DNA from: Balneola sp. EhC07
GTDB lineage: Bacteria > Bacteroidota > Rhodothermia > Balneolales > Balneolaceae
Length of the DNA: 64,000 nt
NCBI RefSeq assembly: GCF_001650905.1
Contig: NZ_LXYG01000017.1
Coordinates: 496,001 to 560,000 of the forward strand
Direction of reading: 5' to 3'
Shown piece by piece: positions 1-64,000 of this stretch. The notes below the pieces were generated by a model. The model was given only the letters and a program-made list of their open reading frames with translations. It did no database searches and had not been told where the DNA came from. Every line of letters starts with the position of its first letter. Positions within the stretch are counted from its first letter, which is position 1. The position numbers and the translations under genes are program-made.

Positions 1-1357
1 TACCACCTGCGTTATCAGAAACAGGACCGTAAGCATCAACAGCTAGTTGGATTCCTGTGTTTGCAAGCATACCTACAGCAGCAATTGCGATTCCGTAAAG
101 TCCGGCAAAGCTGTAAGCTCCTACAATTGCGATTGCAATAATGATGATAGGAATTGCAGTCGAGATCATTCCAACTCCAAGTCCGGCGATGATGTTAGTT
201 GCAGCACCGGTTACAGATTGCTTAACAATAGAAAGAACTGGTTTTGTACCTGTACCTGTGTAATGCTCAGTCACTAAACCGATCAATAATCCTGCAGCCA
301 ATCCGAAGATTGTAGCCCAGAAAACACCCATGCTTGTGTATTCAATTCCTGAGAATGTCCATGTTTCAGGAAGCATCCATTTAATGATGAAGAAAGAAGC
401 AACCAACATAACAGCAGCTGATAAAAACTCACCCATGTTCAAAGCTCTTTGTGGATCTCCACCATCTTTAACTCTTACAAAGAAGGTTCCCAAAATAGAA
501 GTAAAGATTCCTGTTCCTGCAAGAACCAAAGGAAGCATTACTGCTGAAAGTCCGTCGAAGTTATCGCTCCATCCCGGAATAGTCATGAAAGCAGCACCAA
601 GAACCATAGTACCGATGATTGAACCTACATAAGATTCGAAAAGGTCAGCGCCCATTCCGGCAACGTCACCTACGTTATCACCAACGTTGTCTGCAATAGT
701 TGCAGGGTTTAACGGGTGATCTTCAGGAATACCTGCTTCAACTTTACCTACAAGGTCAGCTCCAACATCAGCAGCTTTGGTATAAATACCGCCACCAACA
801 CGAGCAAAAAGTGCGATTGAAGAAGCTCCGAAAGAGAATCCTGTTACTACGGCCAATACTTTGTTTACTGCACCGGCACCGTCAATACCAAACATTTGAG
901 AGAACACGAAGAATAAAACTGAAAGTCCTAATACTCCAAGTCCTACAACGCCAAGTCCCATTACAGAACCACCTGCAAATGCAACTTCAAGACCTTTTCC
1001 AAGGCTGGTACGAGCAGCGTTTGTTGTTCTTACGTTTGCTTTAGTAGCAACTTTCATTCCGATGAAACCTGCAAGTCCGGAACAGATTGCTCCAACTACG
1101 AAAGAGATGGCAACCATCCAGCTCGAAGTTTCAGGATTAGCACTAAAAGCTAAGATTAAAGCTACTACAAGTACGAAACCTGAAAGCACTTTATATTCTG
1201 CTTTTAAGAAAGCCATTGCACCTTTTGCGATACTTTCTGCGATACGGGCCATTCGGTCAGTACCTACTTCTTGTTTACTTACCCAAGAAGATTTTAATGC
1301 GGTAAATAGAAGTGCAATAACACCCGCTGCCGCTGAGAAATAGATTATGTTTAGCAT
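1..1357 (-). CDS. hppA: Membrane-bound ion-translocating pyrophosphatase, 5' part (gene runs off the left edge)
   Basis: Couples pyrophosphate hydrolysis to H+ or Na+ pumping across the cytoplasmic membrane. I translated 452 codons from ATG at 1357. The protein opens with a membrane helix ([18 protein letters not shown]). It carries the family signatures [19 protein letters not shown], which binds Mg-PPi, and, at the window edge, [12 protein letters not shown]. Families are usually 650-800 residues, so roughly 60% is present. The residue that separates K+-dependent from K+-independent enzymes lies beyond the visible end, so ion and K+ type cannot be called. It starts 31 nt after pth on the same strand and may be read from the prs-rplY-pth unit. 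A GAAAAGAG stretch upstream may serve as ribosome binding site. Confidence 0.95.
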
Positions 1358-1388
1358 AATACTCTTTTCGTTAGTTTATGATTGTAAT

Positions 1389-1946
1389 TCAATTGAAATA
1401 ATTCATTGCCCTTTCTATACCCAAATTCACGAAAGCAAGGGCAGCGTCGTGAGCATGTTGTACAGCCTGATTTTTTTCCTCAAGCTCATCTTCATCAAAA
1501 GGAGACAGTACGTAATCGACTTGTCTGCCTCTCGAAAAATTATCACCGATACCAAATCGCAAGCGTGGGAAGTCATTGCTTCCAAGTCGCTCAATAATAT
1601 CAGAAATCCCATTGTGACCGCCCGCACTTCCATTTGGCTTCATTCTGTTTGTGCCAAGTGGAAGATTCAAATCGTCATAAACGATCAGGCAATCTTTTTT
1701 ATCTGTGTTGAACTTAGCTAACGCTTTCTTAACTGCTGTACCACTTCTATTCATAAAAGTAGTTGGTTTAACAAGAACGATGTTGCGTCCTTTGTGTCTT
1801 CCCTCAGCTATTTCAAAAGGTCCGCCACCCAGACCAAATGAAATTGAAAGCGTTTTTGCCAGTTCATCAAGAACATCAAAGCCGATGTTATGACGGGAGC
1901 CATCATATTCGCTACCGATATTTCCTAATCCTACGATTATGGACAT
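1389..1946 (-). CDS. pth: Peptidyl-tRNA hydrolase
   Basis: Releases tRNA from peptidyl-tRNAs that drop off ribosomes; cytosolic. At 185 residues it is the normal length for the bacterial Pth family. The catalytic and substrate-binding positions are all visible: N9 in GLGN, the catalytic H19 in SRHNIGF, N66 in FMNRSG, D91 in YDDLNLPLG and N112 in GGHNGISDI. It follows rplY by 37 nt on the same strand. The ctc/rplY-pth pairing is common in bacteria, and prs-rplY-pth reads as one housekeeping operon here. Confidence 0.97.
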   Translation of the reverse strand: MSIIVGLGNIGSEYDGSRHNIGFDVLDELAKTLSISFGLGGGPFEIAEGRHKGRNIVLVKPTTFMNRSGTAVKKALAKFNTDKKDCLIVYDDLNLPLGTNRMKPNGSAGGHNGISDIIERLGSNDFPRLRFGIGDNFSRGRQVDYVLSPFDEDELEEKNQAVQHAHDAALAFVNLGIERAMNYFN

Positions 1947-1983
1947 GGTGTTGAATTGGGCATTCCCGCCTTAATCACTTTAA

Positions 1984-2676
1984 TTATTCTTCAGTTTTTT
2001 CTTCTTCAGAACCTTCGCCTTCAGCTCCTTCCTCACCTTCAGGAGTTTCGCCTTCAGCACCTTCTTCAGCTTCGTCATCGCCTTCAACATCAGCGGTTAA
2101 GCTATCTAGGAAGTCAGCACCTTTTGGAGGTCTGATCGTAACAATGGTTCTTCCTTCTGCATCAATTGGGGTGATTCCATCAAGGTCTAATTCACCTACG
2201 TGGAAAGATTCTCCAATTTTAAGTGAGCTTACATCGATTACAAACTCAGAAGGAATGAAATCAGGTAGCACTCGGATGCGAACTACTTTCATTGGCTGGA
2301 ACAAACGTCCACCATTTTCAACAACTCCGCGAGCATTACCTGTAACAGTAACAGGAATTCTCAGAGTTACTTTGTGATTATCAGAAAGAACGTAAAAGTC
2401 TACGTGAACAGGTCTGTCAGTAACTGGGTCGAACTCAACTCTTTTAACCAGTGTTTTGTACACGGTGTTATCGAAGGATAATTCAACAAGTTTGGTTTGT
2501 TGTGTTCTTAAAATTCTTTCCAGTTCCAATTCGTCTACAGAAAAGTGAAGGTTTTCTTTCACTTCAGGTCCGTAAAGAACAGCGGGAACTCTTTTTTGAG
2601 CACGAAGTTCACGATTAGCTTTTTTACTAAGCTCACGTTTTTCGGCGTCTATTGTCTTAAATTCAGCTTTTGCCAT
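1984..2676 (-). CDS. rplY: 50S ribosomal protein L25, general stress (Ctc/TL5) type
   Basis: Binds 5S rRNA in the large ribosomal subunit. At 230 residues it is the long two-domain form. An N-terminal L25 domain covers about residues 1-95 (RAQKRVPAVLYGPEV is typical of its start). A C-terminal TL5-type beta domain covers about 100-190 (VDVSSLKIGESFHVGELDL). It ends in a highly acidic tail from about residue 195. Acidic tails of this sort are usual in Bacteroidota Ctc proteins. It lies 23 nt downstream of prs and 37 nt upstream of pth. Confidence 0.96.
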   Translation of the reverse strand: MAKAEFKTIDAEKRELSKKANRELRAQKRVPAVLYGPEVKENLHFSVDELELERILRTQQTKLVELSFDNTVYKTLVKRVEFDPVTDRPVHVDFYVLSDNHKVTLRIPVTVTGNARGVVENGGRLFQPMKVVRIRVLPDFIPSEFVIDVSSLKIGESFHVGELDLDGITPIDAEGRTIVTIRPPKGADFLDSLTADVEGDDEAEEGAEGETPEGEEGAEGEGSEEEKTEE

Positions 2677-2699
2677 TTTTGGATTTACTTACTTGTTCA

Positions 2700-3632
2700 T
2701 TAATTGTCGAAGAGTGCACTTATAGTATCATTAGTATGGATACGCTGAATAGCTTCAGCAAAAATATCCGCAACGCTAAGCACTTTGATCTTATCAGAAG
2801 GCTGGCGAAGGGTTACTGTATCTGTAACTAAAACTTCATCTATAGGTGAATCTTCTATTCGTTGGTATGCCGGTCCCGAAAGTATCGGGTGAGTACAAAT
2901 TGCAGTAATATTTAGCGCGCCTCTTTCTTTCATGGCTGCTGCTGCATTTGTAAGTGTTCCGGCGGTGTCAATTAAGTCATCTACTATCAACACATTCTTT
3001 CCCTCTACATCACCAATAATGTTCATGATCTCGGATTCATTAGCATTTGGACGTCTCTTGTCAATAAAGGCAAGGCTTGTTCCAAGCTTTTTAGAATACG
3101 CTCGTGATGTTTTGAGGCTTCCCACATCCGGGGCAACTACCACCAGATTTTCAATTGGGTTGGATTTAAAATGTTCAATGAAAGCCCTGCTTGCATAAAG
3201 ATGATCAAGCGGGATATCAAAAAATCCTTGAATTTGTGCTGCATGTAAATCCATGGTCAAAATGCGATCTGCACCTGCTTCAACAAGCAGATTTGCCATG
3301 AGTTTAGAACCAATAGATACTCTGGGTTGATCTTTTCGATCCTGGCGGGCATATCCGAAGTAAGGAATTACCGCTGTTACTCGCTTTACCGATGCGCGTT
3401 TTGCCGCATCAAGCATTAACAACAACTCCATGATGTTATCACCGGGTGGGGGAGTTGGTTGAATAATGAAAATATCTTCGCCACGGATGCTTTGCTCGAA
3501 TTTGACATATAATTCACCATCAGAAAATTCCTTGATGGTAACGTCACCGAGTTTTGTTCCGTAGGATTCAGCAATTGCTCTTGCGAGAGCGGGGTTGCTT
3601 CGTCCGGAAAATATTGCGAGAGGAGTATCCAT
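2700..3632 (-). CDS. prs: Ribose-phosphate pyrophosphokinase (PRPP synthetase)
   Basis: Makes PRPP from ribose 5-phosphate and ATP for nucleotide, histidine and NAD synthesis. At 310 residues it has the length of class I enzymes. Seen in the sequence are SGRSNPALA near the start, the catalytic flexible-loop region VIPYFGYARQDRK, H130 in MDLHAAQIQGFFDIP, and the PRPP-binding loop VLIVDDLIDTAGTL. It is the first gene of the apparent prs-rplY-pth unit and lies 78 nt downstream of the tRNA-Gln gene on the same strand. Confidence 0.98.
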   Translation of the reverse strand: MDTPLAIFSGRSNPALARAIAESYGTKLGDVTIKEFSDGELYVKFEQSIRGEDIFIIQPTPPPGDNIMELLLMLDAAKRASVKRVTAVIPYFGYARQDRKDQPRVSIGSKLMANLLVEAGADRILTMDLHAAQIQGFFDIPLDHLYASRAFIEHFKSNPIENLVVVAPDVGSLKTSRAYSKKLGTSLAFIDKRRPNANESEIMNIIGDVEGKNVLIVDDLIDTAGTLTNAAAAMKERGALNITAICTHPILSGPAYQRIEDSPIDEVLVTDTVTLRQPSDKIKVLSVADIFAEAIQRIHTNDTISALFDN

Positions 3633-3710
3633 TTAAACTGCTAGCACTGAAAATTTCAGGATTACATAAAACAATAAGACGGCTCCTGTTGTTATCTTAT
3701 TGAGTGTTTG

Positions 3711-3781
3711 TTGCCCGGGGAGGACTCGAACCCCCACTGACTGGACCAAAACCAGCTGTCCTGCCATTAGACGACCGGGCA
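3711..3781 (-). tRNA. tRNA-Gln (UUG)
   Basis: Read on the minus strand, a 7-bp acceptor stem (TGCCCGG with CCGGGCA) closes a cloverleaf. The anticodon stem GCTGG/CCAGT carries a 7-nt loop TTTTGGT with anticodon TTG. The T arm is GGGGG-TTCGAGT-CCTCC. The discriminator base is A and the 3' CCA is not encoded. The gene is 71 nt long and sits between the DUF2851 gene and prs. Confidence 0.95.
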
Positions 3782-3831
3782 AAAAATGTTGTTTCGACAG
3801 ACCCCAAAGATAGAGATAGATCGAAAAGCAA

Positions 3832-4986
3832 TCAAGATGAAAATGCTTTTTTTAGCACTAAACATTCTGAGCAGTTCTTTGGCTTACAATATTCCCTTAA
3901 CTGATGTATAGATCCAAGCTTTTTTTGATAAAAAGAGGGAGAAATTTTCAGCTGTGCAAACTCAGAAAGCAAAATTTTTGGTATGGGAGCTTTAAATGAA
4001 TTCCATTCTTCTTTAACTGCTGCTGTTATTTTTTCCGAATGATATAACTTTCCAAGAAAGTAAAGTGCGGGAAGAAAAACAGTGGCGTATAAAATTTTTG
4101 GGTGCCCGGCGTTCTGTACCCCAATTTCGGAGCACCACACATTCCAGAGTTTGTAAGAATCGGCGTTCAAAAGATCTTCAAAAGGAGTGGATTTGATAAG
4201 ATGTAGAAAATGCACCGCAGTCTTTATTCTGTGTGCTGGATGGCTGTGTGGTCTTGTACCTTTAAAATTCCAGTTTATCTCAGTGGTACTGAAAGCAATA
4301 TGATCAGCTTTTGATTGTAAAGCATGCAATGTGTCATACTCCGAATTCAGCAAGTTATAAGCCAGAGTTCGCATTTGTTCTCTGTTTCGGCTTATCCCAA
4401 AGCCATCAAACACAGAAACGATTAGAGCATTTTTCCAGGCTGTGCTTTGAGATGTATCAGAAGAGTAGAACGAAATAAAATCATCAACTTTCTTGTTTAA
4501 ATATTCCTGATGAGATCGTGCAATCTGTTCATGAAAAACATCTTCAGAGATAAATGTAAGATTGCCAGTGCAGGGTAGTTTTTTAGAATGATCGAGATTG
4601 GATAAAAAAGCTCCTAAATCTGAATGAATATAAGGAAGAAGGTTAAGAGTGAAGGGAGAACTGCCTGATAATGTAGAAACCGGGCTTGGGTTTTCTTCGG
4701 CTACAACATGAAGAATTACATTATCATAATTTTGGTCTGAATGATGATTGTGCGCTTTCCATCCACTTGATTTGAGATGAAGTTCAACAGAACCATTCCA
4801 TTCAATATTTCCGATCAGTAATTTTGAAGATTTAAAGTCAGGCCCATCTGAATGATTTAAGATTCCCTGATGGATGATTTGAATAGGCTTACCACACTCT
4901 GTTCTTAAACAAGTATTATCAAACAAAAGCTCGTTCCATACCCATTGCAAAATTCGCTCAGAATATGGAAATGAGGCTTCAGGCAT
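3832..4986 (-). CDS. DUF2851 family protein
   Basis: Function unknown. The 384-residue length and the opening (SERILQWVWNELLF, then HSDGPDFKSSKLLIG and WNGSVELHLKSSGW) are characteristic of DUF2851, a family frequent in Bacteroidota. No signal peptide or membrane helix is evident, so it is probably cytosolic. The C-terminus has a cysteine cluster, CKPKNCSEC, that could bind a metal (inference). Its start overlaps the end of the YtxH-domain gene by 8 nt, so the two are probably translationally coupled. Confidence 0.85.
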   Translation of the reverse strand: MPEASFPYSERILQWVWNELLFDNTCLRTECGKPIQIIHQGILNHSDGPDFKSSKLLIGNIEWNGSVELHLKSSGWKAHNHHSDQNYDNVILHVVAEENPSPVSTLSGSSPFTLNLLPYIHSDLGAFLSNLDHSKKLPCTGNLTFISEDVFHEQIARSHQEYLNKKVDDFISFYSSDTSQSTAWKNALIVSVFDGFGISRNREQMRTLAYNLLNSEYDTLHALQSKADHIAFSTTEINWNFKGTRPHSHPAHRIKTAVHFLHLIKSTPFEDLLNADSYKLWNVWCSEIGVQNAGHPKILYATVFLPALYFLGKLYHSEKITAAVKEEWNSFKAPIPKILLSEFAQLKISPSFYQKKLGSIHQLREYCKPKNCSECLVLKKAFSS

Positions 4987-5245
4987 CTTCTTCTAATTCT
5001 TCATCTTCAAAATGCAGTAATTCGGTAGCTTCATAAAGATCCGGTAAATTATCTTTAACACTTCTCTTTATATTTTTTGATACTTCACCAATTTTCTTTT
5101 CACCATCTTCCAGAATTCTATGGCTTTTGTCCTCGATCCATTGGCGGTTTTCCTTCCCTGATTTTGGTGTTAGTAGCAATCCGGCTACAACACCACCTGC
5201 GAAGGCAGCAATTCCGGTAAGTAAAGTTCCTAATCCTCTGCTCAT
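4979..5245 (-). CDS. YtxH domain-containing small membrane protein
   Basis: At 88 residues this has one N-terminal glycine/alanine-rich membrane segment (about residues 5-26), followed at once by LLTPKSGKENR, the signature of the YtxH/gas-vesicle-like family. The rest is charged and probably helical, with an acidic end (HFEDEELEEDA). In other bacteria YtxH proteins are loosely linked to stress and the envelope, but no specific role is shown here. It overlaps the downstream DUF2851 gene by 8 nt. Confidence 0.85.
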   Translation of the reverse strand: MSRGLGTLLTGIAAFAGGVVAGLLLTPKSGKENRQWIEDKSHRILEDGEKKIGEVSKNIKRSVKDNLPDLYEATELLHFEDEELEEDA

Positions 5246-5373
5246 AATTGAACCTCAAATTTTTTGGGTAAAGGTTAACGCTGTAAAGTAATAAATTCTA
5301 GGTTAGAAAATGTTCATAACTTCGCATTCAAGGGCATTTATTTCTTATCTTTTATCAAAATAAATATGTGCAG

Positions 5374-5874
5374 ATGAAACGGCAAATTGTATTAATGGAT
5401 AAAGCCAGAATTGAACGTTCTTTAAAAAGAATGGCAATAGAACTTTGGGAGAGAATAACTCCTGAACAAGAGCTGGTGATCGTAGGATTAAATGAAAGGG
5501 GGTTTGCTACAGCCAAGGTATTGTTTGAATACCTGAAACCATTTCATAATGAATCAGCGATTGATCTGATACAATACGATGTAAAGAATCTGACTCACAA
5601 TAAACCGCTTCCCGAATGTTCTGAAAAGTTTGTTCTTATCATTGACGATGTGATTTTCTCCGGAAAAACTATGTTTGATGCTGTATCAGCAATAATAAGT
5701 GCCGGAGAACCTGAACGGATAGAAGTACTTACTTTGTTAGACAGGGGACACAGAAAGTATCCAATAAAGTCGAACATCACGGGGATGACCGTTCCTACCA
5801 AGATGGGCGAGCATGTTGAAGTTATGCTTTCGAAAGAGAAACCGGAGCAAGTTGTGCTCTTCAAAAATACTTAA
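5374..5874 (+). CDS. PyrR-like phosphoribosyltransferase
   Basis: A type I phosphoribosyltransferase whose PRPP-binding loop reads LIIDDVIFSGKTMFDAVSAI, close to that of PyrR, the pyrimidine-operon attenuator and uracil phosphoribosyltransferase. The C-terminal stretch GMTVPTKMGEHVEVML also follows the PyrR pattern. I chose ATG at 5374 (MKRQIVLMDKARIERSLKRM) because it matches PyrR starts. An in-frame GTG two codons upstream is possible. No pyr genes or attenuator are seen nearby, so the substrate and any RNA-binding role are open. The next gene begins 14 nt downstream. Confidence 0.82.
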   Translation: MKRQIVLMDKARIERSLKRMAIELWERITPEQELVIVGLNERGFATAKVLFEYLKPFHNESAIDLIQYDVKNLTHNKPLPECSEKFVLIIDDVIFSGKTMFDAVSAIISAGEPERIEVLTLLDRGHRKYPIKSNITGMTVPTKMGEHVEVMLSKEKPEQVVLFKNT

Positions 5875-5888
5875 TTATAAATTTTACG

Positions 5889-6761
5889 ATGAAAATTTTT
5901 ACCAAAACGTTACTACTAATCGCAATTACTTTTTTTACGGCAAATTCTTTGCAGGCGCAAACTATTGTTGTACCTGATACTCTTGTTGGGTGGACTCAAA
6001 CCTGGGTTGCAAATCTGAATGGGTCTCAGGCTTCATACAGCAATTGGAGTGAAGGAGGTGTTAATACCGTTAGTGGTGCAGCTTCTACTGTATACACTAA
6101 AATGTATCGAAAAGAACAATACACTTTTGGTTTCCGAACCAATTTAAGATATGGTCAATCAAGAATAGACGGAAGCACAAGAAAATCAGACGATCTGATC
6201 TCTATCCGACTCAGAAATACTTATGATTTACAGGAAGATAGTAAGTTGGCAGGATATGGAGCAATCCAATTCAGAACACAGTTCGCTGATGGGTACAATT
6301 ATGATGCTAAAGTAGCTGGCGGAGATTCATTGATCTCAGGATTTTTTAGTCCGGCTTATCTTACCGAAGGTGCCGGTTTGGAATATAATGCGAGTCCAAG
6401 TTTACAGTTAGAAGCAGGTTTAGCTCTCAAGCAAACGTTTATTTCAGATGGAGATCTGTCTCCTAATTATGGATTACCTGAAGGGGAGACTTTCAGATCA
6501 GAGGGTGGTTTAACAACCGGTATTTCATTTCAAACAACTGTTGCAGAAAACATTCAGTATTCAAGCAACATAGAAACATTTACAAGTTTCACAGATCCGG
6601 TTTCAGAAACCGATGTTTTTTGGAGTAACGAATTAGTTGGACAAATCAACTCTTTAATCAGTGCTTCTTTCCAGTTTGAAATGCGTTATGACGATGATTT
6701 TTCAAGTGAAGTTCAGATCAAACAGGTTCTTTCTGCAGGAATCTCAGTTAACCTGTATTAA
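5889..6761 (+). CDS. DUF3078 domain-containing outer-membrane protein
   Basis: A 290-residue exported protein. The N-terminal signal peptide ends near residue 23 (FFTANSLQAQ). DUF3078 begins with WTQTWVANLNGSQASYSNWS. Alternating beta-strand patterns continue to the C-terminus, which ends in an aromatic residue (SAGISVNLY), as expected for an outer-membrane barrel. DUF3078 is typical of Bacteroidota and has no established function. Its stop codon overlaps the start of the decarboxylase gene (TAATG), so translational coupling is likely. Confidence 0.86.
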   Translation: MKIFTKTLLLIAITFFTANSLQAQTIVVPDTLVGWTQTWVANLNGSQASYSNWSEGGVNTVSGAASTVYTKMYRKEQYTFGFRTNLRYGQSRIDGSTRKSDDLISIRLRNTYDLQEDSKLAGYGAIQFRTQFADGYNYDAKVAGGDSLISGFFSPAYLTEGAGLEYNASPSLQLEAGLALKQTFISDGDLSPNYGLPEGETFRSEGGLTTGISFQTTVAENIQYSSNIETFTSFTDPVSETDVFWSNELVGQINSLISASFQFEMRYDDDFSSEVQIKQVLSAGISVNLY

Positions 6762-8101
6762 TGGATAAGCAGGCAAAACAAGCACTGGATAAAGGGCTTG
6801 AACGCCTGCAGCATTGGAAGCTATCTTTTGGGGCATGGGAACAGGATTCCACGCTTTCTGTTTCTGATGAAAAAGCTGAAGAAGTTTTTTCCAGACTTTC
6901 TCAAAAACTAAAATGTAATTATCCATTTCATCATCCGGTTTATGCAGGCCAAATGCTGAAGCCACCACACCCTGTGGCTTGGGCTGCTTATGCAATGGCG
7001 ATGAGTATAAATCCGAATAACCATGCTCTTGATGGAGGGCCGCCTTCTTCAGAAATGGAAAAAGAAGTAGTTGCTGAACTAGCGAATTTTTTTGGATATG
7101 GAGAAACCTTTCTGGGGCATTTGACGGCAAGCGGTACTATTGCAAATCTGGAAGCTTTATGGATTGCAAGAGAATCTCATCCCGGCAAAAAGATCGCTTT
7201 TTCATCCAATTCACATTACACACATGAAAGAATGTGCGGCGTACTGGCTGTAGATTCTGTTAAGATTCCAATACTGGAGGACAGAAATTTTGATCTGTCT
7301 TCTGTTGATCCGGAGAAGATCGGCACAATTGTAGTAACTCTCGGTACGACAGGCTTGGGAGAAGTTGAACATCTGGAACAGGTTATCCCTTGGGCAAAAA
7401 AACATGGAATTCGAATTCATATAGATGCTGCTTACGGAGGTTTTTTCAGAACATTGAAAGATTCGGATTTAATTGACGGAACCCAATGGAAATTAATGCA
7501 GGAAGCGAACAGTATTGTGATTGATCCTCACAAACATGGATTGCAGCCTTACGGTTGTGGCTCTGTTCTCTTTAAGGATCCGGAAGTTGGTCGGTTTTAC
7601 AAGCATGATTCGCCATATACCTATTTCACTTCGGATGATCTTCATCTTGGAGAGATAAGTTTAGAATGTTCAAGAGCCGGTGCAGCAGCAGTAGCTTTAT
7701 GGGCAACACTGCAATGTTTTCCTTTAAAAGAAAAGGAAGGCTTTGGTCCTGTTATGGCGCAATGCAGAAAAGCGGCATTAAAGGGCTATTCGTTAATGGA
7801 GGATAGCAGAAAACTGGTTCCATATAAAAAACCTGAACTGGATATAGTGGGCTATTTCCCATCTGACTGCAAAACTACTTCTCAGATTTCAGATCTATCC
7901 AAAAAAGTATTTGATGCAGGAATGAAGGACCAATCATTCTATCTTTCATTATTTAAAGTTCCAAGTTCAGAATTCATAAGATTACATCCTGAATATAAAG
8001 CAGATTCAGAAATGGTTACTATTCTAAGAAGTGTATTTATGAAGCCCGAACAAGCAGCTTTTGTAGAAGAATTAGTAAACAGAATAGAATCTCATTTATA
8101 G
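6761..8101 (+). CDS. Pyridoxal-phosphate-dependent decarboxylase (group II)
   Basis: A fold-type I PLP enzyme of the aromatic-L-amino-acid/glutamate decarboxylase group, 446 residues. The Schiff-base lysine is K258 in IDPHKHGLQPYG. The cofactor aspartate is in HIDAAYGGFF, and the ring-stacking histidine is probably in SNSHYTHERM. An N-terminal half-motif, PPSSEMEKEVVAELANFFGYG, is also typical. The substrate cannot be read from sequence; an amino acid such as tyrosine, aspartate or glutamate is expected. The start overlaps the stop of the preceding DUF3078 gene. The gene ends 25 nt before the convergent histidine kinase gene. Confidence 0.88.
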   Translation: MDKQAKQALDKGLERLQHWKLSFGAWEQDSTLSVSDEKAEEVFSRLSQKLKCNYPFHHPVYAGQMLKPPHPVAWAAYAMAMSINPNNHALDGGPPSSEMEKEVVAELANFFGYGETFLGHLTASGTIANLEALWIARESHPGKKIAFSSNSHYTHERMCGVLAVDSVKIPILEDRNFDLSSVDPEKIGTIVVTLGTTGLGEVEHLEQVIPWAKKHGIRIHIDAAYGGFFRTLKDSDLIDGTQWKLMQEANSIVIDPHKHGLQPYGCGSVLFKDPEVGRFYKHDSPYTYFTSDDLHLGEISLECSRAGAAAVALWATLQCFPLKEKEGFGPVMAQCRKAALKGYSLMEDSRKLVPYKKPELDIVGYFPSDCKTTSQISDLSKKVFDAGMKDQSFYLSLFKVPSSEFIRLHPEYKADSEMVTILRSVFMKPEQAAFVEELVNRIESHL

Positions 8102-8126
8102 AGAGTATCGTATTCTATTCTATAGC

Positions 8127-9869
8127 TTAACCCAAATGTTTATAAAGGGTATGAGAAAGCATCTTTATGTTCACAGGTTTGCTTAAGACATCAACCATTC
8201 CTGATTCTCTATACAACACAAAATCATCTTTCATTACATTAGCAGTAACAGCGATGATTTTAAAAGGAAGATCTCCTTTATAAAACTCAATGATTTTTCT
8301 GGAAGCCTGAGAACCATCCAGTTTAGGCATTTGAATATCCATCAGAATAAAATCATATTCATTTTGATCATCCGTTGCAGCTTCAAAGGCTTCTTTCCCA
8401 TCGTTAACGATATCTATATTTTCTATACCAAGATTCTTAAGCATTTTGCTCAAGACCATTTGATTGATAGGAACATCTTCAGCGATAAGAATTTTCAGAT
8501 CGGTTAAGTCTTCATCATGAGTTGAAGATTCAATTTTTTGAGGATTTTTTGGTTTGATGGATAAAGGAAGTTCAAATGTAAAAGTAGATCCTTTTTTAAG
8601 TTGTGATGTGAATGAGATTTCTCCTCCCATCAGCTCGACCAATCTTTTGCTTATGGTAAGCCCCAATCCTGTTCCTTCTATGGTATTGGCTAGTCTTGTC
8701 CTGAAGAATTTTGTAAATAATTTATCCTGATCCTCTTTTGAAATACCTATCCCGGTATCTGAAACAGTAAATTGGACGGTGGCAATGTTCTTTTCTTTAC
8801 TTAATAATTTGGTTTGTACAATTACGGCACCATCATTAGTAAACTTTATTCCGTTGTTTACAAGATTCACCAGTACTTGTCTTATTCTTGTAATATCACC
8901 ATATAAAATTTTTGGTATTAGTTCATCATGTTCATGATGCAAATGAAGAAAAGCTTTTCTGGAATCGATTTTAGGACGGAATATTTCCAAAATATCATTG
9001 ATCTCACTTTCTAGCTGGAATACGTTCTCACTCAATTCAAGATTCTCATCTTCGATGGTGGTAAGATCCAGTACATCACTGATCAAGCTGTGAAGCATAT
9101 TACTACTGTAACTCAGGTTTTTCACCATTTCTACTTGTTCAGGATTTAAATCAGTCTCACCTAATAACTCTGAGATACCAACGATACCATTAAGAGGTGT
9201 TCTCATTTCATGACTAATAGTAGCCAGGAATTGTGATTTAGCTTTGTCAGCAGATTGAGCCTTTATCTTTTCAACTTCAATTTCTTTAATAGCTTTATTT
9301 AGCGATTCCTTATCCCTTACATAAGATTTTTTGAATGTATATAAAGAAAAGCCTAATACCATTATAGCTATAATGGAGGCAATAGAAATGTCTCTTATTC
9401 TATTAATTTCACTTAAGTACGGGAAAGCAGCGTCGGGATTATAATATTCATAAATAGAGAATGAAATAACGATAGCCGCTATAGAGAGAATGAATATAAG
9501 GTATGCTCGGAGTGGAAGAACCAGTAAACCGGCAATAAAAATTAATACAATAAACTGAAGAATTGCTCCTTGAATCCCGCCTCCGGGAAGCCAAGCGAAA
9601 GCCATTAAAACAAAGCTATATCCAAAGTAACTTGCTGAAACGATGGAAAAAGAGACTTTCGCTTTTTGCGCTATATAAATGGAGAGATAGACTACAAAAG
9701 AAGAAAGAAATAGGATTTTATTTATAAGCTGAAACTCTGCTACAAAGCCAAAGACGCTCCAAAAAGAAAAAATCAAAACCGTAAGAAACACCGCTATTTC
9801 AAATAAATGAAATTCGACGCCTTTACTTTTGTCATTTACCGGGAATATGTTCTTTAACTTCATCGCCAT
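8127..9869 (-). CDS. Hybrid sensor histidine kinase/response regulator
   Basis: A 580-residue membrane sensor kinase. About six hydrophobic segments lie between residues 22 and 178, with no recognisable extracytoplasmic ligand domain. A short coiled coil follows, then HisKA with phospho-acceptor H220 (FLATISHEMRTPLNGIVG). The HATPase_c domain has its N box (VLVNLVNNGIKFT), G1 box (DTGIGI) and G2 box (GTGLGLTISK). A C-terminal receiver domain (about 455-580) has ILIAEDV and phospho-acceptor D511 in LMDIQMPKLDG. No HPt domain or separate regulator is adjacent, so the output partner is unknown. An alternative start lies two codons downstream. Confidence 0.93.
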   Translation of the reverse strand: MAMKLKNIFPVNDKSKGVEFHLFEIAVFLTVLIFSFWSVFGFVAEFQLINKILFLSSFVVYLSIYIAQKAKVSFSIVSASYFGYSFVLMAFAWLPGGGIQGAILQFIVLIFIAGLLVLPLRAYLIFILSIAAIVISFSIYEYYNPDAAFPYLSEINRIRDISIASIIAIMVLGFSLYTFKKSYVRDKESLNKAIKEIEVEKIKAQSADKAKSQFLATISHEMRTPLNGIVGISELLGETDLNPEQVEMVKNLSYSSNMLHSLISDVLDLTTIEDENLELSENVFQLESEINDILEIFRPKIDSRKAFLHLHHEHDELIPKILYGDITRIRQVLVNLVNNGIKFTNDGAVIVQTKLLSKEKNIATVQFTVSDTGIGISKEDQDKLFTKFFRTRLANTIEGTGLGLTISKRLVELMGGEISFTSQLKKGSTFTFELPLSIKPKNPQKIESSTHDEDLTDLKILIAEDVPINQMVLSKMLKNLGIENIDIVNDGKEAFEAATDDQNEYDFILMDIQMPKLDGSQASRKIIEFYKGDLPFKIIAVTANVMKDDFVLYRESGMVDVLSKPVNIKMLSHTLYKHLG

Positions 9870-9955
9870 CGTTAGATATTAAATAATATAGCTAAAGAAA
9901 TTATGCTAAACGATTATAGGAGTTAATTTTTAGGCATCTCGAGAAAAACCAATGA

Positions 9956-10483
9956 TCACGGGATTTCTATTTCAACAATCACTTCAATTTCTACAGCCAG
10001 GTTAACAGGTAGGGAACTCATACCTACAGCAGAACGGGCGTGTTTTCCTTTTTCACCAAAGATCTTGACCATGAAATCGGAATACCCGTTAATAACCTGA
10101 GAATGTGCGGTAAATTCAGGAGTCGTATTCACCATTCCCAGAACTTTCACAACGCGAACTACTTTGCTGAGGTCACCGATCTCATTCTTAATTACAGCAA
10201 GATGTTGATAGGCGATACTTTTGGCAGCTTCATATCCTTCTTCTATAGTCAGATCTACTCCAACTTTTCCTGTAATTCTGGAGCCATCAGGATTTTGAGA
10301 ACCTTTTCCCGCAAGAAATAACAGATTTCCGGACCGAACTACATTAACATAGTTAGCAACGGGAGGAGCAATTTCCGGAAGTTCAATTCCAAGTTCTTGT
10401 AACTTTTGTTCAGGGGATTGGTTTTGGGCACAAAGAACAGTAGTTCCAATAATCAGAATGAAGAAAATTGAGATGTATTTCAT
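9956..10483 (-). CDS. RidA/YjgF-family protein with an export signal
   Basis: RidA proteins hydrolyse reactive enamine/imine intermediates and are normally cytosolic. This 175-residue protein begins with a hydrophobic signal (KYISIFFILIIGTTVLCAQ, cleavage near residue 19) and is therefore probably periplasmic. The RidA core follows. It includes GNLLFLAGKGSQ and the conserved C-terminal motif ARSAVGMSSLPVNLAVEIE, with R150 equivalent to the substrate-carboxylate-binding arginine. The gene stands alone: a 552-nt repeat-rich gap lies upstream, and the kinase gene follows 86 nt downstream. Confidence 0.88.
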   Translation of the reverse strand: MKYISIFFILIIGTTVLCAQNQSPEQKLQELGIELPEIAPPVANYVNVVRSGNLLFLAGKGSQNPDGSRITGKVGVDLTIEEGYEAAKSIAYQHLAVIKNEIGDLSKVVRVVKVLGMVNTTPEFTAHSQVINGYSDFMVKIFGEKGKHARSAVGMSSLPVNLAVEIEVIVEIEIP

Positions 10484-10556
10484 ATTCCCTGAGTTGATTA
10501 AGATTTTCAGGAATATAGAACAGAAAACGTGAAAGTAAATGATATTTCTTGGGTCA

Positions 10557-10619
10557 AACTCTTCCAGAGTTAATAAGAATCAGCTTTTATTTTTGATGAG
10601 ATAAAACTCTGGAAGAGTT
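10557..10619. repeat. REPIN-like doublet of 15-bp inverted repeats
   Basis: AACTCTTCCAGAGTT at 10557-10571 is repeated as its exact reverse complement at 10605-10619, with 33 nt between. Each arm is itself a small hairpin (AACTCT-TCC-AGAGTT). A second doublet of the same design lies at 60036-60099. Confidence 0.8.
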
Positions 10620-10700
10620 AAGGACGATGGTTAGAATTTGAAATGAAAAGGAAGCAGGAGCTTCCTAATGGAATTCCGAACAAGATATTCGGAACTAGTG

Positions 10701-10806
10701 AAAATCAGCCTGGGTGTAATGATTGCTCCTTCGGAGCCGTTGATTTCATTGCGTTCTTCCCCGCCAATAATTCTAAAGATCAGTGTAGTTGGAATCTTTT
10801 TCTGAA
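10701..10806. repeat. Dispersed intergenic repeat, copy 1
   Basis: About 105 nt that align with 41191-41300. Shared blocks include GATTTCATTGCGTTCTT and a small hairpin with conserved stem GCTCC/GGAGC and variable loop (TTC here, TGA in the other copy). Reading frames are not preserved between the copies because of a 1-nt length change, so I regard it as non-coding. Confidence 0.7.
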
Positions 10807-10808
10807 AT

Positions 10809-10895
10809 CCTCCTTTGAAGGAGGTGGCTTCTGACCGGATAGGTCAGAAGACGGAGGATGTTGTGCAATTTAGTAACTCAGAAATTGCACAACAT
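10809..10895. repeat. Three adjacent perfect palindromes
   Basis: CCTCCTTTGAAGGAGG occupies 10809-10824. TTCTGACC/GGTCAGAA with a 5-nt loop occupies 10829-10849. A 14-bp perfect stem (ATGTTGTGCAATTT and its complement, 10-nt loop) occupies 10858-10895. The first resembles the palindromes beside the DUF559 gene at 62.7 kb. Confidence 0.75.
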
Positions 10896-10969
10896 CACTC
10901 TGATCACACACAAGTGTTTGGTCGGTATCTCTTAGAAGGGAGAACTTATCAGAAACTACACTTATGATC

Positions 10970-11008
10970 AAAAAATGAAGAATTGATGATTCACCAATTC
11001 TTCATTCT
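10970..11008 (-). terminator. Intrinsic terminator of the aldehyde dehydrogenase gene
   Basis: On the minus strand a perfect 12-bp stem (AATGAAGAATTG with CAATTCTTCATT, 9-nt loop) is followed by a run of six T. It lies 28 nt after the dehydrogenase stop codon. Confidence 0.75.
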
Positions 11009-11035
11009 TAATTTTTAATTCAATAATTCCGAAGG

Positions 11036-12544
11036 TCAAACATCAAACGAAATACCTTGCGCCAGCGGTAATTCTTCACTCCAGTTGATGGTATTGGTTT
11101 GTCGGCGCATGTACGCTTTCCAAGCATCAGAGCCGGACTCACGTCCACCACCGGTTTCTTTTTCACCACCGAAAGCTCCACCAATTTCAGCACCACTTGT
11201 ACCTATATTGATATTGGCAATTCCACAATCAGAACCGTGTGTACTTAAGAAATTTTCAGCCTCACGCATATTCAGTGTGAACATTGCAGAACTCAATCCT
11301 TGCTTCACACCATTGTGGTAGCTCATCGCTTCATCAATAGTTTTGTACTTGATGAGATAGAGAATCGGAGCAAAAGTTTCTTCCTGAACGATCTCGAATT
11401 CATTTTTAGCTTCAGCGATAGCCGGACGAACATAAAATCCATCTCTGTCTAAAACTTCACCCCCGAAGATCACTTTTCCGCCTTCTTTCTCTACTTGTTT
11501 GAGTGCATTTTGCATTGCATCTACTGCAAGCTGGTCGATCATCGGTCCAACCAAAGTATCCGGCTCCAGAGGGTTTCCAATATTCACATTTTCATAGATA
11601 CTCAACAGACGCTCTTTAAACTGATCATATACAGATTCATGGATGATCAATCTTCGCGTAGAAGTACAACGCTGACCACACGTTCCAACAGCTCCGAACA
11701 CAGTTGCACGGATTGCCATTTCAATGTCAGCATTTTCAGAAACGATAATGGCGTTATTGCCACCAAGTTCAAGAATGGTTTTACCTAAACGCCCGCCAAC
11801 TACTTTAGCTACTTCTTTACCCATTCGGATGGAGCCTGTAGCAGAGATCAATGGAATGCGCTCATCTTCTGTCATCCATTCGCCAACTTCTCTATCTCCG
11901 GTAACCAAGCAGAAGATTCCTTCCGGAAGATCATTTTCCTTCAATACTTTGGCAACGATCTTTTGAATAGCAATTCCACAAAGAGGAGTTTTTTCAGAAC
12001 CTTTCCAGATCATAGTATCACCACAAACCGCAGCGATCATGGCGTTCCAGCTCCAAACAGCGACAGGAAAATTAAAAGCAGAAATAATTCCAACTGTTCC
12101 CATCGGGTGCCATTGCTCATACATTCTGTGGTTAGGGCGCTCACTATGCATGGTAAGTCCGTATAACTGACGACTTAATCCAACGGCAAAATCACAAATG
12201 TCTATCATTTCCTGAACTTCACCTAAGCCTTCCTGATAGATCTTACCCATTTCGTAAGTAACCAATTTTCCCAAAGGTTCTTTGAATTCACGAAGCTTAT
12301 CTCCGATCTGACGAACAATCTCTCCACGTTGCGGAGCCGGCATTTCTCTCCAAACTTTAAAAGCTTCCTGAGATGCATTAACCACCTCTTCATATTGTTC
12401 TTTGGTGGTTGTGGTTACATTTGCGATCGTTTTTCCATCAACCGGAGTGTAACTGGTAATTTGATTTTTGCTTTCCAGATAAACTCGCCCGGTACTTGTA
12501 CCTGCGTTTACTCCCTCAATTCCCAGTTTCTTTAAAAAATCCAT
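11036..12544 (-). CDS. Aldehyde dehydrogenase, ALDH7 (antiquitin-like) type
   Basis: An NAD-dependent aldehyde dehydrogenase of 502 residues. The general-base E259 is in TILELGGNNA and the catalytic nucleophile C293 in GTCGQRCTSTRR; N158 in ISAFNFPVAVWSWN completes the active site. The overall sequence follows the ALDH7/aminoadipate-semialdehyde (piperideine-6-carboxylate) dehydrogenase group, which works in lysine breakdown; that substrate is inferred from the family. No lysine catabolic partner lies next to it. It is monocistronic, with its own terminator downstream and a divergent methyltransferase gene upstream. Confidence 0.92.
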   Translation of the reverse strand: MDFLKKLGIEGVNAGTSTGRVYLESKNQITSYTPVDGKTIANVTTTTKEQYEEVVNASQEAFKVWREMPAPQRGEIVRQIGDKLREFKEPLGKLVTYEMGKIYQEGLGEVQEMIDICDFAVGLSRQLYGLTMHSERPNHRMYEQWHPMGTVGIISAFNFPVAVWSWNAMIAAVCGDTMIWKGSEKTPLCGIAIQKIVAKVLKENDLPEGIFCLVTGDREVGEWMTEDERIPLISATGSIRMGKEVAKVVGGRLGKTILELGGNNAIIVSENADIEMAIRATVFGAVGTCGQRCTSTRRLIIHESVYDQFKERLLSIYENVNIGNPLEPDTLVGPMIDQLAVDAMQNALKQVEKEGGKVIFGGEVLDRDGFYVRPAIAEAKNEFEIVQEETFAPILYLIKYKTIDEAMSYHNGVKQGLSSAMFTLNMREAENFLSTHGSDCGIANINIGTSGAEIGGAFGGEKETGGGRESGSDAWKAYMRRQTNTINWSEELPLAQGISFDV

Positions 12545-12653
12545 GAGTTATTTTTAGCTTCGTTTTTTTGATTTGACTAAAGATAGAAAATCATTCTCCA
12601 AATAATTAGTATTAGTTACATGAGAAGTGATAGATTATGAAGTATCTTTTTAT

Positions 12654-12737
12654 CAGAACTCAGAACTCAGAACTCAGAACTCAGAACTCAGAACTCAGAA
12701 CTCAGAACTCAGAACTCAGAACTCAGAACTCAGAACT
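12654..12737 (+). repeat. Heptanucleotide tandem repeat, 12 units of CAGAACT
   Basis: Twelve uninterrupted, identical copies of CAGAACT run over exactly 84 nt and end one base before a GTG codon of the methyltransferase gene. If translated from ATG 12637 the repeat encodes RTQNSEL four times. Since 7 is not a multiple of 3, gain or loss of one unit would shift that frame. Confidence 0.97.
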
Positions 12738-12738
12738 C

Positions 12739-13500
12739 GTGAAATCAGCATCAAATAATCAAATCAAGCTTTTAAGAAAACTCGGGCAGAAAAAGTACCG
12801 TGAAAAAGAGGGACTATTTGTTGTAGAAGGAGAAAGAGCAGTGGAGCAGGTTTTAGAGAATGGGATTCTGAATGTCAGGGAAGTTTTTGTTGATAAGGAA
12901 GCTAAGAGCTATCAGCTAACAGCTATTAGCTCTTACTTAATCGACACAAAAACATTTAGCGAACTATCTGATACCGAGAATAGCCAGGGAATCCTCGCCG
13001 TTTGTGAAATTCCGAAAGAATCTTCCGTTGAAGAGCTATCAAATAGAGAAGGATTGATCATTGCAACAGACAGAATTCAGGACCCGGGAAATCTGGGGAC
13101 TATTGTAAGAACCGCAGCCTGGTTTGGGGCTAGTTCGATTTTAATTGGCAAAGGGTCTGTAGATCTGCATCATCCGAAAGTGGTGAGAAGTACTGCCGGA
13201 GCCACTGGAGTTTTGAGTTATAGAAATTCGAATTTAGATAAAGATCTTGAAGTATTTGAGAAAGAAGGATGGCAGATTCTTTTACTAGACGGAAACGAAG
13301 GAGCTCTACCGATTTCAAAAATAAATTCAACCAACAAAACAGTTCTTATAGTTGGAAATGAAGCTAATGGAGTTGATGGAAAGCTTATTACTTCGGACAG
13401 AAAACGGGTTATGATCCCTTCATCAAAAGAGAACCGTTCAGTGGAAAGCTTGAATGCAGCTATCGCTTTAAGTATTGCACTTTATCAACTTAATATCTGA
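12739..13500 (+). CDS. TrmH/SpoU-family RNA 2'-O-methyltransferase
   Basis: Transfers a methyl group from SAM to a ribose in rRNA or tRNA. An N-terminal substrate-binding domain (NNQIKLLRKLGQKKYREKEG, then GLFVVEGERAVEQ) leads into the SPOUT domain. Its three motifs are RIQDPGNLGTIVRTAAWFGA, IVGNEANGVDG and IPSSKENRSVESLNAAIA. I place the start at GTG 12739, because homologous proteins begin at about KS(A/I)SNNQIK. The frame is also open from ATG 12637 through the heptamer repeat, which would add 34 residues. Neither start has a strong ribosome binding site. The target nucleotide is unknown. Confidence 0.88.
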   Translation: MKSASNNQIKLLRKLGQKKYREKEGLFVVEGERAVEQVLENGILNVREVFVDKEAKSYQLTAISSYLIDTKTFSELSDTENSQGILAVCEIPKESSVEELSNREGLIIATDRIQDPGNLGTIVRTAAWFGASSILIGKGSVDLHHPKVVRSTAGATGVLSYRNSNLDKDLEVFEKEGWQILLLDGNEGALPISKINSTNKTVLIVGNEANGVDGKLITSDRKRVMIPSSKENRSVESLNAAIALSIALYQLNI

Positions 13501-13667
13501 GTTATCAACATCTTTGCGAGTCTTGAACTGTTAACTCAATATTAATTTATCACGAGTTTTCCACATCCATTGCATATTGGTTTTTGTTTGATTTAATTGA
13601 GTGAACCGTTCTTTTACATCATCTACATAAAGAGGTTTCGATCTCTGAAAATCAAAACGATTAGCCC

Positions 13668-14999
13668 ATGCCTAAGAAGAAAGCGAAGAAGATCTTCGTA
13701 CTCGACACTTCCGTGCTTTTATATGATTATGAAGCCGTTAAGAATTTTGAAAAAAATGACGTTGCAATCCCAATAACAGTCCTGGAGGAACTGGACACCT
13801 TTAAGAAAGGAAATACTGTAATAAACTTACATGCCCGTGAATTCATCCGTTACCTGGATGGAATTTCTGATGAAAATATGCTTCAGGACTGGATTCCGTT
13901 GAATGGGAGATCTCATGGGAAATTAAAAGTTATTACCAATGGCGGAAAACATGTAGATGCCAACAAAGTTTTTGGAGCTACTCGAAACGATCATCATATC
14001 ATAAACGCTGCTCTTCGCCTTAAAAATGAAAATGAAAACACAAAGGTAGTACTTGTTTCAAAAGATATAAATCTTCGACTTAAAGCACGTGCATTAAATC
14101 TGGATGCTGAAGATTATGAAACAGTTCAGGTTAAAGACATTGATCATTTATACAGAGGAAAAACCGATCTGGAGCTTGAAGATCCTTCTCTGATAAGTAA
14201 GTTCTATGATAAAGGCAGGATCAAACCAAAGGATGTGATGGAAGTGAACCCGCCAAGCAATCATTACTATATAATGAAAAGTCATGGATCGTCAGCACTT
14301 GGTTGGTACAATGCTAAGTCAAAGTATATCGAACAGGTTGATAAAATTAATGCGTATGGAATTCAGCCAAAAAATGCGGAGCAAACTTTTGCAATGCATG
14401 CGCTTTTAAACCCGCATATTCTTCTCACAACCATAACCGGAGCTGCAGGAACAGGAAAAACATTGCTGGCATTAGCAAGTGCTTTAGAACAACGAAGTGA
14501 TTTCAAGCAAATATATTTGGCCAGACCAATTGTTCCGCTAAGCAATCGCGATATCGGATATTTACCCGGTGACGCTGAAGCTAAGATCAATCCATATATG
14601 CAGCCACTTTGGGATAATTTGAGTTTCATCAAACATCAATTCAAAGAAACCAGTAAGCAGTACAAAAAAATTGATGAGATGATCCAAACGGATAAACTAC
14701 GAATTGTACCACTGGCTTATATTCGTGGCAGAAGTTTATCGAACGTGGTATTTATTATTGATGAGGCTCAGAACTTAACTCCACATGAAGTGAAGACCAT
14801 TATTACCAGAGCGGGAGTAAATACCAAAGTCATTTTTACAGGAGATATTTTCCAAATTGATACTCCATACTTAGATACTCAAAGCAACGGACTATCTTAT
14901 TTAGTTGATCGTATGCAGAAAAGCGATTTGTATGCTCATATCAACTTAGAAAAAGGAGAGCGGTCAGATCTGGCGAATATTGCTAGTGAGTTGCTCTAG
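13668..14999 (+). CDS. PIN domain-PhoH family ATPase (PhoH2/YlaK type)
   Basis: A 443-residue fusion. The N-terminal PIN ribonuclease-like domain (about 8-160) has acidic metal ligands starting with D13 in FVLDTSVLLYD, and the C-terminal PhoH domain is a RecA-like NTPase. Walker A is GAAGTGKT at 258-265, and Walker B is FIIDEAQNLTPHE, followed by VIFTGDIFQID. PhoH2 proteins are reported RNA helicase/nucleases; that activity is known for relatives, not shown here. The 167 nt upstream hold no gene. The stop codon overlaps the convergent hmuV gene by 4 nt. Confidence 0.93.
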   Translation: MPKKKAKKIFVLDTSVLLYDYEAVKNFEKNDVAIPITVLEELDTFKKGNTVINLHAREFIRYLDGISDENMLQDWIPLNGRSHGKLKVITNGGKHVDANKVFGATRNDHHIINAALRLKNENENTKVVLVSKDINLRLKARALNLDAEDYETVQVKDIDHLYRGKTDLELEDPSLISKFYDKGRIKPKDVMEVNPPSNHYYIMKSHGSSALGWYNAKSKYIEQVDKINAYGIQPKNAEQTFAMHALLNPHILLTTITGAAGTGKTLLALASALEQRSDFKQIYLARPIVPLSNRDIGYLPGDAEAKINPYMQPLWDNLSFIKHQFKETSKQYKKIDEMIQTDKLRIVPLAYIRGRSLSNVVFIIDEAQNLTPHEVKTIITRAGVNTKVIFTGDIFQIDTPYLDTQSNGLSYLVDRMQKSDLYAHINLEKGERSDLANIASELL

Positions 15000-15796
15000 T
15001 TATCAAAAACACGTTCAGAAATAATTAGTGGACATTCTGTTTTTGGATGAGGAATAATATTCACAGGATGGTCAAAAGCATCAAATATGATTTCTTCTGT
15101 TAAAACTTCGAAGGGTGATCCTTCCGTAAGTTTCTGCCCATTTTTAAGAATGATAATATTATCAGAATATTGAGCGGCTAGATTTAAATCATGAATCACA
15201 ATAAATACAGCTACATTTTTTGAGGAAAGCTGTTTTAATAAATGCATGATCTCATGCTGATGAGCCACATCTAAACTAGCCAATGGTTCATCTAAAAACA
15301 GATAAGAGGGTTCATTTGATTCAAAAGCATCCCAAATTTGAGCGAGAGCCCTTGCTATGTGAACCCTCTGCTGTTCTCCCCCTGAAAGTGTAACATAAGA
15401 ACGATTCTTCAGCGATAGTAACCCAACTTTTTGCAAACAGCTTTCAATAATTTCCCGGTCTGCTGATGAACTGAAATATCCAGAGAGTGGAGAGCGGCCA
15501 AGGTTAACTACTTCTTCAACGGAGAAGGAAAAATCTAAGGTCGTTTTTTGGCTAACAACAGCTCTATGCTTGGCTAAATATGAGGGTTTTAGATCAGCAA
15601 TATTTTGATCCTTAAAGAAGATATTTCCTGTAGAATAATCTGATTCACCACAAATTGCTTTAAGGCAAGTAGATTTACCGGCTCCATTTTTGCCTATTAC
15701 TGAGGTCAGGATTCCGGGCTTTACAGAAACTGAAAAATCATCCAGAATTTTTTTTCCTGATTGTGTAGTAACCGATATGTTATTCGCTGAAATCAT
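14996..15796 (-). CDS. hmuV: Heme ABC transporter ATP-binding protein
   Basis: The ATPase of a heme importer, 266 residues. Walker A is GKNGAGKSTCLKAI, the ABC signature LSGGEQQRV, Walker B YLFLDEPLASLD, and the switch histidine lies in VIVIHDLNLAAQYSD. Family membership (FecE/BtuD/HmuV) is clear; heme specificity comes from the hmuS and hmuT genes in the same unit. It overlaps hmuU by 4 nt and is the last gene of the hmuSTUV transcription unit. Confidence 0.93.
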   Translation of the reverse strand: MISANNISVTTQSGKKILDDFSVSVKPGILTSVIGKNGAGKSTCLKAICGESDYSTGNIFFKDQNIADLKPSYLAKHRAVVSQKTTLDFSFSVEEVVNLGRSPLSGYFSSSADREIIESCLQKVGLLSLKNRSYVTLSGGEQQRVHIARALAQIWDAFESNEPSYLFLDEPLASLDVAHQHEIMHLLKQLSSKNVAVFIVIHDLNLAAQYSDNIIILKNGQKLTEGSPFEVLTEEIIFDAFDHPVNIIPHPKTECPLIISERVFDN

Positions 15797-16884
15797 AGGT
15801 GTGCGGATATAGAGCGATTTCTAATCAAAAGCCATAAAAAGAATGGAGCCCCAATTGCTGAAGTAACAATACCAATTGGTAATTCAGCTGGAATAACAAC
15901 CATTCGTGCAAAAAGATCTGAGGCTAGCAATAGCAATGCCCCCAAAAGGATAGAGCCCGGCATCAAAAATCGATGATCCGGCCCAATCATTAAGCGTAAC
16001 AAATGAGGCACTACTAATCCTACAAATCCTATAATTCCGGAAACAGCAACGGAAGCCCCAATACCTAAAGTGGCTAGAAGAATGATTGCTTTTTTAACAA
16101 ATTGGGTATTAACTCCCAGATAACGAGCTTCATGTTCTCCTAAAAGCATCACATTCATTTGCTTTGAAAAGAAAGGTAATCCAATGATTGTTATAAGCAG
16201 AAGTGGTGCTGATTTAGCGACAGTATTCCAAACAGAACCACCTAAACTTCCCAATGTCCAGAAAGTTAGGTCACGAATTTGAACATCATCAGCTGAGAAA
16301 ACCAGAAAACCAATGCCCGCCGCGGCAACAGCATTAACAGCTATGCCGGCTAAAAGCATTGTGGCAATATTTGTTTTTCCGGAACTCGTTGAAATAGTGT
16401 ACACAAGGAGGGTGGCGATAAGACCTCCAACAAAAGCTGAAATAGGTAATAGCGCAGAGTATAAATAATAAGGTAAAAAGCTAAACAGTTGTGCTCCCAG
16501 AATAATAACAAAAGCTGCCGCAAGAGCTGATCCACTAGAAACTCCGATGAGCGTAGGATCCGCCAGTGGGTTTCTAAATAAACCTTGTAATGCAGCTCCG
16601 GAAATAGCGAGTGTAGCTCCTACCAATATGGCGAGAATAACCCTCGGTAACCTTATACTATAAATGATAGCTGATGATTGGACTAGCTCATCCTCAGCGA
16701 AGTCTAAAAATCCTAATTTGTTTGCAAAAATTTTAAGTACAACAGAAGGCTCTATAGAAACAGCCCCAATTCCTACTGATAGTATAGCAAAAGATATAAG
16801 TGCAATTAAAAGTCCAGCGAGTAAAGCATTGCTTTTCCTGAATTTTGAGAGATTTAAAAAATGTGATCTATTGTTAACAGACAC
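15793..16884 (-). CDS. hmuU: Heme ABC transporter permease (FecCD family)
   Basis: The membrane subunit of the heme importer, 363 residues with about nine to ten hydrophobic helices, the normal length for FecCD permeases. Family motifs include RLPRVILAILVGATLAISGA, GLFRNPLADPTLIGVSSG and GFVGLVVPHLLRLMIGPDHR. The last of these is the coupling region that contacts the ATPase. Its start lies 5 nt after the hmuT stop and its end overlaps the hmuV start by 4 nt, so the subunits are translated together. Confidence 0.94.
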   Translation of the reverse strand: MSVNNRSHFLNLSKFRKSNALLAGLLIALISFAILSVGIGAVSIEPSVVLKIFANKLGFLDFAEDELVQSSAIIYSIRLPRVILAILVGATLAISGAALQGLFRNPLADPTLIGVSSGSALAAAFVIILGAQLFSFLPYYLYSALLPISAFVGGLIATLLVYTISTSSGKTNIATMLLAGIAVNAVAAAGIGFLVFSADDVQIRDLTFWTLGSLGGSVWNTVAKSAPLLLITIIGLPFFSKQMNVMLLGEHEARYLGVNTQFVKKAIILLATLGIGASVAVSGIIGFVGLVVPHLLRLMIGPDHRFLMPGSILLGALLLLASDLFARMVVIPAELPIGIVTSAIGAPFFLWLLIRNRSISAHL

Positions 16885-16889
16885 TTGAG

Positions 16890-17777
16890 TTAAATATTAA
16901 CCCCAGGGTGAATTAATTTCATTAAATCTAGAATTGCTGACCCAAATCTAGGCCCAAACCCCAATAGGTAGTTACCTTCCATTCCAATAATATTATCGTT
17001 AGTAACCGCTTTTACGGCATTTACACCAGGTGTTTGCTTTAGTCCGGTACTTATTTCATCAAAACGACTTTGCATCATAAGGATATAATCAGGATTGGCT
17101 GCTATAATGGATTCCAGAGATGCTTGCTTATATCCAGAAAATGAATCGAAAGCATTTTTGCCACCTGCAAATTCGATCATGGCTTGGGCTCCTGTATTAT
17201 TTCCTGCAACCATAAAGTTACTACTTCCACGAACAGCTAATACAAACATTACTTTTGGTTTTTCCTTCAAAGTAGATCTAAGTTCTGCAGCTTTTGTGAA
17301 AGTAGTTTTATTCTGTTCCATGAGTTGGTTAGCTTTCTCTTCGGCGTTTAATGCTTTACCTATTACGGATAGCTTATGAATAACACCTTCAAGAGACTCT
17401 GTTTCTTTTACTAACAGCATATCTGTTCCGGCGCTTCTAATCTGATCAATAGCAGATTTTGGTCCGGCGTCACTACTGGAAATAATTAAGCTTGCTCCAA
17501 GAGATAATACACCTTCTGAGGTAAGATTTCTTAGATATGGAACTCTAGGTAATTGAAAAATTTGTCTCGGAAAAGTACTGGACTGATCTGTGGCAATGAC
17601 ATTTTCGCCATGACCAAGAGCAAATACGGTTTCTGTAATAGAACCACCCATAGTGATAATTTTGTCGGTATTAGTAATAATTACGGTAACATCGTCAGAA
17701 CTTTGAACGGTGGTTTGAGCGTCGGCAATCGTAGCAGAAAGGCTATAGATGATAAAAGAAATGATTAGTGATTTCAT
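16890..17777 (-). CDS. hmuT: Heme ABC transporter periplasmic binding protein
   Basis: A TroA/FecB-fold binding protein of 295 residues with a cleavable signal peptide ending near residue 20 (SLSATIADAQ). The opening of the mature part, DKIITMGGSITETVFALGHG, followed by VIATDQSSTFP, is the standard HmuT pattern. Its job is to pass heme from the outer-membrane receptor to HmuUV. The start overlaps the hmuS stop by 4 nt. Confidence 0.92.
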   Translation of the reverse strand: MKSLIISFIIYSLSATIADAQTTVQSSDDVTVIITNTDKIITMGGSITETVFALGHGENVIATDQSSTFPRQIFQLPRVPYLRNLTSEGVLSLGASLIISSSDAGPKSAIDQIRSAGTDMLLVKETESLEGVIHKLSVIGKALNAEEKANQLMEQNKTTFTKAAELRSTLKEKPKVMFVLAVRGSSNFMVAGNNTGAQAMIEFAGGKNAFDSFSGYKQASLESIIAANPDYILMMQSRFDEISTGLKQTPGVNAVKAVTNDNIIGMEGNYLLGFGPRFGSAILDLMKLIHPGVNI

Positions 17778-18820
17778 GAAAGAACTTGTTTAGGCTTTAA
17801 TCCGTTAATGAGCTCTCTCCAGCTTTCCAATTCAGGTATCCCCGGTTTTCTCGCTCCAAAGAATGTGGCAATATTGTTATTCTCAGCGTCAAAGATTTCT
17901 AGGGAGGTTACGATACCATCTACTGTAGGCTTTTCAACGATCCAAGATCTGCTGATATGATCGTCTCTTAAATGTAGATTGAATTCAGAATCTAACACGT
18001 TTAACCAGTTATCCATTTTCTTAATGTTTTCAACCTTTCCTGAATGAATCTGGATTACAGCTCCACTGGAAACAAATACCATAATAGGAACTTCTTGTTC
18101 AGCTGCTTTATAAAGCAGTGCCTCAGTAGTACTGTTTTCTACAGGTTGAGTAAAACGTCCTTCTGCGATCTCGAATGCATCAGTTCGGTCTACTTTGAAT
18201 TTCCTAAGTAATCCGTAAAAATCATGTGTGTCTTGTAGCTCAGACCACTCCTGCAAGAAAGCTTCTCTATCGATAGTGGTTGAAGTATCTTCTTTTTTAG
18301 TTGGCGGAGCAGGGGTGATCTTTAGTTCAGCATTTTGATCTTCATGGCTGAATTTTTCTACCAAGTTAGAATAGTCATCTAGATGCTCTTCATTCATTAG
18401 GTAAATTTTATGAGCAGCAACACCTTGTTTGTTAAAAAACTGAATGCTGTGAAGTGTTCCTCTTGGATTTTCCACAGGTACCGCATAGGCAAAACCGAAT
18501 TGTCCGGGGAAGATTCTAAGATCTATGTTTGGATCTAATACCAAACCAGCATGTCCATTAAAGCTAATGTTGTGGTATTCTCCTTTTCTTTCATGAACAA
18601 CAGATTCGTTACGAGTAAGAGCCATCACATAGCCCAAATTTTCTATATCTATAAAAATGCCCGGCCAGTCTTCATTTAAGCGAGTCGCATTTTCTAATGT
18701 CGCCACTAGTTCTACTTCACTAACACCAAGTTTGTCAGCAGCATTTTTTATTCTGATTTTTGGGTGTTCTTTTTTAAGTTCTTGCCAATCTTTTTTTAGC
18801 GATGCTTTTGTATTTTCCAA
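17774..18820 (-). CDS. hmuS: Hemin-degrading factor (HemS/ChuS/HmuS family)
   Basis: A 348-residue cytosolic protein of the HemS/ChuS type, built from two homologous halves of about 170 residues. The N-terminal half starts with ASLKKDWQELKKEHPKIRIK, and the second half starts near FLQEWSELQDTHDFYGLLRK. Relatives bind heme after import and either store it or open the ring to free iron. It heads the hmuSTUV unit. A 19-bp palindrome lies 19 nt upstream of its start codon, and the terminator of the hmuRY unit lies just beyond. Confidence 0.92.
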   Translation of the reverse strand: MENTKASLKKDWQELKKEHPKIRIKNAADKLGVSEVELVATLENATRLNEDWPGIFIDIENLGYVMALTRNESVVHERKGEYHNISFNGHAGLVLDPNIDLRIFPGQFGFAYAVPVENPRGTLHSIQFFNKQGVAAHKIYLMNEEHLDDYSNLVEKFSHEDQNAELKITPAPPTKKEDTSTTIDREAFLQEWSELQDTHDFYGLLRKFKVDRTDAFEIAEGRFTQPVENSTTEALLYKAAEQEVPIMVFVSSGAVIQIHSGKVENIKKMDNWLNVLDSEFNLHLRDDHISRSWIVEKPTVDGIVTSLEIFDAENNNIATFFGARKPGIPELESWRELINGLKPKQVLS

Positions 18821-18838
18821 GAGATGTTACATTTAGTT

Positions 18839-18857
18839 ATTTAGAATGAGTCTAAAT
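18839..18857. promoter_or_regulatory. Candidate iron-responsive operator upstream of hmuS
   Basis: ATTTAGAATGAGTCTAAAT is a 19-bp palindrome with one mismatched pair, ending 19 nt before the hmuS start codon. It matches the site before hmuR in half-sites, length and position (ATTTAGA-N5-TCYAAAT). The regulator could be of the Fur or DtxR type (inference). Confidence 0.6.
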
Positions 18858-18877
18858 TAGTAATTTTTTGGAGATAT

Positions 18878-18908
18878 AAAAAACCCATTTATCATAAACG
18901 GGTTTTTA
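18878..18908. terminator. Bidirectional intrinsic terminator between hmuY and hmuS
   Basis: AAAAACCC pairs with GGGTTTTT, extended by TTTA/TAAA across one mismatch. A-rich and T-rich flanks allow termination on either strand. On the minus strand it follows the hmuY stop codon by about 40 nt, separating hmuRY from hmuSTUV. Confidence 0.8.
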
Positions 18909-18946
18909 TAAGGGGAGCAATTGTATTAGAAATACAGATATTACAT

Positions 18947-20011
18947 TTATTCGAAGCTTGTAGATCCATCAGTTTGAACAGCATATTCAAACGTGTAATA
19001 TCTGGATTCTGGCCTTATGAAATTAATAAAGTCTTCAGAAGAGGTATCAGGGTTGCCTTTGTAATAGCTGATAATTCTAATTTTTGCATAAATATCACTA
19101 GCTGTTTTAAGGACTAATGTTAGGTTGTCTTTAGGAAGAATAGCGTGCTTAGGGCCGGTTGGTGCTTCACCTGTATATAAATACCAGTCTGTTACACTTT
19201 CTTCATAACTAGAAATTGGAGCTTCATCTACATCACTATAGGCTATATTTAAAGATTGAATTCCACCACTGTTCTTGGTATTTGCGATGATTGTAGTAGC
19301 ATTAAATCCGATATCCCATTGTGACGAAGAAGAATCTGAAACCATTTCACCTGTTTCTAGGTCATAGTAAGTGAAACTATCTTCATGATACAATTGAGTG
19401 GATTCAGCGTTTTGTAGTGCATACTCGAATGTGAAATACTGACTAGCGGGTCTGGTTAGCATATTTTCAAACTCATCAGATTCGGTATCAGGATTACCTT
19501 CGTAATAGCTGATCATTCTAACTTTTGCATATTTTCCTGTTGAAGTTTTAATAATGAGCGTTTCGTCTTCGTTTGGAAAAATAGCATGTTTAGGACCGTT
19601 AGGTGCTTCTCCAGTATATGTATACCAGCTAGTGTTGCTTGCTTCAAAACCTGTAGTAGGAGCGGTATCGACATCATCATAAGCTGTTTCAACTAATTGA
19701 ATTCCACCATCATTACCAGAGTTAGCTAGTATTGTTGTGCCACTAAAAGCAATATCCCAATCCGCAGAAAGAGAATCTGATACAGTAGCTCCCGTTTCAA
19801 AATCAAAGAAGGTATAGTTTTCTTTATTATCAGGATTGTCTTGTACATCACTCGCTGTAAATTCACTCATTGTGTTTACATTTGCAGGGATATCTTCAGC
19901 CATTTGTCCTTCGACTGGAGCTGGTCCGTTTGAGCCTGAGTCCTCACATGCAAAAAAGCCAAAGGCTAATACCGTGACAAGTAGAGTTAGTTTATTATTT
20001 AGTGAATTCAT
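18947..20011 (-). CDS. hmuY: HmuY-type heme-binding lipoprotein with two tandem domains
   Basis: A 354-residue lipoprotein with a lipobox ending at C22 (FGFFAC). After a spacer it has two copies of the same domain, about residues 64-200 and 212-346. Both contain WDI-F--TTI-AN, WY-YTGEAP-GPKHAI and ISYY-GNPDT blocks. Single-domain HmuY proteins in Porphyromonas bind heme at the cell surface and deliver it to HmuR. The same role is likely here, because the gene starts 16 nt downstream of a TonB-dependent receptor gene. The tandem duplication is unusual. Heme ligands cannot be assigned by eye. Confidence 0.82.
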   Translation of the reverse strand: MNSLNNKLTLLVTVLAFGFFACEDSGSNGPAPVEGQMAEDIPANVNTMSEFTASDVQDNPDNKENYTFFDFETGATVSDSLSADWDIAFSGTTILANSGNDGGIQLVETAYDDVDTAPTTGFEASNTSWYTYTGEAPNGPKHAIFPNEDETLIIKTSTGKYAKVRMISYYEGNPDTESDEFENMLTRPASQYFTFEYALQNAESTQLYHEDSFTYYDLETGEMVSDSSSSQWDIGFNATTIIANTKNSGGIQSLNIAYSDVDEAPISSYEESVTDWYLYTGEAPTGPKHAILPKDNLTLVLKTASDIYAKIRIISYYKGNPDTSSEDFINFIRPESRYYTFEYAVQTDGSTSFE

Positions 20012-20027
20012 AAATAGAAATATGTAT

Positions 20028-22316
20028 TTAATAGATGTTGATATTTAATTGTGTATAAAAAGTAGTGCCGGGGTTTGAGGGCAGTAAAATCTCATTTTTG
20101 TAATTATTGAGATTGTTAATGCCAACCCTGATTTTGAAACTCTTCCCTAATTGTTTTGCAATAGAAGTGTTAATCATGGTGTGATTTTCAGCGTACTCAT
20201 TTTCATCAGGGCTGTTGTTAACATTGTTATCGCTGAACCAGTATTTACCTCGGTGTCGAATTCGGAGGCTGGCATCCAGACCAATTTTTTCGAATGCGTA
20301 AAACAGTTTGAAGTTTGCCGTATGCTTAGAGCGATTGAAAAGAGGGATGTATATCTTTTTAGTAACGGTTACTACTTGCCCATTTTGGACATCATCCTGT
20401 TCAAAAGTTATTTCTCTTTGAGCATCTAGATATTGGTAGCCGGCAGAAATGTTTAAACCAGAAATGAAATCGGGGTTGTAGCTAAGCTCTGTTTCAACTC
20501 CCTGAGTGTAAATTTTATTCAAATTCACATACGAGAATACGGATTGACCGTTTGTTTTAAGAGCTATTCGCTGCGTTTCAATGAGTTCGTCTACGTTGTT
20601 TCTGAATCCATTGATCTTAAAAGTGATTCTATCTGTTAAGAATAAGTCGAAACCTAGATTGTAAGCGATAGAACTTTCAGATTGAATATCTGTGAGTTCA
20701 CTAGGGTTTACATAAAGTTCTTCAATCTGTCCATCTTGTTGAAGTTGGTCAATTCCCTCTTGTACGGTAGATGTTCCAAAAACACTATAACCGGCAATTG
20801 GGTTAGTGAAGTTTAAAAATAATTGTCTAAAATCAGGTGCTTTGAATCCACCACCAAAAGAACCGCGAATATGAATTAATTTACTTGGTTTGTATAAAGC
20901 TGAAAACTTAGGACTTAATTGAGAAGAGTATTCACTATGAGCATCGAATCTGAATCCAGTGGTAAGAGAAAGTTTTTTATTTAGGTCCCATTCATGTTGC
21001 CCAAATCCGAAATAACTGTCAAAGAATGGAACGTCTGCATAAATATCAGCCGTTAGATCCTCTCGATTCATTCCTATTCCGGCAATAGTTGTGTGCTGAT
21101 TATCCCAGAAAGTAGAACTTTGGACTTCATATTTATTCAAAGTTTGGCCAAAGGAATCATTGAAATATGATTCACCGGTGCTTTGAAAATCGAGATTGCT
21201 TTCACTTTCAAAGCTGCTAAAAAATGCAGTAGCTTCAAATAACTGTTTATCAGATATTAGTAGTTTGATACTTGGCGCAACACTAAAGTTCTCCTGAAAC
21301 TCAGTTCCATTGAGATCTTCTGGTTGATTAGAAATATCGATTCTATCATCATAAGTTTGATTTTCCCTATAATATCTAGAGTTAAGAGATACAGAGAACT
21401 TTTTAGATAAACGATATCCAGCTTCACCAGAAAAAGTATAGTTATCGTACTTCGGGATGGTAGGCGCTACTGTATTTTTACTAAGGTCGTATCCGTTTGA
21501 AGAATTTATATTTCCAAAAATTTGCCCTGAAAAATCCCCCTTTTTAAAAGATAAGTTTGATGAGCCGTCGTAAGAATCATGCGTTCCATATCTTCCGGTT
21601 ACATTCCACTTAATTGGTTGTTCTGCTTTTTCAGTGATTATATTTATCACACCTGCCAAAGCGTTGCTACCCCACAACGCAGAAGAAGGACCTTTAACAA
21701 TTTCAATTTGCTCAACATTACCTACCGCTAGGCGCTCTAAGTTCAAAGTGCCTGCAGTTCGTCCTATAACGGGTTGGTTATCAATAAGAATAAGCGTGTA
21801 ATCAGGATCGAAACCTTGAACTTGTATTCCTGTTCCATGATTTGATACGACGTTCATTCCAATTTGCTCATCTAGAATATCCGTCAATCGGATACTACCG
21901 GTTGTTTCAATTTCTTCTTGATCAACGATTGCAACAGGAACGCTAATTTCATCTAAGCTTTTTTCCGACCTAGATGCTGTAATTAAAACTTCTTTTTCTT
22001 TGTATACTTTTATTTCTAGTGTAACATTGATCGATAGAGTTTGATCGGCTTTTATTTCAACAGGGATTGTTTTCTTTGTATAGCCAAGACTCGTTACTAT
22101 GAGTGAATAATTTCCTGGAGTTATAGTTGAGATGGAATACATTCCATCATCATTTGTAATATGCCATTTCGATTCACTTAGATAAACTGATGCCCCAGAG
22201 ATAGAGTCTCCATTGCTAGACGTGACTCTCCCGATGATAGATCCAGATTGAGGGAAAACAATAGTTCTAAAGCCTAATACGAGTAAAAATGGTACTAGGC
22301 GTTTGATTAATTTCAA
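20028..22316 (-). CDS. hmuR: TonB-dependent heme receptor
   Basis: A 762-residue outer-membrane receptor. A signal peptide ends near residue 23. A carboxypeptidase-regulatory-like beta domain follows (about 24-105, GRVTSSNGDSISGASVYLSE), then the plug (about 118-230, with VEQIEIVKGPSSALWGSNAL) and a 22-strand barrel ending FYTQLNINIY. Heme as substrate is inferred from hmuY directly downstream and hmuSTUV beyond it. A 35-bp palindrome lies 9-43 nt upstream of the start codon and probably controls it. No tonB or exbBD gene is in the window. Confidence 0.9.
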   Translation of the reverse strand: MKLIKRLVPFLLVLGFRTIVFPQSGSIIGRVTSSNGDSISGASVYLSESKWHITNDDGMYSISTITPGNYSLIVTSLGYTKKTIPVEIKADQTLSINVTLEIKVYKEKEVLITASRSEKSLDEISVPVAIVDQEEIETTGSIRLTDILDEQIGMNVVSNHGTGIQVQGFDPDYTLILIDNQPVIGRTAGTLNLERLAVGNVEQIEIVKGPSSALWGSNALAGVINIITEKAEQPIKWNVTGRYGTHDSYDGSSNLSFKKGDFSGQIFGNINSSNGYDLSKNTVAPTIPKYDNYTFSGEAGYRLSKKFSVSLNSRYYRENQTYDDRIDISNQPEDLNGTEFQENFSVAPSIKLLISDKQLFEATAFFSSFESESNLDFQSTGESYFNDSFGQTLNKYEVQSSTFWDNQHTTIAGIGMNREDLTADIYADVPFFDSYFGFGQHEWDLNKKLSLTTGFRFDAHSEYSSQLSPKFSALYKPSKLIHIRGSFGGGFKAPDFRQLFLNFTNPIAGYSVFGTSTVQEGIDQLQQDGQIEELYVNPSELTDIQSESSIAYNLGFDLFLTDRITFKINGFRNNVDELIETQRIALKTNGQSVFSYVNLNKIYTQGVETELSYNPDFISGLNISAGYQYLDAQREITFEQDDVQNGQVVTVTKKIYIPLFNRSKHTANFKLFYAFEKIGLDASLRIRHRGKYWFSDNNVNNSPDENEYAENHTMINTSIAKQLGKSFKIRVGINNLNNYKNEILLPSNPGTTFYTQLNINIY

Positions 22317-22324
22317 AAAGAGAT

Positions 22325-22359
22325 TTTCTTTTATTTAGATTCAATCCAAATAAAAGAAA
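22325..22359. promoter_or_regulatory. Candidate iron-responsive operator upstream of hmuR (35-bp palindrome)
   Basis: A 35-bp palindrome centred on C22342 with one mismatched pair. Its core at 22333-22351, ATTTAGATTCAATCCAAAT, matches the hmuS site in half-sites and spacing to the gene (17 nt before the start codon here, 19 nt there). Confidence 0.65.
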
Positions 22360-22389
22360 GAAATATGAAGATTTTATGAAGACGTAGAA

Positions 22390-22674
22390 TTAACCTTCTA
22401 AAACCTGGACTCCTTTCCAAAAAGCGAAGTGATCTTTTATTTCTTTAGCGGCATCTTTGGGATCAGGATAGTACCATGCGGCGTTTTGATTGGTTTCGCC
22501 ATCAACCTGGATGGATTTGTAGCTTGCCAATCCTTTCCATGGACAGGTTGTTTTGTAATCACTATCAGTAAAGAGTTCTTCATTGATAGAATCAGCTGGG
22601 AAGTAATGATTGTTTTCAACCACAACAGTGTTGTCGCTTTCAGCTAATATTTTTCCGTTCCAGATCGCTTTCAT
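22390..22674 (-). CDS. DUF427 domain-containing protein
   Basis: At 94 residues this is a complete single DUF427 domain. The motifs are MKAIWNGKILAESD, the ENNHYFP strand, the CPWKG turn and NAAWYYPDPK. No signal peptide or membrane segment is present and the biochemical role of the family is unknown. It starts 6 nt after the DUF423 gene in a run of four closely packed genes. It ends 73 nt before hmuR, in a gap that holds the hmuR operator. Confidence 0.88.
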   Translation of the reverse strand: MKAIWNGKILAESDNTVVVENNHYFPADSINEELFTDSDYKTTCPWKGLASYKSIQVDGETNQNAAWYYPDPKDAAKEIKDHFAFWKGVQVLEG

Positions 22675-22680
22675 TTAAAG

Positions 22681-23052
22681 TCAGATTTGAGTTATAAATT
22701 TCCATCCTGCTAATACCCAACCAAGTATAAAGCAAATTCCTCCAATTGGTGTGATAGCACCTAACCAGCTTGTATCGGTTAAGCAAAGCAGATATAAACT
22801 TCCGGAGAAAACAAAGATTCCGGCTCCTATCAGATTTAAAGACCAAGTCAGATCAACTTCAAAAACTTTGGATACAAGAGCTAACCCGATTAGAGCCAAT
22901 GCGTGCCACATGTGATAAGTTACCGCTGTGTTCCATGTGTCCAGTCTTTTAGGAGAGAGCGATTCCTCAAGAGCATGAGCTCCAAAAGCCCCTAATCCTA
23001 CTGCAAGTGCAGCGAGGAAAGAAGCTAGTATGAGAATAGTGGGATTACTCAT
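22681..23052 (-). CDS. DUF423 family membrane protein
   Basis: A 123-residue protein with four membrane helices and the DUF423 signatures GLGAFGAHALEESLSP and GGICFILGWVLAG. The family (E. coli YgdD) is widespread with no proven function. The start overlaps the CDGSH-protein stop by 8 nt and the stop lies 6 nt before the DUF427 gene, so it is clearly part of that operon. Confidence 0.9.
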   Translation of the reverse strand: MSNPTILILASFLAALAVGLGAFGAHALEESLSPKRLDTWNTAVTYHMWHALALIGLALVSKVFEVDLTWSLNLIGAGIFVFSGSLYLLCLTDTSWLGAITPIGGICFILGWVLAGWKFITQI

Positions 23053-23707
23053 TAGTTTTAAACTCTATTTGGCGATGTGTTCCATCACAAAATGGTTTGT
23101 TTTCTGATGCGCCACATCTGCAGAAACTCATACGCTTACATGTTTTTGTAGATTGGTTTTCTCCTATCACTTCGTAATTCCCCTCTACAACAAAAGGTGC
23201 ATTTTCAATTAGTTTGATCAGGAGTTCGCCACCTTCATTTTCCAGCGGTTCCAACTCTAATCGTTCCGGATTGTAGGAGGTGTCTGCCTCAAATCCAGCT
23301 TTAATATGAGAGTTGTCACACAACGGCTTGTTTGATGATTTTCCGCATCTGCAAAAAGCTAAACGGGTTTCTCTGAGTAGCTCATTACCCTCATTATCCT
23401 GAACAACGATATTACCATGAACGAAAAGAGGTCCGTTTTCATCGATAATTATTGTATTGGATGAAGGGGGAGTTTCAGGATTGCTTTGATTCTTGAAATG
23501 ATATTGAAGAGCTCCGGTTGGACAGCGCTCAATAGTTTCTACAATTTTGTCAGAATCAGGTTCTTTATCCGGATCGATCCATGGTTTTTTCCCGGGATCA
23601 AATACATTAGGTAATCCATGCACGCATTCTTTAGCATGAATACAGCGTTTAAGATCCCATGTTACTTCGAGTTCCTTATTTTCGTAAGAGAATTTTTTTG
23701 ATTGCAT
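23045..23707 (-). CDS. Iron-sulfur protein with one divergent 4Fe-4S domain and two CDGSH domains
   Basis: At 220 residues, the N-terminal part (about 1-70) follows the divergent 4Fe-4S mono-cluster domain, with C22, C28 and C62. Two CDGSH zinc-finger-like domains that bind 2Fe-2S clusters follow. The first uses C119, C121, C130 and H134 (FCRCGKSSNKPLCDNSH), the second C196, C198, C207 and H211 (FCRCGASENKPFCDGTH). All ligand positions are intact. The product is probably a cytosolic redox or cluster-transfer protein. It is packed 5 nt after the preceding gene and overlaps DUF423 by 8 nt. Confidence 0.9.
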   Translation of the reverse strand: MQSKKFSYENKELEVTWDLKRCIHAKECVHGLPNVFDPGKKPWIDPDKEPDSDKIVETIERCPTGALQYHFKNQSNPETPPSSNTIIIDENGPLFVHGNIVVQDNEGNELLRETRLAFCRCGKSSNKPLCDNSHIKAGFEADTSYNPERLELEPLENEGGELLIKLIENAPFVVEGNYEVIGENQSTKTCKRMSFCRCGASENKPFCDGTHRQIEFKTNE

Positions 23708-23712
23708 AAATT

Positions 23713-24579
23713 TTAAAATTTGAGAGTATAACTTACAAAAGGAATAAGCGTTTCTTCTATACCAAAGAAACCCAGATCAAAAGCACTTTTTGTACCAATG
23801 ATTCTACCACCAAATGAGACTAAAGCTGTGGACTCATTTTCACCGGTTGGAAAAAAGATATTTTCACTTATAAATGCAAAACGGTCACTGATTCTGTATT
23901 GACCACCTAAAATTAAGAGTGCATCCGATGAACTTCCTTCTGCCAAGCCTACACCGGTACCGGCGGTTAGATCTAAGCTGCTTTTCGAATATGTAATAGA
24001 ACCAAACAGAGAGGAAACGCCTTCGTCGATATCAAAGAATTTGTAGTATTTGATATTTCCTGCAACGTAAAGAGTACTATTTAATGAGGTTCCTACTTTA
24101 GCACCCGCTGTGAACATTTGGTTATCAATTCCTAAGCCCGGAATCATACTAAATCCGGCATCAATACTGATTCCGTTTGTAATTCCATAAGAGAAATTAG
24201 AAAAGAAGATGTATGTATTTTGATAATAGCCCGAGCCCTTATCTAACATTTTGCCTGTTTGTGTTATAAAAAGCTTGTTCTTCGCAGGATTGTCACGCCA
24301 ACCGGAAGTTTTGTCATCGGGGTTATAAATTCTGACACTTTGAATTCGATCGTATCTGAAATTAAATACACCGTCTTTGGTCTGTACACCGGCTGATTCG
24401 TCATCTACAGAAACTACATCACCGACATAAGTAGTTCCATTAGACAATGTAACCGTTACTTGCTTGTTTTCCTGTTGAGCTTTTATAAATGTAGCCTTGA
24501 ATTCTGATGTTTGAGCAGCTGCAGTAATGGAAAAGAACAGCAGAAAGAATATTAAAAGAAAAGGATGTTTGGTGGTCAT
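23713..24579 (-). CDS. Exported protein with LSm-like domain and outer-membrane-type C-terminus
   Basis: Family not recognised by name. From ATG 24579 the protein starts with a signal peptide (PFLLIFFLLFFSITAAAQ). The next part has an Sm/LSm-like strand pattern, KQVTVTLSNGTTYVGDVVSV, followed by FRYDRIQSVRI. The remaining 180 residues alternate in a beta-barrel manner and end in SYTLKF, with a terminal phenylalanine. An in-frame upstream ATG at 24636 would place 19 residues before the signal, so I prefer 24579. It is the first gene of a four-gene run with the CDGSH, DUF423 and DUF427 genes. Confidence 0.68.
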   Translation of the reverse strand: MTTKHPFLLIFFLLFFSITAAAQTSEFKATFIKAQQENKQVTVTLSNGTTYVGDVVSVDDESAGVQTKDGVFNFRYDRIQSVRIYNPDDKTSGWRDNPAKNKLFITQTGKMLDKGSGYYQNTYIFFSNFSYGITNGISIDAGFSMIPGLGIDNQMFTAGAKVGTSLNSTLYVAGNIKYYKFFDIDEGVSSLFGSITYSKSSLDLTAGTGVGLAEGSSSDALLILGGQYRISDRFAFISENIFFPTGENESTALVSFGGRIIGTKSAFDLGFFGIEETLIPFVSYTLKF

Positions 24580-24812
24580 GGCGATGAGAATTTTAATTTG
24601 ATGGCATAGATTCAAGATGTTGATTAATCTAGACAAAAAAAAGAGACAGTATAAAAGAAGGCTAAAGTTAATTCTGGGAATAAAACAGATCAGCTTTTAC
24701 AAAAAGAGGTGTCAGGAAAGGTGTTTTCTCGATTAAAAATCTTTGAGGGAGAAATCTAAATTACATCGTTAAATTTTTGTATTTTAAGTCAACTTTTAAA
24801 GGAAATTTGATC

Positions 24813-25316
24813 ATGAGCAACAACAAGATTTTAATATTTGGACTTTTATTTACAATAGGTTTCGGAGCGGCACTATTCTGGCCAAAAAATGAAGTAGAGG
24901 ATGAGTATTCAGCAACGGTTTCTTCTGCTTCTACAAACAAGATTGAAGTGGTAATGTACAAGAACCCCGGATGCCAATGCTGTACCAAATGGGCTGCTTT
25001 AATGAATGATGATCAATTTGAGGTAATAGAAAAGCCTATTCCAAATTTGATGGAAGTAAAAAGAGAGAAAGGTGTGCCACCAAGATTTGAATCATGTCAT
25101 ACAGCAATGGTTGGAGAGTATTTTGTAGAAGGGCATGTTCCAATTGAAGATGTTAACCGACTTTTAGAAGAAAAACCTGAAGGTGCTATCGGACTTACCG
25201 TTCCGGGTATGCCTATTGGTTCTCCGGGTATGGAAGTACCGGGAAGAGAAGCAGACAGCTACGATGTATATCTTGTCAAGAAGGACGGTTCTACTGAAGT
25301 TTTTTCTTCCTACTAA
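24813..25316 (+). CDS. DUF411 metal-binding protein
   Basis: From ATG 24813 (preceded by AAGGAAAT) the protein has 167 residues. An N-terminal hydrophobic anchor or signal covers about 5-24, and the DUF411 domain has cysteines C54, C56 and C57 in NPGCQCCTKW plus C95-H96 in ESCHTAMVG. DUF411 proteins (CopG-like) occur in copper and silver resistance loci; copper is the likely ligand here. PCu(A)C and SCO genes lie convergently next to it. A strong terminator follows at 25342-25369. Confidence 0.88.
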   Translation: MSNNKILIFGLLFTIGFGAALFWPKNEVEDEYSATVSSASTNKIEVVMYKNPGCQCCTKWAALMNDDQFEVIEKPIPNLMEVKREKGVPPRFESCHTAMVGEYFVEGHVPIEDVNRLLEEKPEGAIGLTVPGMPIGSPGMEVPGREADSYDVYLVKKDGSTEVFSSY

Positions 25317-25341
25317 ACATTTCTCTACACAAATTATTTAA

Positions 25342-25369
25342 AAAGACATGCTCAGGTATGTCTTTTTTT
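25342..25369 (+). terminator. Intrinsic terminator after the DUF411 gene
   Basis: AAAGACAT pairs with ATGTCTTT around an 8-nt loop and runs into a stretch of seven T, 25 nt after the stop codon. Confidence 0.85.
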
Positions 25370-25556
25370 ATGCCATTCAGTTAACTGAGGTAGATTTAAA
25401 TCCCCTTCATTTGATAGAGTAAAGATGCTTTTCGGCTATAAAACTACTCTAAACGGATACCTGACAACAAATTATAATAAAATACAATCCGACTTAACGG
25501 GCTTTGCGTATTTAAGAATGAGCAATTAACCCGGCTCATTTTCTTAATCAACCCAG

Positions 25557-25586
25557 AAAGCCCGAATGGTGAAAAGTTCGGGCTTT
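25557..25586. terminator. Terminator-like hairpin at the end of the PCu(A)C gene
   Basis: AAAGCCCGAA pairs perfectly with TTCGGGCTTT (10 bp, 10-nt loop). The distal arm overlaps the PCu(A)C stop codon. The T-rich flank is better on the plus strand, so it may act in both directions. Confidence 0.7.
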
Positions 25587-26034
25587 ATTTATTATTCTTT
25601 ACAGGTAGTTTGAGTTTTACAGTCCCGGCTTTTGTGAATTCGAGAGCGACTTCTACAGAATCATTTTCTGATAGATCTTTTTTCAGATTCATCAGCATAA
25701 CATGCAAACCGCCTTGTTTTAAAACCAGAGTTTCATCTGAATGAACAACGATCTCTTTCTTTTCCCGCATCCCTGCAAGGCCATCTTCGGTAGTATATGA
25801 TTCATGAATTTGTGTCATCATAGCCTGAGGGCTGTAAACAGAAATAAGCGTGTCAGCACTACTAAGGGGATTCTTGTATACAAAGTAAGCTCCACTCATT
25901 TGTCCCTGAACACCCGGCCTGGCCCAGTTTTTAATTTTATCAGATTCAGATTTTTGAGGAGGATTTTTTTTCGGCTCATCTCCACATCCTGAAAAAAGCA
26001 ATATTGTAAAAAGTAGAACAACAGAGGTTTTCAT
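25585..26034 (-). CDS. Copper chaperone PCu(A)C lipoprotein
   Basis: A 149-residue lipoprotein (lipobox ending at C17, LLFSGC) that carries Cu(I) in the periplasm toward the CuA site of cytochrome oxidase. The family's metal motif is visible: H77, then M89, then H111-V-M113, with the expected 21-residue spacing between M89 and H111. It starts 5 nt after the SCO gene, its functional partner in CuA assembly, and the two are surely co-transcribed. Confidence 0.9.
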   Translation of the reverse strand: MKTSVVLLFTILLFSGCGDEPKKNPPQKSESDKIKNWARPGVQGQMSGAYFVYKNPLSSADTLISVYSPQAMMTQIHESYTTEDGLAGMREKKEIVVHSDETLVLKQGGLHVMLMNLKKDLSENDSVEVALEFTKAGTVKLKLPVKNNK

Positions 26035-26039
26035 TTGAA

Positions 26040-26624
26040 TTATTTCCTTACAGTTTTAAGGTCTTCAACAATGTAGTTTACGGGTGTCATACTTCCGCCG
26101 TATTCGAAAATTACTCTGCTTTTTTTGTCCAGCACCATAATTTTATCAGAATGGTTCATAAAGTATACTTCTTTATCATCTTCCCTTACTTGTGTAAATG
26201 AAACCTGAGAACGAACTCTTACACTATCCATTAGCTCACTTATGGTTGTTGAATCAGCTGTTAAGAAATCGAAATTATCATCCAGATTAAAAAGTCCTTT
26301 GTAGTTCTTTAAAACTTCAGGAGTGTCTCTTTTCGGGTCAAATGTGATTCCTAAAAACTGAATATCATCAGGACTATTAAACTCTTTCTGAACTTTGATC
26401 AGGTTCTGAGTTACTAACGGGCATATATCCGGACAATTAGTATAAATAAACCCAACAACAACGTACTTGCCCTGATAATCGTCAGGAAAGGTAACCGATT
26501 CCCCATTTTGGTTAATGACGTTAAAAGATTTATCAGAAAGATCGTCTATTACTTTTGGCCCGGTATTACACGAAGTAAAAAAGATAAAAAGAATGCAAAT
26601 AAATGAGAGGAATTGAGATTTCAT
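26040..26624 (-). CDS. SCO1/SenC family lipoprotein
   Basis: A thioredoxin-fold copper protein of 194 residues for cytochrome oxidase CuA assembly. The lipobox ends at C19 (FIFFTSC). The copper ligands are all present: C64 and C68 in TNCPDICP and H158 in FMNHSDK. FDPKRDTPEVLKNY is a further family motif. It is the first gene of the SCO-PCu(A)C pair. The 136 nt upstream hold the decayed tail of a cation-efflux gene. Confidence 0.93.
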   Translation of the reverse strand: MKSQFLSFICILFIFFTSCNTGPKVIDDLSDKSFNVINQNGESVTFPDDYQGKYVVVGFIYTNCPDICPLVTQNLIKVQKEFNSPDDIQFLGITFDPKRDTPEVLKNYKGLFNLDDNFDFLTADSTTISELMDSVRVRSQVSFTQVREDDKEVYFMNHSDKIMVLDKKSRVIFEYGGSMTPVNYIVEDLKTVRK

Positions 26625-26662
26625 TCGAGGGGTATTAATGCTGATGAGTTACAATTTTGAAT

Positions 26663-26761
26663 TTAAGCATTACAAGGTCGGTAATTAAATTCTAAAGTTG
26701 AATGATGTATTCCAAATTTATCATGTAATAAGGTTTTAATTTCTTTCCCGGTAATTGAACT
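26663..26761 (-). pseudogene. C-terminal remnant of a CDF (CzcD-type) cation efflux gene
   Basis: A reading frame of about 30 codons without a start of its own reads SSITGKEIKTLLHDKFGIHH then STLEFNYRPCNA and a stop. The pattern of an alpha helix, G-I-x-H-x-T and a short strand resembles the last residues of cation diffusion facilitators, which handle Zn, Co or Cd. The rest of the gene is absent; the neighbouring membrane protein gene ends exactly where it begins. Assignment rests on pattern recognition over a short stretch. Confidence 0.42.
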
Positions 26762-27219
26762 TAAGAAATAAACCAAATCCCAAAACTGACCAGCATGGAA
26801 GTAACCATCAATAGATATGCTTGCTTTACAGGTTTATCCGGTAGGAATTTATGTAGTGGGTTATCCTGAAAAAAACTAATGAGCTCTTGTTGTTTGGTTT
26901 TTGAAGCTTCATCAAGCTCATCGGTATTTTTTAAAAGAATCTGCAGGTCGCCCTGAACTTGATCAGTACTTTCATTGATGAACAAAGCTATAGATTGCGG
27001 GGTTATTTTGGCAAGACCACTTAAAATGAGATAGGTAGGAATACCCACCATCCAGATTGCAATGGCAACAATAGATTTATCATAAATACTCAAATTGATA
27101 AATAAACCCAGAATCATACTGATCAAAGCGGCAAGCCCCATGATACATAAGAGCGCACTAAGGATAAGCCTCAGTTTCCAGTTGTTCAGCCCTTCGGTAA
27201 GTATTTTAGATCCGTTCAT
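26761..27219 (-). CDS. Hypothetical membrane protein
   Basis: Not recognised. The protein has 152 residues with three hydrophobic segments: about 17-46, 54-74 and a final helix at 132-152 that ends the protein (LLMVTSMLVSFGIWFIS). A charged, probably helical region lies between the second and third (TDQVQGDLQILLKNTDELDE). Its stop codon is adjacent to a decayed efflux-gene tail, so the locus may have lost a gene there. It starts 38 nt after the M14 peptidase gene, and the two may be co-transcribed. Confidence 0.65.
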   Translation of the reverse strand: MNGSKILTEGLNNWKLRLILSALLCIMGLAALISMILGLFINLSIYDKSIVAIAIWMVGIPTYLILSGLAKITPQSIALFINESTDQVQGDLQILLKNTDELDEASKTKQQELISFFQDNPLHKFLPDKPVKQAYLLMVTSMLVSFGIWFIS

Positions 27220-27257
27220 GTAGCAATTTAAAAAAAAGTGAGATATAGCAAAGTTTT

Positions 27258-28508
27258 TTATTGGACTTTGCTTTTTTCATCCAGCAATAATTTCATAAGA
27301 CTTCTTGCAGCAGACCTACCTACTTGCTCTATGGTTTCAAGAGGAAGTTCGTCACTCATTTCAAAAGTCACGGCGTCTGCCCCAAAAGTTTTATAGATCC
27401 AGTTTTTTGAAATAGGAGAGGTTGTATCAAACTCTTCCGTAACAAACTTGACAGATTCGTTGTCTTGCTGAATAAAGGGGGTCCATCTTTGAGTCAAATC
27501 ATCAGGAAATGTTTTTACAGATTGTTCTATAGGGTAGAAGATATTTTCATTAGTGGAATGAAAATCAATTCCGTAATAAACAGTTTTCATAGGGTCCTGA
27601 AGCAAAGGTAACAGAGCATCTTTAACAGCCCTGGTTTCCGGCTGATTGAAATTTTCCCAATCCCGGTTTAAGTCAATTCCGGCAGCGCTATGTCGCCAAT
27701 GTCCATTTATAACACCATCGACATTAATCAAAGGGAATGAACGAACTATGAACTCAGATCTGAATTGTTTTGAAAGTTCTGAATCCGAAATCAGTTCTTC
27801 TATGAAATACCGGGCCGCATAATAGCCTGAAACTTCAGGTGGATGTTGCCGGCTCATTATGATTAGAACACCGGCCTTACTATTAGGATCTGTTTCATTA
27901 ATTGTCAGTTCTTTGATCGGGTTTCCAAGTTTACTGACTCCAATTTCACTAATTGAGGCATATGAATGTTGAGACATTTTCATCAACCAGTCATCAAAAG
28001 ACTTTGTGTTTGAAATGGGTTGAGCACTTACAGTAATTGGTTCTTTTGAAAGATTGACTTGAAAGTCCAGAGTCTTTGAAGCCGAATCATAAACAGCTTT
28101 ATTCATGTCCAATGTGTATGTAGAATCACCGGCGGAAATCTTAGGAACATATCTATGACGAGCGTTGTTGTAATTGAGACGTATAACTGCAGATCTGGTT
28201 GAGTCGCTCCAAATTTTGAATGCGTACCAGGGACTGTTGTTTATCGGGGCGTTTTCCGGCTCAATAAAAACTTCAAATGTGCTGTCATTAATGGCATAAA
28301 AATCACTTAGCCTAGCACTTTCGAAATTGTTTGAGACCCAAACGACCGGGTTTCCTGCACCAATTATTCTTCTGTGTTGAGGATGGACTTTTTTATCTTG
28401 AGTATCCGTTACATTAGGGGGATCGTAGGAAAAACCCGTAAACTCCTCAGACGATTTGCAGTTAAATAGAAAGAGAAAACAAACAGAAAGAATTAAATAT
28501 TTATACAT
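27258..28508 (-). CDS. M14-family zinc carboxypeptidase, lipoprotein
   Basis: A 416-residue protein with a lipobox ending near C17 (LFLFNC). An N-terminal beta-sandwich region (about 50-165) precedes the M14 peptidase domain. The zinc ligands are H and E in SRQHPPEVSGYY and H in YGIDFHSTNENIF, and the catalytic Glu is probably in AVTFEMSDELPLE. HWRHSAAGIDLNRDWENFNQ carries the substrate-binding N-R pair. The enzyme probably trims peptides at the cell surface or in the periplasm. The gene is divergent from the tamA-like gene, with 97 nt between them. Confidence 0.9.
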   Translation of the reverse strand: MYKYLILSVCFLFLFNCKSSEEFTGFSYDPPNVTDTQDKKVHPQHRRIIGAGNPVVWVSNNFESARLSDFYAINDSTFEVFIEPENAPINNSPWYAFKIWSDSTRSAVIRLNYNNARHRYVPKISAGDSTYTLDMNKAVYDSASKTLDFQVNLSKEPITVSAQPISNTKSFDDWLMKMSQHSYASISEIGVSKLGNPIKELTINETDPNSKAGVLIIMSRQHPPEVSGYYAARYFIEELISDSELSKQFRSEFIVRSFPLINVDGVINGHWRHSAAGIDLNRDWENFNQPETRAVKDALLPLLQDPMKTVYYGIDFHSTNENIFYPIEQSVKTFPDDLTQRWTPFIQQDNESVKFVTEEFDTTSPISKNWIYKTFGADAVTFEMSDELPLETIEQVGRSAARSLMKLLLDEKSKVQ

Positions 28509-28605
28509 AGTACATTGTTAGTTCTATTGAACACATTAAAGAAATAAAGGGATAACTGCTGAGTCTACAAGATTGCAGATTAAATATTTGGCTATTAATT
28601 AAACA

Positions 28606-30588
28606 TTGAAAAAATTACTTACTCAACATATCAGAATTTACGTAATCTTTTTGATGTTCGTAACCGTACCTCTGTTTCCGCTTATAGCTCAGGATGAAGG
28701 AAAACCGGATCGTATTTGGAATGTGAAAATTGAAGGAAATAACACGTACAATGACATAGTCCTCAAAAGGTACATTTCCAATGAAGCCCCTTCTATTTGG
28801 AAGAAGATCACTTTTTTTAATGAAAAGGGATTTTATGTTTCGGAAACGGAAATTCGCAGAGATGTAATACGATTAGAAAGATTCTACCAGCGCCGCGGAT
28901 TTAATGAAGTAGATGTGAACTACAGGTTGGAGTCCAAAAATAAAGAGTGGAAGAAAGAACTCATATTTATGGTAGTTGAAAATACTCCAATTAGAATAGA
29001 TTCAGTTCAGGTACTTCTGCAAACATCTATGAGAGACAGTTCAGTTATCTATGGTAGTGAGAAGTTTAAAAAAGAACTCAATCGCTTGCCTTACCGAAAA
29101 GGAAAAATTTATCAACCGGTGTCAAAAGCACAGGTGGAATCGGACTTCACAAATATATTGAGAAACCTGGGATATCCATATGCGGAAACTGAGGTTCAAA
29201 CAAAAGTAGATACTACTGCAAAAAAAGCAAGTGTAGCAATGCTTACTTATCCTGGGCCAAGAGCAAGATTCGATTCTATATTTGTAGAAGGAGAAACTAC
29301 ACTGGATGCAAAATATATCAGACGGGAAACCGGGGTCGATAAAAACGAATATTTTAGTGATGATGCAATGCGGGAAGCGCAAAGAGAATTATTTGGCCAT
29401 CACTTACTTAGGTTTGCACTAATTTCAATACCGGATCAGGAACAAGACAGCACTATAAATGTATTGGCAAGAGTGAAGGAAAGAAGTTTAAGATCTTTCG
29501 CTGCTACTTTTGGAATAGGAAACTATGACAGATTTAATGATGACCGATTAACAATTTTAAATTCTTACAAATTATTTCGGGCACAAGCATCCTGGAGTCA
29601 TAGAAATGCCAGAGGGAAAGGAGAATTATTTTCTTTGAATACAAAACTATCTGCATTTGATTTGAGATTGGGAGCAAGCTATTTGTTTCCTTACGTATAC
29701 AATACTAAAAGCAGTATTACTATTTCGCCATTTGTTCAGCGACGTATTGAACGAGCCTATTCCATTGACACAGGAGGTATCAGGAATAGCTTCGGATATA
29801 ACTACAGTGAGTCGGTTACAGGAACTTTCAACTATGATTTTACGCTGAACCGGGAGTTTGATGTTAAAGAAAATGAAGATGGAACTTCTGTGGTCAGTCC
29901 CGACAGCATTTTAAACTATAATATTTCATCATTCAAGTTTAGCGTTTATGCAAGGAAAGGACTTCCAAGAGGTGGCAATGGCTTTACTGTTCAGCCATTT
30001 TTAGAATTATCGGGTTTGTTTAACGAAGCTACTTACTCTTTTCAGAAAGCATCATTAGATATAAGAGGATATAAAAAGTTAAATGAGAGCCTGGTTGCAG
30101 CTGCAAGAGTAAATGGAGGATCTATTTATTACGCCAAACAGGATTCCTTGCCGGCTGATATCCGGTTTTATAATGGAGGATCAAGTGAAGTTCGTGGATG
30201 GGGGAGACAAGAGTTGGGTCCAAAAGAAGCAGTGTTTGATTCCTTAGGTGTTTTTTCGGGCTATGTGCCAACCGGGGGTAAAGCAACATTAAGTTTTAAT
30301 TTCGAGCTGAGACAAGACGTTGACAGATTTATAAAAGGATTAAGTTTTGCAGGATTTATAGATGGCGGTCAGGTTTGGAAAACAATTCGTACAACTGAAA
30401 ACCGACCGATTCAGTTTGGAGTTGGAGGAGGAGTCAGATATGAATCTCCGATCGGGCCTATTCGCGTCGATCTTGGATACAAAGTGAATCCTACTGATGA
30501 AGATCTGAATATCTATCAGGGAGACGATAGTATGAGCTCTGCCTGGAACAGGTGGCATTTTCATTTTAGTATAGGGCAGGCATTTTAA
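28606..30588 (+). CDS. tamA: BamA/TamA family outer-membrane assembly protein
   Basis: A 660-residue Omp85 protein. A signal peptide ends near residue 29 (FPLIAQDEG). POTRA-type repeats (for example KIEGNNTYNDIVLKRYISNE, IFVEGETTLDAKYIRRETGV) extend to about residue 300. A 16-strand barrel follows, ending IGQAF with terminal Phe. VGGGVRYESPIGPIRVDLGY is the conserved barrel motif. The start is TTG at 28606 and no upstream ATG fits better. The stop overlaps the tamB start (TAATG). With TamB it should form the translocation and assembly module. Confidence 0.9.
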   Translation: MKKLLTQHIRIYVIFLMFVTVPLFPLIAQDEGKPDRIWNVKIEGNNTYNDIVLKRYISNEAPSIWKKITFFNEKGFYVSETEIRRDVIRLERFYQRRGFNEVDVNYRLESKNKEWKKELIFMVVENTPIRIDSVQVLLQTSMRDSSVIYGSEKFKKELNRLPYRKGKIYQPVSKAQVESDFTNILRNLGYPYAETEVQTKVDTTAKKASVAMLTYPGPRARFDSIFVEGETTLDAKYIRRETGVDKNEYFSDDAMREAQRELFGHHLLRFALISIPDQEQDSTINVLARVKERSLRSFAATFGIGNYDRFNDDRLTILNSYKLFRAQASWSHRNARGKGELFSLNTKLSAFDLRLGASYLFPYVYNTKSSITISPFVQRRIERAYSIDTGGIRNSFGYNYSESVTGTFNYDFTLNREFDVKENEDGTSVVSPDSILNYNISSFKFSVYARKGLPRGGNGFTVQPFLELSGLFNEATYSFQKASLDIRGYKKLNESLVAAARVNGGSIYYAKQDSLPADIRFYNGGSSEVRGWGRQELGPKEAVFDSLGVFSGYVPTGGKATLSFNFELRQDVDRFIKGLSFAGFIDGGQVWKTIRTTENRPIQFGVGGGVRYESPIGPIRVDLGYKVNPTDEDLNIYQGDDSMSSAWNRWHFHFSIGQAF

Positions 30589-33500
30589 TGAGTGAGAAGT
30601 CAACAAATATCTTTGTAAAAATACTGAAGGGCTTGCTCTGGGTAATTTTAGTATTGTTTTTACTTCTTGCAGGATTACGTCTGTCACTGAAAACAAAGAC
30701 TGTACAAAATTTCGCCAAGAATAAGATCGAAGAAATTGGCAATGAGAATCTTACTGTTGGTTTTTCCATCAACGAAATAAGCGGAGATTTGTGGAAAGAA
30801 ATTCGATTAACAGGCATTCATATAGGTGAGGCTGACTCTGTAGCATATGTAGATACATTGTACGCAAAATATGATGTATTGAGTTTTCTGTCTGGGACAT
30901 TTCACATCGAGCAAATATCAGTTGCCGAAGCAAACATCCACGCAAGACAAACAGGATATACAGAAGATTCTACGGCGGTATTTAATGTTCAGGAAATTGT
31001 TAAACCTGATACCACTTCCGAAGAATCTTCATTTCAATTCGAGATAGCAGATATAAATATCAAAAGGAGCAATGTTTCTCTGTATTCTCCTGACTTACTT
31101 CCGGATTCATCTGTTTCTATTCAAAGCATTGAAGCTCGGGCGAGTTTTGCATTGACAGAAGAAATTGAAGCTCAACTATCAAAATTAAATTTTGAGATCA
31201 AAGAAGGCAGACTACCGGAGTCGATTTCCTTTAAAGCTTCAGGATCATATGAGAATCAACAAATCTCGCTTCAGGATCTGGTTCTGAATACAGGAAGATC
31301 TCTTTTTAAAGCTAATGGGTTTGCCAATCTGAAAGATTCCGTATTCAATTCCGATATAAAACTCGATCCGCTTTCTACTGAAGACGTAAGAGCTTATGCT
31401 GAAACTGAAATCCCAAAAGAGGAAGTGGTAGTTGAAGTAAAGGTAAAAGGAGATCGTGAAAGTATTAATGTAGAATTGAATGCTGATGCAGATTTTGCAA
31501 GAAACCTTGAAGCTACTGCTACCTTTAATTTGAAAGAAAAGATCACGCTTACCCAATTTGGGATCAGAGGTGATAACTTTGACATCGCAGCATTAACAAA
31601 TGATTCTGTAGATGTGCAAACAGGTTTATTCCAGATTACAATGGACGGAGCAGTTAGTCAGGAATATGAAAAAGCAGATATTACCTGGGGATTTACCATA
31701 GAAGGAATCCGCTACGAAGAGTATAATTTTAGACGTTTTTTTGGAAGTGGTAGCCTGAAAAAAGGAAAAATACTGGCAAATCTGGATGTTACTACAAGTG
31801 GAGAAGAAAATGTCCGAGCCAACACAACCATAGAAAATGTTTTCAATGATACAACGAGTTGGAGATTTGGGTTATGGCTGGACAGTTTTAATGCACAGTA
31901 TTGGGCAGAGGACGCTCCACGAACAGATATCAGAATCAATATTACAGGTGATGGTAACGGATTTGAACTTTCAGAAACGCCATGGAACTTTACGATCGCA
32001 AACACCATAAGAGATCCGAGGAGCGAAGAATTTCAGAGAAATTACGGTGGAGGATTTGCGTCTCGTACCTCAAACCCACTGGTGATCGGTGATGAGGAGA
32101 TTAAGTATCTTTATCTGGATGCGAGTGTATCAAAAGACTCTGTGAAGGCGGAAGGGTTTACACGCATACAAACTTCGGATATTAATTTTAAAGCTAACGC
32201 AACGGAATTTCTGTCTGAACTACCGTCGTTTAGCTATCAGGTCTCTTCCCAAAGTTTAGATATATCTGAATTATTGATGCTGTCGGACTTTCCAACTGAT
32301 ATAGACTTTGATGTCTCGGGTAAAGGTCGTGGGTCGAACCCGGAGAATCTTGTTTTAGAGGGTAGCGCAAAAGTAGATACAAGCTTTGTAAACGGAGCTG
32401 CAATTAATGTGCTAAATGGTAACTACACTATTGAAAAAGGGATTCTTAAAGTTTCTGAAGCCACTTTGAATAGTGATATTGCTAATGCAAGTTTCAGTGG
32501 ACGAAGAAATATAAGTGATGAGAAGGATCCCGAAAATGTACTCTCATTTGATCTTGAACTCAAAAATACTCAACCTTTTGCGGAACTAGCTGATCTGGAA
32601 ATTTTACAAGCTCAAGGCCGTCTTTCTGCGGATGTTTATGAAAACGAAGAAGGTATTTTGGAATGTAAAACTGAGTTCGATCTTCAAAATATAGTAGTGG
32701 ATGAGTTATTTCTTGCAAGCGGTATGACCGGAAGCGGAGAATTTGTATTGAAAGAGAGAGAGGAAGGGAGTTTTGAAATTGATATTAAAGACCCCAAGAT
32801 CTATGAAACGTTATTGCAGGATATAAAAGTCACGACTAATTCAACCAGAACGGCGGACTCGCTTTTTGGAAGTTATTCTATTGAGATTCAGGATAATGTA
32901 AATGGCAGAATAAATAATGCAGGGACGTACGAATTACTTACTGATTCTATGCATATAGCAGTAGTTATGGATAAGCTGGATCTTAAAACGAATGATAATA
33001 GCCTTAAACTTCAGAACTCGTTTAATATTTCGGTCAAAAATGGCGAGATCAGAACAGACTCATTAGAACTTGTTTCTCCAAATGGTGCTTTTCTTTCACT
33101 GGCTGTGCCATATGCTGATAGTGTGAATCAACAGATCTGGTTTGTAGGAGAAAATTTCGATTTCGGCATCTTACAGGAAATCATTTTCAGCGAAAGATAT
33201 ATAGATGGAGTTCTTTCAGGTCGTGCAAATATTAATAAAACGGCAACAACTCTTACCGGAAACGGAAATCTGGAACTGCAGAATATTGAATACGAGGGTG
33301 TTCAGGCAGATATATTCAGCATCAATTTTGATGCAAAGAACAAAAGGATACAATCCAATTTATCATTGATCTGGGATCGCAAAGAAGTTATTTCAGGAAG
33401 TCTGGATGTTCCCTTAGACCTTTCCGATCCGGAACAACTCTCAAATGAATTTTATGATCAATCAGTGAAGGGTAATTTGATTATCCGTCCAATCCCTTTA

Positions 33501-35129
33501 TCAAGATTCAAATCAGCCCTGGAGAAATTTGAGATCACAGGAACGGAAGGAATTATAAGTTTTAACGGAACGCTTTCGGGAACAGCGGGGACACCAAATT
33601 TTGAAGGTTCGTTTAATATTCAGGATCCTGTGCTTTCAGATGTTCGTTTGGATTCCGTATTTGCGGAGTTTAATTACAGCCAGGAAAAAGAAAATATCTT
33701 TATAAACACAGAGATTTTGGCCGCCAAGCAAAAAGCCGCTGATATAGATATCGACTTTCCATTTTCTTACAACTTTAAAACATTTGAGCTCAATACGGTA
33801 GATGAAAACAAACCTGTATCTGCAGAAATAAGAACTAGAAACTTCAATCTTGCAGTATTCAATGACTTCGTAAACAAAGAGTACACCAAAAATCTGAAAG
33901 GCTCATTGAATGGAGAATTATCACTGAAAGGAACAGAAGACGAGATCACCACAAACGGCTATTTCGATTTAACAAAAACGTCGTTCGAATCGCCGATAGC
34001 CGGTATAAAAGTTGATGGAATTAAATCCAGAATAGAGTTTTCCAAGGACAAAATATCCCTTAAACAATTATCGGCTAAAAGTGGAAAAGGAAGTTTTAAT
34101 GCAAACGGAATCATCGCTCTCGACGGGTTATATCCAACTACGCTCGATATAGAAGCCAAGGCCAATCAGTTCAAGCTTGCCAATACTGATGAATACAATT
34201 TAGTGGTAGATCTGGATTCCAGATTGAGTGGTCCTGTATCCACGCCGAAAGCAACCGGTAGATTTGCAGTAAAAAACGGTTTCATAGTTCTGGACGATTT
34301 CGGTGATAAAACGGTGGAGGATGTCACGCTTGAAGGAGAAGAAGCAACTAATGTGAGTTATTATGATTCATTATCGATCGAAATGGAGTTTGCGATAGAG
34401 CGGAACTTTTTTGTCAGAAACCGGAGGTATTTAGATCTGGAAATTGAGATAGAAGGTGATTTGGATGCTCAGAAAGAAACAAAAGGAGATCTATCATTAT
34501 TCGGTAGCCTCAGAGGTACAAGTGGTTATGTGCGACCATTAGGAAAACGTTTTGAGCTGGAAGAAGCAGAATTGATATTCAGCGGCCCCCCGGCGAATCC
34601 CGACCTGAACGTAAAAAGCGCCTATGTTCCGATATCCAGAAAAGGAGAACAGGAAGTAACATTGTATTATATCATAAAGGGAACAGCTGAAGAACCTGAG
34701 TATGTTTTTGAAAGTGATCCGCCTATGGAGCAACAGGATATTTACTGCTACACCTTGTTTAATAAACCTTGTTATGCTTTTGATTCCTGGCAGAATGCTT
34801 TGGTTCAGAATGGAGGTTCTTCGCCAACGGACTTGCTTACAGGAGTTTTACTGGATGAAGTGGAAGCTCTGGCGACCAGAGAACTTGGCGTGGATGTTGT
34901 ACAGATCGACAACACCAGAGTGGGAAATGAAACGGGTACGTCTATAAAAACCGGCTGGTACTTAAATGACCGAACGTTCTTTGCTATTGTAAATGAGATC
35001 ACCAGTTCTGATCCCAAAACATTATTCATTTTGGAATATGCCCTTTCAAAAACCTGGGATCTGATCATTACTGAAGGCGAAGACTCCAACCGCCGTGGTA
35101 TCGATTTCAGATATCAATATGATTATTGA
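30588..35129 (+). CDS. tamB: Translocation and assembly module protein TamB
   Basis: A 1513-residue AsmA/TamB-type protein. A single N-terminal membrane anchor (about 13-32, LLWVILVLFLLLAGLRL) is followed by a very long repetitive beta-strand region that in relatives forms a hydrophobic groove spanning the periplasm. The DUF490 C-terminal domain is seen in the last 350 residues (RTDLSLFGSLRGTSGYVRPL-like run, GNETGTSIKTGWYLNDRTFF, FRYQYDY end). Its start codon overlaps the upstream TamA-like stop, so both are made together. No frameshift is seen over the 4.5 kb. Confidence 0.93.
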   Translation: MSEKSTNIFVKILKGLLWVILVLFLLLAGLRLSLKTKTVQNFAKNKIEEIGNENLTVGFSINEISGDLWKEIRLTGIHIGEADSVAYVDTLYAKYDVLSFLSGTFHIEQISVAEANIHARQTGYTEDSTAVFNVQEIVKPDTTSEESSFQFEIADINIKRSNVSLYSPDLLPDSSVSIQSIEARASFALTEEIEAQLSKLNFEIKEGRLPESISFKASGSYENQQISLQDLVLNTGRSLFKANGFANLKDSVFNSDIKLDPLSTEDVRAYAETEIPKEEVVVEVKVKGDRESINVELNADADFARNLEATATFNLKEKITLTQFGIRGDNFDIAALTNDSVDVQTGLFQITMDGAVSQEYEKADITWGFTIEGIRYEEYNFRRFFGSGSLKKGKILANLDVTTSGEENVRANTTIENVFNDTTSWRFGLWLDSFNAQYWAEDAPRTDIRINITGDGNGFELSETPWNFTIANTIRDPRSEEFQRNYGGGFASRTSNPLVIGDEEIKYLYLDASVSKDSVKAEGFTRIQTSDINFKANATEFLSELPSFSYQVSSQSLDISELLMLSDFPTDIDFDVSGKGRGSNPENLVLEGSAKVDTSFVNGAAINVLNGNYTIEKGILKVSEATLNSDIANASFSGRRNISDEKDPENVLSFDLELKNTQPFAELADLEILQAQGRLSADVYENEEGILECKTEFDLQNIVVDELFLASGMTGSGEFVLKEREEGSFEIDIKDPKIYETLLQDIKVTTNSTRTADSLFGSYSIEIQDNVNGRINNAGTYELLTDSMHIAVVMDKLDLKTNDNSLKLQNSFNISVKNGEIRTDSLELVSPNGAFLSLAVPYADSVNQQIWFVGENFDFGILQEIIFSERYIDGVLSGRANINKTATTLTGNGNLELQNIEYEGVQADIFSINFDAKNKRIQSNLSLIWDRKEVISGSLDVPLDLSDPEQLSNEFYDQSVKGNLIIRPIPLSRFKSALEKFEITGTEGIISFNGTLSGTAGTPNFEGSFNIQDPVLSDVRLDSVFAEFNYSQEKENIFINTEILAAKQKAADIDIDFPFSYNFKTFELNTVDENKPVSAEIRTRNFNLAVFNDFVNKEYTKNLKGSLNGELSLKGTEDEITTNGYFDLTKTSFESPIAGIKVDGIKSRIEFSKDKISLKQLSAKSGKGSFNANGIIALDGLYPTTLDIEAKANQFKLANTDEYNLVVDLDSRLSGPVSTPKATGRFAVKNGFIVLDDFGDKTVEDVTLEGEEATNVSYYDSLSIEMEFAIERNFFVRNRRYLDLEIEIEGDLDAQKETKGDLSLFGSLRGTSGYVRPLGKRFELEEAELIFSGPPANPDLNVKSAYVPISRKGEQEVTLYYIIKGTAEEPEYVFESDPPMEQQDIYCYTLFNKPCYAFDSWQNALVQNGGSSPTDLLTGVLLDEVEALATRELGVDVVQIDNTRVGNETGTSIKTGWYLNDRTFFAIVNEITSSDPKTLFILEYALSKTWDLIITEGEDSNRRGIDFRYQYDY

Positions 35130-35299
35130 TTTTATTTTTTAGATTTGTGTGGAAGCAGAGTTACGAAATGAGGAAAATGCCACGGAAACACAAAAGCACA
35201 AAACTTCAATTATTAATTCGTGTTTTTGTGTATTAGTGGCAAGTAAAACCTCTTAGGTTATAGAACTAGAATAATTCTTAATCCTTCATTCAAGAATTC

Positions 35300-35488
35300 T
35301 CAATTCCGAAAAGGTTCACAGCTTTCACCACGGCAGCATTCTTCGGTATTTATTCCACAATTTGAACATTGCCCGTGACCATGAACCCATATCAGTTCAG
35401 CTTCATGACCGCAGTACAAACAACGGGTTTTGCTTGTCGAGGCTTTTTGTGAGTTTTTTTCAGCTAATGTACGGGATGAGTTTTCCAT
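35300..35488 (-). CDS. Small zinc-ribbon protein
   Basis: A 62-residue protein with two CxxC pairs, C23/C26 (CLYCGHEAE) and C41/C44 (GQCSNCG), spaced as in a zinc ribbon. Additional cysteines near the C-terminus (ECCRGESCEPF) may bind metal too. It has no signal peptide. The start lies 5 nt downstream of the MBL-fold hydrolase stop on the same strand, which supports it as a real gene. Function not recognised. Confidence 0.72.
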   Translation of the reverse strand: MENSSRTLAEKNSQKASTSKTRCLYCGHEAELIWVHGHGQCSNCGINTEECCRGESCEPFRN

Positions 35489-35493
35489 AACAA

Positions 35494-36408
35494 CTATCGG
35501 TCATAAGATGATGAGAGTTCTGTATAAGCAGCCTCAATGTTTCTGCTTAGCGTTAATCCCCAACCCGGCGCCTTAAATACTTCAAAACCCGGAATCACTT
35601 CAGCTTTAGCAATTTCTTCTTTGCTTTTGCCCTCGTTGATCCCTTTTTGAGTGTATTCCAAAAGCGCTTCAAGGAAATTACTTTTCAAGATCAGATCATC
35701 TTTGTTTCCTGTTATTCCGAATTCCGAATTTCCGTGTCCATAGATGTAAATGGTATCATTTTCTAACTCCTCAACGGTTTTGCGCAGAACCTGGATCCAG
35801 TTGGTAATATTGGCTCCGCCATTGGTGTCAATAAATGGATAGGCCCTGTTTAACATAAGATCTCCCATGTGAGCAACATTAGCTTTCTCGAAATACACTA
35901 CTGAATCCCCTCCTGTATGAGCCGGACCAAAATGCATCAAATGAACCGTTTCATCTCCAACTTCTTCACTCCATTTATCGATGTAGGTTAAATCAGCATA
36001 CACCAGAGCATCTACGGCTTCCTGCCCTCTGCTTTCCGCTGATCTTTTCTGGAGGTCCGGAACATTCTGATGCGCCACTATATGCTTTGCAAAACCTTTG
36101 AAGACGGGATTTCCTGCTGTATGATCTCCATGATGATGAGTATTGATCAGATAATCCATCACATGATCTGTCTTTTCTTTTAAGCCATCCAAACAAGTTT
36201 GTGCTGAGTCTGGAAACTGAGAATCCACAGCAACCAGTGAATTTTTTGTAGCCAGCCAACCGATAGTTCCGCCTCTGCCAACAAATGTGCCGACATTCCG
36301 GCGCAGAGTTGTAAATGGTGTTTGAAGTAAAAAAGCCAGTTTCTGAATAGGAAGCATAGTAGCTGCGCCCATCATTGCCGAGCGGAGCAAAAAGTCTTTT
36401 CTGTTCAT
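35494..36408 (-). CDS. Exported MBL-fold metallo-hydrolase
   Basis: A 304-residue protein with an N-terminal RKDFLLRSAMMGAATMLP export signal of the kind seen in many Tat substrates (only one Arg before a hydrophobic stretch, so Tat use is uncertain). The metallo-beta-lactamase fold is shown by the metal site INTHHHGDHTAGNP, by FGPAHTGGDSVVY and by IYGHGNSEFG. The substrate is unknown; relatives include quorum-quenching lactonases, glyoxalase II and lactamases. The gene follows yitT by 15 nt and precedes the zinc-ribbon gene by 5 nt. Confidence 0.88.
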   Translation of the reverse strand: MNRKDFLLRSAMMGAATMLPIQKLAFLLQTPFTTLRRNVGTFVGRGGTIGWLATKNSLVAVDSQFPDSAQTCLDGLKEKTDHVMDYLINTHHHGDHTAGNPVFKGFAKHIVAHQNVPDLQKRSAESRGQEAVDALVYADLTYIDKWSEEVGDETVHLMHFGPAHTGGDSVVYFEKANVAHMGDLMLNRAYPFIDTNGGANITNWIQVLRKTVEELENDTIYIYGHGNSEFGITGNKDDLILKSNFLEALLEYTQKGINEGKSKEEIAKAEVIPGFEVFKAPGWGLTLSRNIEAAYTELSSSYDR

Positions 36409-36423
36409 AAGAATATCGTTTGG

Positions 36424-37080
36424 TTAGTCTAAAGCCAGATACCTTCCACGACGATGATTCACAGCCAGAATCAGGTTGAGAAAGACTGATGCTAGCACAG
36501 AATAAACAATAGCCATCACATCTACCAGAAAAATTGCACCTACGATAATGATTACATCCACACACATTTGAAACCGGCCGGCATTGATATCATGGAATTT
36601 CTGTAGATAAATAGATACGATATTCAAGCCACCTAAACTGGCTTTATGCCGGAACAGCATTAGTAAACCGGTACCAATTAAAAAGCCTCCGAGTGCAGCT
36701 GCGTAAATCGGATTTATATCTCCAAATTCGAAAACTAAGGGAACATAATCTGAACAAAGAGAAACCAGGAAAACGGTGACAAAAGTTTTGAGGGTAAACT
36801 TCCATCCAAGTTTCCATAAAGCGAGACCATAAAAAGGAATGTTGATCACAAAGAAAACCTCACCAAAAGAAAATCCGGTTGCATACTGAGTAAGGAAAGC
36901 TACTCCGGCCGTTCCTCCGATCAAAAAATTCATTTCTGAAAACAAAGCGATCCCAAAAGAAAGAAGTACCGAAGCTACCGAAATAGCCATCAGATCTTCT
37001 AACAAAGTATGTTCACGGATAGAAGGATCGATGCCTTCTTCAATAAGTTGTTCAGTGATCTTGTCGTTAGGAGGAGCCAT
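36424..37080 (-). CDS. YitT family membrane protein (short form)
   Basis: A 218-residue protein with about six membrane helices in the YitT pattern: LIGGTAGVAFLTQYATGFS, FVINIPFYGLALWKLGWKF and GGFLIGTGLLMLFRHKASLG, then GGLNIVSIYLQKFHDINAGR. Typical YitT proteins are about 280 residues with a cytosolic DUF2179 ligand-binding domain at the end. That domain is missing here and the protein stops after the last helix. Transport function of the family is not settled. It heads a run with the MBL and zinc-ribbon genes. Confidence 0.87.
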   Translation of the reverse strand: MAPPNDKITEQLIEEGIDPSIREHTLLEDLMAISVASVLLSFGIALFSEMNFLIGGTAGVAFLTQYATGFSFGEVFFVINIPFYGLALWKLGWKFTLKTFVTVFLVSLCSDYVPLVFEFGDINPIYAAALGGFLIGTGLLMLFRHKASLGGLNIVSIYLQKFHDINAGRFQMCVDVIIIVGAIFLVDVMAIVYSVLASVFLNLILAVNHRRGRYLALD

Positions 37081-37273
37081 TACTCTTGATGTTTAATGAG
37101 CTCCAAAGTTAAGGTTTATTCAACTTTGAATTAACCCCGGCTAATAAGTTTTATGCTATATCAAAGATAGTCTTTGTTGATGATTTGAATATAAGTTTGA
37201 AGAGTGTAAGCAACCAAAGCACAAAAGATTGGTTTTGTATTTTGAAATTTGTGATTTGTCTTTTGTGATTTAC

Positions 37274-38197
37274 TTATTCAGTAGGTCCACCTGTATCCGG
37301 TTTGCCCTCTTTTGGATTATTAAAAACCCGAATAGTAGGATAAGCAAGGTCAATGGAGTCGGATTGCGAAAATTCATCCAGAGCTCGCTCCCAGATCGCC
37401 TGAGCACTTCCGCGGCGACGTCTCGGATCCGTTAAATAACGAATGGACAACATCACTCCGCTGTCTTTAACATTGGTGTATACGATGGGGGTGAGATAGC
37501 GGTATTCAATGAGATAAGATTTTGCCGCTCTTTTTATTTGTTCCTTTGCTTGCTCAATAAAATCTTTGGATTCTTCCTCAGCGATCGTGCTCAGAATTTC
37601 CTTTGCTTTCTTCCAGTCGCTCTCAAATGTGACCATAATTCCAATCTCATTCCAGATAAACTGGAAGTCGCTGGTGTAATTTGCAAGCTGTTCTGTGAAA
37701 ACGGTATGGTTGGGAATATGAATGACCCGACCGGTACTTTGGTCTGCATCCACCCAGTTACCAATTTCAAGGATGGTAAATTTAAACGGGCGAATATCGA
37801 TCACATCACCTTTAGATTTACCCAGTTCTATTCTGTCGCCGACGTCAAACGGTTTTCTCCAGATGATGAATAACCACGCTGCAAGGTCTGTAACGGGGTC
37901 TTTAAGGGCAATCGCTAAACCGGCTGAAAGTAAACCGAAATAGGTTGAGAGATCTCCTAAAGCACTAAACCAGATCTGAGAAATAAGAATTATTCCGATA
38001 AATGCAGAAATATAGGTAAGGTTTTTTCTCCATTTATAAGTAGTGCGCTTACTCTCTACATTTTTATGTACAACACGGAGTGTTAAAGAACGAATGAGCC
38101 ATAAAATGAATATAACTACAAGCGTTTTAAGGATTTGGCTTGTGAGAACCGGTGAGCTTTGAAAAAAATCTGCTATGCTGTTAAAAAAATTTTCCAT
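37274..38197 (-). CDS. Small-conductance mechanosensitive channel (MscS family)
   Basis: A 307-residue channel. Three predicted membrane helices are visible: about 19-40, 67-85 and the pore helix around 90-120 (STYFGLLSAGLAIALKDPVT). The cytosolic MscS beta domain follows (WRKPFDVGDRIELGKSKGDV, FTILEIGNW, RVIHIPNHTVF). The length is close to E. coli MscS. The channel protects against hypo-osmotic shock by opening under membrane tension. It is monocistronic and divergent from secG, with 95 nt between. Confidence 0.92.
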   Translation of the reverse strand: MENFFNSIADFFQSSPVLTSQILKTLVVIFILWLIRSLTLRVVHKNVESKRTTYKWRKNLTYISAFIGIILISQIWFSALGDLSTYFGLLSAGLAIALKDPVTDLAAWLFIIWRKPFDVGDRIELGKSKGDVIDIRPFKFTILEIGNWVDADQSTGRVIHIPNHTVFTEQLANYTSDFQFIWNEIGIMVTFESDWKKAKEILSTIAEEESKDFIEQAKEQIKRAAKSYLIEYRYLTPIVYTNVKDSGVMLSIRYLTDPRRRRGSAQAIWERALDEFSQSDSIDLAYPTIRVFNNPKEGKPDTGGPTE

Positions 38198-38292
38198 GAA
38201 TGGATAATAACCTTATCAAATGACAGTTACACGCTTGGGATAATATAGAAATTTGAATATCTTTAATGCTCTGAAAAATTTAAGATTTTATC

Positions 38293-38691
38293 ATGCTATA
38301 TAACATTTTAGTTGCAGTAATAACTATCATCTGCGCACTTTTAATATTAGTTGTTTTATTACAGAATGGTCAAGGATCCGGTTTATCCGGAATTAGCGGC
38401 GGCGGTGGGGGCGGTGGCGCTCTCGGTGGAAACTCAGGTTTAGGAGCCCGCAGAACTGCTGATTTACTTTCTAAAGCGACCGGAATTTTCGGAGGTGCTT
38501 TTTTGGTGCTCTGTATTCTTGCTAATTTTGCTATAGATCGTACAGGAGACGGACCAACTCGTAGTATCCTTCAGGATGGTGGAGCTCCGGTTCAGGATCT
38601 GAACGCTCCTTCTCAAACTCAATCAGCGGTTCCTATTCAGAGTAATGATGCAGGAAGTTCTGATGATTCAGGAGAAGAAGGGGATAACTAA
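38293..38691 (+). CDS. secG: Preprotein translocase subunit SecG
   Basis: Accessory subunit of the SecYEG channel, 132 residues. Two membrane helices (about 3-22 and 59-78) flank the glycine-rich cytosolic loop GISGGGGGGGALGGNSGLGA, followed by RRTADLLSKATGIFGGAFLV, all typical of SecG. The C-terminus is extended by about 50 polar residues (SQTQSAVPIQSNDAGSSDDS), common in Bacteroidota. A terminator shared with convergent mnmE follows. Confidence 0.95.
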   Translation: MLYNILVAVITIICALLILVVLLQNGQGSGLSGISGGGGGGGALGGNSGLGARRTADLLSKATGIFGGAFLVLCILANFAIDRTGDGPTRSILQDGGAPVQDLNAPSQTQSAVPIQSNDAGSSDDSGEEGDN

Positions 38692-38719
38692 TATTTAGTT
38701 TTCCTTTTTGAAAGAATTT

Positions 38720-38750
38720 AAAGCCCTGCTCGAAAGAGTAAGGGCTTTTT
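38720..38750. terminator. Shared terminator between secG and mnmE
   Basis: AAAGCCCT pairs with AGGGCTTT around an inner CTC/GAG extension, with T6 on the plus strand and an A-rich flank on the other side. Being convergent, it can serve both genes; its T run touches the mnmE stop codon. Confidence 0.85.
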
Positions 38751-40141
38751 TATTTGCCGATACAGAACCGGGAAAAGATAGAATCCAGAATATGTTCATT
38801 GGTGATCTCGCCGGTAACTGTTCCCAATTCGTTTAGAGCTGCTCTCAGATCAATAGAAAGAAAATCGCCAGTTAAGCCATTTTCTAAACCGGTTAGTGCT
38901 GCTTGAATATGCTCCTTGGTTTTTTGAAGAGCATCCCGGTGACGGGAAGAAGTGACCAATAAACTGGAAGCATCATAGTGTTTATTCTCAAGAGCTCGGT
39001 TTTTCAGCAGAGTTTTTAACGCTTTAATATTTTCTTCTTCTACCGCTGATATTTTCAGATCAAATTCGGTTCGCCATTCCCGATCTGCTTCAATATCAGC
39101 TTTGGTGCCGATCAGGATAAAAGGAGTTTCGCCCGCTCGTTTCTGAAAAGCTGCAATTTCCTTTCTCTCATCTTCCGTGAAAGCCTGAGACAGATCTTTC
39201 AGGTAAATAACCAGATCAGCTTGTTCAAAAGCTTTTTGTGAACGCTTAACACCTTCTGCTTCCACAAGATCTTCAGTTTCCCGAAGTCCGGCTGTATCTA
39301 TGAGTTTGAATAACAAGCCATCAAAGTTCCAATCCACATCAATGGTATCACGGGTGGTTCCTGCAATTTCTGTTACAATAGCACGGTCTGAGCCAACTAA
39401 GGTATTCAGTAGCGTGGATTTCCCGGCATTAGGACGCCCGATCAGCACGGTTTTAACACCGTCTTTTACCAAGCGTCCGGTTTCATAGGTATCCAATAAA
39501 TTTGTGAGTTCTGCATCCACGTCTTCCAGCAATTTTTGAAGTTGCTCTTTATTGGCAAACTCAACGTCTTCTTCAATAAAATCCAGTTCCAGTTCGATCA
39601 TTGCTGTGGCATCAATGATCTGTTGACGAAAGGTTCGGACATAATCTCCCAGTTTACCTTCCAGCTGTTGATGAGCCGCATCCACGGCTTTTATACTTTT
39701 TGCATGAATGATATCAGCAACGGCTTCGGCTTGATCCAGATCCAATTTTCCATTCAGGAACGCGCGTTGGGTGAATTCTCCGGCTTCTGCTGCTTTCACT
39801 CCCAGGCTAAGTATGGTTTCCAGAACTTTTTGAGTAACTAAAACTCCGCCATGGCAGGAAATCTCGACGGTTTCTTCACCGGTGTAAGATCTTGGGGAAT
39901 GGAATAGAGTGACCAATACTTCATCAACCGGCAGTTTATTTTTATCGATGATCTTGCCAAAATGGACGGTATGTGAGTCTAAAGAAGTAAGATCTCTTCC
40001 CTGAAAGGCTTTATTTACTAGTGAGATAGCATCTTTTCCGGAAACGCGAATAACCGCAATTCCGCCTTCTCCCACAGGGGTTGCAATGGCTGCTATCGCT
40101 GATTTCTGTATGATTGAATTGTTCTTCTTTGTATCATTCAT
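38750..40141 (-). CDS. mnmE: tRNA modification GTPase MnmE
   Basis: With MnmG it installs the 5-carboxymethylaminomethyl or related group on U34 of certain tRNAs. The protein has 463 residues. The N-terminal THF-binding domain begins with AIATPVGEGGIAVIRVSG. A helical domain is interrupted by a G domain with G1 GRPNAGKST, G2 TTRDT, G3 DTAGLRET and G4-like GTKAD. The conserved C-terminal CIGK supplies the catalytic cysteine. Everything required is intact. It converges on secG and is divergent from the following outer-membrane gene. Confidence 0.97.
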   Translation of the reverse strand: MNDTKKNNSIIQKSAIAAIATPVGEGGIAVIRVSGKDAISLVNKAFQGRDLTSLDSHTVHFGKIIDKNKLPVDEVLVTLFHSPRSYTGEETVEISCHGGVLVTQKVLETILSLGVKAAEAGEFTQRAFLNGKLDLDQAEAVADIIHAKSIKAVDAAHQQLEGKLGDYVRTFRQQIIDATAMIELELDFIEEDVEFANKEQLQKLLEDVDAELTNLLDTYETGRLVKDGVKTVLIGRPNAGKSTLLNTLVGSDRAIVTEIAGTTRDTIDVDWNFDGLLFKLIDTAGLRETEDLVEAEGVKRSQKAFEQADLVIYLKDLSQAFTEDERKEIAAFQKRAGETPFILIGTKADIEADREWRTEFDLKISAVEEENIKALKTLLKNRALENKHYDASSLLVTSSRHRDALQKTKEHIQAALTGLENGLTGDFLSIDLRAALNELGTVTGEITNEHILDSIFSRFCIGK

Positions 40142-40170
40142 AGGTCAAATATAAGCTTAAATCATCTACT

Positions 40171-40881
40171 ATGAATAATCGACTTGTCACACTTTTAGTT
40201 ATCGCAGTATTTATTTTTTCAGGATCTGCAATAGCACAAAATATCTCTGCTGACCGTCCGGGAGCAGGTTATGGAACGTTCACTGTTCCTGCAAAGACCG
40301 TTTATCTAGAATCCGGAGCCTCTATCAGCGGTGACTTTTCTGATATCGGACAGATCTTTTTAAGAACGGGATTGAGTGAAGATCTTGAAATTCAGTTTAA
40401 CGCAGGATCGTTGTTGTTCATTGAAGGAGTTGATAAACCAAGAGTGGGGGTACAATCCTTAGCTTTTAAATATAGTCTGGGTTCTTTTCAGAATGAAAAA
40501 TTGAATCTGTCTTTACTTAGCCGCACAAACCTTCCTTTTTTTAATGATGACTATGAATATTACTTAACTCGGTTCATGTTGTTAGCGGATTATTCGATCA
40601 ACGAAACATGGGGATTAAATTCTAATTTCGGGTACGGTGATTTTTTTGATGGACTGAGTAACGGTTCTTTCAATTTTAATATCACACCGGGCTTTTCAGT
40701 GAATGAAAACACGGCAGCTTATTTCGGATATGCTGTTACTTTTGATGAGAATTTTTCCAGTGATTTGATCGAAGCAGGCATGGTTCACTTCTTAGACCCG
40801 TCTTTCCAACTTGATGCCGGATTTATTTATTCTGATGGTGATGTTCTTTATCTGACATTAGGTGTTGCAAAGAGGTTTTGA
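40171..40881 (+). CDS. Predicted outer-membrane barrel protein (transporter-like)
   Basis: A 236-residue protein with a signal peptide ending near residue 22 (SGSAIAQ). Regular amphipathic beta strands follow to a terminal aromatic (YLTLGVAKRF). The opening SADRPGAGYGTFTVPAKTVY, then YLESGASISGDFSD, resembles the Phenol_MetA_deg-like transporter family, which is only loosely characterised. It stands alone, 29 nt from the divergent mnmE gene, with a repeat-rich gap downstream. Confidence 0.7.
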   Translation: MNNRLVTLLVIAVFIFSGSAIAQNISADRPGAGYGTFTVPAKTVYLESGASISGDFSDIGQIFLRTGLSEDLEIQFNAGSLLFIEGVDKPRVGVQSLAFKYSLGSFQNEKLNLSLLSRTNLPFFNDDYEYYLTRFMLLADYSINETWGLNSNFGYGDFFDGLSNGSFNFNITPGFSVNENTAAYFGYAVTFDENFSSDLIEAGMVHFLDPSFQLDAGFIYSDGDVLYLTLGVAKRF

Positions 40882-40882
40882 T

Positions 40883-40918
40883 CTTTTGTCCCGTTCGAAC
40901 GGGATATCAAGACAAAAG
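40883..40918. repeat. Nested palindrome downstream of the barrel-protein gene
   Basis: CTTTTGTC at 40883-40890 pairs with GACAAAAG at 40911-40918 and encloses the perfect palindrome CCCGTTCGAACGGG (40890-40903). It begins 2 nt after the stop codon, so it may also stabilise or terminate the transcript, although no T run follows. Confidence 0.65.
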
Positions 40919-40945
40919 TAGGAGCCAATCCTTTTTCGTTTGTTA

Positions 40946-41018
40946 GCAGGACTAAAGTCCTTGCTTGTTTATGTACGAGTTTAAGACAAGAACATAAGCT
41001 AGAAGGGGATTTATCCCC
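40946..41018. repeat. REP-like bulged hairpin and GGGGATTTATCCCC palindrome
   Basis: On the minus strand AAGCAAG-GACTTTAGTC-CTGC (40946-40966) folds with a bulged A. A relative at 59994-60014 has the same flanks but two exchanged stem pairs. GGGGATTTATCCCC follows at 41005-41018. Confidence 0.7.
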
Positions 41019-41190
41019 GGGTTTCTATAATCCATCTAGTAATTAATACATGTTAAAGTACTTTTGTACCGCTACTGAGCTTCCTCAGCACAGGCTCCAG
41101 TACCAAAAGCTCCCGACAAGAATTATTGGCGCGAACTCCATTGCATCGACTAATCATTACAAAAGGTCTTCCTGCGTATGATACATATTC

Positions 41191-41300
41191 AAGAACCAGC
41201 CTGAGTGTAACGATTGCTCCTGAGGAGCCGTCGATTTCATTGCGTTCTTTGCTCGCCAACAATTCTAAAGGTCGATATAGCTGGAAGCTTTTTTCTAAAA
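41191..41300. repeat. Dispersed intergenic repeat, copy 2
   Basis: Aligns with 10701-10806 over about 105 nt, including the blocks CGATTTCATTGCGTTCTT and CAGCCTGAGTGTAA and the GCTCC/GGAGC mini-hairpin. Both copies lie in large gene-free gaps. Confidence 0.7.
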
Positions 41301-41402
41301 TTGTCAGGATTTAAAAAAGGACGATTTTGTCAACGAATTATATAACATCCACAAAGAAGATCAAATTGCTAAAATCAAAGGGATAAAGAGGTTCATTGAA
41401 AC

Positions 41403-41440
41403 AAAAAAGGCTTCTCTCCATGAAGAAAGAAGCCTTTTAA
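41403..41440 (-). terminator. Intrinsic terminator of the POT transporter gene
   Basis: AAAAGGCTTCT pairs with AGAAGCCTTTT around a loop of about 11 nt. On the minus strand it lies 19 nt after the stop codon and runs into a T stretch. Confidence 0.8.
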
Positions 41441-41458
41441 ATTTATAGATAAATTCAA

Positions 41459-42988
41459 TTAATGAACGTTGCCCATCATGCGTTTAAGTATTGGGGATAA
41501 AATAAACACGATCACAGAAGCTCCAAGAGCGTACTTAGCGATCAGATCAAAACCACCCAGATACGTGTTTAATGTTTGAAGTCCACCCACATTGATATCT
41601 GTACTTTCGATAGCCAGCTGTTTTCCGATAAAACCTACAACCTGGAAGGCATAAGCTGATGACAAGAACCAAATTCCCATCATAAAAGCTACGATTCGTT
41701 TAGGAGACAGATCAGTGATCTTAGACAATCCGACCGGCGACATAAATAATTCACCAACCGAAAGTAAGAAGTACATGATCATTAAATATGAAAATGGAAC
41801 CATTCCGGATTCATCAGCACTGTTTCCACTCAAAGCCAGTACATAAAAACTAATCCCTGCTAATGCTAAACCTGTAGCAAATTTATAAGGAGTAGGTGGG
41901 TTCTTCTTTTTCTTACTTAGATAACCCCACAAGAGAGAGATCGGAATTGAAAGAATAATGATCCACATCGAATTTAGAGCATTGGTCTGTGCAGCATCGA
42001 TCCAAACCAGATTTACGTTTCTCGCAGCAAACAATGTAATAACACTACCTGAAAGCTCATGGAAACCCCAGAAAATTGTCATGAAAAGAGTAATGAAGAC
42101 TGCAACAATCAGTTTCTTTCTTTCATCGGGAGTACATTGAGACATTATATATCCTAAATACAAGAGGATTCCAACGCCAACAATCTTAAAGATTACATTC
42201 ACAATATTTTGATCACCTAAAAAGGTGTTTCCACCACCAATATCCTGGTAGGCTGACAATAAATAAGCTATTACAGGAGCAGATAGAAAAGCTAAGATAG
42301 GAACAAAGTATTTTTGAGGGATACCCAAAACTTTCTTCTCATATACTTCCTGACTTGGTGGCAATCCATTATCACCAAAAACATTTTTCTTAATCCCGCT
42401 CCAAAAGAAAGCCAAACCTGTAAGCATCCCTATGCCTGCGAGTCCAAAACCATAGTGCCATCCATATTCTCGACCGAGCCATCCACATAAGAGTGGAGCA
42501 ACAAATCCACCAATATTAATACCCATGTAGAAAATAGTGAAACCGGAATCTTTTTTTGCATCGCCATCTTTATACAAAGAACCTACAAAAGTGGATATGT
42601 TTGGTTTGAAGAAGCCGTTTCCAACCACAATGAAAGCAAGTGCCAGAAAGAAGGTGAGGTTACCGGGAATAGCCAGCACAAAGTGCCCTAGTGCCATTAA
42701 AATTCCACCAAGAAAGATAGACTGCCTCATGCCTAAGATGGTATCAGAAACCCTGCCTCCAATAACAGTAGAAGCATAAACTAAAGACCCATATGAAGCA
42801 TACACAGCGGCGGCGGCAATATCTCTTGAAGCTAATGCCTCAAAAACCTCATTAACCATGTACAGGGTTAACAGAGCTCTCATTCCATAGAAACTGAATC
42901 GTTCCCACAACTCAGCGAAGAATAAGTAAAAAAGCCCTTTAGGATGCCCGAACATCATTTCCTGATTTTGTTCTGCTACATTTGCCAT
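41459..42988 (-). CDS. Proton-dependent oligopeptide transporter (POT/PTR2 family)
   Basis: A 509-residue inner-membrane symporter with about 12-14 helices. It imports di- and tripeptides with protons. The E-x-x-E-R-F motif at the first helix is seen in FFAELWERFSFYGMRALL, and the second POT motif in FTIFYMGINIGGFVAPLLCG. YLLSVGELFMSPVGLSKITD is also conserved, carrying a helix-10 glutamate. The gene is monocistronic, with its own terminator downstream and the DUF456 gene divergent upstream. Confidence 0.95.
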   Translation of the reverse strand: MANVAEQNQEMMFGHPKGLFYLFFAELWERFSFYGMRALLTLYMVNEVFEALASRDIAAAAVYASYGSLVYASTVIGGRVSDTILGMRQSIFLGGILMALGHFVLAIPGNLTFFLALAFIVVGNGFFKPNISTFVGSLYKDGDAKKDSGFTIFYMGINIGGFVAPLLCGWLGREYGWHYGFGLAGIGMLTGLAFFWSGIKKNVFGDNGLPPSQEVYEKKVLGIPQKYFVPILAFLSAPVIAYLLSAYQDIGGGNTFLGDQNIVNVIFKIVGVGILLYLGYIMSQCTPDERKKLIVAVFITLFMTIFWGFHELSGSVITLFAARNVNLVWIDAAQTNALNSMWIIILSIPISLLWGYLSKKKKNPPTPYKFATGLALAGISFYVLALSGNSADESGMVPFSYLMIMYFLLSVGELFMSPVGLSKITDLSPKRIVAFMMGIWFLSSAYAFQVVGFIGKQLAIESTDINVGGLQTLNTYLGGFDLIAKYALGASVIVFILSPILKRMMGNVH

Positions 42989-43131
42989 AAATTCTTTATT
43001 TAAAGTTTTGTATAAAAAAGACCGATGATGATACCTAAAGAGTTACAATGGTGCAAGAACCGATTGTTCAGACATCTGCAACAAAGAACAATAAATAACG
43101 TGTACATTCCAGTTCATAAATTTGATAACTC

Positions 43132-43608
43132 ATGGAAATATTATTTATTGGTCTTGGTGTGGTGTTAATCCTGATGGGTTTAGCAGGAGCTTTTCTTCCT
43201 GTGCTACCGGGACTTCCTTTCAGTTACGCTGCACTTTTAGTGCTTCACTTTAGCGGAGTCGCCCAGTTCAGCACATTCTTCTTAGTAGCCTGGGCAATTG
43301 TTGTTTTGACTATACTAATACTTGAGAACGCACTTCCTGCTTACACCACCAAGAAGTTTGGGGGCACGGTCTATGGGGTTACGGGAAGTACAATTGGAAT
43401 GATATTAGGGATGTTATTCTTTCCTCCATTAGGATTTTTTCTGGGAACACTGATTGGAGCTTTTGTGGGAGAAATGATCTATAAACAAGATGTTAAAATA
43501 GCACTTAAATCAGCTTGGGGATCTTTTATAGGGTTTTTGACCGGAACCGCTATCAAAGTTACCGTTGCAGCAATGATTGCTTTCTCATTTTTTAAGGCTA
43601 TTCTCTGA
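43132..43608 (+). CDS. DUF456 family membrane protein
   Basis: A 158-residue protein with four to five hydrophobic segments and the DUF456 hallmarks: MGLAGAFLPVLPGLPFSYAA, the KKFGGTVYGVTGSTIGMILG glycine-zipper region and PPLGFFLGTLIGAFVGEM. No function is established for the family. It is convergent with the next gene and their ends overlap by 24 nt. Confidence 0.9.
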   Translation: MEILFIGLGVVLILMGLAGAFLPVLPGLPFSYAALLVLHFSGVAQFSTFFLVAWAIVVLTILILENALPAYTTKKFGGTVYGVTGSTIGMILGMLFFPPLGFFLGTLIGAFVGEMIYKQDVKIALKSAWGSFIGFLTGTAIKVTVAAMIAFSFFKAIL

Positions 43609-44025
43609 GCTATCTTTTTTGAGATATTGCAGTATCGTGTAGAAGGCAACAGCGAAACACAAAAGAGAACCACTTCCAAATAAGGTCCGGGCAATCCAAA
43701 CATTTTGTGTATTACTTAAAAAAGGAGTTCCACCTGAAAAGTGAGCTGCTTCACCATAAAATGCGATCCAACCCCCGATGCAACCAAAGCTCAGAACCAA
43801 TAAGCCGGATAACAGGTGATTAATTGGTGACTTTTCTCCAATAAGTATTATTACTCCGGCTAATGAAAATACAAATCCACATAAGCCAACCACCCATTTT
43901 GGAGCATTTAGTGTTGGATCATCAACAGGAATAATTCCTATGCCAATCAGAATAAAAAACAAGCCGGTCAAAATGAAAAGCCAGGAGAATAACTTTGTTT
44001 TTGCCGGACTTAATTTTGTACTCAT
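43585..44025 (-). CDS. Hypothetical membrane protein
   Basis: A 146-residue protein with four hydrophobic segments (about 13-32, 43-64, 69-90 and 112-135), not assigned to a named family. The pattern of short loops and the sentence-like helices SWLFILTGLFFILIGIGIIP and LLVLSFGCIGGWIAFYGEA suggest a small integral membrane protein. Its last 24 nt overlap the end of the convergent DUF456 gene. It begins 54 nt downstream of the fifth TPR gene of the array on the same strand. Confidence 0.65.
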   Translation of the reverse strand: MSTKLSPAKTKLFSWLFILTGLFFILIGIGIIPVDDPTLNAPKWVVGLCGFVFSLAGVIILIGEKSPINHLLSGLLVLSFGCIGGWIAFYGEAAHFSGGTPFLSNTQNVWIARTLFGSGSLLCFAVAFYTILQYLKKDSSENSLKK

Positions 44026-44079
44026 TCAGATAATAGTTTTATAACAGGTAATTGCTTTAGCAATTGAATCTTAAAATAA

Positions 44080-46332
44080 TCAATTCTCTTCAGCCCAATC
44101 TTCCTGCCATTCACCTTTTTCTTTTAAGAATTGGACTACATTTTCACGCATTATCCCAAGATCAGCATAAATCTTCTTTTCAAACGCTTCAAAATTTTGT
44201 GACTCTTTTATCCGGAAAAAAGGAATCTCGGATGTGATAATTAATGGATAATTTGCTTTGGAGTTTAATTCGAAATAGAATTTTTCCATCGCAGCTACAG
44301 CTTCGTCATATTGCTCTGTTGCGATCTGGCACCATAGTTTAACATCTAATTCGTTATAGATTTCTATGTGACCACTCTCTTCCATTTCGGTCAATCTTTT
44401 ATCTTTATATTCACATAATCGATCAGCGATCATTTCAACTTCCTCCACTTTCCCTGCTTTATCAGCTAATGTGAGATAAAAGATCGAAGCAGTTTGTTGA
44501 TCCTCATTAACTATTTCTTTCCCGGGTTCATCAAGAAAATCAGAAAATCTCATTTTCAATAAATCTAAGCCTTCCTGATATTCTTCTTTCTCATAATGAT
44601 AAGCCAACAGATCAATCACAAAGAATTCCACTGTTCGTTCTCCGTATGTTTCAATTAGTTCATTGACTATCTTTTTCGTGGTCTCAAAGTCTCCTCTGGT
44701 CTGGCTGGTTTTCAAAAGGTTACGAGGACCTGCATGATTCTCAGGATACTTTTCAGAGATTTTCTCCCCAAAATATTCAGCCATATTCAGCATGTTAAGA
44801 TCTCGAGCGATATCTGAGACCATCCACATAAAATCCATGTCATCCGGGTTTTGCAGATGTCCTTCATAAGCAAAGGTAAAAGCATTATCGAGTTCTCCAT
44901 AGGGAACATCACGCAGTAACCATGCTTTGGCATAATAAGAGCCATTATAATCAGGAGTTCGTTTGATATTGCGATCAATGATATCCATTGCCTCATAATA
45001 CCTGTTTTCCACATCTGCCAGATGACGTGCATAGGAATTGGATATATACGGACTCAACGGATCCAGTTCATAGGCTTTAAATAATTGAGCTCTGGATTCT
45101 TGAACTTTATTATTTCTTCCCAGTGCACTTCTGTAATCCATTCGTATAGAAGCATCATTGGGGGCAAGTTCAACAGCTTTTTTGAGCGTTTCTTCGCTTT
45201 TTTCGAATTGAAATTCAAAACCATAATAATCTGCCAGTGCCTGATGAGCTTTTCCAAGATCTTTGTCTAACGAGATTGCCATTTCCGCATTCTCTCTCAT
45301 TAGCACTTTGGTTTCGTCCGCACCTATGTTTCCATTCTGATGAAGGTTATTGTATGCAAGAGCTAAACGAGCATAAGCTTCCGCAAAGGTAGGATCGAGT
45401 CGAATCGCTTCTTTATATTTTTGAATGGCATATTCAATATCATCCGGTTGGTAGGTGATCTCTCGCTGAGTAGCCTCCAGAAAGGCATTGTACGCTTCAA
45501 TGTCCATGGTTGGACGACTGGCTAACTGAGCTTCATCTTTAGGAAGTAAGCGTACTTTTAGTTCTTCCATTACATGTAAGGAGATCTCTTCCTGTATATC
45601 AAAAATATTGTCGACCGTAAATTCACGATCATAGGTTTCGCTCCACATATGGAAGCCGTCAGAAACACGGATCAACTGAGCTGTAATTCGAAGTCGGTTT
45701 CCTGACTTGCGAACGCTGCCTTCCAGAATATTAGCAACTCCAAGTTCACTCCCGATCTCAGTCAGATTCTCGTTCTGCCCTTTGAATTTGAAAGAAGAAG
45801 TTCGTCCTGCTACCTGCATATCTTCTACTTTGGCGAGAGCATTGAGTAATTCTTCTGAAAGTCCGTCAGAGAAATACTCATTTTCTTTATCACTACTCAT
45901 ATTTACAAATGGAAGTACTGCAATAGATGCTGTTTCAATTTTAGCTACAGCACCTGCATCTTCTAAAATGGAAGCTTTGGCAAAGAAAACTCTTTCGATA
46001 ACTACAAAAAATAAAGCAATGGATAACACTGAAATAATAACGCCATTCAGTTTTTTTCCGGTTCGGTCAGTAACGGATTCTGTAATCTCAACTTCTCTGG
46101 ATTTTTTGATTCCTTCCGGTGTTAATTCAAATGCCCATGCAAAAATAAGTGTGAGTGGGAATCCTATTCCAACAAATACAATTACGACGGTATCAAACCA
46201 ATCGGGGATGTTAAGAGGTGCTTCAATTACAGTAACGATCTGAATGATCAACCATCCGGCAATAGCATAAGCTACGGCTACTTTAAAGACGTTCCGACGT
46301 TTTAGTTCTTCTATAAAGTTCGAAATGTTCAT
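44080..46332 (-). CDS. Membrane-anchored FlgO-like/TPR protein, array copy A (last in transcription order)
   Basis: A 750-residue protein. Basic N-terminus (ELKRRNVFKVA); membrane helices about 17-36, 47-70 and 97-113. A FlgO/TolB-N-like domain covers about 135-262 (TASIAVLPFVNMSS, EYFSDGLSEELLNALAKV, ILEGSVRKSGNRLRITAQLI). TPR-type helices start near residue 298 (YAIQKYKEAIRLDPTFAEAY). The positive-inside rule puts the C-terminal 630 residues in the periplasm. In other bacteria this module is often fused to a cyclase or a DNA-binding domain; none is present here. It ends with the array's shared tail, FLKEKGEWQEDWAEEN. Function unknown. Confidence 0.85.
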   Translation of the reverse strand: MNISNFIEELKRRNVFKVAVAYAIAGWLIIQIVTVIEAPLNIPDWFDTVVIVFVGIGFPLTLIFAWAFELTPEGIKKSREVEITESVTDRTGKKLNGVIISVLSIALFFVVIERVFFAKASILEDAGAVAKIETASIAVLPFVNMSSDKENEYFSDGLSEELLNALAKVEDMQVAGRTSSFKFKGQNENLTEIGSELGVANILEGSVRKSGNRLRITAQLIRVSDGFHMWSETYDREFTVDNIFDIQEEISLHVMEELKVRLLPKDEAQLASRPTMDIEAYNAFLEATQREITYQPDDIEYAIQKYKEAIRLDPTFAEAYARLALAYNNLHQNGNIGADETKVLMRENAEMAISLDKDLGKAHQALADYYGFEFQFEKSEETLKKAVELAPNDASIRMDYRSALGRNNKVQESRAQLFKAYELDPLSPYISNSYARHLADVENRYYEAMDIIDRNIKRTPDYNGSYYAKAWLLRDVPYGELDNAFTFAYEGHLQNPDDMDFMWMVSDIARDLNMLNMAEYFGEKISEKYPENHAGPRNLLKTSQTRGDFETTKKIVNELIETYGERTVEFFVIDLLAYHYEKEEYQEGLDLLKMRFSDFLDEPGKEIVNEDQQTASIFYLTLADKAGKVEEVEMIADRLCEYKDKRLTEMEESGHIEIYNELDVKLWCQIATEQYDEAVAAMEKFYFELNSKANYPLIITSEIPFFRIKESQNFEAFEKKIYADLGIMRENVVQFLKEKGEWQEDWAEEN

Positions 46333-46362
46333 AACGCTTCGCGGATTAAAAATTTTTGTATT

Positions 46363-46446
46363 GTCATGTCGAACAGATGTGAGATATCTAAAGAATACCT
46401 AAACCGGCATAAAACCTCTAGACTTCTCACATTCGATCGAAGTGAC
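46363..46446. repeat. 84-bp inverted-repeat element in array spacer 1
   Basis: Arms of about 31 nt at 46363-46393 and 46416-46446 (from GTCATGTCGAACAGATGTGA to GATCGAAGTGAC) sit in the 157-bp spacer between copies A and B. The arms have more mismatches than in spacers 3 and 4. Confidence 0.8.
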
Positions 46447-46489
46447 AGAGTGAAAGGGGAAGTAATTTTTAATTCTAAATCTTTCATTT

Positions 46490-48745
46490 TTAATTCTCTT
46501 CCCATTCTTTTTTCCAGTCGCCTTCTTCTTTGAGGTAGATAATCACTTCGCTCCGCATTTTATGAATGTCATCTAAAATGAGTTCTTTGGTTTTTATCAT
46601 TTCGGGATGGTCTTTATAAAGCAGAAATACATCGCTAAGAAAAGCAAAAGGATATGCTCTTTTTCCCTTTCGCTCGAAGTAATATTCTTTGAGTTGATCT
46701 ATTCCTTCCTTTACATTTCCCTTAATAAGATTACAATTCATTGACATCCATAAATCGTTAGGATCTAAATCGGAATCAGTGGTTTCTTTGCCCTGATTTT
46801 TGGCGCTATAGTCTTCACAAATACTATTAATAAAGAATTGAGCTTCTTTTTCTTTGCCTTCATCAATTAACACGGTCGCATAAAGAAATACCAGGTCTAA
46901 TGCATCTCTTTTTAACAAATCGTTGTTGTAAGAGTCAAAGTCAAACGTTTTGTTTGCAATCTCCGGCCAATGTTTATCTATCATTTCTAAAATTTCTTCG
47001 TTTCTCCCTAGTATGAATAGGTTGCTGGAATAAGAAGAAGTCATAAATTTTTCAACCTGAGGACCAAATTGAGTTTTCATAGCATCCATTGTACTAAGAG
47101 CCAGCTCGCTTTGCCCCATCAATGTTTGGGTTTCTAACATACCACCTATAGCTTCAAAGTTGCTGGGATAAAGCTCTAACATTTTATCTGAATAGTATTT
47201 TCTTACCGGAATCAGATCTAGGTCAGAAGAGAGACCAACGATTAAACTTAATATTTCCAGAGATTCAGGGTTTTCTTTTAAAGCCTTATGTGCGGCTATA
47301 AAAGCTTTATCTAGATCTCCATTAGGAATTAATGCCAGTGTAGAGATTTTTGCGCGGTGAGCAGAGGTATAGTCAGGGGCTCTGGCAATTACTTTGTCCA
47401 GCAATTCAATTCCCTTTTCATATTCTTTTCTTACCAGAAAAAGTGAAGCGTAATTTACTGCGATCGGATTGCTTAAAGGGTCTAGTTGATACGCTTTTTC
47501 TAAATATCTATATGCTTCTTCTTCACTTCGGCTTTTGATAGCTATATATAAACTGTTATAGGCATACGCATCGTTTGGGGTTAATTCAATTGCTTTTCGA
47601 TATGCATTTTCAGCGGCTATTAGCGCATTTTCTTCAAGTCGCTGGTTCTGATAAAAACCAAGTGCCCGATATACAATTCCAAGGTTTGGGTTGATCAATA
47701 ATGCTTTATTAATATTGGTATCCATTTTTTCAAGCATCTCAGCAAATGACAAGTTTCCATATTGGTTTAACAAGCCATAAGCAATTGCTAAACGAGCGTA
47801 GGCTTCTGTAAATGTTGGATCAATTTCTATTGCTTGTTCATAAAGCGTGATAGCTGTTTCCAGATCTTCCGGGCTACGACTTACTTCTAATTGCGTTGCT
47901 TTAAGGAAAGCGTTATAAGCTTCAATATCATCTGTAGGACGCTTTGCAATTTCTTCTTCATCAACAGGGAGTAGGCGTACTTTTAGTTCTTGCACAACTT
48001 TACGGGAAATTTCTTCCTGTATGGCAAAAATGCCCTCCAGTTCCCGGTCATAGGTTTCACTCCAAAGATGGAAACCGTTATCAGCCTGAACAAGCTGAGC
48101 AGTGATTCTAATCTGATCACCATCTTTACGGACACTACCTTCAAGAATGTGCTTTACTCCGAGTTGTTCAGCAATGACCCTTAAATCCGCATTTTTATTT
48201 TTAAAACTAAATGAAGAAGTACGTCCCGCAACCTGCATTCCTTCAATATTAGCAAGTCCATTTAATAACTCTTCTGAAAGTCCATCTGAGAAATATTCGT
48301 TGGATTGATCTGCACTCATATTTACGAAAGGGAGAACGGCAATGGATGCATTTTCAATCTTAGATACATCCGAATCAAAAATGGTAGATTGAGCAAAAAA
48401 GATCCGTTCCACTAAAAGAAATACTAATCCAAAAGATAGAGCACCTATGATGAGTCTATTCAATTTCTTTCCGGTTGATTCGGTAACTGACTCTGTTATT
48501 TCAATGTCTTTTGATTTCTCTATTCCTTCAGGGGTGAGTTCAAAAGCCCATGCAAAAATAAGCGCTAACGGGAAGCCAATAAGTACCAACGTAGTTACAA
48601 GAGGAGCAACCCATTCCGGGAATCCGAGTTGCGGTGCAATTGTATCAAATACCTGAATGATCAACCAACCGGCAATAGCGTAAGCAGTAGCTACTTTAAA
48701 TACATTACGCCGCTTTAGTTCTTGTATGAAATTCGAGATGTTCAT
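46490..48745 (-). CDS. Membrane-anchored FlgO-like/TPR protein, array copy B
   Basis: A 751-residue paralog with the N-terminal plan of copy A. The third helix reads LIIGALSFGLVFLLVERIFF and the FlgO-like domain has SIAVLPFVNMSADQSN and HILEGSVRKDGDQIRITAQL. Its TPR section (from about 297: AITLYEQAIEIDPTFTEAYA) is clearly diverged from the others and has a strongly acidic late region (KGKETTDSDLDPNDLW). It ends YLKEEGDWKKEWEEN. It lies exactly 157 bp downstream of copy C and 157 bp upstream of copy A. The intact frame over 2.25 kb argues against decay. Confidence 0.85.
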   Translation of the reverse strand: MNISNFIQELKRRNVFKVATAYAIAGWLIIQVFDTIAPQLGFPEWVAPLVTTLVLIGFPLALIFAWAFELTPEGIEKSKDIEITESVTESTGKKLNRLIIGALSFGLVFLLVERIFFAQSTIFDSDVSKIENASIAVLPFVNMSADQSNEYFSDGLSEELLNGLANIEGMQVAGRTSSFSFKNKNADLRVIAEQLGVKHILEGSVRKDGDQIRITAQLVQADNGFHLWSETYDRELEGIFAIQEEISRKVVQELKVRLLPVDEEEIAKRPTDDIEAYNAFLKATQLEVSRSPEDLETAITLYEQAIEIDPTFTEAYARLAIAYGLLNQYGNLSFAEMLEKMDTNINKALLINPNLGIVYRALGFYQNQRLEENALIAAENAYRKAIELTPNDAYAYNSLYIAIKSRSEEEAYRYLEKAYQLDPLSNPIAVNYASLFLVRKEYEKGIELLDKVIARAPDYTSAHRAKISTLALIPNGDLDKAFIAAHKALKENPESLEILSLIVGLSSDLDLIPVRKYYSDKMLELYPSNFEAIGGMLETQTLMGQSELALSTMDAMKTQFGPQVEKFMTSSYSSNLFILGRNEEILEMIDKHWPEIANKTFDFDSYNNDLLKRDALDLVFLYATVLIDEGKEKEAQFFINSICEDYSAKNQGKETTDSDLDPNDLWMSMNCNLIKGNVKEGIDQLKEYYFERKGKRAYPFAFLSDVFLLYKDHPEMIKTKELILDDIHKMRSEVIIYLKEEGDWKKEWEEN

Positions 48746-48775
48746 GTCGCTTGGCGAATTGAAAATTCGAGCTTT

Positions 48776-48859
48776 GTCTTGTTGTACGGATGTGAGACAT
48801 CTAAAGAATCACTAAACAGGTATAAAACCTCTAGACTTCTCACGTTCGTTCGAAGTGAC
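48776..48859. repeat. 84-bp inverted-repeat element in array spacer 2
   Basis: Same element as in the other spacers. The left arm is the most degenerate of the four (GTCTTGTTGTACGGATGTGA), the right arm well preserved (TCTCACGTTCGTTCGAAGTG). Confidence 0.78.
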
Positions 48860-48902
48860 AGATTGGAAGAAGGGATGATCTTTAATTTTACATTCTTCAT
48901 TT

Positions 48903-51149
48903 TTAATTCCCTTCATCCCATTCTTCTTTCCAGTCGCCTTCAGCTTTCAGGTAAGCAATAAGGTTTTCTTTTTGATCTCTCAGATCAGCAAATACAACGT
49001 CCATGATTTTCTTGAACTCAGGGTGCTCCATTGCAAGTTGGAATTTTTTGTCTTTTTTAAGTGACCTGTATTCATTTCCGCGATTATTTCTTTCCAGATA
49101 AAGTTTTGTAATGATTGGAATGACGGCGTCAATTTGCTCTCTTTCCAAAAGACAGGTTGCTTGATCGAATAAATACCAATTATCTTCTTCTTTTTGTGGA
49201 TAGAGATCCACATTTGATGTGCTAAAAGCACAGAACTTATCTAATAATAAGTCTGCTTTTTCTTTTTCATCTGTGAATTTGTAAAGTTCACGAAGAGGCA
49301 ATGTATGCCATAGATTTTGCATACTAATTGTCAGGTCTTTTGGGGTCAATAAAGTGGAATCAAATTTAGCGAACCACTGTAGTGCAAATTCAGGATCATC
49401 TTTATAAATAGCATAATCAGTCATTGTCCAATAAAACCCTGAAGAACCAGGTACAAGATCAGATTCTTCAATATGTGGTAACAGTCCATCCTCTACATAC
49501 GAATAATCAGATGTATAAGAAGCAAATGTTCCTGCGCGGTTTATATAATCTAAACTTTCAGAATAGTTTCTTTTCAATATCTCCATATAATGTCTGGCAA
49601 CTGGTTCCAGATCAAGTTCCAGAGCCCTCGTAGCCATAATATTTAAAGAGCGGGTAAAGTTATTGTCGAGTTGGTAGGCTTTATGTACGGCCATAAATGC
49701 CTCATCCAATCGCCCATAATGCGGGTCGGATTTCAGGAATGCCAATCCTAAGTATGTAGGAACAAATTCGGGATTGTTTTTTTTATTTATTTCATGAAAC
49801 GAAAGTGCTTCTTCATATTTATCTTCAAATTGACTGGCTTGGGCCCGGTTGTAGATAGATAGAGGAGACAAAGGATCCACCTTATACATTTTCTTGTATT
49901 GATCATTTCCTTTCTGGAAATCATTTAGCTCATCCATGTACAGGTTTCCTAACCAATTGTACACATCTGATAGGTTAGGATTTAACTCCAGGCTTTTTAA
50001 AAAGGCTTTTTCTGATTCTTCAAAATCTGTTTTCATGTCATGTAACAAGCCTAAGGCAGCATAAGCTTCAGCTAAGTTTTCATCTATCGAGAAAGCTTGG
50101 TCAACATGAGGTGTCATGTTTTCAATTTGTTGTTCTCTGGGGACATTCCCATAATATCCCTGTAAATTATAGGCAATAGCTAACCGTGCATGTGCTTCAG
50201 CGAAAAAGGGATCAATACTGAGAGCTTGTTTGTAGAGATCTATCGCAACATTTATCTCATCTATATCCCGGTTTACCACAAGCTGGTTTGCTTTCAGATA
50301 CATAGAGTATCCCTCAATATCAGATGTTGGAATGTTTTCCAACTCAGACTCATCTTCAGGCAACAGGTGTACTTTCAATTCACTTAATACCGTGCGCGAA
50401 ATTTCTTCCTGTATCTCAAAAATGTTTGTTGCTGTAAGTTCCCGGTCAAAAGTCTCTGACCACATATGGAACCCATCATCCACTTTAATGAGCTGAGCAG
50501 TTATTCGAACTCTACCTCCAGCTTTTCTGACGCTACCTTCCAGAATATGACCAACCCCAAGTTGGTCCCCAACGATTTTTAAATCTTCGTTTTTCCCTTT
50601 GAATTTAAATGAAGAAGTACGTCCGGCTACTTTCATTTCTTTTACTTTAGCGAGAGCATTGAGCAGTTCCTCAGAAAGACCATCAGAAAAATATTCATTG
50701 TTTTCATCTCCACTCATATTCACAAAAGGGAGCACAGCAATGGAAGCTGTTTGAAAATCAGCAAGTTCTGATTGGTTTTCTATAAAAGAAGCCTCCGCAA
50801 AGAATACACGTTCTACCAAAAGAAAGATCACTGCCATGGAAAGAATAGTGATAATAATCCCATTAAGTTTTTTACCGGTACGGTTGGTTACGGATTCAGT
50901 GATGTCCACTTCCTGGGATTTTTTTAGTCCTTCAGGCGTTAATTCAAATGCCCAGGCAAAGATCAGGGCCAGAGGAAAACCAACTAAAACCAAAACGGTA
51001 AAAAAGGGTGCTACCCAGTCAGGGAAACCAAGTTGTGGAGATACGGTAGAAACAACCTGAATAATCAACCATCCTGCAATAGCATACGCAGTCGCAACTT
51101 TAAAGACATTACGCCTTTTTAGTTCTTCTATGAAATTTGAGATGTTCAT
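48903..51149 (-). CDS. Membrane-anchored FlgO-like/TPR protein, array copy C
   Basis: A 748-residue paralog. The start MNISNFIEELKRRNVFKVAT and helices at about 17-36, 46-70 and 97-114 match the other copies. The FlgO-like domain has SIAVLPFVNMSGDENN and RITAQLIKVDDGFHMWSE. The TPR block is long and regular (AIDLYKQALSIDPFFAEAHA; KAFLKSLELNPNLSDVYNWL; YKKMYKVDPLSPLSIYNRAQ) and shares QGYYGNVP and the YNRA stretch with copy E, suggesting those two are sister copies. The tail reads YLKAEGDWKEEWDEGN. Both flanking gaps are 157 bp. Confidence 0.85.
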   Translation of the reverse strand: MNISNFIEELKRRNVFKVATAYAIAGWLIIQVVSTVSPQLGFPDWVAPFFTVLVLVGFPLALIFAWAFELTPEGLKKSQEVDITESVTNRTGKKLNGIIITILSMAVIFLLVERVFFAEASFIENQSELADFQTASIAVLPFVNMSGDENNEYFSDGLSEELLNALAKVKEMKVAGRTSSFKFKGKNEDLKIVGDQLGVGHILEGSVRKAGGRVRITAQLIKVDDGFHMWSETFDRELTATNIFEIQEEISRTVLSELKVHLLPEDESELENIPTSDIEGYSMYLKANQLVVNRDIDEINVAIDLYKQALSIDPFFAEAHARLAIAYNLQGYYGNVPREQQIENMTPHVDQAFSIDENLAEAYAALGLLHDMKTDFEESEKAFLKSLELNPNLSDVYNWLGNLYMDELNDFQKGNDQYKKMYKVDPLSPLSIYNRAQASQFEDKYEEALSFHEINKKNNPEFVPTYLGLAFLKSDPHYGRLDEAFMAVHKAYQLDNNFTRSLNIMATRALELDLEPVARHYMEILKRNYSESLDYINRAGTFASYTSDYSYVEDGLLPHIEESDLVPGSSGFYWTMTDYAIYKDDPEFALQWFAKFDSTLLTPKDLTISMQNLWHTLPLRELYKFTDEKEKADLLLDKFCAFSTSNVDLYPQKEEDNWYLFDQATCLLEREQIDAVIPIITKLYLERNNRGNEYRSLKKDKKFQLAMEHPEFKKIMDVVFADLRDQKENLIAYLKAEGDWKEEWDEGN

Positions 51150-51179
51150 AATGCTTCGCGGATTAAAAATTCTTCTATT

Positions 51180-51263
51180 GTCATGTCGAACGGATGTGAG
51201 ACATCTAAAGAATCACTAAACCCGCATAAAACCGTTAGACTTCTCACATACGTTCGAAGTGAC
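51180..51263. repeat. 84-bp inverted-repeat element in array spacer 3
   Basis: Arms from GTCATGTCGAACGGATGTGA to TCTCACATACGTTCGAAGTG and on to GAC, about 31 nt each, with few mismatches. By hand count spacer 3 and spacer 4 agree at about 135 of 157 positions with no gaps. Confidence 0.85.
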
Positions 51264-51306
51264 AGAAGGGAAGAGGGGATAATCTTTAATTTTAAATTCT
51301 TCATTT

Positions 51307-53553
51307 TTAATTCCCTTCTTCCCATTCTTCTTTCCAATCGCCTGTACTTTTCAGATAGTCGATAGCTTCTTTTTTCATGAGGTTAATATCAGCTAGAATT
51401 TCTTCTTTAAGCTTTTCGTATTCTGGAATACCATTTAGCGTATTCATGTTTCTGGAGTATTTGAAATAGGGAGGAAAGCCAAAAGCAATTTTATATTCGA
51501 AATATTGTTTTCGGATCAATTCTAAAAACCGGTCCACATTACCTTTATAAAATTCGCATTCAGCTACATCCCATTCTCTGTATTTTCTTGAAGCTTCAAA
51601 CTCAGCTTCTTCAAGCGCTTTATACCGGTAATCGCAATAAATACGAGTAAGATTTTTAAACCTTTCTTCCTCTTTTAATCCTAATCCGTTGGAATATGAT
51701 AGATATCCGGCAATATCCATAGCTTCATCATCGTCAGCTAATACAATTTCATCCTGAATAACAATGGGGTTGATCTCAACATACATTTCTAAGGCTTTTT
51801 CTTTTTCCCCCTTCATATAAATAAGTCTGGACTTAAAGGTGTCGATCTCTTTATTGAAGTTATCAGAGAATATTCCTCTTTGGGTATCTACAAGTTCAAT
51901 CACTTCATCGATTTTGCCATGCTCTGAATAGTAATTGGCATACATGAAGTAATACTGCTGATTGTTAGGATAAAGCTCTCCCATTTTAATGATCATATAC
52001 TCCTGAAATGTCTCAAAGCCTAAACTTTCTGCTAAATCATGGAGAGAAACGATCAAATCAACATTTTCAGGATCAGATTTATATAATTGATAAGTACTAA
52101 TAAAAGATTTACCGATCTCACCAACACCTATGCCAGCATAAGCCTGCGCTTTTCTCAGTTTTACGCCTTTGTAATCCGGATACCGTTCCAGTACCTTGTC
52201 AAACAGTTCCAGTCCCTTTTCAGCTTCCCCCAAATTCACATAATGGCCGCCAAGATGAGCTGCGATATCAGGATTTAACGGATCAATTTGGTAAGCCTTT
52301 TCAAGTATCTTATGTGATTCATCGTGTCGTGAAAATTCATGGAGCACATCATGATACCCTACTAGCACCTCTGAATCGCCCGGCAATAATTCGATCGCAC
52401 GTTCATAGGTTTCCAGTGCTTTTTGATTGTCTTCTATATTCAGATAGTAGTAGCCAAGTGCTTCATAAGCTTTACCTTCGTTGCCATCGATCAGTAAAGC
52501 GCGATCAATATTTTCCCGCATCAGATCTTTCATTTCTTCTAAAGAAAGATTTCCTTTCCAGTTCAGATCTCCATATACATAAGCAAGTCTGGCATAGGCT
52601 AATGAAAAGGAGGGATCAATACGTATAGCTTCTTTATACTTTTCTACAGCTTTTCTGAGATCATCTAATTCGTCGGTTACCTCCAGTTGGGTAGCCGCTA
52701 AATAAGCGTTATAAGCCTCAATATCATCAGTAGGATTTGTTTTCAGATCTTCTTCCAGCTGCGGTAGAAGGCGTACTTTAAGCTCCTCCATAACTTTTCG
52801 GGAGATCTCTTCCTGAATATCGAAGATGTTTTCAATTGTTAGTTCGCGATCAAAATTTTCTGACCATACATGGAACCCGTCTTCAACTTTGATAAGCTGA
52901 GCTGTGATTCGAATACGATTTCCGGCTTTACGAACACTTCCTTCTAAAATATGATCGACCTTTAGTTCTTGCCCAATTAAAGAAAGATTTTCATTTTGAC
53001 CTTTAAACTTGAATGAGGAAGTACGTCCGGCTACTTTCAATTCTTCAACTTTAGCTAAGGCATTCAATAATTCTTCTGATAAACCATCGGCAAAGTATTC
53101 CTGATCGCCACCCAAACTAAAATCTTCAAATGGAAGTACAGCTATGGATGCGGTTTCAAAATTGGATTCAAAGGAAGCGTTTTCCAAAATAGAGGCTTTG
53201 GCAAAAAAGACCCTTTCCACTAATAGAAAAACTACAGCCATCGAAAGAACGGTGATTATTATCCCGTTAAGTTTTTTACCGGTACGGTTGGTTACGGATT
53301 CAGTAATATCCACTTCCTGAGATTTTTTAAGACCTTCAGGAGTTAGCTCAAATGCCCAGGCAAAAATAAGAGCAAGTGGAAACCCAATTCCAACGAGAAT
53401 AATAACGAATTGAGTAGTCCAACCAGGAAATTCGAACGCGGGAAATACAGAAGTAGCAATTTGAATGATTAACCATCCCGCAATAGCATAGGCTGCCGCA
53501 ACCTTAAAAACATTACGGCGCTTTAGTTCTTGTATGAAATTTGAAATGTTCAT
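51307..53553 (-). CDS. Membrane-anchored FlgO-like/TPR protein, array copy D
   Basis: A 748-residue paralog with the shared N-terminal third (MNISNFIQELKRRNVFKVAA; third helix IIITVLSMAVVFLLVERVFF). The FlgO-like region differs at SIAVLPFEDFSLGGDQEYFA, where the usual NMS is replaced by EDFS. TPRs include AVEKYKEAIRIDPSFSLAYA, ALETYERAIELLPGDSEVLV and LEKAYQIDPLNPDIAAHLGG. The tail is YLKSTGDWKEEWEEGN. The C-terminal half aligns poorly with copies C and E, while its start and the spacers on both sides are highly alike. Confidence 0.85.
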   Translation of the reverse strand: MNISNFIQELKRRNVFKVAAAYAIAGWLIIQIATSVFPAFEFPGWTTQFVIILVGIGFPLALIFAWAFELTPEGLKKSQEVDITESVTNRTGKKLNGIIITVLSMAVVFLLVERVFFAKASILENASFESNFETASIAVLPFEDFSLGGDQEYFADGLSEELLNALAKVEELKVAGRTSSFKFKGQNENLSLIGQELKVDHILEGSVRKAGNRIRITAQLIKVEDGFHVWSENFDRELTIENIFDIQEEISRKVMEELKVRLLPQLEEDLKTNPTDDIEAYNAYLAATQLEVTDELDDLRKAVEKYKEAIRIDPSFSLAYARLAYVYGDLNWKGNLSLEEMKDLMRENIDRALLIDGNEGKAYEALGYYYLNIEDNQKALETYERAIELLPGDSEVLVGYHDVLHEFSRHDESHKILEKAYQIDPLNPDIAAHLGGHYVNLGEAEKGLELFDKVLERYPDYKGVKLRKAQAYAGIGVGEIGKSFISTYQLYKSDPENVDLIVSLHDLAESLGFETFQEYMIIKMGELYPNNQQYYFMYANYYSEHGKIDEVIELVDTQRGIFSDNFNKEIDTFKSRLIYMKGEKEKALEMYVEINPIVIQDEIVLADDDEAMDIAGYLSYSNGLGLKEEERFKNLTRIYCDYRYKALEEAEFEASRKYREWDVAECEFYKGNVDRFLELIRKQYFEYKIAFGFPPYFKYSRNMNTLNGIPEYEKLKEEILADINLMKKEAIDYLKSTGDWKEEWEEGN

Positions 53554-53583
53554 GACGTTTTACGAATTAAAAATTCTTGTATT

Positions 53584-53667
53584 GTCATGTAGAACGGATG
53601 TGAGACATCTAAAGGATCACTAAAAGGGAACAATACCTCTAGACTTCTCACATCCGTTCGAAGTGAC
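53584..53667. repeat. 84-bp inverted-repeat element in array spacer 4
   Basis: The core arms GAACGGATGTGAGA and TCTCACATCCGTTC are perfect complements, inside outer arms with two 2-nt mismatches. The element sits in the same place in the 157-bp spacer as the other three. Confidence 0.85.
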
Positions 53668-53710
53668 AGATTGGAAGACGGGATAATCTTTAATTTTACA
53701 TTCTTCATTT

Positions 53711-55939
53711 TTAATTCTCTTCCCATTCTTCTTTCCATTCGCCTTCTTCTTTCAAAAACTGAATTACATTACTTCTTTGCTGATCGAGTTCAGAATGTAC
53801 TTCATCGATCACTTTTTGATAGCCTTCTATTTCATAGACCTCAGAAGGTAAGGTTTCAAATAAGTACCATGCAGCTAACTTCCGATTGAGTTCTAAAAAC
53901 ACCCGTTCAAAATAGGGTAGGGCTTCTTCGTACTTTTCCTGATTGATTAAACAGATATACTTTTCGACAAGGTATGCTTCACCATCTTCACCAAGGTCAA
54001 GCTCATTTTTATTAGCTTCAACCGCTTTGCAATGCGCGTTGTATAATTGTGTAGCCCTTTCTTTATTTCCCATGTTCTTATATACGTCGGCGAGTAATCG
54101 CGCTTGGGAAAAGTTCCGGATTTCAAGCGCAGGGATTTCTTCTTCAAAAAAACCGGGCTCAAATTTTCTGAATTCATTTAAAACACGATCATAATCACCT
54201 GTCTTATTTCCATAATGCAATAATGAGATATAGAAAGAGAATGAAGGAATCGTTAGATCATTTTCATCAATATACTCGAACATATCTTCCCGGAGATAGC
54301 TATAATCTTTTTTGAAAATAGAGTAATAGGGTATATAACTTATATACTCATAGCTGCTCCCGTATTGATTTTTTAACTGAGTAAAATAATAATCAGCCAA
54401 ATCCTCTAACTGAAGATCTAATGCCCTTAATAAGAGGATGCCTAAAGCCCTTGAATCTCTTCCATACGCTCTTGCAGTTGTAGAATACTTAAAGGACTCG
54501 TCCAGTTGTCCATAAGGAGGGAGTGCTTTTAAGACGCTTAAACCGGCATATGTTAGTGCAAATTCAGGGTTGTCGTCTATATTCTTCTGGAATAAAGCTA
54601 ATGCATCATCATATTCTCCTTCATAGAAATGAACACTGGCCCTGTTATATATTGATAGCGGAGACAGAGGATCAACAGCATACATTTTTTTATAAGCTTC
54701 ATTGCTCTCTTTTAGATCTCCTTTCTCGTTATATGCTATTGATAACCAATTATAGACATCAGGATTATTAGGATTTAATCCAATGCTTTGTTCATATTTT
54801 CCTATTGCTTTATCAGTTTCAAAAGTGTTTGAATAGTACAAACCTAAAGCTGCGTGAGCGTTCGCTTCGTTCTTGTTGATTGATAACGCTTTTTCAGCAT
54901 TTTCTTTTACCTGTTCCTGAACTTGATCAAACGGAACATTCCCATAATATCCCTGCAGATTATAAGCGATAGCTAATCTGGCATAAGCTTCAGAAAAGGT
55001 GGGGTCTAAATTGAGTGCGTTTTTATATAGGTCGATTGCCAAATTGATCTTATCGATATTTCTTTCTGCTATAAAGGAATTGGCCCTCAAATAAGCTTGA
55101 TATGCCTCAATGTCCTGAGTGGGAACGTTATCCAATTCAGCTTCATCTTCATCGAGCAATCGTACCTTCAGTTCTTTTAGCACTGTTCGGGATATCTCTT
55201 CCTGAATATCAAAAATATTGGTAGTTGTAAGCTCTCTGTCAAAAGTTTCACTCCAGAGATGGAATCCATCGTCAGCTTTTATAAGCTGAGCCGTAATTCG
55301 AATTCGGTTTCCTGATTTTCGAACACTGCCTTCTAGTATATGTTGGACATTTAATTCATCACCAATGAGCTTCAGGTTTTCATTCTTTCCTTTGAATTTA
55401 AAGGAAGAAGTACGTCCGGCTACTTTCATGTCTTCTACTTTGGCAAGGGCATTGAGTAGTTCTTCAGAAAGTCCATCCGAAAAATATTCCTGATCTTGTC
55501 CGGCAGACATATCTACAAAAGGGAGTACGGCGATGGAGGCTGTTTCAAATTCAATTTCTGATTGGTTTTGAATAAAAGCAGCTTCAGCGAAAAACACGCG
55601 TTCCACCAAAAGAAAGATCACCGCCATTGAAAGCACAGTGATAATAATCCCATTCAGTTTTTTCCCCGTTCTGTTGGTTACAGATTCGGTAATTTCCACT
55701 TCTTTAGATTTTTTTAGCCCTTCGGGGGTTAATTCGAAAGCCCATGCAAATATTAATGAGAGAGGAAAGCCTATCAGAACAAAAATGATAACGGCAGTAA
55801 TCAACCATTCCGGCAGATTTAAGAAAGGAAAGGTAGTAGCACAGATCTGAATGATAAGCCATCCTGCTATGGCGTAAGCAGTGGCGACGCGAATAACATT
55901 CCGTCGTTTCAGCTCAGCAATAAGATTGCGAAAATCCAT
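53711..55939 (-). CDS. Membrane-anchored FlgO-like/TPR protein, array copy E (first in transcription order)
   Basis: A 742-residue paralog from ATG 55939, which has GGGTGGGG a few nt upstream; an in-frame GTG at 55948 is less likely. It is the most divergent at the N-terminus (MDFRNLIAELKRRNVIRVAT) but keeps the three helices and the FlgO-like domain (SIAVLPFVDMSAGQDQEYFS). The TPR run is regular: AIDLYKNALNLDPTFSEAYA, AIGKYEQSIGLNPNNPDVYN and YKKMYAVDPLSPLSIYNRAS. It shares QGYYGNVP with copy C. The tail is FLKEEGEWKEEWEEN. No 157-bp spacer element precedes it, so it is the edge of the array. Confidence 0.84.
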   Translation of the reverse strand: MDFRNLIAELKRRNVIRVATAYAIAGWLIIQICATTFPFLNLPEWLITAVIIFVLIGFPLSLIFAWAFELTPEGLKKSKEVEITESVTNRTGKKLNGIIITVLSMAVIFLLVERVFFAEAAFIQNQSEIEFETASIAVLPFVDMSAGQDQEYFSDGLSEELLNALAKVEDMKVAGRTSSFKFKGKNENLKLIGDELNVQHILEGSVRKSGNRIRITAQLIKADDGFHLWSETFDRELTTTNIFDIQEEISRTVLKELKVRLLDEDEAELDNVPTQDIEAYQAYLRANSFIAERNIDKINLAIDLYKNALNLDPTFSEAYARLAIAYNLQGYYGNVPFDQVQEQVKENAEKALSINKNEANAHAALGLYYSNTFETDKAIGKYEQSIGLNPNNPDVYNWLSIAYNEKGDLKESNEAYKKMYAVDPLSPLSIYNRASVHFYEGEYDDALALFQKNIDDNPEFALTYAGLSVLKALPPYGQLDESFKYSTTARAYGRDSRALGILLLRALDLQLEDLADYYFTQLKNQYGSSYEYISYIPYYSIFKKDYSYLREDMFEYIDENDLTIPSFSFYISLLHYGNKTGDYDRVLNEFRKFEPGFFEEEIPALEIRNFSQARLLADVYKNMGNKERATQLYNAHCKAVEANKNELDLGEDGEAYLVEKYICLINQEKYEEALPYFERVFLELNRKLAAWYLFETLPSEVYEIEGYQKVIDEVHSELDQQRSNVIQFLKEEGEWKEEWEEN

Positions 55940-55948
55940 ATACCCCAC

Positions 55949-56229
55949 CCAAATTTTAAATCATGTAAATAAACTAAAAAAATGGATGACTTGCTTGTTT
56001 AAAGCATTAAAAATGGAAATGGTTAGTTAGCTAACGAAGTTCGTAAATAAAAACGCTCTAACGCAGAGCATCGAAGCGAGGGTTGGGCAGGAAATTAGTA
56101 AATAGGTTTGAATCACGGATTAAACAGATTTTTGGATTAACACGGATTTTTAATATCTGCATAAAATCCGTGCCATCTTTTAATCCAACTAATCCGTGAT
56201 TCAAAAACCATTTTAAGGATAGACTCCCA
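55949..56229. other. Gap between the TPR array and the S9 peptidase gene
   Basis: About 280 nt without a gene. It must contain the promoter of the array's first gene, but I cannot assign it. It also holds a small hairpin (GCTCT/AGAGC at 56054-56068) and a 100-bp inverted repeat next to the peptidase stop codon. Confidence 0.6.
56106..56207. repeat. 100-bp imperfect inverted repeat
   Basis: Outer arms TTGAATCACGGATTA and TAATCCGTGATTCAA are exact complements; inner blocks CACGGATTTT and AAAATCCGTG also pair, about 40 nt per arm in all. Sequences of this kind recur as intergenic elements in many bacteria. It may also serve as the 3' end of the peptidase transcript. Confidence 0.78.
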
Positions 56230-58242
56230 TCAATTCTCAATATTCGTAGTTTCAATATCCAACTCAGTATCCGGTCGTTCTTTTTCGCCTTTCAAATATT
56301 GATTGAACCAACGCATCATTCTTAAATTGAAATCGAAACGAGCTGTCGCTTTACGGTTTCCGTGTCCTTCACCGGGATAAAGAACCAATCGAACAGGAGT
56401 TGATGTTCGGGTTTTTATATGTCTGTAAAGTTCATAAGACTGACCGGGATCAACGCGGGTATCTTCTTTTCCATGCATGATCAAAAGTGGAGTTTTGGCA
56501 TTATCAACATGAAAGATCGGACTGCGTTCTAAATATCCCTGATAGTTATCCCAGATTCTTTTGCGGGCATGAACGTGATACAGTTCTTCAGGAATATCAC
56601 TGGTTCCCCATTTGGAAATATTGTTGCTGATTCCAACCGACATTACTCCCGCGGCAAAACGATCACTGTATTTGGTGCTCATCCATGCAGTGGCATATCC
56701 ACCGTAAGAACCTCCGGTTACTCCAACTTTGTCGCTGTCAACCAATCCAATTTCGATCAAATGATCAACACCTTCTACAATATCATCAAATTCAGCTCCT
56801 GCAAGATCGCCTTGACTGCTCATTGCGAACTCCAATCCACGTCCCGTACTTCCTCTGTAATTTGGGTAGAAAACTGCAAACCCCTGAGCGGTAGCTACTT
56901 GTCCAGCCATTGAATAAGTGGTTAACCAACCGTTGTCGTAATGAGATTCCGGTCCGCCATGAATTACATTGATCAACGGATAACGAGTTCCTTCTTCATA
57001 TCCAACCGGATACATCAAGAGACCTTGAATTTCCGTTCCATCTTTGGTGGTGTAGGTAACTACTTTTTGTTGTCCCAGTTCAACTTCATCTAACCAAGGG
57101 TTGCTGTTGGTTACTCGTGAAGCGCTCTTCATGTTTTTGCTCATCAGGTACACTTCATCAGGATGAGAGGAGGTTTCTGCATCCAACAAAGTAGTTCCAT
57201 TTCCGGCCATCGAAAATGCGTTGATGATAACATCTTCTGAATTATTGATGACATCCATTTTTCCGGATCCAACATTTACAGTACCAAACTCAGATTGTAC
57301 ACCTTTACTGGATAGGAAATATAATTCATTGTTATCCTTCCACATCAGTTGATGAAACATTCCGGGGTAATCTTTTTGGAGAAGAGTAGCTGCTCCGGTT
57401 TCAGTATCCGCAATTTTAATTCTTCCGGCAATCGGATCGTTGATGGTTGCTGCAGCAACTAATGCTAATTTGCTGCCATCAGGACTCCAGACATACGATC
57501 CCAGCTTTCCGGTGTGATCAACTTCAGCTAATATTTCCTTGGAATGGTGATCAACGACAAGGATCTTTTGTTCCATGAATGAATCATCCACCAAAGAAGA
57601 AGGTGCTACAGCCATTGCAATTTTGGAACGATCGGGACTCCAGAAAGCAGAGTATACATTTCCCTGTACCGGAATTCGATGAGGTGTGTGTCCCTCTTTA
57701 GCTACATTCTGAATATAAGCCCAAGTGTTACTGAGGTTTTCTTCATAGATCTCTGGAGCATAAGGAAGGGGAGATGTTTTTTCCGGTCTGGGTTCCGATG
57801 CTCTGAACACAATATGATCTCCATCAGAAGCCCACTCATATCCGGAAATGGATTGTTCAAAATCGAAGATTCTCATGAATGATTTTTCTTCGACTGAGTA
57901 TTCAATCAGGTCTCCATTTACCAAATAGGTGAGTGTGTTCTTAACCGGCCTAAAAGAAATTCCTCTTACATTTTTATCGGTGATCAATGGAATCGATTTT
58001 TTTGTGGCGATATCCAACAGATATAAATGAGTACTTTCAGCAATATTTTCTTTGAAAGGATCAGCCGGGACTGATAATGTGTATGCTGCGAATTGTCCAT
58101 CTTCAGAAATATAAACGTTGCCAACAGATTCAATTTTTGCTAATTGAGTAGGAGTTAATCCCGATTGAGCGAATAATACATCAGTAGAGAAAAGCAGAAT
58201 AATTGATGCTGTAAACCATAAAGATCTTTTTAAGATATCCAT
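56230..58242 (-). CDS. S9-family prolyl-oligopeptidase-type serine peptidase
   Basis: From ATG 58242 the protein begins with a signal peptide (LWFTASIILLFSTDVLFAQ). An upstream in-frame ATG at 58278 would put 12 polar residues before it, so I prefer the later one. About 400 residues of beta-propeller blades (HIVFRASEP, SYVWSPDGSKLALVAAA) precede the alpha/beta-hydrolase domain. The catalytic Ser is in VTGGSYGGYATAWM, the Asp in MHGKEDTRVDPGQSYELY and the His in YPGEGHGN. The enzyme probably cleaves peptides in the periplasm. It is divergent from the DksA-like gene. Confidence 0.92.
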   Translation of the reverse strand: MDILKRSLWFTASIILLFSTDVLFAQSGLTPTQLAKIESVGNVYISEDGQFAAYTLSVPADPFKENIAESTHLYLLDIATKKSIPLITDKNVRGISFRPVKNTLTYLVNGDLIEYSVEEKSFMRIFDFEQSISGYEWASDGDHIVFRASEPRPEKTSPLPYAPEIYEENLSNTWAYIQNVAKEGHTPHRIPVQGNVYSAFWSPDRSKIAMAVAPSSLVDDSFMEQKILVVDHHSKEILAEVDHTGKLGSYVWSPDGSKLALVAAATINDPIAGRIKIADTETGAATLLQKDYPGMFHQLMWKDNNELYFLSSKGVQSEFGTVNVGSGKMDVINNSEDVIINAFSMAGNGTTLLDAETSSHPDEVYLMSKNMKSASRVTNSNPWLDEVELGQQKVVTYTTKDGTEIQGLLMYPVGYEEGTRYPLINVIHGGPESHYDNGWLTTYSMAGQVATAQGFAVFYPNYRGSTGRGLEFAMSSQGDLAGAEFDDIVEGVDHLIEIGLVDSDKVGVTGGSYGGYATAWMSTKYSDRFAAGVMSVGISNNISKWGTSDIPEELYHVHARKRIWDNYQGYLERSPIFHVDNAKTPLLIMHGKEDTRVDPGQSYELYRHIKTRTSTPVRLVLYPGEGHGNRKATARFDFNLRMMRWFNQYLKGEKERPDTELDIETTNIEN

Positions 58243-58308
58243 CTGATCAAATTTTGTGTTATTTAGTTTTAGTATCATGAAGGAATATAATAAATAGATG
58301 TATTGCAG

Positions 58309-58641
58309 ATGAACTCCGAAGAGAAATCAAAATTACTCAAGGTAATTGAAGACAGAATTGAATCTATAAAAATTGATATTGAAGAACTTCAGGAGTTGAT
58401 CAAACCCATTCCTTTGGATGCTTCGATTGGTAGAATTTCCAGAATGGATGCCATCAACAACAAAACCATTAATGAGGCTTCTTTAAGAGAGAAGAAAAAG
58501 ATCCTTCAAAGATTAGAAAAGGCATTAGAAAGATCAGGTGATAAAGACTTTGGAAATTGCCAAAAATGCGGGAATGAAATTCCATTTGGGAGGTTGGAAT
58601 ATATGCCACATGTAACCAGATGTGTGGATTGTGTTGGTTAG
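58309..58641 (+). CDS. DksA/TraR-type C4 zinc-finger protein
   Basis: From ATG 58309 it has 110 residues. A long N-terminal coiled coil (about 1-75) is followed by a four-cysteine zinc finger, C84/C87 (CQKCGNEIPFGRLEYMP) and C105/C108 (TRCVDC). The EIPFGRLEYMP spacer is the family signature. DksA-type proteins bind the RNA polymerase secondary channel. The acidic tip residues needed for that role cannot be confirmed by eye, so the regulatory activity is inferred. It is divergent from the S9 peptidase gene. Confidence 0.9.
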   Translation: MNSEEKSKLLKVIEDRIESIKIDIEELQELIKPIPLDASIGRISRMDAINNKTINEASLREKKKILQRLEKALERSGDKDFGNCQKCGNEIPFGRLEYMPHVTRCVDCVG

Positions 58642-58675
58642 GTATTATTAACTGGAAAAAGTTAAATAGGTAGCA

Positions 58676-58870
58676 ATGCTAAAACTCGAGCCAAATAAAT
58701 ACTATCACATTTATAACAGAGGAAACAATAAAGAACGATTGTTCTATTCTCCAGGTAATTTTGATGAGGAGTCATTTCTAAACAGAGAAAACGTCCTAGA
58801 TCTTTTTGGAGGATTGGTAAATTTTGAAGCATCCCATTCAGAAAATATTTTTGATGTTGAAGTCTTTTAG
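58676..58870 (+). pseudogene. Internally deleted RAYT-type (REP-associated tyrosine) transposase
   Basis: Sixty-four codons. The first 25 or so, KYYHIYNRGNNKERLFYSPG, match the opening of Y1/RAYT transposases. The next stretch, SFLNRENVLDLFGGLVNFEA, resembles the last part of the same family. The HUH histidine pair and the catalytic tyrosine that should lie between them are absent. About 120-150 codons appear to have been lost in frame. It lies 23 nt before the EamA transporter gene, and REP-like palindromes are found 1.2 kb downstream. Confidence 0.7.
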
Positions 58871-58893
58871 GAGAAAAAGCGTATAATCAGAAA

Positions 58894-59853
58894 ATGAAAA
58901 ACGCTCTCCTGTTTATAACACCTGTCCTCATCTGGGGATCGACCTGGTATGTGATCAAATTTCAGGTTGGGAATGTGGATGCGATGCTGTCTGTTTCCTA
59001 TCGCTTTGGTATTGCAGGTGTATTGATGCTGATCGTTTGTTCTCTGTGGAAAATGAAGATGAACTTCACCAGAAAAGAACACCAATTCATTTTATTGCAA
59101 GGGCTTCTCATTTTTGGGTTTAATTACTGGTTAGTCTATACCTCTGAGCTTTATTTAACCAGCGGCTTGGTAGGATTGATCTTTTCTCTATTGGTTTTCC
59201 TGAATATCCTGAATGGGCGGATTTTTCTGAAGACTCCTTTCGAAAACAAAGTAATTATCGGGGGATTCTTAGGACTGGTTGGAACAGGAATGGTATTCTG
59301 GAAAGATCTTTCTCACTTTTCATTTACTGATGGTAAGATCATCGGTTTATGCTTCGCAGTGGGAGGCACTTACCTGGCTTCATTGGGAAATATTACATCA
59401 GCGAGAAATCAAAAAGCCGGAATACCGGTCATTCAATCCAACGCTTTTGGAATGGTTTACGGTGCGATCGCTATGTTTGTAATCGCCGTTATTTTAGGGA
59501 AAGAGATCAGATTTGAAGTGTCACAAAGCTATGTGTTGTCACTGTTATATCTGGCAATATTTGGTTCAATAATCGCATTTGGCGCTTTCATGACATTGAT
59601 CGGAAACATCGGAGCCAGTAAAGCTGCTTATGTTTCCTTAATTGCTCCGGTCATAGCACTTACAATTTCTACTTTTCTGGAAGATTATACATGGACAACA
59701 ATCAGCTTAAGCGGAGCTGTAATGATCTTGGTTGGAAATGTAGTTGCTTTACGATCTTCAAAAAAGAAAGAAAAAGCATTCCCAAGAGTACAAGAGCTGG
59801 AAGTACCGGTCGAAGTTTTGGAAGAGAAGCTTCCGGATAAATTGACAAAATAA
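58894..59853 (+). CDS. DMT-superfamily transporter (EamA)
   Basis: A 319-residue inner-membrane protein with ten predicted helices in two EamA repeats. The first repeat starts ITPVLIWGSTWYVIKFQVG; the second covers about 150-285 and includes FGSIIAFGAFMTLIGNIGAS and KAAYVSLIAPVIALTISTFL. A charged cytosolic tail follows. EamA transporters export amino acids or other metabolites; the substrate here is unknown. A RAYT fragment precedes it and a repeat-rich gap follows. Confidence 0.9.
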   Translation: MKNALLFITPVLIWGSTWYVIKFQVGNVDAMLSVSYRFGIAGVLMLIVCSLWKMKMNFTRKEHQFILLQGLLIFGFNYWLVYTSELYLTSGLVGLIFSLLVFLNILNGRIFLKTPFENKVIIGGFLGLVGTGMVFWKDLSHFSFTDGKIIGLCFAVGGTYLASLGNITSARNQKAGIPVIQSNAFGMVYGAIAMFVIAVILGKEIRFEVSQSYVLSLLYLAIFGSIIAFGAFMTLIGNIGASKAAYVSLIAPVIALTISTFLEDYTWTTISLSGAVMILVGNVVALRSSKKKEKAFPRVQELEVPVEVLEEKLPDKLTK

Positions 59854-59900
59854 AGCTAAAGATCTCAGAAAAAGTTTCCAACTGCACCGACCTTTATGCT

Positions 59901-60014
59901 AGTTCCGTAGCTCCGCTGCGGAACTAAGAAAGCTGTGCTTTCATTGAGGCAGGACCTCAGATCCTCGTTCGGAACGAGAGCAAAAGTTTATGCAAGCAAG
60001 CCCTTTAGGGCTGC
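59901..60014. repeat. Cluster of short palindromes after the EamA gene
   Basis: AGTTCCGTAG pairs with CTGCGGAACT (59901-59925), CTCGTTC pairs with GAACGAG (59964-59978), and AAGCAAG-CCCTTTAGGG-CTGC (59994-60014) is the second member of the bulged-hairpin family seen at 40946-40966. Confidence 0.7.
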
Positions 60015-60035
60015 GGGAGCTGGTTGGTTTTAATC

Positions 60036-60099
60036 AACTCTTCCAAAGTTGTTAGTGCATATCTAAGAATATTTTTGCTCATTAAACTTTGGAAGAGTT
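60036..60099. repeat. REPIN-like doublet, second copy, reaching into hutG
   Basis: AACTCTTCCAAAGTT (60036-60050) is exactly complementary to AACTTTGGAAGAGTT (60085-60099), with 34 nt between. The design and spacing match 10557-10619. The right arm encodes the last five residues of HutG (NSSKV) and abuts its stop codon. Confidence 0.8.
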
Positions 60100-61074
60100 T
60101 ATAATAGCACTAAACAAACTTCCCGCTGTTTTTGCAGTTTGATTATTCAAATCATATTCAGGGTTTAGTTCACAAATATCAGACGAGAGCATTTTTCCGG
60201 AATCTTTCAAAACCTGAATAAGATTTAAAGCATGGTTCAACTTCAACCCATTCCATGCAGGAGCACTTACTGCAGGAGCTAATGAAGTTTCGAACACATC
60301 TAGGCAAATAGTCAGATAGATGAAATCCCGACTTTGAATGAAGTTTTGAACTTTTTCTAAACCCTTTTTCTCATTGTTGAAAATCTCAGTATTCAAACAG
60401 AACTTTGTACCAAGTTCATCAGCTTTATTGAACAGAGATCTTGTGTTGTTATCCTGATTGATTCCATAGACAAAATATTTCAGATCAAGATCGATCTTTT
60501 CTGCATGCTCATGAGCCTGAAGGAATGGAGAGCCTGAGTGCGGAATTCCGTTGTGTGGTCGTAAATCGAAGTGAGCATCAATATTTAAAATGCCGAGTTT
60601 AGCTTTTGGATTTTTCTGTTTCAGAAATAAGGCAACTCCCAAAAAATGACCGAAGGCGGTTTCGTGTCCACCTCCAATAACAAAAGGTTTGTTATTTGAT
60701 TCTAAAATATGATGAACAGCTTTTCCTAATTCCTGATGAGCAGTTTCCAAGTCTTCATTTTCCGGAATAATATTTCCACCATCAATAAATCCGTCTTCAT
60801 CCCCATGCCAACAAAGTGAGCCGATAGAATTTCTGAAATGACTTGGTCCTTTTGCAGCTCCAACTCTTCCACCATTTCTTTGGACGCCAATATCAGAAGC
60901 GAATCCCAAAAGAACGGTTTGATTTTCTGTCCTTATATCATTCAGATCTATACAATGTACAACTTGGTGATATCTGAACTGGTCAAAATCAGATATGGAA
61001 TCAATCCGGCCATTCCAGATCTCAGGTTCTGTAGGTTGATATAACTTCGAACTAAAATTCAAAGCTTTGCTCAT
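60082..61074 (-). CDS. hutG: Formimidoylglutamase
   Basis: The last step of histidine breakdown: formimidoyl-glutamate to glutamate and formamide. At 330 residues it is an arginase/ureohydrolase fold. The metal-binding motifs are GGGHETAFG, LNIDAHFDLRP and TICLDVFETSLAPAVSAP. In the last, the first Asp of the usual D-x-D pair appears as Cys (C-L-D); whether this is normal for the subgroup I cannot tell. The start overlaps the hutI end by 23 nt. The final codons lie in a repeat arm. Confidence 0.9.
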   Translation of the reverse strand: MSKALNFSSKLYQPTEPEIWNGRIDSISDFDQFRYHQVVHCIDLNDIRTENQTVLLGFASDIGVQRNGGRVGAAKGPSHFRNSIGSLCWHGDEDGFIDGGNIIPENEDLETAHQELGKAVHHILESNNKPFVIGGGHETAFGHFLGVALFLKQKNPKAKLGILNIDAHFDLRPHNGIPHSGSPFLQAHEHAEKIDLDLKYFVYGINQDNNTRSLFNKADELGTKFCLNTEIFNNEKKGLEKVQNFIQSRDFIYLTICLDVFETSLAPAVSAPAWNGLKLNHALNLIQVLKDSGKMLSSDICELNPEYDLNNQTAKTAGSLFSAIINSSKV

Positions 61075-62290
61075 TCATTACAGTTGCTGATGGCTTAAGT
61101 TGTCCCTGCTGATAAAAGATATTTCTAAAGTCATCGGTTTCAAAAACGGTGAAACTGGCATCATCACCCTTTCTTAGAATTCCGCCTTCAATTCTTAATG
61201 CTCGAGCAGCGCGGAAAGTAATTCCTGCTAATGTTTCTGCAATCGTCAGTTTTTCTGATGCTCCAAGAATAGCTGCCTGAGTGGTCAGATCTCCCATTGG
61301 TGCAGAACCGGGGTTCCAGTCGGTGGCAATAGCTACACATGCGTTATTATCCAATAATTTTCGGCAAGGAGTAAATTGCATTCCCAAACCTAATGAAGCC
61401 CCGGGAAGAGCAACGGCAACCGTTTCGGATCGGCCAAATAGTTCACAAGATTCATCATCAGTAAACTCTAAGTGATCCGCTGAAACACATCCTTCTTCAA
61501 TCGCCAGTTTTGATCCGCCCGGATGAAACTGATCAACATGCATAGTTATATCAAAACCTTTTAGCTTTAAATTCTTTGCGTAGATTCTCGCTACGTCAAT
61601 ATCGAATGCACCTTCTTCCACAAAGATATCTGCACGTGTGGCAAGCTTTTCTTCAACAATAATTGGTACGACTTCTTGCAGTAGAAAATCTAAGTATTCT
61701 CCATGACTTCCATCAAAATCCTTGGGCTTGATATGAGCTCCCAAAAAAGTGGAAATCAATCTAACGGGAGTTTTCTCATTCGCTTTCTTGATCGCCCAAA
61801 GCATTTTTAACTCGTCTTCCAGATTTAAACCATAACCGGATTTTACTTCAATAGTTGTAATTCCTCTCTGTAAATGTTGTTTGGCTCTATCAAGAATTAA
61901 CTCAACTAGTTTATCTTCAGATGCTTTTCGGGTTTCAGTAACGGTATCAGAGATTCCTCCGCCGGAAGCTGCAATTTCTAAATACGATTTTCCTGCAACA
62001 CGCATTGAATAATCATTTACACGATTTCCACCCCAGCAAATATGAGTGTGGCAATCAATAAAAGAAGGAAGTGCTATTTGTTCTGAGTTGTTGTTAAACT
62101 TTTTTTCAGAATCAGGATGAATATTTTTGAGATCAGAATAGCTTCCCAAATCCAGAATTTTTCCATCCTGAATAACAATTCCCGCATTCGTTATAATCTC
62201 CAATTGTTCGTCCTTCAACGGACCTTTTAACGGTAACCCGTTCATGGTTAAAAGCTGTTTAAAAGGACCGTATAGAGTTTTTGAGCTCAT
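61052..62290 (-). CDS. hutI: Imidazolonepropionase
   Basis: Hydrolyses imidazolone-5-propionate to formimidoyl-glutamate, the third step of histidine degradation. At 412 residues it is an amidohydrolase barrel with a Fe/Zn site: H-x-H in DCHTHICWGGNR, further ligands in MHVDQFHPGGSKLA and the catalytic Asp in ATDWNPGSAPMGDL. EVKSGYGLNLEDELKMLWAI is a family signature. The product goes to HutG, whose gene overlaps by 23 nt. The DUF559 gene ends 4 nt before its start, so hutI translation may depend on read-through from it. Confidence 0.96.
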   Translation of the reverse strand: MSSKTLYGPFKQLLTMNGLPLKGPLKDEQLEIITNAGIVIQDGKILDLGSYSDLKNIHPDSEKKFNNNSEQIALPSFIDCHTHICWGGNRVNDYSMRVAGKSYLEIAASGGGISDTVTETRKASEDKLVELILDRAKQHLQRGITTIEVKSGYGLNLEDELKMLWAIKKANEKTPVRLISTFLGAHIKPKDFDGSHGEYLDFLLQEVVPIIVEEKLATRADIFVEEGAFDIDVARIYAKNLKLKGFDITMHVDQFHPGGSKLAIEEGCVSADHLEFTDDESCELFGRSETVAVALPGASLGLGMQFTPCRKLLDNNACVAIATDWNPGSAPMGDLTTQAAILGASEKLTIAETLAGITFRAARALRIEGGILRKGDDASFTVFETDDFRNIFYQQGQLKPSATVMNEQSFEF

Positions 62291-62294
62291 TAAT

Positions 62295-62657
62295 TTAGAG
62301 TGATGTTTGGATTTTTAATTTAACTGATTCTACAACTCTATCTATATCATTTTCAATTTCACTGTTTTTAAACCTTAAGACATGTATACCATTTCTTTCA
62401 AGAAAAGCATCTCTGTTTAAGTCTTTTCTCTTTACTTCCTCCAGATTATGAATACCACCGTCTATTTCAATACAAAGATTCGCTTTTGGAACATAAAAGT
62501 CTAAGATATAAGGGCCTATTCCATATTGCCTTTTGAATCGTGTATCCAGAATCTGCTTATTTCTAACTCTTTCCCAAAACAAAGTCTCTGCATCAGTCAT
62601 CGATCGCCGAAGAGTTCTTCTTTGTTCTAAGCTATTTCTTGGATTTTTGATACTCAT
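62295..62657 (-). CDS. DUF559 (Vsr-like fold) endonuclease-domain protein inside the hut operon
   Basis: From ATG 62657, preceded by GAGG at a suitable distance, it has 120 residues. An in-frame ATG at 62687 is less likely. The DUF559 pattern is complete: SLEQRRTLRRSMTDAETLFW, RFKRQYGIGPYILDFYVPKA, LCIEIDGGIHN and GIHVLRFKNSEI. The Asp/Glu residues (DFYVP, EIDG) fit the metal site of the restriction-endonuclease-like fold. The family is thought to consist of mobile nucleases; no activity is shown. It separates hutU and hutI and has palindromes upstream. Confidence 0.85.
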   Translation of the reverse strand: MSIKNPRNSLEQRRTLRRSMTDAETLFWERVRNKQILDTRFKRQYGIGPYILDFYVPKANLCIEIDGGIHNLEEVKRKDLNRDAFLERNGIHVLRFKNSEIENDIDRVVESVKLKIQTSL

Positions 62658-62675
62658 GTTATTGACCTCCTCTGT

Positions 62676-62753
62676 CTCCTCCTTCATAAGGAGGAGAACT
62701 TTCTAAATATATCTTAATTTAAACAACGAGTCCTTCCCCTTAATAAGGGGAAG
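62676..62753. repeat. Two palindromes between hutU and the DUF559 gene
   Basis: CTCCTCCTT-CAT-AAGGAGGAG (62676-62696) and CTTCCCCTT with AAGGGGAAG (62733-62753) are perfect stems of 9-10 bp. They lie 19 nt before the DUF559 start and 12 nt after the hutU stop, and look like the boundary of an inserted cassette. Confidence 0.75.
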
Positions 62754-62764
62754 ACAGAAGGGGT

Positions 62765-64000
62765 CTATATTATCATTTGATGTTCATTCCCAACTTCCGT
62801 TGCTTTTTCGTAACCGGCATCGTGGTGTCGAAATATTCCCATCGCAGGGTCATTATACAACACACGACGAATACATGCTTCTGCGCGGTCGGTTCCATCT
62901 GCAAGAACTACCATTCCGGCGTGTTGGCTGTATCCCATTCCAACGCCGCCGCCGTGATGGAAACTGATCCAGGTTGCTCCGCCGGTTGCGTTGCTCATCA
63001 GATTTAAAAGTGGCCAGTCGCTTACTGCATCGGTGCCGTCTTTCATTCCTTCCGTTTCTCTGTTTGGGGATGCAACCGATCCGCAATCCAAATGGTCACG
63101 ACCAATTACGATAGGTGCTTTTACTTTTCCTGTTCTTACCAGATCGTTGAAGATCAAGCCTGCTTTTTCGCGTTCGCCCATTCCAAGCCAGCAAATTCTG
63201 CAAGGCAATCCCTGGAAAGCTACTTTTTCTTTAGCTTCATTCAGCCATTTTATCAGATTGTGATTTTCAGGAAAAGCTTCTTTTAAAGCCTGATCGGTTA
63301 CATAAATATCTTCAGGATCTCCGGAAAGAGCGGCCCATCTGAAAGGACCTTTTCCTTCACAGAAAAGTGGACGAATGTACGCCGGTACAAATCCCGGAAA
63401 ATCAAACGCATTTTCAACTCCACCTTTTTGAGCATAAGCACGTAGATTATTACCGTAATCAAAAGTGATGGCTCCACGATCTTGTAAAGTAAGCATATGA
63501 CGAACGTGTCGTGCCATACTTTCAATTGATTTCTTTTCGTAGGATTTCGAATCAGATTTTCTGAGTTCCTGTGCTTCTTTCAAAGAAATTCCATGAGGCA
63601 CATATCCATTGATCGGATCATGAGCAGAAGTTTGATCCGTTAAAATATCGGGTGTTATTCCATCTTCTATCAATCGCTCAAGTACATCTCCGATATCACC
63701 AACTAATCCGACCGAAAGGTTTTCTTTGTTGGATTTTGCTTCCGTAACCCATTTTATGGCTTCTTCATATGAATGAGTCATTTTATCGATGTAGCGGGTT
63801 TTGATGCGCTTCTCGATTCGGGCCGGATCAATATCTACACCTAAAAATGTAGCTCCTGCCATGGTAGCTGCCAGTGGCTGAGCTCCACCCATTCCTCCAA
63901 GTCCACCGGTAACTAAAAGTCTGCCACGTAGATCACCATTAAAATGTTTTTCTCCACAAGCAACAAAAGTCTCGTAGGTTCCCTGAAGAATTCCTTGTGT
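62765..64000 (-). CDS. hutU: Urocanate hydratase, 3' part (gene runs off the right edge)
   Basis: Converts urocanate to imidazolone-5-propionate, using NAD+ as an electrophilic cofactor. The visible 412 codons are in frame to the window edge ([20 protein letters not shown], then [17 protein letters not shown]). Known active-site regions are present: the Cys in [40 protein letters not shown] and [19 protein letters not shown]. Full-length enzymes have about 550 residues, so roughly the N-terminal quarter lies outside. It is the first visible gene of hutU-DUF559-hutI-hutG; hutH is not in the window. Confidence 0.97.

Follow-up and report, generated by a model that had tools for sequence, protein, structure and literature searches.

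The two 19-bp palindromes that precede the heme-uptake genes hmuS and hmuR in Balneola sp. EhC07 are most probably, judging from the sequence, operators of Fur, and the box they represent would be common to the iron regulon of this Balneolaceae genome. The switch is very probably an ordinary one, of a kind already described in the distant relative R. anatipestifer. We infer Fur binding, metal dependence and repression at the hmu boxes: with ample iron, Fur dimers carrying metal would occupy ATTTAGA-N5-TCTAAAT and shut the promoters of hmuRY and hmuSTUV, and when iron is scarce, Fur would depart and the heme-uptake genes would be expressed. Other genes for iron uptake or iron use in this genome would share the box as one regulon.

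Palindromes and heme-uptake genes

In the window, i.e., the whole 64-kb stretch of DNA analysed, the predicted Fur-type box upstream of hmuS is located at 18839..18857 on the minus strand (ATTTAGACTCATTCTAAAT on the coding strand) and that upstream of hmuR at 22333..22351, also on the minus strand (ATTTGGATTGAATCTAAAT on the coding strand). Re-reading of the sequence found both palindromes where the preliminary description had placed them; the distances to the TTG start codons are 18 nt (hmuS) and 16 nt (hmuR), rather than the 19 and 17 nt given there. The two boxes share their length, 19 bp each, but not, as had been claimed, identical half-sites, since the right half is TCTAAAT before hmuS and TCCAAAT before hmuR; compared to the strict palindrome ATTTAGA-N5-TCTAAAT, the hmuS box has no mismatch and the hmuR box has one. 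The hmuR box does lie, as described, within a 35-bp palindrome at 22325..22359 (assigned to neither strand), whose 17-bp arms contain one mismatch. A scan for exact TAnnTTTG -7 elements near the two boxes found none.

The hmuR box faces a gene for an hmuR-like TonB-dependent receptor of 762 aa (20028..22316, minus strand; PF00593 and PF07715), followed by that for an HmuY-like protein of 354 aa (18947..20011, minus strand; PF14064), whose two tandem HmuY-type halves are 56% identical across 129 aa. Between hmuY and the hmuS box, a terminator-like hairpin is predicted by eye at 18878..18907 on the minus strand, and consequently hmuS would need its own promoter; in the alignment of relatives, the hairpin upstream of hmuS is visible, with changed stem bases. 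The hmuS box faces hmuS, encoding a HemS/ChuX-type heme protein of 348 aa (17774..18820; PF05171 and PF06228), an hmuT-like periplasmic binding protein gene (16890..17777; PF01497), an hmuU-like FecCD permease gene (15793..16884; PF01032) and an hmuV-like ABC ATPase gene (14996..15796; PF00005), all on the minus strand. The Pfam matches thus bear out the gene identities first proposed for both heme operons.

Distribution and conservation of the motif

The genomes compared show directly where the sites lie, that they are conserved, that they stand in front of iron genes and that they occur together with fur. In the window, ATTTAGA-N5-TCYAAAT matches exactly three times, counting strands, at two places (the hmuS and hmuR boxes), while no exact match turned up in any of 100 dinucleotide shuffles of the window (mean 0.00, maximum 0). 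With two mismatches allowed, there are 4 matches in the window against 3.5 expected, and 87 in the Balneola genome against 82 for the reversed control, which implies that the signal resides in tight matches only; the two-mismatch genome scan, not rising above its control, was dropped. When no more than one mismatch to the strict palindrome is allowed, the genome holds nine sites against three for the reversed control; each of the nine is intergenic and faces a gene involved in iron uptake or iron use. The uptake targets comprise heme, presumed Fe(III) and presumed Fe(II) uptake, and the others are DUF4856-imelysin, Fe-S assembly, complex I and multiheme cytochrome genes. A further place, with at most one mismatch to the looser TCY pattern but two to the strict palindrome, precedes sufB. 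Five others matching the TCY pattern with at most one mismatch lie inside ORFs and were discarded (C8:10259, C12:189427, C16:13277, C16:280009 and C19:173020). Against the Fur reading, the counts at one mismatch or fewer in the genomes of the genus are just 5–11, compared to 2–5 for the control, and two of the 21 sites of this kind that were read, L158 and L159, are located deep within ORFs.

Across 92 genomes of the family, the exact motif occurs 128 times and the reversed control 3 times. Twenty-nine family sites were read (L030–L058), of which 26 are intergenic and three lie in the opening 48 nt of an ORF taken at its maximum length. The hmuS box is kept in four other Balneolaceae, 17–23 nt upstream of hmuS, and in their alignment 13 of the 14 half-site columns are invariant, compared to 25 of the 131 other upstream columns. 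Similarly, the hmuR box is kept in L024 (two mismatches, 14 nt) and L026 (one mismatch, 18 nt), with 13/14 half-site columns invariant against 59/131 others among three sequences; for an fbpA-like gene, aligned in 10 sequences, the figures are 13/14 and 8/131. The proposal that this is the iron box of the lineage is therefore supported, by the nine strict sites in the Balneola genome and by the like trend in the family; in the Balneola genome, at one mismatch or fewer to the strict palindrome, the motif is neither missing at other iron genes nor equally frequent in coding DNA.

Comparison with known iron boxes

According to the published reports, the predicted Fur box of R. anatipestifer, ATTTAGAATTATTCTAAAT, is the same 19-mer, like the Balneola boxes in its 19-bp length and half-sites, and Fur was assayed by EMSA on four promoters, including that of hmuR (PMC5609570). 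In the same organism, the rhuB box was examined by EMSA, with derepression in a fur mutant (PMC10986502), and rhuH was derepressed when its Fur box was mutated (PMC11967795). The targets are similar in R. anatipestifer and Balneola (hmuR and TonB receptors), and the box lies less than 100 nt from the start codon in both. On the other hand, R. anatipestifer belongs to the Flavobacteriales, not to the Balneolaceae, and its Fur binding and dependence have been measured. The Balneola targets, surveyed in Balneola only, add Fe-S assembly, complex I and an actA-type gene. The half-sites, the placement at iron-uptake promoters and an encoded Fur all agree with a box of the flavobacterial type. In the parts examined of one paper on F. 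psychrophilum and one on F. columnare, the term "Fur box" was not found, and literature searches on Balneola Fur, Fur-regulated nuo, a Bacteroidetes or Flavobacterium Fur box and an ICE consensus yielded little.

The Fur box known from E. coli, the classical GATAATGATAATCATTATC, is likewise a 19-bp palindrome before iron genes, but a comparison by eye finds the hmuS box in agreement with it at about 7 of the 19 positions, which places the hmuS box outside the E. coli type and upholds the poor fit noted earlier. The DtxR/IdeR box is also a 19-bp palindrome of iron promoters with a TTAG-type half-site; it differs in having TTAGG half-sites two bases farther from the centre.

Candidate regulators

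The genome encodes one Fur (PF01475, E 2.3e-28), the only Fur-family protein found, which scores best with the Fur model (81.1 bits, below the cut-off of 146). Its own promoter carries no box (best match, five mismatches), and autoregulation of fur in this genome was rejected as a reading. A single DtxR, with an FeoA domain, is also encoded; its top NCBIfam match is a Mn-dependent MntR model, below the cut-off, and it has Asp and Glu at what we take to be the two metal-specificity positions, so that it looks like a manganese-type protein.

Within the family, the presence of the two regulators is not decisive, because both are near-universal and their absences roughly fit the incompleteness of the MAGs, which alone would leave about seven missing gene copies per 92 genomes. 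Fur was not found in 5 of the 92, and a sixth has a weak paralogue only; all six nevertheless carry one or more boxes upstream of iron-type genes, and in several of the Fur-less MAGs the lack of Fur may be due to assembly gaps. It should be weighed against the Fur reading that in genus g19 a good Fur is missing from 4 of the 9 members, compared to about 1.5 expected. Outside the family, 101 genomes are motif-positive, of which 100 have Fur and 87 have DtxR (tables joined by hand); the reversed control matches in 31 genomes (manual count), which implies that perhaps a third of the positives are due to chance. Among 22 sites that were read in genomes belonging neither to the family nor to f38, five lie inside ORFs, one of them in the over-long 5' end of fur (L131), and a further 10 have no recognised iron gene. 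In favour of Fur, both sites of the Fur-less G417 are inside ORFs.

That the box is instead the operator of the DtxR-type regulator, as an IdeR-like iron repressor, is improbable. In its favour, at least 12 family members have a dtxR at a distance of 3.5–18 kb from a box, G096 has a box 33 nt upstream of an iron-type dtxR, and boxes occur in the Fur-less MAGs as well as in the 87 DtxR-bearing genomes. However, DtxR was not found in 8 of the 92 family genomes, 6 of which carry the exact motif, and 14 of the 101 outside genomes have no PF02742 match, although some of their sites may be chance. Family f38 has DtxR in none of nine sampled members, seven of them motif-positive, with eight exact sites against none for the control; all eight are intergenic, three adjoining imelysin, one before FeoB and one before Rrf2. 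The manganese-type look of the Balneola DtxR and the reported binding of R. anatipestifer Fur to promoters bearing the box (PMC5609570) also speak against it. The box lies 10–12 nt upstream of fur in G153, G306 and G389, from three families. The choice left open earlier between a Fur and a DtxR-type regulator thus tips towards Fur, without amounting to proof, given 100/101 against 87/101 and the boxes before fur.

It is more doubtful still that the box is used by a Fur-family protein of the Irr or PerR kind, sensing heme or peroxide rather than ferrous iron. The box does occur at Fe-S assembly and respiratory genes, and TTCTAA, the half-site of the rhizobial ICE/Irr box as reported for S. meliloti mbfA, whose regulator is also of the Fur family, lies inside the right half of many boxes. 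Nevertheless, the Balneola protein scores only 41.5 bits with the Irr model (cut-off 170) and 74.6 with the PerR model (cut-off 180), leaving no Irr-type protein above the cut-off, and rhizobial Irr is reported to repress at low iron, the opposite of what genes for uptake require. That the palindromes arose by chance in intergenic DNA rich in A+T would account for the parity with the control at two mismatches, but is contradicted by the family-wide excess of exact motifs over the control and sits badly with invariant half-sites in otherwise diverged promoters; this explanation is nearly negligible.

For the preferred Fur operators, the position of the box relative to the promoter suggests that Fur may occlude some uptake promoters, while at actA the place would be more like that of an activator. 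A dual action, in which Fur would repress uptake genes by covering the promoter and activate the actA-type multiheme cytochrome operon, perhaps also complex I, from an upstream site, is rather unlikely; if true, investment in the respiratory chain would be linked directly to the supply of iron. Fur control of respiratory iron-protein operons in Balneolaceae is a testable suggestion. As a scannable operator, the box predicts which genes respond to iron in Balneolaceae and, probably, in Bacteroidota beyond the few studied pathogens. Among unstudied families, it marks DUF4856, DUF6686 and a secreted CbiX-domain protein as possibly under iron control.

The heme locus and its two boxes

On the minus strand of the window, hmuR and hmuY are followed by a terminator-like hairpin (18878-18907, recognised by eye, with a similar hairpin in the alignment of relatives) and then by hmuS, hmuT, hmuU and hmuV, and each of the two operons has one 19-bp palindromic box, at 22333-22351 before hmuR and 18839-18857 before hmuS. 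Both 19-mers of the preliminary description are present, with exact matches in 0 of 100 shuffles of the window, and the 35-bp palindrome around the hmuR box was verified; the distances to the start codon, previously given as 17 and 19 nt, were measured as gaps of 16 and 18 nt to TTG starts. The closest named relatives of HmuS belong to a Balneola sp. metagenome-assembled genome (MAG; 73% identity) and two Balneolaceae MAGs (69% and 69%), which places the window in a Balneola-type bacterium.

The HmuY-like protein (18947-20011) consists of two HmuY-type halves in tandem that share 56% identity over 129 aa, and its counterparts in two relatives (L024 and L026) are of equal length. In another relative, a 1213-codon ORF lies upstream of hmuS (L025:3215-6856); hmuRY was not seen there, and hmuS retains its box with one mismatch. 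Elsewhere in the window (44080-55948), five successive genes, 745-751 codons long, spaced at about 2.4 kb and mutually 41-57% identical, are an old tandem gene array; the member scanned (48903-51149) carries TPR repeats.

Sites in the genome and across the family

In scans of the window and of the genome (3.62 Mb, 20 contigs), the pattern with two mismatches was not commoner than the reversed control, and we therefore base our claims on sites with one mismatch or none. When one mismatch is allowed, ATTTAGA-N5-TCTAAAT occurs at nine places in the genome versus three for the control, and the expectation that it would avoid coding regions was borne out, all nine being intergenic (seven judged from the loci read, the two hmu sites from the window ORFs). 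Besides hmuS and hmuR, the sites face an ABC binding protein labelled FbpA-like (L008; Pfam SBP_bac_6), an Fe2+ transport protein (L010; PF10634), a DUF4856 gene and then imelysin (L013, two boxes), an IscA/ErpA-type Fe-S protein (L016), nuoA (L009, with a gene that we labelled DUF151-like on the opposite side) and a multiheme cytochrome labelled actA-type (L011; Pfam Cytochrome_C7); a tenth, weaker site with two mismatches precedes sufB (L018). Because the best NCBIfam match of the FbpA-like protein is to a model for aminoethylphosphonate, with a score far under the cut-off, its Fe(III) role is presumed.

The DUF4856 gene (L013:1723-2940) and imelysin lie behind a double box whose starts (L013:2972 and L013:3021) are 49 bp apart. 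Such a pair, which may permit cooperative binding, occurs in six of eight genomes of the genus; in G002 it precedes a TonB receptor, and in genus g19 a distant DUF4856 follows a box (L115:185-1465).

Across Balneolaceae, the exact motif was found in 76 of 92 genomes, with 128 occurrences versus 3 for the control. In the 29 loci examined (L030-L058), 26 sites fall between genes, and the other 3 are no more than 48 nt into an over-long ORF. By BLAST to references from the Balneola genome, the facing gene is FbpA-like in 10, a permease-like protein in 9 (the gene on the opposite side often being small and lipoprotein-like), HmuS in 2 and HmuR-like in 2 (weak matches; TonB plug domains). Sites also face a BPD permease (L038 by Pfam; L043 resembles it by look only), a PF10634 protein (L036), a TonB receptor (L031, the same site as L162) and a CbiX-domain protein (L055; a similar one by eye in L056). 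The secreted-looking CbiX-domain protein starts 18-25 nt after an exact box (L055:1538, L161:2307), and a role in metal or porphyrin handling is possible. Ten genomes without Fur or DtxR supplied 16 of the sites read; 15 of these are intergenic, and one is at most 54 nt into an ORF. In 20 genus stretches, 21 sites have one mismatch or none: 16 are intergenic, 3 are at over-long ORF starts (L151, L152, L164) and another 2 are well within ORFs (L158, L159).

Upstream alignments set the half-sites apart from the other columns: 13 of 14 half-site columns are invariant versus 8/131 others for FbpA-like (10 sequences), 25/131 for hmuS (5 sequences) and 59/131 for hmuR (3 sequences), and 14 of 14 versus 69/131 for HesB-type (3 sequences) and 58/131 for actA-type genes (7 sequences, four near-identical).

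Fur and DtxR as candidate regulators

The genome encodes one Fur and one DtxR homologue. In a draw of 394 genomes from the phylum, the exact motif is present in 139, Fur in 343 and DtxR in 269 (tables joined by hand). Outside the family, 101 genomes are motif-positive; Fur is missing from one of them (G417) and DtxR from 14, counts that are not independent because the genomes are related; since the reversed control matches 31 genomes there by our count, some of the 101 are due to chance. In motif-negative genomes, Fur is missing from 50/255 and DtxR from 110/255. The motif is thus associated with both proteins, which leaves it to the exceptions to decide. In G417, both sites lie inside ORFs, as chance would place them. 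In one family (f38), DtxR is found in 0/9 members of the draw, and there are 8 exact sites versus 0 control matches, all eight intergenic: three in the gap between imelysin and a divergently oriented gene, one 225 nt before FeoB, one before Rrf2, two beside DUF6686-type proteins and one unclear (Pfam confirmed FeoB, Rrf2, one imelysin and one DUF6686; the remainder were identified by eye). In G153, G306 and G389, from three families, the box lies 10-12 nt before fur (PF01475 confirmed in each; a downstream GTG taken as start in G153). A FeoB-like gene, labelled from sequence, follows fur in G153 and G306, and a DtxR profile match was not found in G306 and G389. At the positions taken to matter for metal type, the Balneola DtxR carries Asp and Glu, and the iron-type protein of G096 carries Met and Cys; the best NCBIfam model for the Balneola DtxR is MntR, at 229 bits, under the cut-off of 350.

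In Riemerella anatipestifer, the same 19-mer was predicted as a Fur box and Fur shifted four promoters, hmuR included, some entries of the box table matching poorly (PMC5609570); further boxes were tested (PMC10986502, PMC11967795), and a later paper gives the box as the E. coli consensus instead (PMC7976709). In the literature searched, the exact 19-mer appears in one paper, and the one paper retrieved on Fur and iron in Balneola deals with bacteria of coral algae. The direct binding evidence belongs to R. anatipestifer, an organism other than Balneola.

Several observations limit the assignment to Fur. Five of the 92 family genomes, all MAGs, have no Fur match and a sixth has a weak paralogue only, and each of these six still has one or more boxes in front of an iron-type gene (11 of 12 sites read). 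About 7 missing copies are expected from MAG incompleteness; genus g19 holds more than its share of Fur-poor genomes (4/9). A box was looked for in the Balneola fur promoter and not found, and in G096 a box precedes the iron-type dtxR, which could reflect cross-regulation or, in that genome, control by DtxR. Outside Balneolaceae and f38, 22 sites were read: 5 are inside ORFs (L130, L139, L141, L146 and L131, the last at the over-long start of fur), 7 adjoin fur (L143, L144), a TonB receptor (L133), a di-heme oxidoreductase (L138), DUF4856 (L140) and dtxR with a DUF6686-like gene (L135), and 10 have no recognised iron gene (L126, L127, L128, L129, L132, L134, L136, L137, L142, L145). Because of this tally, the reach of the box beyond the family is uncertain, lineage by lineage. 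DUF6686-type small proteins of two families lie directly beside exact boxes (L119:3019 by Pfam; L123:1593 and L135:2124 by eye, L135 having no Pfam match); they are perhaps iron-regulated.

Promoter geometry and the nature of the box

Fur-family boxes have a 7-1-7 layout, with which the base preferences at 47 distinct exact sites from the fetched family loci (T at -1 in 54%, A or T at -2 in 77%) are compatible. The -7 element of Bacteroidota is TAnnTTTG. Seven of 10 FbpA-like promoters have an exact copy beginning 15-17 bp past the box centre, and so does the promoter of the Fe2+ transport gene; a box in this position would span the -33/-7 spacer. In front of HesB-type genes and sufB, box and element overlap. 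Repression by occlusion fits both arrangements. The four actA-type promoters listed each have a single exact TAnnTTTG, 55-56 bp beyond the box centre, which would place the box near -66, an activator-like position. No exact TAnnTTTG was found for nuoA, whose box is 113 nt from the start, or near the boxes of hmuR, hmuS and the DUF4856 gene. At hmuR and hmuS, a spacing of 14-23 nt points to a box that overlaps the downstream part of the promoter.

In sum, the palindrome of the heme operons is a real, conserved and very probably Fur-type operator; the type of box is already known, and the lineage, Balneolaceae, is new.
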